The notes under the pieces were generated by a model. That model made no database searches, was not told the origin of the DNA, and worked only from the letters and a program-made list of their open reading frames with translations. Shown here one piece after another: positions 1-64,000 of a DNA stretch of 64,000 bases. The first letter of the stretch is position 1. Each line of letters starts with the position of its first letter. Source of the DNA: Pelecanus crispus (taxonomy: Eukaryota > Chordata > Aves > Pelecaniformes > Pelecanidae); contig NC_134643.1 in NCBI RefSeq assembly GCF_030463565.1, positions 39,594,221 to 39,658,220 of the forward strand, in the 5' to 3' direction. Both the position numbers and the translations under genes were made by a program.

Positions 1-2877
1 AAAGAACAAAAAAAAAAAAAGAGATCCACATGCAATTTTCTCCCTCCAGAGAAAAAAAGAAAAGGCCTAGTGCTTGACATGCACTCAGTTACTTCTTTAA
101 AAGGGACAGATAAAAACATAGGTGTCTGTATATAAAAACACCGTAACCTATATTGGAGCAATGGTTCCCAAAGCTCTTGCATCAACAGACCACCCTGTAA
201 TCTTCCCCATGGGCAATCTTACAGTCTGGTCTTACACTCAAGGAATTAAAAAATGTTCCTTTTCAACACAGTAACAGCCAAGGCTATGATGAGCAGTCCA
301 GGCAACTGCTGGTATATGGACCACACTTGGGCTGCAGTTGCTCTAGAATAAAAGCGGCTAACCTCGTGTCGTTTTCACAAGAACTCAGACAATCTCAAGA
401 ATATTTAGGAGAGAAAAAATAACCACAGTGTCTGAGGGCACCGGGCTGGGGCTCAGGGGTGGGAGTTTGCAGCTCCACCATCAGCTTCCCACATAACCTG
501 GTGCACTCCGGTCACCAGCTTCTTTGCATCCTCTGACAATACCACCTTCCAGGGGGTGCAATAAGTTTAGAAAAAGCAACGTATCAGGGCTTTCTAAATT
601 GCTTCTCACAAGCACTTCAGTTTTAAATATATTTTTGCACATATTCTTTATATTAAGTGAACTAACTTGAACTTTGCATTTGGGGTGGGGATGTTCAGCA
701 GCAGTAGTGGTCGCGATCCAAACCTGAGACTACAAGCAGGAAGCTGTTGACACACAGCCCTCCCTCTAATCCTTCTTAGAAATCTTTTGGACTCATTCGC
801 AAGACAACCTGCAGCTCCGCTCTGCTCTGCACTGAGTTCTGCCACATTTGGCAGAAGCAAGATGGACAGAAATTAACTGTAAGGCTTGATTGTGCATCCT
901 GGTCTGGCTCTATAAGAGATCCAAAAAGTTCTTGTTTCGTACGTACATTACAATCCATCAAAGCCAAGTTTACAGAATGTTAGTTGTCAAAGTAATTTAA
1001 AGACACAAGGTAGCAAGCCATAGCATGGAATAGGTGTTGCACCTATACATTATGCATTTCTCAGCTTTCAGAAAAGACACATTATACATGTTTCACATAA
1101 CAGCTACAGGTAGGGAAGGATCTGTTGGACTGAGTTGGATGAGCAGTACTGAGACAACAAATGTGCCTTTGTTTTCTGAAATACTGTCCACAAACCGAAT
1201 TCCTGGTTAAAAGCAGTTTGAAAATGCTATAAAAATCTACATCCAGACTTTAGAAGCCTTGCAAGAAAGTTAACTGCAGTTAGAGAAAAGATGCTAAATA
1301 ATAGTTTACCAAACCAGAATAAAACTCATAACCTTCACAGTCTCCTGAAGAGTTGACTAGATTGGAAGAAAACAAGTCACGGATTGTTTGCTCTCAGTAG
1401 ACAAGCCCCTCATAAAGCAGTCCTCATGCTACCTGTGTACAGGACCCCTGACACACAACCCTCGCTGCCATACCATGTCCTGTTTCTAACATTTCAGACC
1501 TTTTATATCAATATATATGCATCAGAAAAATTAAGAGACCTGCGAGAGCGATGTTAAAGTGATTGGGAAGAGGGAGAGGAGGCAGCGCAAAAAATCATCC
1601 TCTTCCCATTCTTTTCCTTTGAATATTGTTGCTATTGATAAGGGAAAGTTGAAATTGGGACCCTGGAGTAGTGTAGGAAGAATAAAAGGACAGTGGGCAT
1701 GGGGGGCTCGTCACAACTGTGCAGTGCTTATTAAATGGAAGAAAGCCGTCAGTTTTCTCTCACTTTTAGCTCAGGAAAAAAAAAACCAAAAAAAAAAAAA
1801 AGAAAAGAAATCCCAATGACTATTTCTCCTGAAGCAGTAAATCATGAATTGGTCAGTGCAGCTGGAGAAGGGAGGGGGAACAGTTGAAAAGAAGAACCTC
1901 TTCCTGCAGCAGTGAGCTCTCAGACAGCTCAGTCCCCCCCGAAACCTCACCCGCAGATAAGTTAAAATTGATGGCAAAACCCTGGCCTGAAGAGAGCAAT
2001 TCATAGCTATTGTTTCAGACTCCAATCATCCCCACAATTGCCATAACTCAATTAAGACCATGCCACCCAGAGCAACAGATTGCTTTGCACCTCTCAGAAT
2101 TCTGCAATGCTAAGGCTGTAGTCCTATAATCTTTAATCCCAGACAAATTCACGCTACAAATCTGATACAGGTCAGACATCCAGCTTTCATCAAGTTTGCT
2201 AGAACTCAAGCGACTCCTTATGCTGCAGGAGGAAAAGGTAGCATAGTACAAACAGCCGCACAGTATAAAGCCTTTGTATAGATAAAGGAGGACTACTTTT
2301 GTTTAAAAAAAAAAAAAAAAAAGTGACCCTGTATCAGAGGAGCACTTTGCATCATGTGGCCATGACATTCTTCCTGCAGTACTAGACATCCCCAAAGCAG
2401 ACTGAGTCTACTCTATGACCACAGCGTCAGCTGCAGATAAAGCCAAAGATAAAGCAAACTGAAAGAATCTGTAAAAGCTCACAGCTGACTACATGCACCA
2501 GCGGAGCCTACGCTGTCCAAGCGTTACAGCAAAACTTAACGGGGACTAAGAAAGAACATTGACCTCAATTATTCTAATACTGTACCCTCCACTGAATAAA
2601 ACTTTCAAAACCACTATTCAATGCATTTGCTTGACCTAATCTCCTGAACCTCTCCCCATCTTCAAAATGCTGTCTTGCATGGTGGCTACGTTAAGAAAAG
2701 GAGCCCTTAGTGCCATAGGAGGAAAGGTGGCACACGAGAACACAGCTCAGCGCGCAGCGCTTCAGCAGGAGCACTGTCTCACGCAGCCCTGCCTTCCTCA
2801 GCTACTTGTTCCCAGTCTTGCATTGCCTCCTACTGACAACACTTTTTGTAGAGTAAGGCTGGAAACTGATCCAGTTA

Positions 2878-2926
2878 AAAAAAAAAAAAAAAAAACAAAC
2901 CCAAACCAAACCAAAACCAAAAAACG
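2878..2926. repeat. A-run followed by CAAAC/CCAAA-rich simple repeat
   Basis: A run of about 18 A is followed by degenerate CAAACC/CCAAAA units. This is simple-sequence DNA, possibly the decayed tail of a retroelement, but no element body is recognisable next to it. Confidence 0.6.
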
Positions 2927-4911
2927 GAGCGGGGGAAGGAGTATTTTCAGTGTATCTCAGCTAGATTAGTTCCCCAACCCACTTGACTACACGATGCAGA
3001 AAAGGTGTCCCAGAGCAGGACTGAGTTATCAGAAAAGCTGCGGAACTGCGCTGCCACCACCACCGGTTATTTTAGGCATCTGAAATAACTCACTTCAAAA
3101 CCAAGTCCTGCATACTGTGTCAAAAAGGTCATCTTCTTGGGAAACTGCCAACAATCTGCAGGACATATAGCAATTTACTAATGCAGATTTTGTACTGTAT
3201 ACACCCCCCCACACACTTTATACACATAAACATTTCAATAAAATGACAATATTTAATTCTTTTTAGTTCTGGCATTTGTGCTTGTAGTTCAAACCTGCCT
3301 ACGTTATGTCCCCTACCTGTCGTAGGTCCATGAAATGCAGCCAGCACAGCACTTTGCAGGTAGGCAGTAGAGTTACAGCAGTAGGGAGTTAACAGCGCTA
3401 GGAAGTTTCAACAAAGCAGTTTCAAAATAGCGCAGTTACACACTCAAAAAAACCCCACCTCTGCCAGTGCCATTTCAGTTATACAGTTTTAGACTACCAT
3501 CAGTTTGTTTAATCAATTGCAAACTCTTCTCCCCCAATCACAACTTTAAAAACATTTTTAGATAAAGATCAACAAATTATGATATAATTAGAATTATGTT
3601 TAGAGGCAGATAGCTTACTTCCTAGGAAATCCCTCTATGGGCTTTTAAAACGTGTATTTCGGGCAAAACCTATCATGTTTAAATTCACCTTCTATTGTAA
3701 AGAAAGAATTAATTTTTTTTTTTCATCAACTGATCAAACAACGTGGTTCATATTCAGCAACGTAAATGGAATATTCAATGATGACTAAAAAGGTGGTATT
3801 CACGTTCAAAAATAGCTGCTCAAAGCGGATCTAAAGCAAATTCCAAATACAAAATTACAATATCCATATATAGTACATGCTGAAATCCTAGAAGGTAAAA
3901 TTTCCCTGCTGCATCTGTGACTCAACCTCTGAGGTTACACCCGTGCGGCACATTTAGCCAGGTTCTTGCTGTCTACAAGCGAGCCTTCAGCCTGGATTAC
4001 AGATCCCGCCCAGCCAGGCTCTCCAAATCCCTCCTGGCCCAGGGAGAGGTCCGCCTCACCAGGGCGAGCTCTGGTGATGCACACAGAAGAGTACAGCGGT
4101 ACGAGACCAAGAGCTGCCTTCCAGTAAAAACTGGGGTTTACTCCTTCCTTATCCTCTGTTTCAGCTCAAAAATCAAACAGGATGTCTTAAAATATCTGCA
4201 GTTTAAGTGAACCTGTTTGACTTTATCCTGGACACCACGAAGGAAATACCTCACGCAGCCAGTATTGTTTCAGCTGGTAGATAAAACTCCGAAATAAAAG
4301 ATCAGTGTAGCGTCTGCTGTCTCTCATTTGAGATTCAAATCCCTAATCTGGTCACAAAAGCAGTAGACTAATAAATTTGTGCAACAAAGCTCAGGGCTAG
4401 GTCATAAAAGCAGAAATAAGAAAGAGTATTCACTTGTGCAGATCATTTTCTCCTACAGGAAGGAGCAGGGGCAGAACTGGAACAACTCCAGAGAGAGGAG
4501 AGGATAAGGCAAGTACGGCAGCGGCAGCCTTGACTAAGATGAGACACAGGGTACAGCTGCGCACCTAAAGAATGAAAATAAACCGACTCTGAAGCCCTAC
4601 ACTGAAATGGGAGGACTTTCCCAGTTTGATTATCTCCCCTCAGGAAAAGCAGTCTGCTTTCCCACGAGCAGCTGCTTGAAAGTAATCTGATTTACAAACA
4701 AGCATGTCAAAAATAGCACTGTGCTCACTCTACAGAAAAACCCCAATTTGTTAGCACTTAAACCCATGAAGCTCCCCTCCACAACTCCCCGAAGCACAAA
4801 TTAAGCAAAATACAGCCTATGTCATTAAAGTAGTAAAGAAATACAAACTGACTGTTCATTACATTCCATTTCTGGATAAACATAATTATGAACCTTAAAG
4901 AATACTTTCCT

Positions 4912-4982
4912 CCATATTAATTTTAATTTAATAATTTAATAATTAAATTAATAAAAATTTAATTTAATAATCAATTTTAAAG
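4912..4982. repeat. AT-only low-complexity block
   Basis: About 70 bp made almost wholly of TTTAATT/AATTAAA words that are partly self-complementary. No flanking element was recognised. Confidence 0.7.
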
Positions 4983-6533
4983 TAGCACTAATCTACATCC
5001 TAACATATTTGATACTTAAATCTAGATCCATTTACCTAATAAAAGAAAAAAAATTACTTGAAAGCAGCATCTGTTTTTTAGTGGGGGCATTATCAACTTA
5101 ATTGGAAATATTTTTAAAGTACGAAGTTATTAATGGCATATAATTTGATAAACTTTGATCTATACACTTTACCAAGTTCCATTAACCGTCAATGTATGTG
5201 AAAACAGAAGGTGCACTGGTATTTCCTCCAACACCTTTGTAGTTCTTTACCTGAGCAACAGAATACTTTTCCCTTAATAATAAAAAACCCCACTGGTATT
5301 TTTCCAAAAACCCAAAATTTTCTATCAGGTTGAATTCATACTGGATTTTAGCACAGTATAAGCTACTGTAATTACTTTAAAAAGAGTAAATCCTATTTCC
5401 TATGCCCAAGTTATCACAACAGACACATATCACAATTTGTGGGCAATTACAGAACACAGATCCCATCTTGGATGAAGCGGGACAAAGGTTATGCTCCGTA
5501 CCGATGAATGGTACTTCGACAGGCAACATACGGCAGGACTGGTACTGTAATTATTTCCATCCTTGAAATGAGAGACATTTTTAAAACACAAGCTTTCAGG
5601 GCAACTAATTCTTGCATCTGTCATCACATGTTATTGCCGAGTAATATGCAACCAACTGTAGCTAATCACATATAAATGGCATCTGTTACGCAGTCAAGCA
5701 ATATTTTATCCTATGCCCACGTTGTAAAGCATGATAGATGAGTACCATTTTAAAAGGAATAAAAGGCTACTGAAAATACATATGGAAAAGCAAATTCTCA
5801 TTTACTTTACTAAAACTTGGAAAACGTCTCAAATAAAACCACTTTATTTCCAATCTGTGCATTTGCATTCTCTCATATTAATAATAAAAGAATCAGTTTT
5901 ACTTTCAGTTATTTAGTTCCTACAATATTACAGTTACAGACAGCAGTGAAGTACTTCTTTGTTCCAACAGCTTTCTCTTTGCGAACTGAAGTCAGACGGA
6001 CACTTCGTCTTTCTACTTACACAAGTTTCACGAAGCCTTAGCGTTGATTTCAGTGTATAATCTCTTTTTAAGTTACACATTAAAAACCCTTTTTTGTTAA
6101 TTACCAGATGTTAAAGGCAACGCAAATTGGTGCAACAAAAGTAATTTTACAGAAGAATTTAAAGGATATGGCAAGTTTACAGAATCCTTTGGTTTAAATT
6201 TACTAGAAGACAAGTTATGTTGACACAGACCACAGTACAAAAACCACTTACAGTTTCATTATTTTTCGGATTTCCTTTATCATTTTCACCGTTCACAATA
6301 TAAAAGATGGAGACCCTCCCCCCCTCAAGAAAACAAGATAACCAGACACTTAGTCTATTCAAAGGCACTCAGCTTGCTTTTTGTATTTTTTTTTTTTTTT
6401 TAACATTTGGCAGACACCAAGTTGATATTGCTTTCATTGTTCGTTGGCCTAACAGTCTCTTCAAAAGTTCACTCAACACAATAAATTATACTCAGTGGCC
6501 AAGCACAAAAATATCATCTACTTATTTGGGATA

Positions 6534-6539
6534 TTTATT
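6534..6539 (-). terminator. Candidate LLPH polyadenylation signal
   Basis: An AATAAA hexamer on the minus strand lies 40 nt past the LLPH stop codon. A second one is at 5843-5848. Which is used cannot be told from sequence. The near one would give a very short 3' UTR. Confidence 0.35.
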
Positions 6540-6578
6540 TTGCAAGTATAATACTCATGATCTTACAAAACTCTGATT

Positions 6579-6742
6579 TTACCAGACTAGGCCTTTGGCC
6601 AATTTTGATTTGTTTTTCCCTTTAACACGCTGTGCCTTAAGCTTCTTTCTCTGCCTGGAATTCATCCATATCGGGTACTGTCCATGCTGGTCTAGAAGAG
6701 TTTTTTTGTTTCGTTTGTTATCTACGTCCATTTTGCAGTCAT
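6579..6742 (-). CDS. LLPH: LLPH terminal coding exon
   Basis: The acceptor reads TTTCTTTTTCAG on the minus strand, ending at 6743. The exon completes Asp61 and adds 53 residues up to a TAA at 6581-6579. It contains the most conserved block of the family ([12 protein letters not shown]) and a basic tail that probably acts as nuclear/nucleolar targeting sequence. Confidence 0.95.
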
Positions 6743-9700
6743 CTGAAAAAGAAAGGTATCTATAGTGAGTAAAATACATGAATCAGATTCACAGAAGCTG
6801 TTTTATTACTAGATTCCTAAAAATATCCCTAGCCACAACAGTATTTGTACGTAGAGAGCTGAAGGCTTTGTACACTGAAAGTGCTTTCCAAACCAATACA
6901 ACTGCAACCCAGGAACTTCAACGGCTGATAGTAAATATGCAGAATTTTCCCTAAAGGCCCATGTCTGGGCAAAGCACCTTATTTTTTAGTCTGCCATCTG
7001 TTCCAATACTGTGTCTAAAAACATTGTGTGTGGTCTCCATCAAAAGCTGCAACCATACAGGAAGCCATAGGCTTACTGAAACACATGCACAATTAAATAC
7101 TTTCTATGACGTAATGTTTAAGATCTGTTCTAAAAAATCAAACTAGTTTGAGTGGAAGATGAAGACAGGTAGAGAGAAGAACAAAGAGAAAAGCTGAAAT
7201 ACAATGACAGTATAAAGCATGAGCCAGTGATGCTACATTTGCCTCAAAAAGTGAGCACGAGGTCACATCTAATATTTAGAGACAGAAATAGAGGATTAAT
7301 CTCTAGGATCAGGAAGACTGCCTGTGACATGGTTGCTCCCAAGAATGGCGTCCCCAGCTGGATAACACCACATGAATGTCACGTCTAGATGAGACAAGGC
7401 TACAAGAGGAACACCTTGTTAAGTACAGATTTGAACTGCACTCTGCTATTTAATTTCAGCTCTGTTTCCAAATGTCGTGGTTTAGCCCCAGCCAGCAACT
7501 AAGCACCACGCAGCCGCTCGCTCACTCCCCCTACCCCGATGGGATGGGGGAGAGAATTGGAGGAGTAAGAGTGAGAAACACTCCTGGGCTGAGATAAGAA
7601 CAGTTTAATAATTGAAATAAAGTAAAATAGTAATGCTAATAGTAACAGTATAATAATGATAATAATAATAATGATACACGAAGCAAGTGATGCACAATGC
7701 AATTGCTCACCACCCGCCGACCGATACCCAGACAGTTCCCGAGCAGCGATCGCTGCTCCCCGGCCAACCCCCCCCAGTTTATATACTGAGCATGACGTCA
7801 TATGGTATGGAATAGCCCTTTGGTCAGTTTGGATCAACTATTCTGGCTGTGCCCCCTCCCAGTTTCTTGTGCGCCTGGCAGAGCATGGGAAGCTGAAAAA
7901 GTCCTTGACTAGCATAAGCAGTACTCAGCAACAACCACAAACATCAGCCTGTTATCAACATTCTTCTCCTACTAAATCCAAAACACAGCACTATGCCTGC
8001 TGTTAGGAAGAAAATTAACTCTATCCCAGCCGAAACCAGGACACCAAACCATCCATGTGTAACCCTAAAAGCTTTACCATGAGTTTTTACAGAGAGGAAA
8101 AAAGACTTTTTTATGTTGTGCCTGTCTGATGTCGGGAGACAAAGCTCATGAGGAAAAGGCCAACATGCTGCTTCAATAGTTGAAGCATGCTGATAGTCTA
8201 CAGAGATCTGCACCAGAGATGGGTTTAGGGAGCCCTAAAGTTGGGATACGAATACTTGAGGGTCAGCAGAGAATCAGCCCAGGGGCCTACTGCCTGCTGG
8301 CACAACCAAAGGTTGATCCAGCATGGGACAGGCAGCAAAAGAAGTCCCCGCTCCAGAAAGCTCCCGAGACATCAGAGAAACACAACAACGAAGCCTTCTT
8401 AACAGCACTGTTTTCCAAATGTCATAGGAGAGATGGCCTCCAACAACACAACACAAAAAAAAACCCCAACATCCCAAGAAAACCAGCTCTATGTACAAAA
8501 GCTGCTTCTCCAATTCCTGTCCTATCATATGATTGAGGTTAATCTGTTACATGAATTTTGACTGCAAAAAAGCACATCCACAATAAATGTCAGCTGCAAC
8601 ATTAACTAAAAGAAATACTCTGGGACAAAAAGTACCAGTTGTTCACACAGCACAACGTTTTCATCATACTACCCTATAGCATCCTTGAGATTGCAATCAG
8701 TAACAGGAAGAAACCTACTGAACAGGAGTGGTCCAAGGACATAAAGAAAACCTATCAAAGGGGTTAAAAACAAAGAGAAAAGGACCAAGGAAAAAAAAAA
8801 GCTATAAAAGTAGGTTATCGAAGCAGACTCAATGGATATGATTATCTTGCAAAATACGTGCATGCCCACAAAGTTTTAAAAACAGCTACAAAACCATTTT
8901 TGACCAAAGCCTAGCCAGCCCTTCCATTATTTTTTTTTCCTAACAACAAAAAATAAAATTAAAAAAAAAAAATATCAGTGTGCTGTAAAAAATACCTTAA
9001 AGTAACACAGAAAAATGTCCCTAATATACACCTATATACTTTCTTAGGCTGGAAAATTATTCACCTATCTATGGAAAGTGTGTATTCTGGATGAAGCTTT
9101 CCTCTACTTCAGTCCTTATAACATTTGGTGATATAAACTCCCTTGTGTCCACAGTGTTGAAGTGTCCTCCCAAAGAAGACACTATTATTTTCACAAAACT
9201 TGTAGTTGCTTTGTGAAATATATATATTCTTGGGTATTTCTGAGGCTGCCAGCTCTCTACAAAGGCCAAGTGAAATTGTAGAAAAGTTGCCAGCAGACTT
9301 GGAAGGGGGTGCAGGAATGACAGATAGCCAGGCATTTGCTTCAGAAACTAGGTTTAAGACAACAACGTTTCCTCCAGCATCAGTATCAGAAGGCTGGCTA
9401 AGTTTGAAAACATTTTGGAAATCCAATTCTAACAATCCCGTAAGAACAACTTTTACATCTAGTTTATGGGACAAATCAGAACCACAGATAAAATTACAAA
9501 TTATACACCAAGCTACCCACAACTGGGCAACTATTTTTATGTAGCATTCTATTTCCATTTTCAATAGCTTACAGCCTCTGCTATTCAACCTCACACCACC
9601 TCCCTGTCTTTTCTAACTTCTGAAACACTGACAAAATTGGCTGCGTGACTGACAGCAATTACTAGCATTATTTCATATCCCCATTGTGGTGTCTTAAGAG

Positions 9701-10911
9701 ACTTCTGCATGCCACATAAAGAGCTCACATCAGCAATATCCTAACAGCTTCAGTGGCATAAATTGGAGAAGCAAAAAGGACCATGATTTAGTTTGGACTG
9801 CAGTTCTGGAAAGAGAAGGTGTCTTTCTGACCCCTGTCCTGTATACAGCTGTTTAAAACCTTTGTTTCCACTTCCTGGGTTACTGCCTTTACAGATTACA
9901 TCCTGTTCAAGGAACAGAGTGGAAGATGGCATTATCTGTAGACACCCAATACCACCCACGCCCGCACCATGTGCAATGCAGCATTTATCAGCATACAAAA
10001 CCAGGGTCCCCACTACCCTTACCTTGAGACAGTACATTTAAAAAAGGGGAAAAAACCTCACTCTATTCTTGATAAAATCCCTATAAAATTACTTTAGATT
10101 TAGGTCCAACTTTTAGATGCTTATTGTCCTCCTTAAACTAGGAGGGAAATTGTATCCTACCTCCTGTTTAACAGCAAATATAATGCTGTGATTGGAGCAA
10201 CTGCTATGTGATGAGTCTTCACTCACCTGGTGTCTTCACAAAGAAATCTCTCTCCATAAGATACTACATACTTTAAATCAAACGTTAATAAGCTTGTTCC
10301 ACAAGCGAGAGGATGCAGTGTAGGAGGCAATGTTGTGAAATGACCAGATTCAATGACTCAATAGCATCTTTTGGCTTTAAAAGAGAAAAGATTTGGTTTT
10401 TCAACTCGCTATTCTCAAGCTGTAACAATCGTTAAGTCTGATCACGACAGCGAAAGTGGCAGGAACAATAATAAATTTACCGCAGGACGTCCCTGCACGT
10501 GGCTGGTTGCAACAGAAGAACCGGTAGAGTGAAAAACACGGTAGAAACGCGACCGAGGCCGGGGGGGGGGAGGGAGGAAAAGCTAGCCGGGCACTCCAAG
10601 GGCAGGGCTTGGGCAACCCAGCGCCGTGTGAGGGCCGGCGCGGGCACCGCGGCCTCCGCGGGCCCCGAGCCGCTTCGCCAGCGGGGCCCTTCCCGTAACG
10701 CCAGCGCCGCCCAGCGAGAGCCCAACTCACCCCCCCGCTCCAGGACTTTCTGGGGCGGCAGCACAGTCGCCACCTCCTTGACCTCCTCCATGACGACATC
10801 CGCGTTGGTTCCCAGGATCTTCTTCAGCCTCTCCAGCTCCTTGGGCGCGTTCTTCTTCCTCTTCTCCGCCCGCATCTTCCTCTTCCATTTGCTCCTCAGG
10901 CTCTTCGCCAT
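6579..10911 (-). CDS. LLPH: LLPH (LLP homolog, nucleolar protein), two coding exons
   Basis: Small, very basic nucleolar protein linked to large ribosomal subunit biogenesis; orthologue of Aplysia LAPS18, tied to long-term synaptic facilitation. Exon 2 (10911-10731) codes for 60 residues plus one base and opens with the family signature [20 protein letters not shown]. Exon 3 (6742-6579) supplies the rest, including [19 protein letters not shown] and a lysine-rich end closing in AKGLVW. The junction is phase 1: G from exon 2 plus AT gives Asp61. The total is 114 residues against 129 in human; the shortening lies in the variable acidic linker around the junction. The start ATG is the family start, three bases after the exon 2 acceptor. 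The intron between the coding exons is about 4 kb and carries a solo LTR. The gene lies in tandem with TMBIM4, 3' of it on the same strand. Confidence 0.95.
7473..8043 (-). mobile_element. Solo LTR of an avian endogenous retrovirus (ERVL-like)
   Basis: A 571-bp element begins TGTCGTGGTTTAG and ends AAACCAGGACA on the plus strand, with short inverted TGTC..GACA termini. It is flanked by a perfect 5-bp duplication CCAAA (7468-7472 and 8044-8048). A 5-bp target duplication fits class III (ERVL) elements. No internal retroviral genes are present, so it is a solo LTR left by LTR-LTR recombination. Transcriptional orientation is probably minus: on that strand a CRE and a TATA box precede an ATTAAA-type hexamer near 7606. 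An AT-rich GATAATAAT microsatellite (7649-7677) lies inside. It sits in LLPH intron 2 in the same sense as the gene. Complete ends and an intact duplication suggest moderate youth. Confidence 0.88.
7778..7800 (-). promoter_or_regulatory. LTR core promoter: CRE plus TATA box
   Basis: On the minus strand a perfect cAMP-response element TGACGTCA (7800-7793) lies just upstream of TATATAAA (7785-7778). This is the arrangement expected at the U3 end of a retroviral LTR. It points down the LLPH sense strand. Confidence 0.6.
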
Positions 10912-10914
10912 GTC
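10731..10914 (-). CDS. LLPH: LLPH first coding exon (exon 2)
   Basis: On the minus strand a pyrimidine tract ending CCCCTCAG (to 10915) precedes GAC-ATG, so only three 5' UTR bases lie in this exon. The ATG starts at 10911. The donor GTGAGT begins at 10730, directly after a G-rich end coding for LERG. The exon encodes the highly basic N-terminus, the most conserved part of the family. Confidence 0.93.
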
Positions 10915-10998
10915 CTGAGGGGAAGGAAGAGGGGAAACAGTGAGGGGCGAGGCAAGCGGAGGGCGGAGGAGCCGTTACGGCGGCGCGGGCGCCATTAC

Positions 10999-11150
10999 CT
11001 CGGCTGCCACCCTCCCAACGGCCGGGCAGCGCGCGGACACGGGCGGCCGCCCTCCCCCCGCTCCCCCCGGCCGCGCACGAGGCCCACCGCCCTACCCCTG
11101 CGCGCGGCTGCTCTCCCTCTCCGCGCAGGCGCCGGCGGACACGTGAGGCC
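10999..11150 (-). other. LLPH: Probable non-coding first exon of LLPH (5' UTR)
   Basis: The exon 2 acceptor lies three bases before the ATG, so an upstream leader exon is needed. The best donor on the minus strand is GAG|GTAATG, with GT at 10998-10997, giving an 84-bp intron. The 5' end is unknown; it was placed near the E-box/NRF1 cluster only as a guess. Transcript data would fix it. Confidence 0.45.
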
Positions 11151-11504
11151 CCGCCCCGGCAGGGCCGGCCCAGCGCCCCGCCGCCGCTACCGTAACGCTC
11201 CGAGCGAGCGCGCCCCCGCCCTCCCCGCCCGCTCCCGTTGCCGGCCGCCACCAGCGGGAGGAAGGCGAGCCCCGACTCGCCCCGCCGCCTCCCTACCCCG
11301 TCCCGGCTGCGAGCACCGAGCCCTGTGCTGCGGGTGGGGAATAACGCCCAACCCCCGCTGCGTCCAGAGGGCGGTGGGGGAAAAAAATGAACACGTGCTT
11401 CATGGCTAGGGAAAAAAGTGAAGTTTTATCGTTACCCTACTGCCGCACCTTTCTTAGCGAAACCCCAAGACAGAAGAGAGGAATCATCACACTTGCTGAA
11501 AGCA

Positions 11505-12053
11505 ATTTGCGGTTGAATTCAACAGCCTTGGTCAAGCTGTTGTTGCTCCAATACTGTGTCCAGTTGTGGGCCCCTCAATACAAGAATGACATGGAGGTGC
11601 TGGAGCGTGTTCAGAGAAGGGCAACGAAGCTGGTGAAGGGTCTGGAGCACAGGCCTTATGAGGAGCGGCTGAGGGAACTGGGGTTGTTTAGCCTGGAGAA
11701 GAGGAGGCTGAGGGGAGACCTTATCGCTCTCTACAACTGCCTGGAAGGAGGCTGTAGTGAGGTGGGTGTTGGTCTCTTCTCCCAAGTAGTTAGCGATAGG
11801 ACGAGAGGAAATGGGCTCAAGCTGCGCCAGGGGAGGTTTCGATGGGATATTAGGAGAAATTTCTTTATTGAATGAGCGGCCAAGCATTGGAAGAGGCTGC
11901 CCAGAGAGGTGGTGGAGTCACCATCCCTGGAGGTGTTCAAAAAATGGGTAGATGTGGCACTTTGGGACGTGGTTTAGTGGGCATGGTGGTGTTGGGTTGA
12001 TGGTTGGACTGATGATCTTAGAGGCCCTTTCCAACCTTAATGATTCTATTCTA
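11505..12053 (+). mobile_element. CR1 LINE, 5'-truncated, 3' end
   Basis: The plus strand encodes the decayed end of CR1 ORF2: the reverse-transcriptase tail with [40 protein letters not shown] and [18 protein letters not shown] near 11873 interrupts the frame. It is followed by the 3' UTR ending in GATGATCTTAGAGG..TGATTCTATTCTA. The 5' boundary is approximate. It lies between the LLPH promoter and the TMBIM4 3' end. Confidence 0.9.
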
Positions 12054-12111
12054 GTTTTACTTTCATTAAAAAATAATCCAGCCACCAAGCCAGGAAACAT
12101 GAAATTAATTA

Positions 12112-12217
12112 TTACTCTACCCTTAATTGGTTTAGTGGTGGACTTGGTAGTGTTAGGTTAATGGTTGGACGTGATGATCTTAAAGGTCTTTTCCAACCTA
12201 AATGATTCTATGATTCT
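12112..12217 (+). mobile_element. CR1 3'-end fragment
   Basis: A short CR1 tail (GGTTAATGGTTGGAC..TTTTCCAACCTAAATGATTCTATGATTCTA) in the same orientation as, and about 60 bp beyond, the previous copy. It could be a second insertion or a rearranged part of the same one. The intervening 60 bp are unrelated. Confidence 0.85.
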
Positions 12218-12536
12218 AAGTTCCAGGATGGAAAGCATATGTGGTAGGACGCGGGATGTTTCCCAAGTACTGCATCGCCTTTTTGCTAACCTCTTGCTGA
12301 CAGGACACACAAGCAGTTAACAATACCTCAACTTCAACACTGAATATGAAGTAAGAAAGCCTTTCAAAATTGTTCTTACCCTGCCTGCCATTCCAGGATT
12401 CCAACAGCCTGGAAAACAGCCCCTGTCACGGCACCCTGCCTGCCTGTCCAGCGAGGGTTGTTGTTGCAGTGCTTGTTCTCGGCGCCCTGAAGTACTCCAG
12501 CCTCGGCCGCAAGAACAGACTAAAGGTTTTCCAATT

Positions 12537-12542
12537 TTTATT
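12537..12542 (-). terminator. Candidate TMBIM4 polyadenylation signal
   Basis: An AATAAA hexamer on the minus strand lies about 650 nt beyond the TMBIM4 stop, giving a 3' UTR of plausible length. No nearer canonical hexamer was seen between 12543 and 13189. Confidence 0.5.
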
Positions 12543-13189
12543 GACAGACAATTAACCTTAATATACACAAGTTGCTAAAATGCAAGAATCCATCTCCAAA
12601 TGATTTCTCCCAACACTGAAAGATGGGCAATAAATAATACTTAAATGAAGAACATTTCCTTTAATTGTTTTGATACCCTCCCAGCTTATGCAATAATCTG
12701 ACAGCCCTTAACAAGAACAGAGTATCTCTGTTAGAGACAGCATTCCATTTTACCAAACAAAAAACAGAAAAAATTTTAGCTTAGTAAAACATTGCACAAT
12801 GATAAACTCAGGATACCCTTATGCGGTACACACACTTATAATCCCAAAGGAAACATTTCCAGCAGCTACAGAACAGCAGAGAGAGGCTTACGCTGGAGCA
12901 ATCAGAAGTTGGCAAACATTTTGATTGTGAGTTATGTCAGGTGCAAATTAAGTGATTAAAAAAGGGACTGAAATGATGACAGCATGTTAACTACATAAAA
13001 TACATATTCTAGAGAAGAACTTCAGCTACACAAAAAGCCTTCTTTTTCCTCAGGAGGGATCAATATTCATGGAATGAAAAAGCAATAAAGATTCAGTCTC
13101 CAGAAGACAGAACTACACAGTTTGTAGATCATCCAAACATTATTTAGGTACTTAACTTTTAAACTATAGTCAAACCATACCACTTTTGA

Positions 13190-13396
13190 CTATTTTTTAT
13201 TAAATGCTTCCAGTAAACGCAGCAGGTGTAAGAACAGATTGATGATGTCCAAGTAGAGATTGATTGCAGCCAGTATGTACTCTTCAGGGGATAATTTGTG
13301 CATCAGCAAATGAGTGTCATAAATAATAAATCCACAGAACAGAAGAGCTCCAGCAGCAGCAAACACCAACTCTATTGTCTCACTGTAGAAAAACAG
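13190..13396 (-). CDS. TMBIM4: TMBIM4 exon 7 (C-terminal exon)
   Basis: Acceptor TTTGCCTCCAG ends at 13397. The exon codes for 68 residues from [11 protein letters not shown] to FNKK with a TAG at 13192-13190. It contains the last transmembrane segments and the conserved aspartates of YDT and YLD. Confidence 0.97.
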
Positions 13397-16300
13397 CTGG
13401 AGGCAAAGGAAACATGAAAAAAAAAATTGTAAACTTAATTTTCTTTTTAATATTAAACTCCCTGCATAATGATATGCCACACTTAAAACAATGATACACA
13501 CTGTCTTTTTACTGTTATGTACACACAAATACAGTATTACAATGACATTTCAATGTTCTTTCATATAGTCCCCAGTCACACAATCTCTTTAACGGAGTAA
13601 AAGTGCCTCCACTTAAGGAAGCTCTGGTCTCCAAAATGTTAACAACAGCACAAAAATTAGAAAAAAAAAAAAAAATTAAAACCCAAATCTCCTTCCCAGT
13701 GTCTCAATCAAGTAGTGGATCAAGACTGATAAATTTTGTCAATCAACACAAATACCACTTTTACATTAGCAAGAACAGCATCCAACAAAAATTTGAATTG
13801 GAAATGAATGGTTGAAAGATCACCAGCATGACCTATAATAGTAAAGGATGTGGTTAGCAATTTTCTTTCACTAAGCTATATTGGACTGTCCAAAACCTTT
13901 TTGTTATACCAGAAGTTAGTTAGATTTATATTAAAGAATATTTTTTAACCTTGAACACAAGGTATCTTACCCTCAGGAAACCCGAGAAGATTAAAATCCA
14001 CAAACAAGCAAAGAGGCTGGGAAAAAAAAAAAAAGAAAACCTGTGAGCAATAATTTCTTTTCTTTTAAATTTTACTTCAAATCTCTTCCCTTCCTATAAA
14101 ATCTCCTCACAATATATTTGGTAAGTACGTATCCATAATTCTTATATGCCAACTGTTCATTGGTATCAGCAGTGAAACTTGGTTTTATAAAGCTGTCAAA
14201 AGTTACACCCTAAATTGACTTTTTTAAAAATACTTGAAGCAGCTCTCTTCTGTCTCCATGAAAAATCCAGGTGAACTAGTCTTCTAGTATAATACTATGG
14301 TTTTACAAATCATAATCACAGGAAAGAATTTCTTACCAAGAAAGCAGAGCTGCATAAAATTAATAATTTAAGATAAAATACACCCTCACCATTCCCTTGA
14401 AGCAGGTTCTATTGACCTGTATTCATTATTATATCTGCAGAGCTAGCTTTAAAACCAGGAAAAACTAGCTTAACAACAACAACAAAAAAATCATCAATAT
14501 GACAACATACCCTGCTCCGAATTTGCTGAAGTCTCTCTTTGACTGCAAGGTGTATGCAGTCAGTCCAAGAAATACAGCAGTAGTAAGAATAAAGGCTTGC
14601 AAGACGATGGACACGTCATAGAAACTCACTATAAACAGAAAAAGTAGATTATCATTTAAAGAACACTACAGTATGGATTTACTAAGTTATCTTTAGAGGA
14701 AACAGAAGTTTAAACTTTCAGAGACAGGAAAAGAAAATCTTAACTGCAAACAAAAAAGTAAATTATGCATGAACTTGTCCTTGCACTTCAAAATCGTGAC
14801 CATAGGACTCACAGACCCTTGCACTAGCTAAGTTTGACATTTATAGTATGGCTGTAGCTTCTTAAATGGGGATAACAGATCTTCCCTACTCACAATAAAA
14901 AAAGAAATAAAAGAAAAAAAGAAGTATTTTACAGCTAGATATGTGAGATCTTAAGGAAAAAACTATCTGAATTTTTCATGATACTGAAACAAGGCGGGGG
15001 AAATCACAACACAGTCAGTCCTCTGTAAAGGCTTATAAAAGTTTTGATTGGGGCGTAGGAGGGTAAAGATAAGAGAAATGAGTGGAACCTTTTTTCTTCC
15101 CTCCTTAAGCTTTCCTTTCCCCAAACAACTTTTTTTTACAGGAGATCATAGGCTACCATGAAGACGTTTCATCTTATGCTGGAAGCTATAGTGCAAGGTG
15201 ATGCCATGGTTTCTCCACACACTGCCCCACCTCAACCCTGACAACCAAGTACAGACTTCTCCAAACTCAAAGTAATTCCCTTGGAGGAAACAGAGGGGAA
15301 AAATCAAGCTTATTTCACTTGCAGATCAGCTCTGCTGAGAGCTGTCTTATAGGAAAGAGCATTGCTAGCTGTACTGAAAGAACGGACGGCACAACTCATT
15401 TCTCACTTCAGGTTTATAGAGTTTCAGTTCTGGATCAGAATCCAGTTTTCTCCCTTGATTCCCTGGTTTTTGCTAAACTCACATCGCTGTCACTAAAATG
15501 TTCAAATGGGATTTATTATCACTTTAGTCACATCTAGGAATCTCAGATGGCAATTAGTACAACAGACTGGATTCCTTTTCCAATTTCTGTAAGGAATCAG
15601 ACAATAGGATGGCTACCATTTACCTGTAATGGCAACTGTCAGTGCTTCCAGTATGGTCTACAAAAGGTAAAAACAAAAAATTACAAGAACAAAAAAACCC
15701 ACAAAACACTTTACACAGAGACTTCACATACAATAAACCCCATTCTGCTACATAATCCCAGCATGCATTACATTAGCTCTCTTGTTAAATCTTTGTATAT
15801 GAAAACATGTTTAATTTTCAACAAGAAAATGGCACTCATCCTGCCTTACTGTGCTGGAAGTTGTGGTGTTACATAAAAATAATATAAACTGAAGACGAAA
15901 GAGAGACAGCCCCTACAGAAAAAAGCCATTTTCTACTCAAAGCACACAGCATTCTTACCACACTTCTTACAAACTATTCAAGGGGCTATAAAATTTCTCA
16001 GAGCTGCTATTAGATATGAACTGTTTTCAGCTTTTTGCATGCTTTTCAACATTTGAAATACTTTCATCCAACACTCTTAGTATCTCATGAGCTAAGCGTC
16101 TGCATCAATTTCCTTTTCTCACTTGTCCTTCTTTTGAAACAGCTAACAAACATATTATTGATGTCTGTGCTGAAGGCTAGTATGGGCCCTGAGTTTTTTC
16201 TAAAAGATAATTTCAAATTAAGTTTCATTACAATAAAAGATGAGAAAAGTACCTATGGCATGAACCAAGAGGTCAGAAATAACAGAACATTTAACCCATA

Positions 16301-19300
16301 TTTTGTTTAAACCAATTTATCACACACAGATTGGAATCATTCTATTCCTACACAATGTAATACTGAAACTGTCATACCACAAACTCCCACACCACATTTG
16401 GTCAAACTATTACATCACTACTTGTTGCAGCTGAACTCATTTAAAGTTTTTAAAAGTTTTACTCTCCTGCCAGAGTTCCAAAGTCAGGAAGCATATAACT
16501 GCGTTACAATTTGAACAGTCTATTTACATACACAGCAAAGCTGTCTTCCCTTTGTATCACAAATACAATTTAGGCAACTCCTAAAGCATCAAATTTCCAA
16601 TGATGCCACTGTGACTTCTTTTCAGAAGATTGATTTGCTACATAATCCAAAATATCCCAGAGCAACAGTTAGCCCGTATCTACAAATGTGCAACATCAGG
16701 CAGGAGACTGAAATTTGAGGACAGCTGACTGACCTGCCTGTGTTGGAAACATGCTCAGAATTTAGCATCAAAAAGACGACAATTAATGAAATAAACACAT
16801 ATGACTGGTTGCATTTGGATCTCCGCTAGAGGTTGTCCATCAAACAAATAAGGTAACAGAAATGCCGCCTCCTTTGCTTTTTCATAGCAAAATCACTGAC
16901 ATCAACAGAACAATGAGAGCAGATAGATATATTTACAGACACATACACACACAAAAGCTTGCTCAACCCGATTCCAAGTTCTAACACTTGCTAAAAAGAC
17001 ACTGGAAGAAACCTGAAGTAGAGGCTATCTAGGAACAACCTGTGGATAGAACCTCCAAAAAATAACTCAGAACTTCGTAAGTGTAGAGCCACCACTAGTT
17101 TGCTTCAAGGATTTCATCACAATGAAAGATATTCTAAAGACTATTAAAACTGAATTTTTGTAAATACTTACAAATCCAAAAAGCAGGTATAAATTAACAG
17201 GATGCTGGTGTCTGTAGAGGGTCAGTGCCACAATGATAGCCAAAGATCCAAACCCAGATATCAAAAGCAAGGCAGGCCTGTAAAGTTTCATACAAAAAAA
17301 GTCATGAAAATTAAAATAAAATATCTGGAAGAATAGAAAACAGTTTATATAAAACCAAGTTTTTAAGTGATCACCTAGATACAGATACTGCTCTGTATAT
17401 CCAAAGTAAATGTAAAGCAAGTTTTACGATAAAACTGCTCTAAAACATACCACCACAGATAATCAGTTAAAAATAGTACAGTCACAAGTAAAGACAATTT
17501 TTTCATACTGAAGCTGAAGACTGCCCAGGAATCCATCACTTGGAGATGAACCCATATGAAGAGGAAAATCCATGTGTACTAAACTAACAGTATTAAAGTA
17601 TATGCAATATTTTGCCTATTAAGAACTCAACATACAGAGAACTGTTTTTTGTAAGCACCTGAATGCAACAAACATGGGCACTAACTGCACCAAAGAAAAT
17701 CACTACTGACCAGTACGTATTGCTATAATTAAATCATTCAAGCAGCCCTCCCAAGCAAAAACTGGACCAAAATCAAACACAAAATTACAACAGTTCTAAG
17801 TGAGCAGGGCAATTTTACATGATCAGATTTAAGTAGAAAACTGTAGTTTTACAACCTCTGTTGTATACACTACAGCTTATACAGAAACTTTCATACAGTG
17901 TTTGATGCTTCTTTTTTATCTGGGCTTTGAAGTGAAAGTAAAAGTAAAGTCTGTGAGTGCACTTGGGGGAAACCAGAAACTGGACTCAGTGCTCTCCTCC
18001 TTTCCCCAGCTGTTCTTTTCCCCTGCCCATTCACCACAGTTTGGTTTTTCAGACTTGTTTTTTTTCCTCATGAAAATCTGAGAGGCAAAAAGAAGCAAGC
18101 CCACCAGAATTTCAGCAGATTAGTTTTCAGGGGAAAAAACAAAGTAAGATGGGGGAGAGGAGGAGGAGGGGGGGGAAGAGATGGACTGGAGTAAGACATG
18201 ATTCAGCTTTTTGGAACAGGTACCTATAAACAACAGCATTCCAAACAGATTCTAAAAGCAGATACTCAGACCACAAAACAAGAAATATTAATAATTGAGA
18301 TGTTCTGCAACTGATGGATAGGTTTTCATAGCGTCAATATTAAAATAAGCACTATTAATAAAGTGTTGATTAAAATAAAGTTTAATGATAGTAATAAAAA
18401 TAAATTTTAATAATAAACCAAGAAGAAAAATGTCAGAAAAGTTCTTTCCTAATCAGGTTACAAAATTTCTATTTCAGAATCAAAACACAGGGTATAAAAA
18501 TGATTAGGAATACTGAATTGTTCCAGAGCAACAACTACATAAACTATACTTAACACATGATAAACAGCCCCATTTCATTTTAGTATTTACCTTTCGTGAA
18601 CAAATGCCTGAACTCCAGTAGAGTACAGAAAAATGGCAGATGTGACTGTGGTCAAAAGAACTTGAATGGAAAGAATGCTGTAGACTTTCCGTAGAAAAGC
18701 TAGAATAAGAAAAATGAAATCACTTTTCAGTCACAACCAGTAAATCAGATACAATTTTTCTGTTTGATGAGGAACCATTAGAAACTCTTTATTCAGTGAA
18801 AAAGCACAGAGCAAAGCGGTAAGAAGCCATTTTTCCTTAAAAAACTGACACAGTATTCCAGCCAAATCACATTTATTCCTGGACATCATTATTTAAACAA
18901 TAACAATGATGACAAAAAAAATACAAAAAAACATTTGCAAGGAATTTGCTTCAGACTATTTTAAAAACTACATACACCTAATCTCACTAAGAAATTACTA
19001 ACAGAATACCTTCTCCATCACGTTACTAGTATCTAATGAACCTAAATGAAGAAAGGTTAACTTGGAAGTTCTGTGGGAGACAGAAAGAGCCACAAAAGTT
19101 TAAAAAGGAAAAACTTTTACAGTACTATCTATTTGACCTTCCACCATGTTAGATATTGTTTATCATCATTTGCAACTTACATTGTACTGAATGGATATCT
19201 ACAGATACAAACTGCTAGGGAAAAAAAAAACAAACCCAGAATTAAGCTAACAGTCTTCATAATTCTAGAATTATGAAGAGTGGAGAGTGGTTCAGGACAT

Positions 19301-20520
19301 ACAGATATTCTCTGTTCTGAATGGAAGGAGACCAAGTCCATTAGGCAAAATGCTCTGAAAGGAAGAATAAGCTTACAGTGAAAATCAATTCAGTTTTTAA
19401 TAGCACAGCCTAAATAAGTTTAAGAGCATGTACTGAGAAGCTGAACTACCTGCCTGCAGCAAGTAAAGTTAAATATACTTGTAAGCCATGAGGGACTGGG
19501 GCCTGTTCTGTTGCAATGAACTGAACAAAGCTAGATGTAGCCTGCTAGGCAGCATAGCCTTCTCCCCACATTATTAAATGCATCAGCAATTTTGCTAATG
19601 GCAATATCGCTTTCATATTTCCTATGGCATCCTTTATTTTCCAAAAGGATAAAACTGTATTTTTATAGGAAGAGATCTGCTCTTTATCAGAAATATCTAA
19701 TAAAAAATTCACAGCACACAGCTGTTTTTATTCCAAGATGTATCTGATAACAGTATAACTATTTCAGCAAGGATTAATAATTAGAAACCTTCTACAAGAG
19801 TATTCAATGCATTTGAGACCTGCACATTAACAGCAAAGCAGTATTTCATGGTGACCAATACAACCTTATAACACAAACGCTACAGAAGAGACAATATTTT
19901 AACACCTCACAGAAAAAAATTCAAATCCCTCAGTCTCCTGGTTAAAATACTGTAATTTTGGGCACCAATTTTAGCTTTTATACATGTTATGTATATTGTT
20001 CGGGCTTCAAAATGCATCACTCTGGGGAAAATCAAGTCTGAATCTATATGGGTTTCATCCCTCTGATAAAAAAGACCCGCCTCAGGTCTGAGAAATGAAA
20101 AATGAGAAAATGCAGTCTTTTGCCGGCCGCCCATCTTTCTCTCACCCTCGACGCTAAACCCGGACTAAGCAACGCCCTGGCTCCCCAACTCACGGCCTTT
20201 ACCCAGAAGGTTAAAACATTGCGCAGAACCTGAATTCAGCTGAACGCCACAGGCGATGGGGTTAACAGAGAGGAACCTGTTGGGAGCACTGGGGCGCGAC
20301 ACCCCTCTGACCGCCCGGCAAGGGGAGGCAGCAGGGGCTGCTCCCCAAGGGCTGGGGGGGCCTAAAAGGGGGGAGGAATTCGTCGGGGAGGCGGCCTTGC
20401 TCCTCCCCTGCCCCAGTCCCTACCCATGCGGATGTGGACGCTGGCCGAGGCCACGTTGGTGCCATAGTTGAAATCATCTTCGATGGAGCTCCGCGGATAG
20501 AGCTGCTCCGCCGCCGCCAT
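13190..20520 (-). CDS. TMBIM4: TMBIM4 (Lifeguard-4 / Golgi anti-apoptotic protein), seven coding exons
   Basis: Multi-spanning protein of the BAX-inhibitor-1 family. Members act mainly in Golgi/ER membranes as calcium leak channels and restrain apoptosis. Coding exons on the minus strand: 20520-20424, 18699-18591, 17277-17172, 15657-15624, 14628-14511, 14016-13971, 13396-13190. They splice in frame to 238 residues, the human length. The N-terminus carries the cytosolic motif [13 protein letters not shown]. Hydrophobic segments cover residues of about 37-60, 70-90, 97-120, 122-142, 155-175, 178-198 and 208-228. The C-terminal region has [15 protein letters not shown] and [14 protein letters not shown]; their two aspartates fit the pH-sensing pair of the family. 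The end is basic (FNKK). No lesion was seen; the gene appears functional. Confidence 0.97.
13971..14016 (-). CDS. TMBIM4: TMBIM4 exon 6
   Basis: A 46-nt exon coding for [15 protein letters not shown] (one base completes the preceding Gly). Acceptor: a long T-run then CCCAG. Donor: GTAAGA starting at 13970. Confidence 0.93.
14511..14628 (-). CDS. TMBIM4: TMBIM4 exon 5
   Basis: A 118-nt exon beginning in the Val codon and continuing [12 protein letters not shown] to DFSKFGA. Acceptor CTGTTTATAG, donor GTATGT at 14510. Confidence 0.95.
15624..15657 (-). CDS. TMBIM4: TMBIM4 exon 4 (micro-exon)
   Basis: A 34-nt exon coding for [11 protein letters not shown] plus one base. Acceptor CCTTTTGTAG, donor GTAAAT at 15623. 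It is found only by following the human protein; it is needed to keep frame between exons 3 and 5. Confidence 0.9.
17172..17277 (-). CDS. TMBIM4: TMBIM4 exon 3
   Basis: A 106-nt exon coding for [15 protein letters not shown] to NLYLLFGF. Acceptor AACTTTACAG, donor GTAAGT at 17171. Confidence 0.95.
18591..18699 (-). CDS. TMBIM4: TMBIM4 exon 2
   Basis: A 109-nt exon coding for [18 protein letters not shown] to GVQAFVHE. Acceptor TTATTCTAG, donor GTAAAT at 18590. Confidence 0.95.
20424..20520 (-). CDS. TMBIM4: TMBIM4 exon 1 (start exon)
   Basis: Codes for 32 residues, [20 protein letters not shown] onward to HIRM, plus one base; donor GTAGGG at 20423. The start was chosen because it gives the human-like short N-terminus and has purine at -3 and G at +4. 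An in-frame ATG 57 nt upstream would add 19 residues with no family match. Confidence 0.95.
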
Positions 20521-20674
20521 CGCCGCCGCCTCCCACAACGCCGACAACGGCCCCGCTTCCGGGAGAGACAGTCGCACCCCGCACCGCCGAGCAGGGCCCT
20601 GGGTCGAGCGGCCGAGCTCGTCGATCGTGGCGGCCCGCCTTCCCAGGGGGCGCTGCGGCAGCGGCCCTGCCCCA

Positions 20675-20729
20675 CGGCGGCGGCGGCGGCGGCGGCGGCG
20701 GTAGCGGTAGCGGTAGCGGTAGGGGTAGG
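20675..20729. repeat. (CGG)9 followed by TAGCGG repeats
   Basis: Nine pure CGG units (20675-20701) run into three TAGCGG units and degenerate TAGGGG (to about 20729). The tract is 155-210 nt upstream of the TMBIM4 ATG, in its promoter or 5' UTR. On the transcribed strand it is CCG. Confidence 0.85.
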
Positions 20730-20969
20730 AGCGGCGGTTCGGCCTGCGCCTCGGCCTCGGGCTGTTCGCGGCGCCGGGCCGTACCCGCCCGGTCCTTCCC
20801 CGGTGTCGCTGCAGGCTGGGCAGAGCCTGCAGCGGAGGGAGGCAGGGCTGAGGAGAGCGGCGGCGGCGAGTGGCGGTGCCAGCCCCAGCCCCTGCGGCCT
20901 AACGGCTGTCGCCGGGCCGGAGGCCGTGGGACTCGGCCTGGTGTGCCGGAGCGGGGAGTGACCTCGGGA

Positions 20970-23900
20970 GGGAACAGGCACCCGCGTCCTTCAGCTTTTA
21001 CATGCGGGATTTGCATGAGTAGAGTGGGATTGGGTTTCCCGTGAATATCTCTTCAGTGTACTGACATTTACGCACCTAGGCCGCCTCTGTGCGTGATTCA
21101 GGGTGGCTTGAGGAAGCTTTCTGTTTGTGTTTCTCTTAAACACCGTTTCCTGTGTCTGTTCTAGGTCTGAAAGGTCTGGAGAGGAAGTTCCAGTGACTGA
21201 AAAATCAGTCCTTTCACACGTTTTCACCTTTGATTCGTTTCTAGCTGCTGTGCGGAAAGAGTTCTCCGGCAAGCTGGGGCTGTCCACTGCTATGAACACA
21301 AAGTTCATGGTTCAGCAATAACCGCTAAAAGAGGCTTTGGGCATTAGTGCTCACTATCAGTGTATGTCCCCCTAGGAATAAGTTTCACTTCTATAAATCT
21401 TTAATGCAAAGTAGGATTTTATTCAGGCTTTCTTCTAGTTTTGTGTCCTGTCCTTCAAAGTAAACTCAGTTTAATTCAATAGAACACAAAAATGCTCAAC
21501 ATTTCTCGGGCGTCACGTAGCACTCTGTACAGTCAGACTTTGTTCTTCTGGAATTGCCCCCCCAAAAGTTACCCAAGATGGTAGCTCACATTTAGGAATC
21601 CACAAAAGCTAAGATTCTGGGATGTGGGATGGGGAGTGCAGTATGTTAGTCTTTAAGTTGTGAATATTATCTAAAGCATGCCAAGAAACTAAAGTGATAG
21701 ACACTTTAGAAATGTATGTAACATATTAGACTAAATAAAGCGTTTTTAAAAATTGGGAAATAGTGGCCTCTATTCAGATTCTCAAGGGAGAAGTAAATAA
21801 ATTACATGATTCTGTGATGAAATAATTTTGAGCAAAGTTCATCTGCTGAGTTGACTTGAGATGCTACATTTCAGTTGCAGATACTAAAATTAGGAACATG
21901 GCTTTACATTCTGGGAAGTATTTATGGTTTTCCTAATGTAATTTTGCATTTTTAGTTGCTGCAGAGCAGGATCTTCGGGCTTTAATCCTGAATTTGGAGA
22001 TCTGTGCATTGTTTGCATTGCTGAATAGTAACTGTTTTGAAATAATTATGCTGTCTGCTTTCTTGCACGTGCCTCTGCAGAAGAACATGTCCGATGTTCT
22101 CCCAGAAGAAGCTTTTAGAGTTCTGGACAAGCATCCGGTGTTGCCTACTTCTGATACGTTCAGTGCAATTTTCTTTAAAATGTCTCTTAGAGACGGCCTG
22201 GCTGCTCGGTGAGAAACAGAAAATTTCAGACTATCGCAGTAGAGTTGACTCCTGCAAATTTGCAAATAGTCTGAGACTAGAGAAGACTGAAGGAGAGACA
22301 TAATAGTAGTCTTCAAATACTTCATAAAAGGCTGTTGCAGTTCTCCAGCCATGGAGAAAGTGTCACGTAAGAGGTAGTGTGGCTTCCAACTGCAGTTAAG
22401 GAAGATTCAAGGTGAAAAGTTGAAAACTTTTTGAAGAGTAATCGGGGTAAAGCTCTGGAATAGTTAGCCTGGGGTTTAGGCACAGGCTGGGAGATAGGAG
22501 ATTGCAGGAAACAGGCATGTGCACCTTTGCACTTTCGCACACCCACCTCCTGTGTGGAAGATGTTAGTCTGATGTAAGCCACCAAGAAGCAGTAGTGGGC
22601 TTATTCAGAAAGGCAGGAGACAAAGCAGCAAATGATTCAGTGACGCTCCTCACGAGTGCAATCTGCCAGGGTTGGCGCAGATGTGAATGGAAAAATTATT
22701 TACATCTGCAATACTGATAAAGCCTGTGATTTTCATGCCGAAAGAGAGTGTCATTCCTGTCTTAAGATCTTTTTCTGTTAACTTGCAGGCGCACACAGAA
22801 TGCACTGTGCAGTGAGCAGTGCTTTGGAGTGACTGTACTGAACCGAGGCTTAATAACACCGAGCCTGGCTGAGCGCTTTCAATGTCTTTGCAATTTTCCA
22901 TTCCTCACTTGGGAAAGTATACCTTATAAAATGCTAAATACGCCTTATAAAAAGCAAAGTATGTTTTACATTGCCTTTCTTTTCTGTATTTGATGTTTCC
23001 ATAAACATACCTCCATCACACTATTTTTATTTGAAACCACTGCAGTCCCACAGTGACTTGCTTAGGACTGGCGAGACGCTTCCACTCCGCGTGCGTGCGT
23101 GCAGGGGTGAAAGAGCTTTCTGTTCTCCGGGTTCTGGTTTGGACTCTGGTACGGGGAAAGGAAGCTCACTCTCACTAGAGCCCTGGTTAAGGACCACGGA
23201 CTCCTGTGTGCCTTTTGTCTGTGTTATACTTAATCGGTGGCTTTGCTGGAAAAAGTCCATCTGGCGCTCGGAGGTACTTGGGAAAGGTACTTGGAGCGTT
23301 GTCAGGATTCTGCTTCTTTCCAGAGGTTTGTTTTTAAATAATTGTGCCAGAGCCCCTTCATTTGCTGCAACTTTGAGCAGTGTTCCCAGAGTGACCCCTC
23401 TCAGCATTGCTTTGATATAATCTGTGTATCTTCACATCATCACGGCTGTTGTTGAGGCAGGGCTAAGCGGTATCCTCTTCCCAGAGTGCAAAGCCCGTGA
23501 CCTCTGCATGGCTCCGTACAAATGCATGAGACACAACTGCTGTAATATTGCTGGAGCGCAGGGTGTGCGGTTCCAGGAGTACATAGTCACACATGGGGCC
23601 CCGTGGCTGCCTGCCAGCCTTTCAACAAGGAGGTAACATCCAGGCAATTTGTGTTTGGAACGGTACAGCGCACACAGTTCAGATGCAAAGCGATGTGGGA
23701 AAACAGAGGAGAGAAGTTTGATTATATAGGTGCATCTGCATGGCCATTAACCATCAATTTATCCCCAGGTGAACTTGGTTCTCTTAATTTCAAAGTAGCT
23801 GGCTAGTTGAGTTAGAGGGATCATTTTATTGTGTGACCCTGAGGAACCTTAATTTGAAGAAACATGAGTTACTGTGAAATTATCCTCACACTCCAAATAT

Positions 23901-26028
23901 TAAATTCTCCATGAGAAGTGGAGAAAATATTGTAATTACAAAGTTCTTCCAAATTATATTTCAAAATATACAGTATGCAGCTGCGAAACTGTCATGATGT
24001 TCTTACAGGGCAGGAAAATAACAAAGAAATTCAGGGACAGATGTTCCATCTGTTGCTTTAAAATCCCTGATGGTGAATTTTCAAATCCACTGATCAAGGG
24101 AAGAGAGTTTATCTTCTTTAGTCCTTACAGTTTTATGAGAAAGGCTCTACCCTTCAGCAAGCAGTTTACCAAGCTGACCTTTCCTTATTCTGGGATGAAA
24201 AAACTTCTCTCAATGTTCCTTCAGTTTCCTAGAGCCCTCATCTTTGCCTAATGATACATATGTTCTTTTTCCTATTAAATCCCATCCGCATTATATATTT
24301 TTTCATTATACCTGACTGTATTGTAACTCGATTAGCTCCTTTATTTTTTTTCCTGTGCATTGTTGATAAGACACAGGTTAGTTTTGGGTCTTGGACTCAC
24401 TAGAGGTCTCAGATGCAATAAGAAATGGGTTGTGGCTAGGAACTGAGCTGTCTGGTGGCACCAGTCCATCAATGTGGGGGGTATGAGCTTACCTGCCAGG
24501 GAGCACAATGTGAAAGTTAACTGCCTGGACCTTTATTTGAAGGATTGTGAACAGCTCTTGAACAGATGTGTTGGTTTGACTGATGCAATCTGGGGAGACA
24601 TTTTGAATGGGGTCAGGGTGGGTATGTTTCATTTTGAAAACAGTACTTCAGGATCAATATATCTCTGCAGTTAATAGAGTCGTGCTGGTAGTTAATAAAT
24701 TAATCCTAGCATTAAAAGTCTTCTCCCAAGGTGTTTGTCCATTTATGCAACTGTCATACCTTTCAAGGGTGCAATCTTATTTTGACAAGCTGAGGTATTT
24801 TATATTTTAAGGTCAGGATCAAGTTGAAAGCTGTCTTTGCTTATAATCCCACCTTTGTTGTTTTAGTAACTGCTGGAGTTTAAAAAAGAGCATTACCATT
24901 TTATTCCATGTGTAAGACCAAATCCTGGGGAAATATAGGGTGCTACACTGACAGCCCAGTTAGAGGTAATTTTTCCTTTTTTATGGGAGAATGTTTTTTT
25001 TTCTTCTTTTGGGTTTTTTTTTTGTTTTTGCATGGAGGTAATGTTACAAACTAAACCAATTTAATAGCTGCACTGCCTCCTGAAATAGAAGGGGAAGCAT
25101 TCTTGAATTTGTTTCTCTGAATGAAACATCAAAACATACCCTGGTTTGAGTTTGCTATTATTTTGTTAAGTTTCAATTTAGCAGTAAGAGCTGCTTGAAT
25201 CTTGGGAGTGCCATATGGAGTCTCTTTATAAAACACCTAACTACTCTTTCTGTACAAATTCCAATGTGCTTTAATTGTCTTCACTGGACAGCCTACATCA
25301 CCTGTAATGGCTAGTCATTCTGTCGTCTAAAACCTGGATGTACTCATGTAGATTAGTTTATCTAAACCATTGAGCTTATTTTGTCATGAACGCTTTTAAT
25401 TCTGAACTTTTTTTTCCTGGCATTTTGGAAAGTTGAGGTCAGATTTGCTTATTTCTGTTTGAGTGTCTAGTGCAATTGGATCCTGATAAGAACTCCCATG
25501 TGTAACTACAGTAATAGTCTGTATGCTGTTAAAGGAAAAGAAATCCTGCATTTAAAATAGCAATAGCTTTGCAGCTGTTGGTCAGGTCTGCTCTGCAGAG
25601 ATTGAAGAGGAGGATTCAGCTCCAAATGAAGACAACTGCATTTAAGTGTCTGTAAATAGGTATCTACGTGTTACTAAGTGCCTAAGCAACCATTACTGTC
25701 AGTGGAAGTAGGGGTGGCATGCAGATGCCTAAACATAAGTGTCTGGTGCCAGTTTATGGCCCTCGGGTATCAATCTCAATTCCGTTTGCTCCTCCAGAAA
25801 GGCACTGAGCTTCTGTAAACCCTCTGTTATATCTGCAAAGCTATGCAGATGCCTTGGGTAACCCGGAGCATCCTAAAAGGCACTGGATGCCAATGCTTAA
25901 GCAATGGCACCCCGCATATATGGAATATATATATATATATCTCACAGCTGGGATGGGGACATGGCAAGGGCAGAAAAGGGGGAGGAGGAGCTGGCAAAAA
26001 ACATGAAGGTGTTGGTTATTTCTGTGAA
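20970..26028. other. Gene-free stretch between TMBIM4 promoter and the IRAK3 relic
   Basis: No recognised gene. It holds an ancient CR1/L3-like fragment (22225-22500), an (AT)8 run at 25925-25940 and scattered T-runs (24987-25026). Two segments look exon-like by splice context only (near 21166 and 22081); neither matches a protein I know. Confidence 0.5.
22225..22500 (+). mobile_element. Ancient CR1/L3-type LINE fragment
   Basis: The stretch GAGACTAGAGAAGACTGAAG followed by ATAATAGTAGTCTTCAAATAC matches the ORF2 end of old CR1/L3 LINEs (frame L-E-K-T-E-G-E-R, then V-F-K-Y). It decays downstream with frameshifts and stops. It is much more diverged than the other CR1 copies here. Confidence 0.6.
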
Positions 26029-26098
26029 ATATGGTTGGACTGGATGATCTTAAAGGTCTTTTCCAACCTAAACGATTCTATGATTCTATGATTCTCTG
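26029..26098 (+). mobile_element. CR1 3'-tail fragment
   Basis: About 70 bp of the CR1 3' end (GGTTGGACTGGATGATCTTA, then TTTTCCAACCTAAACGATTC and ATTCTATG repeats). It is severely 5'-truncated and lies 340 bp upstream of the first IRAK3-like relic. Confidence 0.88.
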
Positions 26099-26369
26099 AT
26101 AGAGCAGGCCTGTTGCCATAGATTCACCCATAAAACCCAAGTCAGCAAACTTCCTTTGATGGAGATGCAGTCCCATCTCTGCTAGGACAGCTTTATCAGT
26201 GTGGAAGTACCTACACGGAGTACGGACCCCTCTATTCTGGGTGCATATTGGTGCTAGGATTTCCGGGAGGAGAGGAGGGCACAGCTCGCCCTCAGGCACT
26301 GCCAGCACTGGGGTTTTGTCTGGAGTGGCTTCGCAAGGCACAAGGCGTGCCTGAAGTTACCTCATCTCG

Positions 26370-26462
26370 TCACGCTGCCATCACACGCAGGTTGACCCCA
26401 ATGTGCAGAGGCTACTTGCAACTCCTGCAATGCCCTGACCGGGGTCTGGGAAAAGGAACTTG
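26370..26462 (+). pseudogene. IRAK3: Possible IRAK3 exon 1 relic
   Basis: A frame reading RLTPMCRGYLQLLQ then D-R-G-L-G resembles the human N-terminal LPP..G.L...L..CD..LGW segment, and ends ..GAACTTG, which would join the CT of the next exon to give Leu-Ala. The match is short and weak, the donor is gone, and the implied intron is only about 120 bp. It may be chance. Confidence 0.3.
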
Positions 26463-26584
26463 AGATGTTCAATGTCTTTCACCGTCTTCAGGCAAAAATG
26501 CCAGGGGCACCAAGAGGACTTTGGGCCATGAGGTGCTGTTACCCATCAAGCAGCCCTTAGTTTTCCCACACTTTTTTCCCACAG

Positions 26585-26735
26585 CTGAGTGGCTTTCAAG
26601 ACGCTTGCTGGAGCTTCACAGCATTGAAAAATACGGAGAGAAGGACAAAAGTGATGTGAGAGGCTTATTCTGGTGCTGATAGACACCAGCTATGCTTGAG
26701 CTCTCTCCGTCCTAAAAGTGAGGCATCTGAGTTAC
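26585..26735 (+). pseudogene. IRAK3: IRAK3 relic: death-domain exon
   Basis: After an intact acceptor (TTTTTTCCCACAG) the frame reads A-E-W-L-S-R-R-L-L-E-L-H then SIEKYGEKDKSDVRGLFWC. This aligns without gaps to the human death domain LAERLSSSW..HIEKY..GKS..R.LLW. At the next tryptophan the frame meets TGA then TAG (26677-26682). Beyond that, after small shifts, T-P-A-M-L-E-L and L-K-V-R-H-L continue the family pattern to a possible donor GTAAAC at 26736. Confidence 0.85.
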
Positions 26736-26894
26736 GTAAACAAGCGGAAGGGGAAAGTCCACGTTGAGACGTACCCTATAAACCTTTTGCTTTTCAGGAA
26801 AGCACAACCATATCAAATTGATAGCTTAAGTACACATATTTAATGTAAGGGAAGATATTTTTGACAGCAGTGTTTGATTTTAAGCCTGTTTCAG

Positions 26895-26975
26895 AAATGG
26901 TTGATACTGAGTATGCAGAAAAGCAGCCAAAATTACATAGTAGTGGTAGTTATGCTAAGAAATTGAGTGATCCAG
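26895..26975 (+). pseudogene. IRAK3: Possible IRAK3 exon 3 relic
   Basis: An exon-shaped 81-nt segment: acceptor CCTGTTTCAG, an open frame including EKQPKLHSSGSYAKKLSDP, donor GTAAAT. Size and place fit the human proline/serine-rich linker exon, but sequence similarity is slight. It is listed because it lies between two firm relics. Confidence 0.3.
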
Positions 26976-27183
26976 GTAAATTTCTACTGTAAATCCCTAA
27001 ACTTGGCCTACTGTCATCTGTGTGAGATCTTGCTGACCATTCTGTAAGCATGCATCATTTGGAGCACATCTGCATTGTATTACATCCTAATCCAGTTATC
27101 CAATACTGCTTTTTGTTTTGAGAGATCCTTGCCGGAGAAAAATAGATTTTAAAATTATTTTAGAAAATGGTTGTCTCCCTATC

Positions 27184-27219
27184 TTAATGAGTCAGCCATT
27201 TAAGTGATTGACTCATTAA
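27184..27219. repeat. Inverted repeat with two AP-1 sites
   Basis: Perfect 11-bp arms TTAATGAGTCA (27184-27194) and TGACTCATTAA (27209-27219) are separated by 14 bp. Each arm contains a consensus AP-1/TRE heptamer. It lies in a remnant intron of the IRAK3 pseudogene. It could be an old regulatory element or a chance hairpin. Confidence 0.6.
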
Positions 27220-27649
27220 ATCTAATACTTGGTGTTAGACATCTAATCTAATTAGAAATCTAATATCTCTGCTAAAATATTAAACGCATTCATTAATACT
27301 TGCCAACAAAGTAATTGTAATTGCAAGTGAACCCTTTTAATGGTGCTTTTGTGATTCCTGGCCAAAATACATAATTTTTCACAACAGTTGCGCAGTTCCT
27401 TTAAAGCACTATGTCCGAAGTGAGCAGCCATGTTTTAGATGCTACCACTTTTCCTTTAACTGAAGATCATTGCTGGGGCAGGATTCTGCTTAATCATCTC
27501 TGTGAGGCCTCTGAAGGGAAGGACAGATGTGACACTTAAAGTATTAACATAATTATAGTTATTTATGAGTCTTCCAATGACCTTAAGTTTTGGGGAACCT
27601 GGCCCTTTATATTCAAACATTAATTTCTCCTTTTTCAAGAATTAATTTT

Positions 27650-28103
27650 AACAAGGGTCTGGAGCACAGGCCTTATGAGGAGTGGCTGAGGGAACTGGGG
27701 TTGTTTAGCCTAGAGAAGAGGAGGCTGAGGGGAGACCTTATCGCTCTCTACAACTACCTGAAATGAGGTTGTAGTGAGGTGGGTGTTGGTCTCTTCTCCC
27801 AAGTAGCTAGCGATAGGACGAGAGGAAATGGGCTTAAGCTGCGCCAGGGGAGGTTTAGGTTGGAAATTAGGAAAAATTTCTTTACGGAAAGGGTGGTCAA
27901 GAATTGGAACAGGCTGCCCAGAGAGGTGGTGGAGTCACCATCCCTGGAGGTGTTTAAAAAATGGGTAGATGTGGCACTTGGGGACCTGGTTTAGTCTAGT
28001 CTACCCTTGATTGGCTTAGAATAGACTTGGTAGTGTGGGTTAATGGTTGGACTGGATGATCTTGAAGGTCTTTTCCAACCTAAACGATTCTAAACGATTC
28101 TAT
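27650..28103 (+). mobile_element. CR1 LINE, 5'-truncated, 3' end
   Basis: A CR1 tail starting inside ORF2 at GGTCTGGAGCACAGGCC, with [14 protein letters not shown] and [20 protein letters not shown], then the 3' UTR ending ..CGATTCTAAACGATTCTAT. A stop at about 27763 breaks the frame (..AAATGAGG..). It is inserted in an intron of the IRAK3 relic and is closely related to the copy at 11.5 kb. Confidence 0.92.
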
Positions 28104-30342
28104 AAGGAGAGACTGATCTGTCAGCTGGCTTCCAAAGCGTCACTTCCAAGGTATTTTCTAAGTACTGGATCTCAGTCTGAAGACTCCTGTGCTCTAATAT
28201 ATAGCAAGACTGAAATATCTGATTTTACATGGCTGTGATGCAAGTCATTCCAGGCAAAAAGTCCAAAAAAGGCCCCAAATCCAGCATAAGCGCCTCTGGC
28301 AAATTAAAAAAAAAAAAAAAAGCAAAAAAAAAAAGCTTTTATGAAAGAATATCTTCAGAAAGAGTTAGACTCAAATGCCCTCTACCATGCCTCTGGGTTC
28401 GTTCCTTAAATACTAGCAGACTCTCTGCGAACAAGTCACACAGTATGGACTTTGACTGCCGGGGCAAACTCTGAATTTCCCAGGTCAGTGGAGAGTTTCT
28501 TTGTGGAAGGCTTCCTTGCCTGGTGCGTGTCCTCCCTGCGTTAGAGGAGGGGGATTGCACCTCTGTTGTTAGGTCTGGGAGTGCCTTATAGTTAAACTGC
28601 TGGTTTTCTGAAGTGCCTTGCAATACACATGGCTGCCCAGATTATTCTGAAGATCTGTGTACTTTTTTGAGGGTGTGGAATAGGGCCATATTTGAGATTG
28701 CTTGAGCTGGAAGTTCATCCAGGAAAGGTGGGATTTACAGTCCCACTTAAAAAAGCTTTTGATTGCCAACATTAAGTAGAAATTTTAGCAGAGTTTGCAT
28801 GGACATGGGACTGACTTATGACTTTGCTCTCTCCTAAACTGGTTCGCTTGTTTGATTTTTATACAATGATTTGTTTACAACTGCATGTTAGCTTAGGTTA
28901 GAAGGAACGCAGACGGAAAGTGCAGCAGCTCATCCTGAAGAACTTCAGGAACAGACACTTCTAAAGATAAATTTTCACAGCCAGCCGTATTTTCGTATAA
29001 CTCCGTACTGAATAACTTAATGTGTAGATCATAATCAGTATGAGCTGATCTGCCTGAGGGCTGCTGCTTGTGCTCGCAGGAGGAAGGCGATGGGCAGACA
29101 GGGGTTGGTGGCAGGGAGAGGGTGTTGCATTTTTGGGTGGCAGCCTGCCTTCCAGCAGTAGTTAACGTTTGGCCCAACTATTTCCTTTGTGGATATTACA
29201 TTCAAAAGTTATCTGGAGCAAAATTAGTCTTTCAGTAGTGTTTAGGCTTGGGACAGCATCAGATAAAATAACTTTTCCAATGCAGCAGGTTGGAGCCCTG
29301 GTACACACTGGGTACCAGTCTAAAAGCGTGTGGCTCAAGGTACGTGGCAGGACCAGCTGGTTCCCAGCCATGCTGTGGTGCCAACAGTTTGAATATTTCT
29401 TTGCCAGTCTCAGAAATACATGGTGTGGCTGGTATTTTATGTTGGGCTTCTTAGGATTTTTGCCCAGAGGTGGAAATGCACACGCAATCTCAAAATACTT
29501 AGAAAATTGCCATGCCCACATCTATGTCCTGCATGGAGTGGATGACAGAAGTTAGGCGTTATCTGGATAGCGAATTCTCCCTTAAACTTTCTCCAAAATC
29601 GTGTTGCTTTTCTCTTCACATTCCTATGAAATTTGCAAGTTGCTGAGAGGTTGCACTGCTGTGGTTACACTCGGGAAGCACTTAGGAGGCAGCTGAAGGT
29701 GTCGGTCCTGTCAGATATTATTTTGGGGGAAGAAATCCCAGGCAGAGCTCCTCCTCCATCTAAAATACACATCTGGAACATTTTCAAATGGATATGATTT
29801 TATTGAAGAGCTAAGAGGAACAAAAGTTTCTGACCTCATGATATTTTTGTCTTTTTAATACAAAAAATTGAGTAAATTTTGCAGTGCTGGAAAATGTTAC
29901 CTAAACATTCTTTGCATCCTATGTTCCAGAAAGTAGAGGGCATCATTCATCTAATTTAAGTTTGTTGCATGGCATTTTAGGGCAATATTAGGGAACATAC
30001 TTGTGTCTACTAGGCACTCTAGAAATACAGTATCTGCATAAACCACCCCAAATATTCTGTAGCTTTTTTCAGAGAGATGTGTAGAAGCAGAACTTCGGGC
30101 ACGTATGCATTCTGCTTGGGAGACCAGTTATAGCAGTGGTTATGATGATCTGGCTGCTTGCAGACAAGAACTTTCCAGAGGCTAATTGGTAACATACACT
30201 TTTTTTTAACTAATGCTATTAATTGGCTGTGCTGTGCTGGATTTTGCAAAGGAATTAATACACTAAGGTAAGCTACAAAATTCTAATGATGTGCTGATAA
30301 AAATACATAGAGTTAAGTTCTTTCTTTCTCTTTTTCTTTTAG

Positions 30343-30385
30343 GAAACAATTAGTGTAGCATGCATCCCTGAGTCTCATCGTTAAG
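30343..30385 (+). pseudogene. IRAK3: IRAK3 relic: short linker exon
   Basis: A strong acceptor (CTTTCTCTTTTTCTTTTAG) is followed by codons for ETISVACIPESHR, TAA, and G, then donor GTAAAA. This matches the human exon ET.NV...LIPEHNEKG, with a TAA (30382-30384) near the lysine position. Splice sites are intact although the frame is closed. Confidence 0.7.
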
Positions 30386-31751
30386 GTAAAAAAATACTTA
30401 AATATGCTTTGACTGACAGTTTCTAGCAGCACCGATGTGGGAAAAGATGCTTTTCGTCAGCCTCACATATAATTATAATTCTCATTGAAATTCTTTCTGT
30501 AAATAGGTTGATGCTGGGAATATAGTTTGAGAAGCTCACATGCTTTCCTGAAATTTATGCTTCCCATGATGGCAATAAATTACAAAACTCATGTTAAGTG
30601 CCTTCTAGTTCTCAGAATACAAATGTAGATTTTTCCTTTAGAGGGTTACTGTCATTCTGCATCTGTGAAGTTTGTTACTTCTACACAGAATAGGAAACAA
30701 ATATAAAACTGCTGCATTTTTGCAATTTTATAGATGTTTTAATTCATCAACAATCTTGCAATATGTAGATACCATTTATGGTATCATTGATGGTATTTCT
30801 AAATACAGACTCTTTAGCACAGTTTTATTTTGGCTATGAAACTGTGGCTTCATCTCTTAGGTTACATCAGCCTAAGCACTTGATGTGTACCACCGTGTCC
30901 CATCCCACTGATACCACTATCCTGAAGTAACAAGAGATAAAGCTTCTACTTTAATTAGTACATGTCTGGGACTGTGTTTTTCTGTGACAGAAAAGTCTTT
31001 TATGAGAAAAGCTCTTGATTAACAAAATCCCAATCAGGTTTCTGACAATAGAGAAAGTGGGTTTATGTATCAAAATATCTATTGCTTTCAAATGTAAAAT
31101 GTTTTAAAATTAATATTTAAAAAACCCCATAAATTTTAAAAAGCAAAAAAAAAAAAAAAGAAAAGGTTGTTTTAATAATGAGTACTCCTCCTGGATGTCC
31201 AAAACATTAGTTTTTTGCATAATTCCATTCAGGATTTCCCCCCGCCCCCGCCCTAGTTTTCTTTATTTGCCTGTGCTTAAGAGTATGGAAGCCCAGAGAC
31301 TGACCTTGCTTGTAATTTGAAGTATGTTCAGGAGCAACTTGAACATCTTGGAAAGAGTGCATGTTTCAGCTCTACTGTTCAAACTTCCTGGTGGTGTTGA
31401 GGCTTGATTTCAGTGAGCTCTAAATAATTATAGTTTTCCTGAAGGTCTGGCTGAAAAGAAACATCATGAGCAGTGCAACATTAAATAATACAAGCGTTCT
31501 GAAGTTTGGGGTGAGTATCTTTAGCAATAAATACAAATCAGTAAGGGGACTTTGAACTTACTCTGTAGTGATGGGGGCTGAGATAACTAAGCCAGGACCA
31601 GTAGAGCTGTGCCCTCATATTCCACCGCAAGTATGTGCAGCCTTTGGGGGAGGTTAGTGGCCATCCCTCTGAGCTAGCAGGCCAGGCAGGTGGTGCTGTG
31701 TGTAATCTGAGTCTTGTAAATGTTAATTTTATCTATGTTTATTTTGGTGTG

Positions 31752-31900
31752 GGTTTTTGAAAGCTGCTGGGTGGTTTTAACAGGAGGAAAATTTTAATTA
31801 AATGTCTTGGAATTCCACTCCCTGGGATAAAAGTTTGGAATAGAACAAAAGAAGAAGGGAAGATCAACTTGCCTTTTGCTGTCAAGAATGTTACAAATAA
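31752..31900 (+). pseudogene. IRAK3: IRAK3 relic: kinase N-lobe exon
   Basis: Reading with one frame change, F-E is followed by LLGGFNRRKILI and later KVWN, then INLPFAVK. This parallels the human FQNIIEGTRNFHKDFLI..EVYR..QNLTYAVK. The alanine-valine-lysine of the nucleotide-binding strand is at 31878-31886. The segment between is expanded and shifted. Exon edges are not clear. Confidence 0.6.
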
Positions 31901-32551
31901 TTCATTAGCTAGTGGTATTGAGACATCAGAGGTGATAGAAGGTATCTCCACATGGTTTTATTTAATTTATGAACATATGGAAATACTGTAGTAATTTTCC
32001 CGGGTTTTGTTATGTGGTGTTGTCTGTTGCAATTTTGCGGCGGTGACTGAGAATCCAAAGCTCCCTGCCATCGAAGCTGAAGAGGCGCAGGCTTTTTGTG
32101 TGCTTGTTTTTGGAAGGACTTGCTATCAGTCTGATTTCTGTTAAAGATTGTTTAATTAAAATATAATTGCAGAAGAAATGGTACTAATTAGCACATATGT
32201 GCTCCCACAAAGTGTAGCTTATTCCCATTCATTATGGACATGAGCGTGAACTGGATCTCTTACAGCCGTCCTGGAAACACTCCCAACGCAAGAGTGCTCC
32301 TGGGACCTTCTGCCTGTCTGCAAGCAAAGGAAATGGAAAAGTCTTTGGTATCTTCCCTGGCATATGTTTATTCTTACCTTTTATTCTGGCAAACACATTG
32401 CATGTTCCCCTGTGGCCCGAGTATTGGATGTAAGCGAGGTAAATGACTTTGCCTTTATGATAGAGGAGTTGCATCCCACATTAACAAGTCTTAAGAACAT
32501 CTGTGCACTGTAACTCACATATTGATTCTATATGTTTCCTGGCTAATATAG

Positions 32552-32612
32552 AGGCAAAACATATGAAGAAACAGTGGAAACTCTCTCATTCAGAAATTGA
32601 AGCTTTGCAGTT
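32552..32612 (+). pseudogene. IRAK3: IRAK3 relic: alpha-C helix exon
   Basis: Acceptor GGCTAATATAG, then A-K-H-M-K-K-Q-W-K-L-S-H-S-E-I-E-A-L-Q plus two bases, donor GTGAGT at 32613. It matches human KKMQCKKQWK..LSELEVLL. The exon itself has no lesion, and its phase-2 end joins the first base of the next relic to give Leu, keeping frame. Confidence 0.82.
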
Positions 32613-33372
32613 GTGAGTTGATTTTATGTTTTAGCTTTTCCTTTTCACATTAACTTCTTGCCAAGCTGCATGTAAACCTCCTTTGTCTAGAAAATGCAAC
32701 CTTTTCAAGACTAAAATATTCCAGGGGTTAGCTGAAACTGGTCTTAACAGTGCTATTCTTCTGGCTTCATGCCTATGGAAGTGGTTAATGGTTGGAATTT
32801 ATGTCACAGAACACATAATAATTTGTTAGAAGAAACTGGATTCAGTCACAGCACAGGAGTTTTTCTCTTCCTGTCATTATATTTTGTGAGGACTTACTTA
32901 TTTCCTGCAATCTCAGCCCATGTGAAGAAGAGAATGATAAAATTTCTGCATAATTTTTCTGAGAATACATTTATACTCCAGATGACCTTTGGAGTAAATT
33001 TGAACTATTAGATTTTCCCACATATTTATAGCTGTGGCCATGCATCTTTGCCAGCAAATCTTACAGGCTTTATCCACCAAATATTTATTTATGGTAAAAA
33101 ACCCCAGTTTTCACTTGGAACAATATAGAAAAAGTTCAAAGCCATTACATTTGAAGTTAAGCTTTCATTTATAGTCTTATTTTTTCTGTATTGTCATCAG
33201 CCAATGTTACATTCAAATTTGTAACCTAAGCTGACTGTTTACTTCATTTAATTCCTTTCTGTGCTGATAACTGTTGCCTGTGAAAGTGATTTTCCTGAGA
33301 CCACACAGGCATATATAAAATAGCGGTCCTTTTTTCTTTCTCCTGAGGATACAAAAGCTACCTTATGCCTAG

Positions 33373-33478
33373 GTTTCTTTGTCCAAGCTTACTTGAACTG
33401 GATGGATATTTCTCAGAGAATGGGCTGTTCAGCTTTGTATTAAGAAAAAATAGTGTGGAAGTCTTAATTTCCAAATAA
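33373..33478 (+). pseudogene. IRAK3: IRAK3 relic: central N-lobe exon
   Basis: Acceptor TTATGCCTAG, then G completes the previous codon and the frame reads FLCPSLLELDGYFSENGLF onward to V-L-R-K-N-S-V-E-V. Human has FHHPNILELAAYFTETEKF..MRNGTLFD. A TAA at 33476-33478 ends the frame; it may fall just past the original donor. Confidence 0.82.
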
Positions 33479-34694
33479 ATACTGGCAATTCCATTTTGTG
33501 TCAGACTTTATCAAAGTATTTGCTCATACTATAGGAGGTATCCTCTTGTTGACTATATTAAAATATATTCCCAAAGAAAAAATATTTGCCGCAGAATACT
33601 TTTGATTTGAGAATTTGATCTGGATTTGTGTTTGTGATTTTCTGCTTCCATGTCTGGCTACACAGTGCTCTGTACATCTTGCGGCACCGTGGGACACCAG
33701 TGCTGTTACGTTACTTCCACCCTGGACAATACCCATGTAAGCTGGTTCTCGGTAGATATCACCAAATGATGCTCCTGAAGAAACCTGGAACTTGGAGGAA
33801 GGAGGAACACTCACGTGCGATTGAGCAGAGGCCCCCATGGAGAAATACCTGGGTGTACAGGGTCCAGGGACAGACTGTGCTGGGCAATACAGCTGTGTTA
33901 CTGGCCTGCGGCGTGGAGGAAGTGCTGCTCTCCACAGATTCACATTAGCTCCGTGGTTTCCTTGAGCAATGACCGTGAACGTGTGTCAAGGCCCCAGTTC
34001 ACCAGTGCCATTAAGAACTGTTTCTTTTTAAACATACCTTTAAGTCTGGTCTCAAAATATACATTTAAGTGCTTTGCTGAACTGAGGATTAAGTGTAGCA
34101 CCTGTGTTATCTTATACACTGGGTTTATGCACCGCAGGCATTGAAGAGGGTCAAATGAGAGATCATTTATCCTAATTACTGTGATGTAAGAGGAGCAGCA
34201 GGGGGTAGAGAGGCAAAAAATTCTTTAAGCTTGCCAGGTACAGAACAAAAGCATTTTCAGCACCCTTTCAAGACGTGTGATGGTGCATAGTCTCCCATGT
34301 CTTGGTCAATCCTTTTATAACTACACTGAAAATGGATTTGCCCTGTCAACATTAGTTGAGAAACCCTTGTTGCCAATAATTGAAACCTGCAATAGCAATA
34401 GATTTTTCCTAAGATTAAATGGGCTTTGAAAGCCTCCAGTACAACTCAATGTAAAACACTCTCCATTACCGCTGGCGTTCATACCAACCCAATCTCTTCA
34501 ATGTCTGTTTTAAGCATTTCTTTTTTGTAAAGGTAAGAAAAAGAAGGCGTTGTAAGTCTTGGTATTGCAAATACATTTGTACTTCCTCAGCAGTATCGTC
34601 ATAATTTGTGCTGAAAAAGAGTAATATGAACTTCAGCCCCTCTGACAATGTTGCAAGGTTATTTATTAATTTTGATGACAAAACTCAGCTGTGT

Positions 34695-34800
34695 GGCATT
34701 TAATGAAGGAAAACAAATTAGACCATGCAGGTGGAGGGAATGTATAGGAGAATCTATATCAAAGCCCTTCAGTGAATATCCAGTCTATATTCAAAGGCAG
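34695..34800 (+). pseudogene. IRAK3: IRAK3 relic: hinge / alpha-E exon (tentative)
   Basis: The frame EGKQIRPCRWRECIGESISK then PFSEY follows the human pattern P-W-H-I-R-I-G-I-L-I..S-K-A-I-H-Y, with two residues missing. It lies in the proper order between firm relics. Similarity is moderate and exon edges are uncertain. Confidence 0.45.
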
Positions 34801-35284
34801 AAGGGTAGCAATTATCATATGGTGGGGCTTTTTAAATTTTGCCATTTACTGTTGTGCTTTTTGAAGTGGAATTTTTGTATTACACAGAGAATGTATTTAG
34901 TTACAGTGCCTCTGTTTTTATCATGACGGTCTCTCACTACACTGGCAAACTTTTGTGAATGTATTAATAGGAATAGCCAAAGCTTTTCTGTATTTGCACA
35001 TAACCCTGCCCTGTTATATGTGTCAGAATAGCAAGGTATGTCTTAGAAATGACATTTTCATACATGCTGTATAGTATGCATACACGGACAGAGCAGTAGG
35101 AACTAGCATGGCATGACATGTATTTAGAAAGCAACCACTCTATAGAGTATAACTGCTTAATTCTGTCAAAACTTTTTGGTTTTCAAATCTTTGGGTAATA
35201 AAGAATTTACTTAGTGTTGGCCAGTTGCCTGGTTTTGTGAAGAGCTCTTAGAGGAATGAAAGGCATTAAAGTGACCTGGTTCTG

Positions 35285-35620
35285 CGTCAGGGGACCCCAT
35301 TTCAGCTCAGACTGGGGCTGTCAGTCCTTGCTCCAGCTACAGTGTAGGTGACCTTGTCCCCAGCCTTGCCTGGGTGTGGACCCTGATGACCCAGACCCTG
35401 ACTTGCAGACTGACTTTCTGGTTTGGCCTCGGACCTGTTGTGTCACCACAAGTGTGTCTGGCAGCGGGGCTGGGGGATGCCCCTGGCTGCCCCCCCAGCC
35501 TGCCCCGCTCCCTTGCTGGGGCGGTGGGTTGGGCACTGGCCTGCCCACCCCCATTGGGGTCCCCCATGGGTCCTGGCACCCTGGCCCCTTGCAGTGACTG
35601 TGGGTGTTCAGTCCTTCCCT
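35285..35620. other. GC-rich block of unknown origin
   Basis: About 330 bp far richer in G+C than its surroundings, with C-runs and few CpG, open in several frames on both strands. It has no CpG-island promoter character and no known exon. It may be a fragment of an avian repeat. It lies in a remnant intron of the IRAK3 pseudogene. Confidence 0.5.
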
Positions 35621-36265
35621 AAACATCATACAGGTGAAACCTTGATCCTCCTCAAATTTTTGTTGAGCTCACTGAACCTGTGAGTGGGAGTCATGGTGCA
35701 CCTGCAGAAGATTAATTGTAAAACAAGAGGCTGATTTTTGCAATTTCAACCATGGTTGAAACTTCATGGCTATTCTCGGTTATATGAACGAAAAAATTGA
35801 GCTAGAGTTCATGGTGGTCACTTCTGCCTTCTCCACATGATGTGAATTCAGATGGATGGATTTTACAGGAACTAGTAGACAAAGATTGGCTTTTTGCATG
35901 AGGGCAAGTATTTGGAATTTAAGGTCAAAAAGAATTTGGTTTTGGAAGTTATGAACAGCTGAATAGAGAATTTAGAATGGAAGTAACTATTACATTAGCC
36001 ACGCACTAGTACTAATAAATACTAAACAGTGCGGTTAGGCACTGACCCAGTGTATGCTTATTTTAAGCATCTGCTCAACTTGAAAAAATGTAAGGAATCT
36101 CACTGAAAGTGGTAGACATTTTCAGCTTATTCTTCCAGCATGAACATAAATGGGATTGCTTCAATGAAGCTATAATGCACAATAAAATATTAATCTAATA
36201 AACAGGAAGAATTTGATGCATTGGGAAAATGTAAGCATTGCATTTCCTTTGCCTGATTTTTCACA

Positions 36266-36305
36266 CTCCCTCCCTCCCTTCTTTCTCCCTCCCTTCCTTT
36301 TCTCA
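36266..36305 (+). repeat. CCCT/CTTT polypyrimidine tract
   Basis: Forty bases of C and T in CCCT and CTTT words. It lies just upstream of the acceptor of the core kinase relic exon. Confidence 0.75.
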
Positions 36306-36327
36306 TATGTAAGCTATATATATACAG

Positions 36328-36534
36328 CTATATATAATCCTAGTACAAACATACTTTTGGATGACCGTAATGAACCAAAATTGTCTGACTTTGCTGTGTC
36401 ATGTCTGAGATCCCATGTGGTACTTCAGATTTGCACTGAAACTATGCATACCAGTAAGTTCTGGAGATACACGCCAGAGGAGTTATTAAAATGGGGCAAA
36501 CCCTCTGTAAAATTATGTCTACAGCTATGGAATA
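36328..36534 (+). pseudogene. IRAK3: IRAK3 relic: pseudokinase core exon
   Basis: Acceptor ATATACAG, then N-P-S-T-N-I-L-L-D-D, P-K-L-S-D-F-A and L-R-S-H, followed by Y-T-P-E-E-L and G-K-P-S-V-K. Compared by eye with human SANILLDD..PKLTDFA..FRSH..WYMPEEYIRQGKLSIK, about half of the positions agree. A 2-bp loss near 36513 shifts the frame; in the shifted frame VYSYGI completes the exon. The donor position has GC, not GT (36535-36536). No HRD-type catalytic aspartate is expected in IRAK3. Confidence 0.9.
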
Positions 36535-36810
36535 GCAAGAATCAACTTCTGTAAACCAATAAACAAATCTTTTTTCTAAATTATCTGATTGGGAAAGGGG
36601 ATGATCTTAATCTTTTAGCATTATTTGATTTAATGTTAAATATTGTGCAATGATTTTACCATTATAAGGAATGTAAGCAATAAAGAATAAAATAATTTGC
36701 TAAAAAAGATGACTGTTAAAAGGTATTTAATAGCTATAGTTGGTTATTCATGGTTTCTTAATATTTTATGATCTCAGAAAATAGCCTAACTTTATTTTGA
36801 ATTATTTTAG

Positions 36811-36871
36811 GATATAATGGAAGTTTTGTCAGGCTTTGAAGCAGAGATAAAGGGTCCAAAACACTCTGTTG
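36811..36871 (+). pseudogene. IRAK3: IRAK3 relic: C-lobe exon a
   Basis: Acceptor GAATTATTTTAG, then D-I-M-E-V-L-S-G-F onward to G-P-K-H-S-V, donor GTAGGA. Human has VIMEVLTGC..DDPKHIQL. It joins the previous relic in the shifted frame as G-I-D-I-M-E. The 3' end seems to have lost one or two bases. Confidence 0.85.
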
Positions 36872-36957
36872 GTAGGAGTCACAGTTCAAAAAGGCATGCT
36901 ATGTTCCTAATTTTTTTTTTTTTTTAAATGTAACTATGTTATACTTTTTCTTGGCAG

Positions 36958-37085
36958 AAGGATGTGATGGTGAACATGATGGAGAAGGGTAGCTTTGATT
37001 CATGCCTTGCAAATGCTTGGCCTAGTATGTCAATGTACATCATGTGCAAAGCTGAGGTTCACAGTGAAAGAAGTTTGTATGAGAT
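36958..37085 (+). pseudogene. IRAK3: IRAK3 relic: C-lobe exon b
   Basis: Acceptor CTTTTTCTTGGCAG, then KDVMVNMMEKGSFDSCL. Human has RDLLRELMEKRGLDSCL. After a loss of about 18 codons, another frame reads C-L-A, TAG (37023-37025), then a further shift leads to A-K-L-R-F-T-V-K-E-V, the human AKLRPSMDEV. Two shifts, a stop and a deletion rule out function. Confidence 0.85.
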
Positions 37086-37290
37086 GATAACTTTTATGAT
37101 TAAAATGGTATTTTACAACAGGAGGAGAAAGCCAAGAACGGGATCAAAAGCTGGGCAGAAATGGCAGCACAGTCTTTACCAATTACAATTAGATACCAAC
37201 AACAGAAGATGGGAAGATGATCCAATATATATAATTAAATATAATTTTTTATATGTACTGGTCTTCTCAAAATAACCATTCATTTTCCCC

Positions 37291-37510
37291 AGCTGCCTCT
37301 CTGTCACATGCTATATCAGGACTATGTGGATTCGGGTACCAGTATTGCTAACGCACTGCTCGACACAGATGTCTGTGTGTAGAGTGGGAAGAGCTCCCTG
37401 CCATGCTGTAGATACTCTGGAGCAGTGCATGCAGACCCCAGCCTATGCGAGAGTTATTCAGTATTCTGGTTTTGAAGATTGTCAGCACGGTAATGGTAGA
37501 ATGCCTTCAC
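37291..37510 (+). pseudogene. IRAK3: Possible IRAK3 last-exon relic
   Basis: An acceptor-like TTTTCCCCAG opens a stretch with frames of some length. One frame has P-S-L-C-E-S-Y, reminiscent of PSSSCEES in the human C-terminal tail. The tail evolves fast, so the match is not diagnostic. Confidence 0.25.
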
Positions 37511-37639
37511 TTTAGATGGTTACTTTGCAGTCCTTGATTTAAGTTAAGTCAAGGTAGAAGCGGCTGAAAATATTTTTGCATATGAAGTTGAAACAGGTCA
37601 CACAGCTACAGAGATCTATGAAGACACAACTGGCTTAAG

Positions 37640-38180
37640 GATCATAGGATCACAGGGCAATTCATAACCTTAGGTCTCAGAAGATCTCTAGTCTTACCTC
37701 CTGTGCAAAGCAGGCTCAGCTGTGAGACCACACCAGGTTGCTCAGGGCTTTGTCTAGACTGGTTTTGAAAAACTCCAAGGATGGCAACTATATATAACCT
37801 CTCTGGGCAACCTGTAGCCTTGCCTGACTGTCCTCATGGTGAAAAACATTTTCCATATAGCCAGTCTGAACGTCTTCTTTCAACTTACGCCCCTTGTCTC
37901 TTGTCCTTTCACTGTACACTGCAGGGAAAAAGCCTGCCTCTGTCTTCTTGATAACCTCCTCAAAGGTACTGGAAAGCTGCTATAAGGTCCCCGTGAAGCC
38001 ATCTCTTTCCCAGGCTGAAGAAACCCTGGTCCATCAGCGTCGTCATGCAGGGCAAGTGCTCCAGGCCTGACCATCGTGGTGGCCCTCTGCTAAACTTACT
38101 GCAGTTCGTTGATATCTTCTTCTTGTACTGGGGGACCCAAATCTGGGCACAGTATTCTAGATGCAGTCTGAAAAACATAT
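37640..38180 (-). mobile_element. Older CR1 LINE copy
   Basis: Minus-strand CR1 3' end with clear divergence. The frame retains H-L-E-Y-C-A-Q-I-W-V-P-Q-Y-K, G-L-E-H-L and F-F-S-L-G-K-R-W-L-H-G-D-L-I. The tail on the plus strand starts ATCATAGGATCACAGG. Older than the copies at 11.5, 27.6 and 62.7 kb, with shifts and stops. Confidence 0.85.
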
Positions 38181-41100
38181 GATTTTAGTTGGATCACTTC
38201 TCTGATCTGTCTCAGCCGGAGGCTGCAAAAGCACTGGTGCCAGCAGAAGGCAAGGAAGATGCCCAGGCTGGTGAGGGCAGCGAGGAGGGCAGAACTGCCC
38301 TTGCCGGCAGCAGTGTGAGCTGAGAAGAGCTTATACAGCTCTTGTGCAGCATTAGAAAAGTGTCAGCTTGGGGCTGCCCATGAGGACAGTCTCCTCTCCT
38401 TGCATTGGCGAGGCTCCTCTGGCACTAATGAGCCTCGGGTTCCCTTTTCAATTGACACCCCAGTTTTTGTGCAATCCCTTCCACACAATGGTTGTATTTC
38501 CAGAAGAAAACCTCAGGTGGCAGCAGCACCATAGCTTTTGTAATCGGTCCTGGTCTTCGTGCAATTCTGCCTTGTGCCACCAGTCATTAGAACTTGTTAA
38601 CGAGGGGCCCTTGTGCTTAACAACATTATTAGCAAATCATCAGCCTATCGAAGAGTGAAAGTGTTCTTTTCTGGCTGATTTAGTGATGTGCAGATCTCAT
38701 TTGGAAGTCCTGGATCCATGTTTTTTATATTCATGCAAATGATGCATATTTTTATATAGTCATGTAAGAAGAATTTGGGTTACTTTGAGTTGATAATGTG
38801 TTTGATCTGAGTTAAACCTCTTAGAGGACTCTCTGAAAGATTGTCTGTCTCCTTTAAGATAGATAGTCATCCACTCTCTGATTTCTTGTATGTGATCGTA
38901 TGGGACCAAAAAGGAGGGAGGAAGGTATTCAAAGGATCGCTAAAAGGGCAGGAGGGAATCCAGAAGGGAGGAATTTGGGAGTAGAACAAGCAACAGAAAG
39001 TTAAAAGGAAACATGGTGAGAGATGTAGGAAATCAGACGGAGAATGCACAAGGGAGGAAAAAGCTTGAGCCTGGTTGGAATAAGAGTTGTTTCTCACAGC
39101 TCAGTTTTTGGGGCTCTTGAACACCTTCAGTTCCTTTGCACTGTTTCAAGACACAGTGTCGCAGAGATCAGCTTTGGAATTTCCTGCTGTTCTCACTTGC
39201 AATGACTCTGTCTTTCCATCTAATTGGTGGTTTTTAGGCACTAGACACTAGAAAATTCTCTCTATACTTTGAGTTTCACTGCCAGTCTGCCAAGATCTTT
39301 GAAGTTTTTCACATCATTTCCTCTTCCAGGCTCCCGCCATTAAAGTGTACCTGTAGAAAACAATAAGCACCAAAACTTTCTGTTCTCTGCTCCCAAAACA
39401 GACAAGTGAGCAAAGAATATTCCTCTTTAGCACAGTGGTTCTGAAGTCACATTCCTGTGACTGGACAGAACAAGAAAACAGTTTCAGGATCAGCAGAAAA
39501 ACTGCCACTGAAAGGGGACTGGCAACGGGCCATTTCTCCAGCCTAGCCCCAAAACCACCATGCTTCCTGATACCCACAAGAGCTTGCGACCTTCTTTTAC
39601 TTGACTGCAGCATTAAAACAAGCTTGTCATGGTCTTGTGGGACTGAAGAATGGACACCAAAAGACATCAGCTCCTTCTGCGCTGGAAAATAAAGCAAATG
39701 GTAAATTTATTCAGTTTTAATAGGCGGTGATGCATTTTTGGTACATCTGCTACATTTGATAGTGATTATAGGAGTGTCTTTGATGCTGTAGTGTCCATCT
39801 GTTCATGTCACCTTGGCCTGGTTTAGACACAGGTGAAGCTGTTATTTGGAGGAGTGCATGTAGGTAAGGTGACTGAAGGCCTGAGAATGGGGCAGTCCCA
39901 CTCCTTGCTGCTACTTTAACTATGCCTCAGTGCAGCACTAGAGGGTAGAGGAGAACTACAGCCCTTCCTGTATCCTCTCTGCCCAGGACTAGGATGAGAA
40001 ATGGGGGAGTATGCATCCACATGTACCATCTCTTGCTGTATGGGATTCATGATGGGAAGGAATGGTTGGTAGACTGCATGCTTTGGCACTGCTGTTTTAG
40101 AGACTGCTGCCAAGTGTGGGTAATGCCACTGCTCAGCACAGTTTGCAGAGTGTGTCCAGGAAGTGGAGAAATTAGGATGAAGCGATAATGTGTAGTGTTA
40201 AGATGCAGGTGGCATCTCAAAGCTGGTGCTATTTTTCAGAGTGGTGGGTGATCTCAGTAGGCTGGTCTCCCAGGTCAGCACCCTACCAACACCACATCTC
40301 ATCATGCAGCAGGCGGGTAGGTGAGCAAGGCCAGATGTCTCAGACGGCACTGTGAGATGCAAGGGATTCCTGTGGAGCAAGCCAGCCTAAACATTGCATT
40401 TTGTGCTTTTGCTTGCTCGGCAGAAGTACAGGCACATCCTCACACTCTGTCTAGATGGATGTCATACCTGAGCAGATCCTCCTTGAGTCCCTGTTGCTCA
40501 GATCAGCCAAGCTGTGACCTGTGAGAGGTCCCACAAGCATCAGCAGGGCTACTCAATCTGTGGCACAGCCAAGCAGTCACAAAATTGGATGGGTCTCCTG
40601 GACCAGCACTGCTGAATCTGGGTGCAGAGTGGAGCAAGGGTCTAACTCCAGTGCCGTCTGCTAAGCGCATCCTCCTCCAGCACGCTGGCACTCGCTCCAG
40701 AACCTTCTCGCCTGAACCACCAGTGGTGGTGTATAATAAACCTTTTCTTTGGGAAGATGGTAGGTGATTTTGCATACCAAGTGAAGCATATAAGGCTCCA
40801 GTTGTTTCAATACTGGAAAGAATGGGATGAAGGGTAAAAGAACCTTGCAGTAGCATTTCCTTCCATAGTAACAGTTTTCTAAAAACTTCAGAGTTATTGC
40901 TAAGTAATATACATATAACTATCCCTTTTAAAATTAATTGTTCACTGGAGATGATTTTATGTCATTTTATAAATGTACAACCTAATTAAAATACAACTGC
41001 TGGTCTATTAAATACCTGATTTGCCCATATTTCTTTGTTTTATTATAACGAAGCGCAGTATTTTAAATTGTGAGTTGACTTGTGCACAGGGTTTATATTA

Positions 41101-43029
41101 ATGTGTAATTGTCGTTTTTTACTTATATTTGGGAGGATAATTGTGAGATTCCCCTGGGCAGCCTAACAGCTACTTTGCATAAACTGATTGTCTGCCGTTT
41201 TAAGCTTGCAGAACTTCTTCCACTTTTGGAAGAAATAATTGCAAAACTTCCCGAATTGCATGCATTCATTACATGTGAATTGGCAGTTTTATTTAATTTG
41301 GATCTCTTGCAAGGTGGTCTGTGCTCCCACACACTGTATCTTGCATATTTTGAGGGAAAGTTTCTGTAAAGCATTGATTAAGTCACTGTAAAATATGAGT
41401 CAATGTACACCGGCTTGGGGATTAGGGGAGCAAGGGAAAGACTTAATTCCCAATGAGAAAGCTAAACGGATTAGAAAATAGAAAGCAGAAATATTTGGAT
41501 GAATCTGGAGTGTACAAAGTGACTAAAATTGGGTTCTGGCAGGGTTTTTTTCTGGTGCAGTAGGAGGACTACAGAGTCACAAATGGATGTAAAAATAGGA
41601 GCCCCAGGCAAAGGTTGTTTCCTTGCGATGCGTGATAGGGAAGATGGGTGAAGAAGCCCAACGTCTCTGGCCTTCTCTGCAGGGGGAAGTTTTAGAGCTG
41701 TTTTAGCAATGTGGAAACAGCGCTGGTGCTTAAAATTGAGCAAACACTGCTGCAGACAGGCTTCGGGTGCTTTTACAAGGTGTCATGAATATCTGTCCAG
41801 ATCAGGTCCCCACGTCCCAGCAGTCAAAATCCGTCTGCTCTGCTGCAGGGCTCCACCGGCGGGGTGCAGCAGTGGGAACTTCAAATGGAAAAAATCAGAG
41901 CAAATTCATGCTGCGGAGAGCACGGGCCTTTGACACACTGAAGGAACTGCTAAGAGTTTCATGTATGACCAGCATATGTTTAATACAACAGCCATGGTGC
42001 AAACGCACCTTCAGGCCAGTGTGGCCCAAGGAACCACGTAGACGGTTTCAGATATGTAATTGCTCTCTCTGGCTTCAGCAAGACTTCTCAGGTGCTTGGT
42101 ATTTCAAACATGTTTTAAGTGTGTGCCAGTGTCACGAAACTGTGACAGCTCGACATCTCATGCATGAGTGATTTGTGACAGAGGTGGCGGAATGGCCAAG
42201 TGCTTTAACAGGCTCTGGTTTTCCGTCCCCTCTTCCCTGGAGGAAGGGCATCTTTCTCCAGAGAGACATGGGTTTATAGTCCGTATTTTACTAATTATTC
42301 AGATGCAGTGATAATCAGTGCACATATGTATACGTGCACTTTTTTCTTTTTCTACGTCAATAGTTATACTTAATTTTTATACACATACAGAGAAACAGCA
42401 AAGTCACAGAAATGCAGCACAGACAAATAAATGAGTCAAACAAAAGTCAAGACAGGCTGTGGTCTGGAGCCTATGACGAGAAGGTGCAACCAGTGCAGAA
42501 CTTTACTGATTTCAGTGAGACGGCAGATACACTCTTTGCAAACCAGGATTTTAAATAGGGTGGGAGAGGGTACAGTGAAAGGAAAGACATAAGGAAAAAA
42601 CAAATAGCACAAAATTAGTACAGAACAGAGATAACTGTATGATAGCACAAATCATAAGAGAGAGGAGAGCCACCATATGACAGCTACAAAAAAATTTTGG
42701 GGAAAAATATGAACTTTCCAGACAGTGAAAGTGGCAACATAAAATCACAGTTCAACGCACAACACATCACATCGTATAGGTGAAATTAAAGTTGCCCAGT
42801 AACATTGGGTTATGGTTTTGAATGGAGATGGACAAGAAACTGCAGAGGAATATCCTATGCCAAAAATGTGTATTAATTTAATATATAGCTTTGACAGATA
42901 AACAAATTCTGTAAACTAAGATGTGAATCTGGATTTATAATAGAGTAGTATCAAGCTAAAAGAATCATATCTTGACGAAGTTTTCTCTAACTGTAAAAGC
43001 AAAATGCACACAAGGGCAATACTAACTGT

Positions 43030-43110
43030 TGGCCAGGACTCCATTGTACTCAGCACACTATGAATGAAGACTCTCAAAGCCCAGTGCCTCAGAGAGTTTA
43101 CAACCTAAAT
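43030..43110 (+). repeat. Ancient amniote interspersed repeat (family uncertain)
   Basis: The segment CCATTGTACTCAGCAC, later CAAAGCCCAGTGCCTCAGAG and AGTTTACAACCTAAATAA, matches the plan of a very old repeat common in turtle and crocodile genomes (ATTGTGCTAGGTGCTGT .. AGAGCTTACAATCTAAATA). The family name is not certain from memory. Confidence 0.45.
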
Positions 43111-43214
43111 AACATAAACCAGATGTTAGAAATCAATCCATGACCCACTGAAATTAGCACAAGCTTTGCACTGATTTCAGTCAGGCTGGATATCAGCCAC
43201 GCTATCTATGCAGT

Positions 43215-43450
43215 GTAAGAATGAGATTAATAGATCTGAAGGCTAGAGGAGACCACTCTGTTATCTACTCTTCTCTTCTCCATAATGCAAGGTTTAGGAT
43301 TTCCCTAAATCCTTTACTTAAAATCCAACTGCTATTGACCTAACACATAACTTTTCTAAAAGTGTCCATTTTTATTACCTATACTTTTAATGGCGAAGAA
43401 CTAATTTCCTTAGGAATAAGCCTATTTAACAAAGGTTCCCAATTTTCATC
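43215..43450 (-). mobile_element. Ancient CR1 LINE 3' fragment
   Basis: The plus strand starts TAATAGATCTGAAGGCTAGA, the reverse complement of the 3' end of old reptilian CR1 copies (TAGATCTGAAGGCCAGAAGG). It continues with a diverged CTCTTCTCC..TAGGATTTCC, AAAATCCAACTG, TGGCGAAGAACTAATTTCC pattern. Very old, no open frame. Confidence 0.55.
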
Positions 43451-45737
43451 TTGAGATCCACCACTGGTTAGTCCTTTTAATGCATGACTTTGGCATCTCT
43501 TTAGCTGCTTAGTCAAAATGTTATGCTAGGTCATATCTCATACAGATATCTACAGGTATTACATTCATACCACTCCCTTGCCAACAAAATTTATAAATAG
43601 TAAAAAAAGACAAGTTAGAAAGCATTGTTTTTTGTTTTTTTTTTTTAATCTTAAGTCCACTTTGATTGCATCCATGATAATATCCTGCAAACCAAAAGCC
43701 AAAAATGGGTACAGCACTACAGTGACAGAAAGCCAAGCAACCTGCAGGTCAGCATTAGTCTTTTAGACTTCAAGGGCCACCTAATAATTACAATATCTCC
43801 TGACAACCGCTGATGAAATATAGCAAAAGCCACCAAAAGTCTTTTTCAGTCCCAGATGCCAAAGATCTTTTCTGTCAAATTAAGCTGGGTGCAGGAAGAA
43901 ATTACCAGACAACCTTTTAACCCTGCCTGTGCAAGAGCTGTGATTCAGAAAACTCTTGGGAAAGTCAGTCACTGACTCTCAGGGTGCCAGTGGGGACAAT
44001 GTGAAGCCCTGGAGGGTTTGCCTAGGACAAATATTACAGACGATGGTATTCCAGAGCAAGGAAGAGGTGTAAAAAAACACAAAGGCTGAGATTAGAAACT
44101 GAGTAATGTCAAAGTGTCAATAAAAAATAAAGTATATCTTGATAAAACGTAAGAGATAATAAAATTTCAAAAATCAGAAGAAGCTTCAAATTAATTGTGT
44201 TACATTTGATTCTGCATGAGATCATAGATCCAGATTCAGAGGATGAGCTGGCAATTCTGAATATGCCTAAGCCACGCAATTGAACAGTGCAATCCTTTGT
44301 GAACTGTCTTTCAAACTGAGAAATCCAGCATGGATTCAATCAATGGCAGCTCCAATCTTTTTATCTAGCAGGGGGACTCAATAGAAAATTCATAGTAGAC
44401 TTAAGTTTGTGTGTGCCTGAATGTCTGTCTTATTGCAATGGACGTTTAAGAGGACAATATCATACAAAGTAAGAATATTATAGATTATTTATCATCAAGA
44501 TAACACTAACAAGATGAGAGGATTTAATTGCTATATGTTGTGAAACAGAAAAAAACAGCCATGACTGTAAAGCACCTTGTAGCTTTCTGCTCTTTGTTCC
44601 TTTTCTGCTCAGCCAAAGTTGCTGCATGCATGCCTCTGCAAGCTTGGGAATGGTCAACAAAATCCCTTCTGAGAGATACTGTGCAAGTGCATGGACACAC
44701 AGCAATTTTGCAATACATTTGCTGAACTTGCTTTTGAATACAAAAAAAATGTCTGCTTCATTCAACTTCTTCATAAAGCGGAGTTTTGAAGTTACACAGT
44801 GAAGTCTCACTGCTTACTTCACTAAAGAAATCACAGGAGAGCTGGCATGTCAGGACCATCTAACTTTCTCCTGTGCATGGCCTCAGCCCAGGTGAGCATG
44901 CCTGTCTCTGCAGCTTTTGGGGATGACTAAGAAAATCCCCACTGAGGGCTACTACGCAGGCATAAATATGTGCCCTGTCCCAGTGCGTGCTCCCTGTTCT
45001 GGTGTGCTGTGGGGCTGCATTGGTGTTAGCATGCGCAGTGCCCCCACTTTGTACAAGGGGAAATAAGACTGAGAAGGATTTTACCCCAAACCTGCTAATT
45101 TTCAATGCAAGAGCTGCTCCTGGACTTGTTCGATTACAGGAACTGGATGTATCAAGACGAAGCAGTTGAATTGGCAAAAGCATGCAGGATCCTACCAGGA
45201 GGACAAGGAGGATGTTCTGCCTGATGTTTAGTCCAAGTATGCTCCTCTTTTATCCTTTTCTGAGACCAGACTTTGGCAAGTTCTTTTAACTGCTAAAGTG
45301 TTAAAAGGAAACAGTTTCATTAGAACAGGAGGAAATATATTTTATAAACCCCAAATAAATAACATCAAATTTTATCTAACAACATTGTGAGTGACATAAG
45401 CAGCTTTCAGGTAGGCAGGAAAGTAGAAACGCAAATCAGTTCATAGAATAAGGGATAAGAAGGTGGTTTACAAAAAGGGTGTCATCCCAGGAAGGGGAGA
45501 AGACATTTAGCAACAAAGAGTTATGTACTACAGCTCAGAATGCATACAGTTTAGGAAGAATAATTCAGGTGGAGGTTAGATACAGTATTAGGCAAAAACT
45601 TAGAAAAGATGCTAAAAGCAATGCCAACTCTACCCCAACCTATTTGAAGTAAAGACCTTGCATCAAATGCTGGAAGCGAAAACAGGCAGCCTTAAGGTGT
45701 GAAAAAAGGTTCATTCCAGCTGAAGAATGGGCCCACC

Positions 45738-45979
45738 AAAAGAAAGAAAGACAGAAAGACAGAAAGAAAGAAAGGATGGAGGGAGGGAGGGAGGGAGGGA
45801 GGGAGGGAGGAAGGAAGGAAGGAAGGAAGGAAGGAAGGAAGGAAGGAAGGAAGGAAGGAAGGAAGGAAGGAAGGAAGGAAGGAAGGAAAGAAGGAAGGAA
45901 AGAAAGAAAGAAAGGAAGAAGGAAAGAAAGGAAGAAGGAAAGAAAGGAAGAAGGAAAGAAAGGAAGAAGGAAAGAAAAG
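45738..45979. repeat. GGAA/GGGA/GAAA microsatellite
   Basis: About 240 bp of pure purine on the plus strand: GAAA and GACA units, about seven GGGA units, some 25 nearly uninterrupted GGAA units, then mixed GAAA/GGAAGAA. Open in all three frames only because of composition. Confidence 0.97.
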
Positions 45980-48900
45980 CCTAAATAATCCCTTAAGAAA
46001 TACAGTAGCAGTATGGCAATAGACTGCGAAATTGTTCATTTGCAGTCCTAGTGCCCAAATAGCAGCCAGAAATGTTGCACCCTAACTTCCACTGGAGTAG
46101 GGAGTCTGAACAATAACTGAATCGGGTGAGTTTGGGAGAGGCTGTGATTCACACACTCTTCATGTATGGCTGAGGGCTTGGCTCACATGTGCCCTTGAGC
46201 CTAATAATGAGGCAAAATGCTCCAGCCTTTCCCAGCTCACCATCCACCACCACACTCTGGATACACACCTACACCTGCACGCACGGGAGACCCTTGCTCT
46301 CCGTGTCTTCCATGTGTCAGTCATAGCACATCTCAGCAGCTCATCTTCTCCAGTAACTGCTGTAAGTCCTTGATGTAGGTACCAGGAGTTCAGCACAGTC
46401 TTCCTGTTCTCATTTTGAATGAAATACCAGACCCTTACACTACCGTATTAGCCATGGAGTCAGATAATAGCCAACTAGTGCATCTGAATAGCTGCTCTAA
46501 ATATTGTTATACAGGTGTAAGAACCTCTGTAGGAATGTTCATTTCTACCCTTTTTCCCTAAGACAGTAGCTACTGTATTGAAAGAAGGAGACTTCCAAAA
46601 TTGCAGTTATTTTTCCTTTGTGTTGCCTGTGGTGCATATCTGAATTTCAAAACCTCCTTTTATCCAAGTATATAGGTATATATAAATTACCTTTCCTTTG
46701 CCATTACCTTGGTCTATTTACATGTTAATATTTTTCTCCTCATGGATATTTTACATTTTTTTTCTGAAGTATTGTATCATAATTAATATCCTGTCGTTAC
46801 CTTGAAATGCCCATAGCAGCCTCAGTAATAGGCTGTATTAAAGAACTGTAGACAGGTAGGATCCAGCTTGCCCCAAGAACACCAGACCTATCATGGGAAA
46901 TGAGCATGCAGTAGGCCCTACACAAGGGATCTGGATTTCTACCAAGACTGTGTTATGTGATGTCTTGTTGACATGTTGGCTAATGATGATGGGTGGTCAT
47001 GTTCTAGACACAGCTGGTGAGCATAGCACCCAACTGTCAGATGGTACTGGCTCTCATTTTTGCTGTAAGTTACTTAATTGTGTTGGAAGCAAGTTAAACA
47101 TGCACTTAACTGTTACTTTTCTTTGTAAGGTATGTGGCATGGGAGCAGAGAGAGGGCCCACTTACAAGATGAGACATTGCAGACATCTGCTTAGTAAAAC
47201 ACCGTGGAAATAAAGGATCACTCTATAAATGGATCTGACAACAGGGAAGGGTAAGAACTCATGCACCTCTTCCCAGAGTTATCTGTGGCAGCATCATTTC
47301 ACTGTACCGTGCCACATGTCACTAACACCTTGGCTTTCCAGGCACAGGTAGTGTGGGTGACTGGAGAGGGTGGCATTACTGGGCTGCTGCAACCTGCCAC
47401 CATCCAGGAGGGCCCCTTTGAGGCAGTCCTCTGCTTTTCTGCAGCACAAGGCTGTGGCTTTTCTGTGCAGGGTCCTGCTGGCCAGCAGATCCAGGTAGCT
47501 GGCTATGCTGGGATCTTGGGTCTGGAAGCAAACAAAGGCCTCTCAGGCAAAAAGCCTTTGGTGTTGCACATGAGATGGTTATGGTGCTCATTGCAGGTGC
47601 TTCCTAGTGCAGATCCAGGGACACAAGAACATGCATATGTAAGACAAAGGATTTGGAGGAAAATGGTGAAGTGGCAGGATGTCTGAAGCTGACGGGGTCT
47701 TGGGCTCTGGTTTTGAGTGCAACTTGTGTGATAGAGAGGACAGAGAAAGGCAAACAAGGGGTGTGTCGTAAAATGGGAGGGAAACGTGGAGGATGAAACA
47801 GGTGGGAGACCCCTCTTCAGTTCAGAGGTTTGGCTTCCTTTGGTGTTTTTTAGCAAAGATTTCTTGTGGCATTGAAACAAAAGTTGACCTGAAGTGTCTG
47901 CCAAGGCAATGGCCGAGGGTAGGTGATCATATGTGAGCCACTAGCAATACTGTAATAAGACTAAGGAGTTGATAACATCTCTAAGACCACAAATCAGACC
48001 TGTGTGAATGTACATTTATGATAAGAGTACTGCTAGGATTCTGAGCTGGGATGTCAACACTGAACAGAGTATTACTGTGTGCAGCAGCGAGGGTCATAGA
48101 AGTCGGGCAGGTACCAGGATCTATAGTGCTGTGAGGTGCAGACCTTGCCCATACAACAAAATCTTCCCTCCAAAAAAAAACCCCTCCATGAACATGGTGG
48201 TTGGTATCCATCCATCCCAACAGCCCCAAGGAAGGAGTCAGAGACAGTTTCTCTCTGGTGACATCTTACACAGAGCAAGACAAATGTGTGTGGATTATTA
48301 AAAGACTGGAAGGCAGACATAGTGTTTGCCACATTCCAGGGAGCTGATGGCTATTTAGCTTTGCCCAGTTGAGATGGATTTCTATGGCTTTGCTCCTTGC
48401 CCAGAATGGTGATTGTGCTGGGAGGGATGGAGGCAAATCATTTCTACTAACACTGTTCCTGTGTGTATATAAATATTCCCTGGCTGGGGCTGGCTCATCG
48501 CACAAGATGGCAATCCATGCTTCCCTTCCCCCTGTCTTCCCCTCCCTCCTCACATCTCTACCAGCACAGCAGATTCCAATAATAAACCCATCACTGTGAA
48601 AGCCAGGTGTCATCCAAATTCATTTGCTGCAGCATTTGATCTATCCTCTGCTTCAAGATACAGGTTTCAGGCTATTTTATGAGATGCACTTCACAGCTTT
48701 GTATCATATAAGACATTCTGCAGCATTTTATGAGCTGCATTTTATAAAATTTCATCAAATATTGTGTAGAATATTTTAGCAATAAGCCCTTTTTTAGAGG
48801 ATCAGTTCCAGTACAAGCTTGCATACATATGAAAGTGCACAGAGAAAATAGGAACATCCTCAAAACACCGTTAACGCTTAACCTTCCAGAAGATCTTTGC

Positions 48901-50653
48901 TAGGCTATTTATTTTGTGATGGAGCTCGGGCAGTTCACAGGGAAAGTAAAACAGGATTTAAGGCACAGCAACTGCTTTACTATGGCTATTTAGCTTTACA
49001 AAGCAGGGATGCCTCAGTTCATCCAGTGTCCTCCACACTGTAGAGTCACCCAGGAGGGATCATGGGCTGAATAGCATCACCTCACTGGGCTCCCCTCAGC
49101 TTTCTTGAACAAGCATCATCTCTGTTTCCAGGTCTCATCAACCACTGACACATCCTCCATTTGGCTGACTGACTGTACAGGTGCATCTGCAGCTCCAACT
49201 CTTCTCATTGTAATTATTTGTCTTCCCCAGTGCTAGGCAGACCACATCACGTGCTGCCAGACCCCGCACACCTGCAATCCACAAACACCCCTCCACCTTT
49301 CAGACACCCCACAAGTACCACAAGAGCTTGTTACATCAGAGATCTGGGCATCAAACTGTTAATGTCCCCCAATGGTGGGAAGAAATTAAGAAGTGGCACC
49401 TGAAAACTGTGGGACTCTTTTTTTGTCATGGAAATGGAACAAAAAACCCAGTCATTATTTGTTAATTTTCTCAGCTTATATCTAAACCCATGCACAGCTA
49501 AGATCTATCTTAGCTTCTCAAGATCTAGGGAGGGAAGAGGAGGATGTCTGAAGATCTTGCAGTTGCACGAAAACAAGGCCAAGTGCTGAGGAACAGCAGC
49601 AATTCTCCAGTCTTTTTATGACGCTGGTCCTTTCTGAGGTCCCAGTTTCAGATCTTTGGGGCTGCGCTCCCCTGGCTCAGGCAGCTCAGAAAAGCTTTGC
49701 CTGAGAAGCGCTGTGGTGCGGGAGTCCCTGCATACCCGCAGACGGACATCTCGGACACCACACATCTCCGCCTGCCATGAGAGGTCACTTTCTGTACAGC
49801 TCTCTGGAAGAGACAGACCAGTCCCATTTAGCAAAGTCACTGTGAAATATTCGACTTCGTGTTTCATTTTTTAAGTCTTTTCCCATTTGTTTAATGGAAG
49901 CTGAAACACTGCCATCACTGTCAAGCCCAAGAGCAGTGTTGCCTTGCCAGATCTTTTTGGATTTACAGAAAATGGCAATATTCATACTTGCATTACAGCA
50001 GCAGAAAATAAAATTGAACATGGCATTTACATTTGCAGCCTGAAAATTCAGATCACTGAACGCATCATAAAAGTTATTTAAGGTCTTAATAAGCTATACT
50101 TGCATGCTGCTGGTGTTGGGACATGCCAGTTGTTTTGAAGGATGAACTCTCTTTAGAGTTCCTGCAAAGGAAAGGAAAAAATGCTGAAAATGAAAATCAA
50201 TATACTCCAGAAGAAATTCAAACAAAAAGAAAGCCGAATTAGAAGAAATATAAGATATCATTTTCCTCCATTAACCAAGGAAAAAAACAAACCCAAAACC
50301 TTCAGGCTAGTTTTTGATAATTTATTCCTAAATTGCTTTCTGACTGTTATTTTTAAAATTCCTGCTTTAGTAACGTTTTTCTCAGGCATCAATTACTAGT
50401 TATTACTTGGTTATATCAATGAAAACAGGAAAAACCTCAGGTAATAAATTCTTCTATTGGAAGACAATTACAAACCAGATCTCCTTCTCTAATAATACTG
50501 TAGCAGAGGATCATGAAATATATAAGAAGCACCTTAAAATAGAAATTGCACTGTATTGACTGTATGGTTTAGGTGGTCATCATGTTTCAAGCAGAGGTCT
50601 GCTATGCTTACAGAGAATTGAGCAATTGTGAGCTTTGTTCATCTTCACAACCC

Positions 50654-50703
50654 CTGTAAATTTGGGGAAAAATTGTCTCTGTAAATTTTGGGAGAAATTG
50701 TCT
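50654..50703. repeat. 25-bp tandem duplication
   Basis: Two adjacent 25-bp units (50654-50678 and 50679-50703), starting CTGTAAATTT and ending AAATTGTCT, identical at 23 of 25 positions. A local slippage product. Confidence 0.85.
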
Positions 50704-53700
50704 CTGAGCTAGCAGAAATCTGAGGAAAGCATTTTGAAGAAAACCATCTCTCGTTTACTAATATAACAAAGTGAGTCTGATGGCTTAAATAAAAGAACAA
50801 CCCTGGCAGCTGCCAAGATCTTACAACCACTATTTTAAATCAAAGAGGAAGGAAAACCCCTATATATAAACTCACTGACAAGCAGGAATCTCTAAAGTCA
50901 AGGATGAGAATGGAGTAAAAAAGGGACACGCAGATATTGCAAAGGCAGGCGAGGAGGAACCTGTCACTGTTATGGATGAGGATGAGTAAGTGATACTGTG
51001 GTTTTCACAGTACACTAATGAAGAACTAATGCGGGTTAGGTAACACAGTCATTCCAGGACATTTAGGCTTCTGTTGTTTACACTGTTCTCTCTTATATAT
51101 GAATATTTAATTGCAATTAGGCTTTTTGATTCTGCGCCAGTAGTCACCAATGTAAAATACATGTACAGTATACTTCAGGAGCATACCCTGGTAGGTCTGC
51201 TGATTAGCTAAGGGTCTTAGGAGAAACATGAGGGATGGTCATCAGAAACGTCAAACCCCCCAGAATTAACAAGGTAACAAATTCTGTTCTGGAACTGGGA
51301 AATATTTCAAAGCTATGGGGAGTAAAAAAATGTAGCTCTCATTCAGCAATTCTAAGATGAAAAATGCATCTTAATCTTACAAAAAGATTACATAAAATAA
51401 TTGCTTGAGACAGCTTTTAAGAGTCCTCTTGGCACACTTCTATAGTTTCTGGTTTTCCAGATTTTTGTTTCAACTCAGGAGAAACTCAGATGCATATGTG
51501 AGGCTCTGCGAGCCCCAGATCCCTCTCTCTCTCCAGAGACCGGACCGCTGAGAGCTCAAGCTGCAGCTAGGCTCTGGCACCCTGTATTTTGGGCACTGAA
51601 ACCAACCCCGGAGCCCTGCCCTTGTTTCGAGGCAGATGCTGCCAACAGGAATCACAGCCGGGCCATGCGTGAGGTCAAGAGCCCGAGGAGGTGGCCAGCA
51701 AGGAGCCCCCACCGAAACCTCACCCGTCTTTGGAGGTGGGCACACACATCAGCTTGGAGCCTACGGCTCGGGAGGGAGGCTTGAGGAGCAGATCTAGCAT
51801 GGAGGAGCCATCAGAGAAGATGTTCACTGAGACCCCAGGACCTCACTGCCCTGCAACATCCCCTGCCCTGGGACTGGCCTGCAACATCAGTCTTTGATCT
51901 TTCTCCTTTTCTTTTACGTTCCACCTATGAAGCTTTATAATCTTACTAAGGCATTAGGTACCTAGGATGGCTGCTGAAGCAGACCCTACGGGGAAGTTAG
52001 GAGGAAAACCACACCGGCTCTGGATCCTCATTGGGCTTTGGGCTGCTCAGATCAGGTCCATGTGCAGAGACATGGAAAGCTTTGAAGTAAATAAGCTAGG
52101 TGCCCAGGGTGTTTCAATAATTCAAGAATGAGGGAATTACAGAGGGGGTTTGAGCTGTAATTTTGGTTTTATGTGCCTAATCTCTGCTAAAGTTCAGGTG
52201 CCTTCGAAGATTTTAAATCTGACTCTAATTTGAAACACACAGCTACAAGCTCTTTCCTCACTTTCAGCTGAAAAGCAAGGGCTCTGGGAAGTTGTCTGGG
52301 GAAAGGTAAATCTTTTCTATCATGCTGAGCTACTGTGGATGCCAAATAGAATGAGGTTGCTTTAAAGTATTTTCCCAAGTCAGCTCAGAAAAAGTGATTA
52401 TATAGGATTTATGAACCAGCTTCTCATAAATTTAATAATGACTCACCATTTCCTCCACTTGCTAGATTGCTTAGCACTGATTTGGATGCTCTGATAGAGC
52501 AGCATTAATAAGAAGCTGTGTGATTTACCTTGAGGTGGTATTTCATTCTCTGAAGATAGTTCACATCTCTGATATCAGACTGAAGGAAAATAATGCTTGC
52601 GTAACAGAAGGTATAAATATGGTATAGTCAAGAAATATTTTTAAACTGCTGTTCTCAGAGCTGTTCCAAATGAATATGGATTTCTCCCCTAAACCCTGTG
52701 ACAAGTCAGGAAGAGAGTCAAAATGCCCTGAGCATAGGTAACTGATCAAAGAGTCTCTTTAAAGTAAAAGAATTTAGGAAGGTATCACCTCCAAACTTTT
52801 CTGTCTGCTCGCCTCATCATGTTTAGCATGAACGCACTTCATCTGTGTCACTGGAAAAACAGGCCATTTAGCTTAAACTGCTGCTGAAAACTGCTAAACT
52901 AAACTAACTGACTTTGTGCAGCGGCAGATGAGTGCTCGGACAGCTGGGTGTCTGGCTTCACCTGGGTGGAGGCTGACAGAGCAGGAGAAACAAATGGGCT
53001 GTGATAACATCTGGTCCATCTGACCACAGTTTAAATTCTCAGCTCCAACATTTACTGCCATGGCAACTAGACAAAAGTGTAGTTCATTGAGAGGTAAAAT
53101 AGCAATATAAGCAATATATCAACATATCAAGGTCTTAATGAAAATAATTAAAAAAGGAATCATGATTACTAGGGAAGAAGAAAAAAACTTGTTCTGTTCC
53201 TGACCAGTACTATGTTGGAGGGTAAACATCCCGAATCCCATTGGGCTGGTCTTACAACCACTGAAAAAGCCTTTTTCATAAACACCTTCTTCTTTCAAAC
53301 TTCGTAGCAATGGAGTATGTTGGTTGGCACATTTCACGTGAAATTTGAGTTCTACTGTGAAACGTATTGTGGAAGAATGACCTGGTACATTTGCATGCAT
53401 ATTGTCTTTCATTAATTCAATATCAGATTCAATACATGAAATTACTGTCTATACCTTCATTAGTAATAAAAACACAGTCTGAATATAAGTGTCTGTTGAT
53501 ATGGTGTTACAGAACCCAGGGACTCTCCTGTAAGCACTCTCACCTGTGAACAAAACAAGTCAGAACATAGCAAATTCCATTCTTCACTAGAACCAAAAAT
53601 ACGAGTATGTTATCACACAAGTATGCCTCATGGGAACAGCTCTCTTAAATTAAAAGTAAATAGGTGAGAAGAGTTTAAATTTTAAAATCTATCACATTAA

Positions 53701-56700
53701 TATAAACAAATTTGATGATCCTCTGAATAGCTGTTACATGAGCAGACTCATACACAAAGGAGCAGGAAGAGTAAAAATATTCCTTTATTTGTTAGAAAAC
53801 CTTGGCCATGTGTCACGTCAAGAAACAATTTTCTCTGTTTTACATGTTAAAACAAGCTTTTCTGGGTCCGTCTTATTATTAAACAAATAATTTTGGATGC
53901 AAAGGTCTCACTGTATAGAATATGTGCATCATTGCTGTTTGGGGCATTATCTGTCAGTAGTGCTAAGACAATAAAAGAGAAATCATGATTCATTACTAGC
54001 TTCATAAGGTGTGGATTTACCAGTAGATTCAGTCAGTGTTTTGCCTTTCTCCCTGGAAAGCTGTAGGTGAAGGGAAACTTGCTCATAATTACTAATAAAA
54101 CTCCAGCCAGGAGCTGGTTTCTAAATGAGCCTAGGTGAGAGAGCATTGCTTATTAAGAGTGGAGATTTCAAGTGTTGCTTTTTTTCCTTGAAAAACTGCT
54201 ATGAAAATTCCTACGGAATTTCCCTATGGAAAGCCTTCCTTTGCTTTGTTTTAGATTAATTTTCTACTTGTTCCTTCTGCATCTGCAGAAAGAAAGGACC
54301 TTTTTCTTTTCAGTGCTCACATCTTCCCCCGTTCCTCCATAATTTGGCATCTTCCAAAATTCTTCAGCTTACAGTTCAAGGTAGCCCCCAGATTTGGCTG
54401 TGTTGGCCCTCATCTCTCCAGCTCTGTGTGCTCTGTCAGGGCTACCCCAGAGCACCATGTGGCTGGAGATGCTGGGAGGAGACCCCTACACACTGCAGCC
54501 ACCACTGCAAACTCTTCCATCACTTATGAGAGAAAGCTCGTCTAAGTTGCAAATTGTTAGGGCTCTACATTAGACTTGCCCTCCTACTTTATCTCAGTCT
54601 ATTTGCCATATGTCATGTCAAATTTTATGCTTCAGAAGAAATAAAAAGTTCATTGCAAAAACTACAGTAACCAAAAACTAGGAGACATCCCTACAAAAAC
54701 CAGAGCACACAACTCACTATCTGTTAAGATCGTTGTGTATCAACAAAAGGGGAGAAAACATATCAGTAAAGAAAACAGGTTCTGGTTTCAGGGTCACAAA
54801 GGAATTGCTGTGTGCCATCAAGAGTGAAAAATCTTTTAAGTTTTGAAAAATCATCCTATAATTTTATTTCTCAGATATGACAAAGAGCCTAGGTGAGGGC
54901 TGAAAACTTAATTTTCATTCTGTGTGAGGACTCCAAAGGGAGCTTTATTCTTTACTTTACTCTCTCTCCTATGCTAAAAAACCCCCATGGTTTGAGCAAT
55001 TTGGCTGTCATCGTGCATTCATTTTCCACAAGTATCTTCTGATATGTACTAGATGCGTGACCCAGCACAGTGTTAGGTGAACATTTTAGCTTTTTATTAA
55101 GTTCAGAGCTGCCATATTCCTCTTGTCAGAACTACTTCCATTCTCCAGGTGGTTTATTTAGGATGGAAGCTGGTCACAGAGAAAAGTGCATAGTGTCATT
55201 AAATCCCAGTGGATTTAAAATCCTCCTGACCTCTATGCCCATTGCTGCTTGACAGCATCAATCAGCAAGATCTCACCACTCTTCTCAGTTTTTCTGTTAT
55301 TCACAAGCCCTTTGCATTAGAGTGTCTTACACAAAAAACAAAGGCAGGGTTTACAGTCTGTTATTATCCTTCCAGACCTGGAAGCAGCTGGGATGAATGG
55401 GAGGACTGTAAAGTTCTTTCCTGTAATGCTGGGCTCTATTAGTGTCTCTCATCTGCTTCCACCCCATTCCTTCTCCTCTGTAAATCTTCCTTTAAACCCT
55501 TGCTTTTCCAACAGAACACCTATTGGGAATGGCTGGCTGAGGAAAAAGAAAAGAATGAAAATTAGTGAAAGTTAATCTTTGCATTCATTAATTTTGTGTT
55601 ACAAAAGAAGATGGACAGTTGCATTTAAGCTGTTTTTAGCTGTAATCCTAGCACTTCCATCTGCTCATTATGCTTGTAAGACCACATGAAGAGTATTGCA
55701 TTAAATTCATTACCAGGAAAGTATAGAAAAATTGGAGGAACAGTAACAAAAAGGAGTTAGTGCACAACAGTGATTTATTTATTAAGAAAGATTAATAGCT
55801 AACTCAGGAGCCCAGCTGAAGGGAAATAATTGGAAAGGCTCTCAAAGGACTCTCTGGAAACAGGCTCAAACCTCAGACTGTGAAAGTCCTTACTTATTTT
55901 TATTTAGTCCTTGTTCAAGAAAAGCTCCAGTTAAAAATTAAACAAGGGGAAAGTGGCTACAAATATTTTCCAGATCTGAGTATCAAGCAAGGCTTTATAC
56001 AGCTAATGTGTGCAGTGGCTTTTGGTGGCAAACAGCTGGAAAGTAGAACTGTACACGGGTAAATGACTTCTCTTGGGAAGCTTTAGTGGCTACCTCTGAA
56101 ACAGAAAAGAAACAGACAGCATCTGTTCTTTGGTCCTGAAGCTGAACCGCGAGAAGGGAGAGAAATGCTCTCAGGGTGTGGGCATCTTCTGGGATGGTGC
56201 TTGTTGGCACAGGCCAAAATGTGCCCGGGTGCCCACAACTGCATACAGTGTGGATGACGGCACACCTCTGCTTCAGCCCCTGTTCTGGCCCAGGTTAGTT
56301 TGCCAATATAGATGTAAACTGGGCCCAGGATCATGTCCTGACAGTCACACAGTATACTGCTGGCAGAGGGACGACCTTCTGCTTAGGAAAATGAAAAAAA
56401 ATAGCATTAAGCACAGAACATACTAAAGCCTTCAGTCAAATCCTGAGGGAAACATACCCCCCATTTATTCCTCCCTGTTATCAGACAAATAATCTCAAAA
56501 AGCAAAGATGGGCAAGTACCAAACAGTATTTAAAACATATTTACTAATATCCTTTTGTTTGACAGTCTCAAAAGACAGAGAATTTTCTTTTTCTGAGACC
56601 CCTTTCTTTTTAATTTTGAGTTTATTAACTAGATCTTTGCTGTTTGGTTCACCAGGAATGCAGAGATTACACCATTACAGAACAACACAGCTCTGTAAGT

Positions 56701-59700
56701 CATAAACATAAATGAACAGTCTTGGATTCTCTTGCAAAAATACAGACTTCTGCAATTCACCAACTATTTCTCCTCCAAACCATGAATTGTGACAGGATAC
56801 CAGAGGGGAAAAAAAACCCCGAACCCAAATATTATCACATGGTCATTATAGTTACCCAAACTTTCATTACAAATAGCACTGGGGGAATTTTAGGAATTTC
56901 ATAGGAAGGCTGGTCTTTGATTTTCTTTTTTTTTTTTCTGTTTTCCTTAGCCTTTAAATTAATGGAACACATTGGGATAATGTGTTCTTTTTTTTTTTTT
57001 TATAAGCCACCAAGATATAGACTGTTTTAGAAACAGCACTGCAAAGTACTATCCACTACAAAACCCTGTTAAGGAAGGTTTTATCTGTTCCTGGAGAATT
57101 ATATAACAGTTCTGGATTTCTCTCCTGAGAGATACAAACCTGTAAGCATGACATGGAGCCCGGTGAATGAATGTAATATATTCAAGCAGAACTCTTTGTG
57201 CACATACATTTAATTGTAAAAATAGTTATATCTTTTTTAGGTCCGTAGCAGCAGCCATTCTATCCAGAAAGTTTTTGTGTTGGGGTGGCTTTTTCCTCCC
57301 TCAGACATAGAAAAGAAACTTGTAACACCATTTTTTTTTAATGCTCTGCAACAGTGTGGTTAAGTTAAAGCGACCCTGATCCTACAGATGAGGTCACCAT
57401 TCTGTAAGGGGAAATACATGCCAGATGCTGCAAACATTTTGTGGTCTTGGGAAGAAAGAAGAATGAGACCTCTCTTCCTACTACCATTTTTTTTGGGAAG
57501 TTAGCCTTCCAACACCAAAGAAAGTATTTTTGATTTGCTTTTAGAAGTGAATCTAGTGTGCCTTTGAATAGCAAATAAATGGCCATAAAGAACACTACCT
57601 ATAAGAAAGGCAGGGAAAGGCTTGTCAGAGCATATTTAGTATCCGTTTTCTTGACAACCTTGAGACTAGAAACTATGATTTTTAAAAGTAAGCCTAACAT
57701 TCCTATAATAACAAGTTTCCAAGGTCTTATGCAAAAGAAGAAAATTCTCAGCAACGTACCTAATCTCAGCATGCTCACCACAAAAATAACACGCTGATTA
57801 ACAACTCCTAGGAATACCAGTCCTACTTAATATTCATAGGCCCTTGAATCAAGTTCTCTCTTGTGTCTGATCAAGAGGTAAGGCTATTGTCTGTCAAACA
57901 CGCTGTACATTTTGATGCAGCACAGGCTGATGTCGCTGTGTCATACTGGCAAAGCCCTTTTAGATAGCCTGAGGAGATTTAGGATGGCTGCATTAATACC
58001 AAAGAACAAGATAGGTGGCCTTATACTACACACTGCATTAAGTTCTTAAAGTGTTACTAGCCTGGGTACATGAAGAGCATAAATGAACACAATAAGGGTT
58101 TGATTATATCCAATAATAGTTGAGCATTTGCTATTTGACACAGCAATTCTGGCTTCTATGTTAAATACCATGTGCCCTGAGGGAATGCTGAAACAGCTTC
58201 TGTCTTATGTTTGTTACAGACAAAAGAATGAGAGGATGCTGAGACGCTACACAAAACTATGAAACAAAAAGCCAAGGCACAAAAGAAGTTATTGCTGAAC
58301 AATTTTTTTAAAGGGATTTCATTGTAAAGGGCTACATAGAGGACTATATGGGCTATTTAGAGGACTTTAAGCTTTATGACATTACCAAACATGTTTGATT
58401 CTCCTCTACTTTTTAGAAACAGGTTTTTTAAGTACAATTTTTTGACATCTATTTCAAACCATTTGCTCTGCACACTGCATCAAGGCTTCATCAGGTTTTT
58501 TTGGATAATGAAAAGGTTGTGTTGGTTTTTAGATTCTTTTGAAGCCTTTAATAGGGAGCAGTCCTGTGTCAGAACTTTGAATTAAATGCAAAGAACTTGC
58601 CTTGCTTCCTAAAGCTCTGATAATGCCAAGCATGTTTTCCAAGCAGAGTTCAACATTATTGCTAATGCTATGGTTTCTATTGGCAGAGTTCCAGGTCAAA
58701 TCACTGTATCTGTCCTGACTAGGGGGATCTATCCTACAACTCTCAAGTTGGAGAGCCTCTCTTCTAGACAATGATTAAAGATGCTGCAATATGATGTTCT
58801 TATAACAACTCTCACATTTTGTTTTTTCATGTTTACATACATCTCAAGCTCTGCTAGTTCGATACTTAATAAAGCCTGTGAGACATATGTATCACATTCA
58901 TGGCATATTTGATATCTTCTGAAATTCATTGTCTGGGGAAAAAACAATGTCTGTGGAATTACCACTTTCTGCCTTATATACAGAAATGTCATCCAGCTGT
59001 GAAGAGATTTCACATGACAAACTGGTAAACAACAGTTTTAATTTATCTGCAGTCAGTTTACAGCCCCTTTTCACTAGCCACCACGCTCCAAAAGCTTCTG
59101 TATGTTAGCACCTGTTTATGGGATCCCTAGATCTCCAAAATCACCATCCTTTTACATTAGGTCATGCTGGTGGTAGCTGACAGCTCCTGGGCCTCATGTC
59201 ATCTTCCAGGAAGCTCATTACTAGCAGTAAGGATTGCTCACTGTTGTCTGGGTCCAGCACTTGAATTTAGCATCTTGAAAGGCAGCTAGGCTGGGTTGCT
59301 GTTGTCCATAATTTCCCTTCCTCAAAAGTACTGCTGTGGACATGACTCCTCTAGATCATAGGGAAGATCACAGGGAAAAATCGAAACCCTTCCGTCTCAA
59401 GAGGAATGAAAGTTTAAACCTCTCTGCTACTCCTGCCTCCTTGTTGTGCTAGATACATAACCTAATTTCATGCTCTGAGGGCTTCTAGTTGATGCTCCTG
59501 AGTGGCAAACTCAGACTTACTTTTGGAGTTTGGCAGACAGGAGTCTCTTCAATCCCAGCAGAGAATCAGGGAGCAATGAACATCCAAACAAATTTGAGAC
59601 TGGGGGATCCCCCTCTGGTCCTAGTCAGATTCAAAGATGAGCTGCTAGTCATCCCTTTAAAGGGGCTGGCATGGGGCAACACCAAGGAATGTAGCAAGTC

Positions 59701-60839
59701 TACTTAATTCTGGAGGCTGGCATTAATATAACCCTTCAGTGTATAAATGGTACCTGCCAGAGCATTCTGAAAATTGTTTTCGGAGAAGGATTTCAAATAC
59801 CCATTTAAAGGATGGAGATTTATATGTGCATACTTTTTATTAAGTGAAAGCTTGCTACTGTGTGTCAAGACACAAAGCAGTAAGAGACAGCACAAATGAT
59901 CTCTCCTTGTTCATTGTGACTATTTGCTTTTTAGGGCTTTGGATTTTTTTCCCCGTGAATGCAGCAATATTGAGTTCAAATTTATAAACAGATTCTTCCC
60001 CATGGACAGAAGAGTAATAACTTCTTTAGTGTCATGTCAGATTATACTCTAAGAGTCATGAATTATCATGGCAGTGATATTATGGTGCATTAGAAGGTAA
60101 AATCATAGGGTCGTCAAAGTGTGTTTTACTTTTACTGTACATTCTTGGTTTTGGGGTGGAATTTAAAGTGAGACATGATAGAGAAAATGCTAGTCCCGAA
60201 AGCTGATCTAAGATTTCAAAGTATTTTTCAAACTATGATTTAAAACCTTCATGACAGAGTAATTTTTGACTGAATCTCCTGGCCTTGTGTTCATCTGTTT
60301 TTTAATGCTTAACAATCTTTTCTTGCACATATGTGTTGTAAATTTCTAAACCTATACAACTGCTCATTTATATTTATATTTTTCACTCTTATAATATGGC
60401 TTTCATGGCTGGAATCCTTCTTGTATTAGAGTTAACAATTTTACCATTGACTTCACAAAATGGAAGATTTACTTTAGCTTTTATTCTCTAACTGCATGGG
60501 TAGCAGTATTGAGTAAGGGGAGGAAAGAGAACCAAGCAGATGGGAACCTTAAACTTGGCTACACTGTGGAGATGAGCAAATCATTTAGTCTCAAATTTTC
60601 GAAAGGATCCTCTAATTCTTAGTGCTTGACCACCTAGCTCTAAAAAAACAATCTTACTTCACCTGAGCAGCAAATAGTCACATTTTTGAAAATCAAGTCT
60701 TACCTATTTAAAGGTGGGCACACAGAAAGCCATTCATAATCAGGATGCATCTAACTTTCAGTATCTGTTCCTCAGTCTTTGCAAAATAGAGTATTTCCTT
60801 AACTGAATGACAAAGAGGAATGGAAATGTAAGACAACAT

Positions 60840-60883
60840 ACAGGAATTCAGCATGTATAGTACAGGAATTCAGCATGTATGGT
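60840..60883. repeat. 22-bp tandem duplication
   Basis: Two adjacent 22-bp units (60840-60861, 60862-60883) reading ACAGGAATTCAGCATGTAT plus AGT or GGT. They differ at one position, so the duplication is recent. Confidence 0.9.
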
Positions 60884-62746
60884 ACAGACTATAGAAAGAC
60901 AAGGAAATTCCAGAGTCAAGCTTGCTGAATACGGTACTAAATTTGTATTTTCAGAATAGACTGGGGCACTCAGACATCCAGTTTCACTTACACAAATACA
61001 CAGTTAAATGTGAAATAACATTTCATAAGAAAAAAAGCATCTTAAAGCACTGATTCAAATGTAGCACTGCATAACACCATTAAGCACTTCAGTAGGCTAA
61101 TGCTTTAAATTTTTTAAATTAACATGAATGTCTCTGTCCCTTCTCCTGACTCCCTTTTATAGGCCATGTGTTTTCAGCCTGCCATGTAAAGGAGTTACTT
61201 CATTATCTGTGAATTAAGCTGGAGAAAGAATACCGTTGTTTAAAGTTAACTCACACAAGAACTGAAAACAACTATTTCAAGGCTCTGTGTTTGCATGAGA
61301 TTTGCAGCTGGTTTTAAAAATCATAAAAGTTGTATTTACATGGCTCTGCCTTTTTACAGGTATTACTTGACACAGTGATGTAGGTATTCCCAGAAATGGA
61401 GAAGTGGCAGAGAACCATGCCAGGACAGAGGGAGAGTCCACGCTCCTGTGTGTGATTGAGCTGAAGGCCCCCCAGTTTTGTAAGGAGGAAGCTGGTGAAG
61501 AGTGGGCCATTCTTTGTAGGGTAGTCCTGTGGGCAGAGGGCATGCTGGATCATGCATGGGAAGGAGTCATGAAACAATGGGAAAAACGGTCAGGTCTCTT
61601 TTATCTTAGACCAAAAGGAAATGTTGTCTATTGATCTATTTAATCATACCTCACTTTTTCTAAACATATGTACAAACTACCTTCACTACTGTTTTGAAGG
61701 GTACGCCTATGCTGCTGACAGCTTCTCAGAAGCTGGGCAAACTTATATGCTGCTGTGCCTAGACAGGTACATTGTTTTAGTGTAATACTGGGCATTGCTA
61801 CATTGCACTGTGGCCTGGAGTACAAAAACACCCAGTTACTTAATTTCAAACAGAAGAATCCACCAGCCTTTGCACCAGCACCTACTGCTTTTGCCTTTGC
61901 CTCTCCTTTAACCTGCATGCCAGTACTCTGAAGTAGCAGCAAGACATCCATGGTGGCCTCCAGATTAGTTAGTATGACATCAGTCCAAAGCAAAATAAAG
62001 GAGAAACTGGAAGAAAATAGAGTTAAAAAATTAAAGAGGGGGGCAAATGAAAACACAAGAGTCAGCAAAACGAATTTTATTTTTTGAAAATAAACCTTAT
62101 CAAACAAACTTAATTCTTTGATGAAAACATATACTAGCTGATAGGGGCGAACATGCAGAAATACAACTATGTGACATTTTGTTAAAAAAACAGAGCTACA
62201 CAATAACATGGCAAATATTAACCTGTTAACTACTAACCAGTTTAAAACAGATCCTAGAAATACTCGCTTTCATCACTGAATAGCAGGATTTCTGATGGAC
62301 TTCAGGAGAGATACTACCAAACACGATACGGCTTGGTATTTTCATCAATGAGCTGCAAGAAAACATGAAGCTACTGTTTGACAGAAGTTTCAGAAAAGGC
62401 AAAGATCTGCAGTGTTGAACAAAAGCAAAGACTAAGCAGCTATGTGAACTTCCCTGGTTACAGTACGGGGAAATACAGGTGGTCTTAAACGAGGACCTCC
62501 TGGAAGATGATTTGCCAGTTATACCCAGTATTACATGACTTTGGAGAGCAGCTGGGTGAAATATAGTATGATATATCGAAAATCTGATTTTATGATTTGA
62601 TCATTTTGTGACCAGGGTCACGTGAAGACAGAAAATTATCACCTGATTTATTAAAAAACGCAGTGTTCCTGCAGCAGGGTACCGACGTATGAGTACAAAT
62701 GATGGCGGAGCGAGAGCTGGGGGTCAGGGCTCAGCCCTGCCCATGC

Positions 62747-63660
62747 CATAGAATCATAGAATCGTTTAGGTTGGAAAAGACCTTTAAGATCATCCAGTCC
62801 AACCATTAACCTACACTACCAAGTCCACACTAAACCAATCAAGGGTAGACTAGACTAAACCATGTCCCCAGGTGCCACATCTACCCATTTTTTGAACACC
62901 TCCAGGGATGGTGACTCCACCACCTCTCTGGGCCGCCTCTTCCAATGCTTGACTACCCTTTCGGTAAAGAAATTTTCCTAATTTCCAACCTAAACCTCCC
63001 CTGGTGCAGCTTGAGCCCATTTCTTCTTGTCCTATCGCATGTTACTTGGGAGAAGAGACCAACACCCACCTCACTACAACCTCCTTTCAGGTAGTTGTAG
63101 AGAGCGATAAGGTCTCCCCTCAGCCTCCTCTTCTCTAGACTAAACAACCCCAGTTCCCTCAGCCGCTCCTCACAAGACCTGTGCTCCAGACCCTTCACCA
63201 GCTTCATTGCCCTTCTCTGGACACGGTCCAGCACCTCAAGGTCTTTCTTGTATTGAGGGGCCCAAAACTGGACACAGTATTCCAGGTGCGGCCTCACCAG
63301 TGCCGAGTACAGGGGGACAATCACCTCCCTGCTCCTGCTGGCCACAGCATTCCTGATACAAGCCAGGATGCTCTTGGCCTTCTTGGCCACCTGGGCATAT
63401 TGCTGGCTCATGTTCAGCCGGCTGTCGGCCAACACCCCCAGGTCCTTTTCGGCCAGGCAACTTTCCAGCCACTCTTCCCCAAGCTTGGAGCATTGCATGG
63501 GGTTGTTGTGACCCAAGTGCAGGACCCGGCACTTGGCCTTGTTAAACCTCATCCAGTAGGCCTCGGCCCATCGATCCAGCCTGTCCAGGTCCCTCTGCAG
63601 GGCCATCCTACCCTCCAGCAGATCGACACTTCTACCCAACTTGGTGTCATCTGACATCCA
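62747..63660 (-). mobile_element. CR1 LINE, longest and best-preserved copy
   Basis: Minus-strand CR1 with an open frame for the C-terminal third of ORF2. Reading from the 5' side it has [89 protein letters not shown] and [10 protein letters not shown], to about 62953. The 3' end CATAGAATCATAGAATCG (plus-strand view) begins at 62747. It is 5'-truncated within the polymerase palm, so it cannot move by itself. The frame starts with a non-CR1 ATG at 63744 in the adjoining CpG island. It is little diverged and probably the youngest copy here. Confidence 0.92.
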
Positions 63661-63664
63661 GCGC

Positions 63665-64000
63665 GTGTTTCTTCCACCCCAGAGAGGTGACACCGCAATT
63701 GCCAATTCTCTGCCCGCCGGTGCCCCGGCGCCCGTTTTGGCCATTACCCGTTACCTCACGCAACTCACGGGCCGGGCTCCAGCCGCCAGCGAGGCCCGCA
63801 CCTCCGGCGGCGGCACGGCCGCCTCAGGCTGCCCCGCCAGCGCCGGGAGGAGAGCGGGGCCGCAGCCACCGCGAACACCCGGCCGGGGCCCAGCGGGCGG
63901 CACCACAGAGCGGGCGGCACCACAGAACGCTAGGCGCCCCGCACTGCCCCGCACTTTCTCGCCTCCGCGCCCTGCCCTGCCGCTCGACGTCTCCTTCCGC
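63665..64000. promoter_or_regulatory. CpG island at the right edge
   Basis: CG-rich sequence continuing past the window end, similar in kind to the LLPH and TMBIM4 promoters. No plus-strand ATG occurs after about 63740, so any plus-strand gene here would show only 5' UTR or promoter. By synteny the next gene would be HELB on the plus strand, but no HELB sequence is visible. Confidence 0.55.

Follow-up and report, generated by a model that had tools for sequence, protein, structure and literature searches.

A 64,000-nucleotide stretch of Pelecanus crispus DNA (the window; C1:39594221-39658220, within a 310-contig assembly of 1.31 Gb) carries a locus that is almost certainly a unitary pseudogene of IRAK3, decayed in place between TMBIM4 and HELB with its introns present. 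IRAK3 (IRAK-M) is a vertebrate pseudokinase that acts as a brake on MyD88 signalling and damps inflammation in mammals. A unitary IRAK3 pseudogene had been proposed in a preliminary description of this DNA, and the proposal is upheld by the analyses below: IRAK3 fits the locus better than IRAK1 (compared through one structure), IRAK4 or IRAK2, the introns are kept, and no second IRAK3 was seen. The general features of the locus and its neighbors are shown in Table 1.

Table 1. Remnants of IRAK3 and neighboring genes in the window. Residue numbers are those of the human proteins; IRAK3 exons are numbered as in this analysis.
Feature	Part represented	Positions	Strand	Remarks
LLPH	5' coding part	10477..10971	-	lies beyond TMBIM4; Pfam PF10169, E 7.4e-21
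TMBIM4	7 exons, residues 1-238	13193..20520	-	no stop or frameshift; six GT-AG introns
IRAK3 relic	eight exon remnants (exons 2 and 6-12)	26584-39469	+	collinear
IRAK3 exon 2	5' half, residues 45-74	26584..26673	+	14/30 identical
IRAK3 exon 6	3' part, residues ~200-218	32554..32612	+	donor GTGAGT kept
IRAK3 exon 7	from residue 219	33373..33439	+	acceptor CCTAG kept; 3' end uncertain
IRAK3 exon 8	residues 253-287 aligned	34901..35035	+	acceptor TTTAG; donor GTATGT by reading
IRAK3 exon 9	residues 296-362	36344..36534	+	36 of 62-63 aligned residues identical to human
IRAK3 exon 10	residues 363-381	36811..36871	+	acceptor TTTTAG and donor GTAGGA kept
IRAK3 exon 11	residues 384-441	36958..37081	+	internal loss, frame change
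IRAK3 exon 12	5' part, residues 442-521	39245..39469	+	four in-frame stops

The human IRAK3 query was checked by a database match, with 98% identity across all 596 residues. When compared to the window by tblastn it gives collinear matches on the forward strand at 26584 (E 0.03), 34901 (0.001), 36342 (1.7e-10), 36814 (1.4) and 39245 (0.004). A profile of 18 sequences (the human protein, 16 named mammals and one unnamed match, the named references being all mammalian) recovers 36342, 39245, 34922 and 26584 unaided, and finds no other match in the window. The profile was then aligned to positions 20501-41500 with a purpose-written aligner that is spliced and frameshift-tolerant. This alignment scores 327, as against 91-132 in seven controls, for which the profile was column-shuffled (three times) or reversed, or the region was replaced by its reverse complement or by one of two stretches from elsewhere in the window; the 327-scoring path also includes chance-level pieces for exon 1 and residues 76-176. 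The earlier description of collinear IRAK3 segments on the forward strand is thus borne out, and the spliced alignment that had been suggested with crocodile or turtle IRAK3 proved collinear when run with this profile.

Individual exons were examined with 20 column-shuffled profiles each, in intervals that were picked after the matches had been seen, unlike those of the whole-region test. None of the 20 shuffles matched the observed score for exon 2 (62.6 versus a shuffle maximum of 51.3), exons 6 and 7 jointly (63.3 versus 51.3, exon 6 being tested only together with exon 7), exons 7 and 8 jointly, exon 9, exon 10 (45.8 versus 28.9), exon 11 (57.8 versus 48.3) or exon 12 (90.4 versus 43.9). 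Exon 8 matches IRAK3 among solved structures with an E-value of 0.0014, with one other chain at 1.2. The C-terminal exon that follows the pseudokinase domain in IRAK3 is also present, as a profile match at 39245-39496 (E 2.2e-8). Because exons 1, 3, 4 and 5 and residues 522-596, about half of the protein, were not found in the region, we infer part of the gene. A candidate exon 1 in 20900-26600 was equalled by 6 of 20 shuffles, and exons 3-6 taken as a block by 4 of 20 and 11 of 20 under two settings, so that both are unsupported; 30340-30385 and 31761-31900, which seem plausible on visual inspection, are left unclaimed, the exons 3-6 block being at shuffle level. The interval originally proposed, 26370..37510, contains most of the relic, but its first part (26370-26583) is unsupported, given the shuffle result for exon 1 and evidence that begins at 26584, and the last exon, at 39245-39469, lies past its end.

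Introns are retained in the relic, both in the computed alignment and by reading. The aligner itself placed two donors (exons 6 and 10) and four acceptors (exons 7, 8, 10 and 12), in agreement with the earlier observation that splice sites are partly kept; it also picked an unconvincing donor within exon 7 and some ends that are not GT or AG. Reading of the sequence gave further sites, namely an acceptor each for exons 2, 6, 9 and 11 and a donor for exon 8. Mammalian borders were taken from exon-skipping database proteins (4 of 13 compared in each case), which place exon 2 at residues 45-105 and define a skipped unit of residues 219-296. The statement that all junctions lie at introns could be checked at two borders only, and held at both. 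The intron at residues 218/219 coincides with the mammalian border and has a GTGAGT donor and a CCTAG acceptor in the computed alignment. At residues 296/297, by reading, the last base of a CCTAG is 36343, right at the start of the match to exon 9; the whole-region aligner took an AG 30 bases upstream instead.

As read from its sequence, the locus does not encode a full IRAK3 protein: half of exon 2 is gone, exons 9 and 11 are frame-broken and exon 12 holds stops. The match to exon 2 ends after residue 74 and runs into TGC TGA TAG, with residues 75-105 of the mammalian exon gone. In exon 9 two bases are missing near 36513-36516, and GC stands at the position expected for the GT donor. Exon 11 has lost about 15 codons, with a change of frame near 37009, and the stops of exon 12 are at 39341, 39407, 39428 and 39458. 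Stops, frame breaks and an internal loss, as listed in the preliminary description, are present; at exon 2 it is the whole 3' half that is missing and not the donor alone.

It is very unlikely that these features belong to a diverged or shortened IRAK3 that is still in use, with some exons (such as 6-11, the pseudokinase) expressed and the missing ones too diverged to be seen. In exons 2 and 6-11 none of the 220 aligned codons is a stop, several splice sites are retained, and the GC donor of exon 9 could work, as GC donors are sometimes functional. Against this, exons 9 and 11 are broken in frame, exon 2 leads into two stops and exon 12 has four. Still less probable is an intact gene made to look broken by errors of sequencing or assembly. 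A crude model of HELB is mostly open; it lacks GT at two ends, and one segment that fits poorly holds two frame breaks, which may or may not be of this kind. The missing half exon, the internal loss and four stops in a single exon speak against such errors, as does TMBIM4, which lies a few kilobases away and is free of lesions over its 7 exons, just as first described.

The distribution of lesions in the pseudogene may hold a trace of their order. All four stops in the aligned frame fall in exon 12, whereas exons 2 and 6-11 are free of them. Three of the stops are at matched codons, and the chance that all three would lie in exon 12 is ~0.002 by nonsense opportunity or ~0.015 by codon share, in a test that is post hoc and biased, in that stop-rich pieces align less readily. 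We tentatively suggest, as an unlikely course of events, that decay was stepwise: the C-terminal exon, which we take to be the TRAF6-binding region, may have broken first, leaving a tail-less IRAK3 of death domain and pseudokinase that was useful for a while and then lost.

Sequence comparison identifies the relic as IRAK3 as against IRAK1, IRAK2 and IRAK4. Against single human sequences it scores 403 for IRAK3 (maximum of 10 shuffles 208), and no better than shuffles for IRAK4 (134, shuffle maximum 155) and IRAK2 (161, shuffle maximum 180), the IRAK2 query being partial. Exon 9 alone scores 158, 70 and 68 against human IRAK3, IRAK4 and IRAK2, respectively. Among solved structures it matches IRAK3 at 6.2e-10 and IRAK1 at 0.56, which is the sole comparison with IRAK1. 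The activation-loop DFA is retained, as in human IRAK3. The CGS that replaces the catalytic HRD is absent from the relic, where the alignment gives CQN, as a motif in a dead gene is expected to be free to drift. Both the CGS and DFA motifs of IRAK3 are described in the available portion of PMC7955167.

A second IRAK3 elsewhere in the genome, a search for which had been proposed at the outset, was not seen in the 1.31 Gb assembly among the 20 matches examined of 29. A search of the assembly with the peptide of exon 9 yields two matches at E<=10, one being the window itself and the other having an E-value of 9. With full-length human IRAK3 there are 29 matches at the same threshold; 20 of them were made into loci and compared with IRAK2, IRAK3 and IRAK4, the nine weaker ones falling outside the examined set. 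In this comparison of 20 of the 29 matches IRAK3 is the sole fit for the window locus, IRAK2 the best fit for three loci at C7:51.27 Mb, and IRAK4 the best fit for two at C1:34.66 Mb. Thirteen others behave as general kinases would, with IRAK4 above IRAK3 in 12 and one tie; they include the best assembly match of all (2.8e-8), on C5, with 106 bits for IRAK4 and 65 for IRAK3. Locus L015, at C8:28.0 Mb, was considered as a second IRAK3 and rejected, as it is matched by IRAK3 alone and yet is closest to RIPK3 and RIPK2. At L015:1576-1764 it is a kinase fragment with CHCSLKPSN where HRDLKPSN is usual, RIPK3 and RIPK2 being closest among solved structures. RIPK3 is reported lost in birds in the available text of PMC9573974, so the RIPK identity of this fragment may merit a look.

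Protein databases were searched for an intact sauropsid IRAK3 using the relic's own residues. One query gave 852 candidates and no match, and another 105 candidates with a single match, a plant kinase. Both also miss mammalian IRAK3, because few exact 5-residue words are shared (the best 120 proteins found with the human query share a mean of 3.4 and 2.0 with the two relic queries), and these null results are therefore weak evidence. The human query itself found 892 proteins; the best 120 of the 892 comprise 117 named and 3 unnamed proteins, and we recognize the 117 as all mammalian; birds or reptiles may stand further down among the 892.

The relic sits between TMBIM4 and HELB. HELB gives no tblastn match at E<=1 within the window; its matches, 8 in the genome search, start ~80 bases past the window end on the forward strand. 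The gene order here is also that of humans. There is next to no probability that the locus is a processed copy or a duplicate that decayed while a working IRAK3 lies elsewhere, perhaps in a hard-to-sequence region missing from the assembly, since the retained introns show that the relic is not processed, its neighbors are those of human IRAK3, and no further IRAK3 locus was seen in the 20 of 29 assembly matches examined.

Other content of the window includes pieces of CR1-like retroelements, identified by eye, at 62953-63750 (-), 11345-11875 (+), 27630-28110 (+) and ~26060-26100. Two of these pieces hold long open frames resembling reverse transcriptase, and one lies within the IRAK3 intron that follows exon 2. 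A long AAGG/AAAG microsatellite occupies 45739-45977, downstream of the relic. No Rfam family at gathering score and no tRNA gene was found in positions 1-64000.

These observations are best explained by decay of the IRAK3 gene at its original position, with introns and flanking genes retained. MyD88 signalling in this species probably runs without the IRAK3 brake, because the other IRAK-type matches in the genome resemble IRAK2 and IRAK4. By analogy with mammals, restraint on MyD88 signalling may be looser in this animal, and the loss of IRAK3 would bear on how such animals limit inflammation.

The loss probably extends beyond this species, as Aves are reported to be without it. In the portion of Gosu et al. 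2012 (PMC3498205) that was available, Aves are given as lacking IRAK1 and IRAKM, and reptiles and amphibians as lacking IRAKM; PMC6763605, also in its available part, reports a loss in sauropsids and amphibians. The available text of PMC7955167 has IRAK3 present throughout vertebrates. Among the best matches listed in the open literature, subscription papers lying outside the scope, there is no description of an avian IRAK3 pseudogene; two papers that bring up IRAK3, birds and pseudogenes together have titles on other subjects than birds. The absence of IRAK3 from birds having been in print since 2012, it is the relic itself that is the addition. With it, what had been an absence inferred from sequence sets becomes a physical loss of known position, whose lesions lend themselves to comparison and dating; the finding is well supported and of use in dating a loss, the absence itself being already known.

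The loss of RIPK3 in birds, as presented in the accessible part of PMC9573974, is similar in that it concerns another innate-immunity kinase reported lost, and differs in the gene; no relic is discussed in that part. The report in PMC3498205 concerns the same missing gene in the same group, but describes, in the part available, an absence from sequence sets with no mention of a pseudogene or synteny, whereas here there is a decayed gene. Unlike vertebrate IRAK3, the relic has no open full-length frame, and half of the protein is unrecognizable; it is nonetheless like vertebrate IRAK3 in the order of its exons, in an intron position, in the sequence of eight exon remnants, in the activation-loop DFA, and in its neighbors TMBIM4 and HELB.
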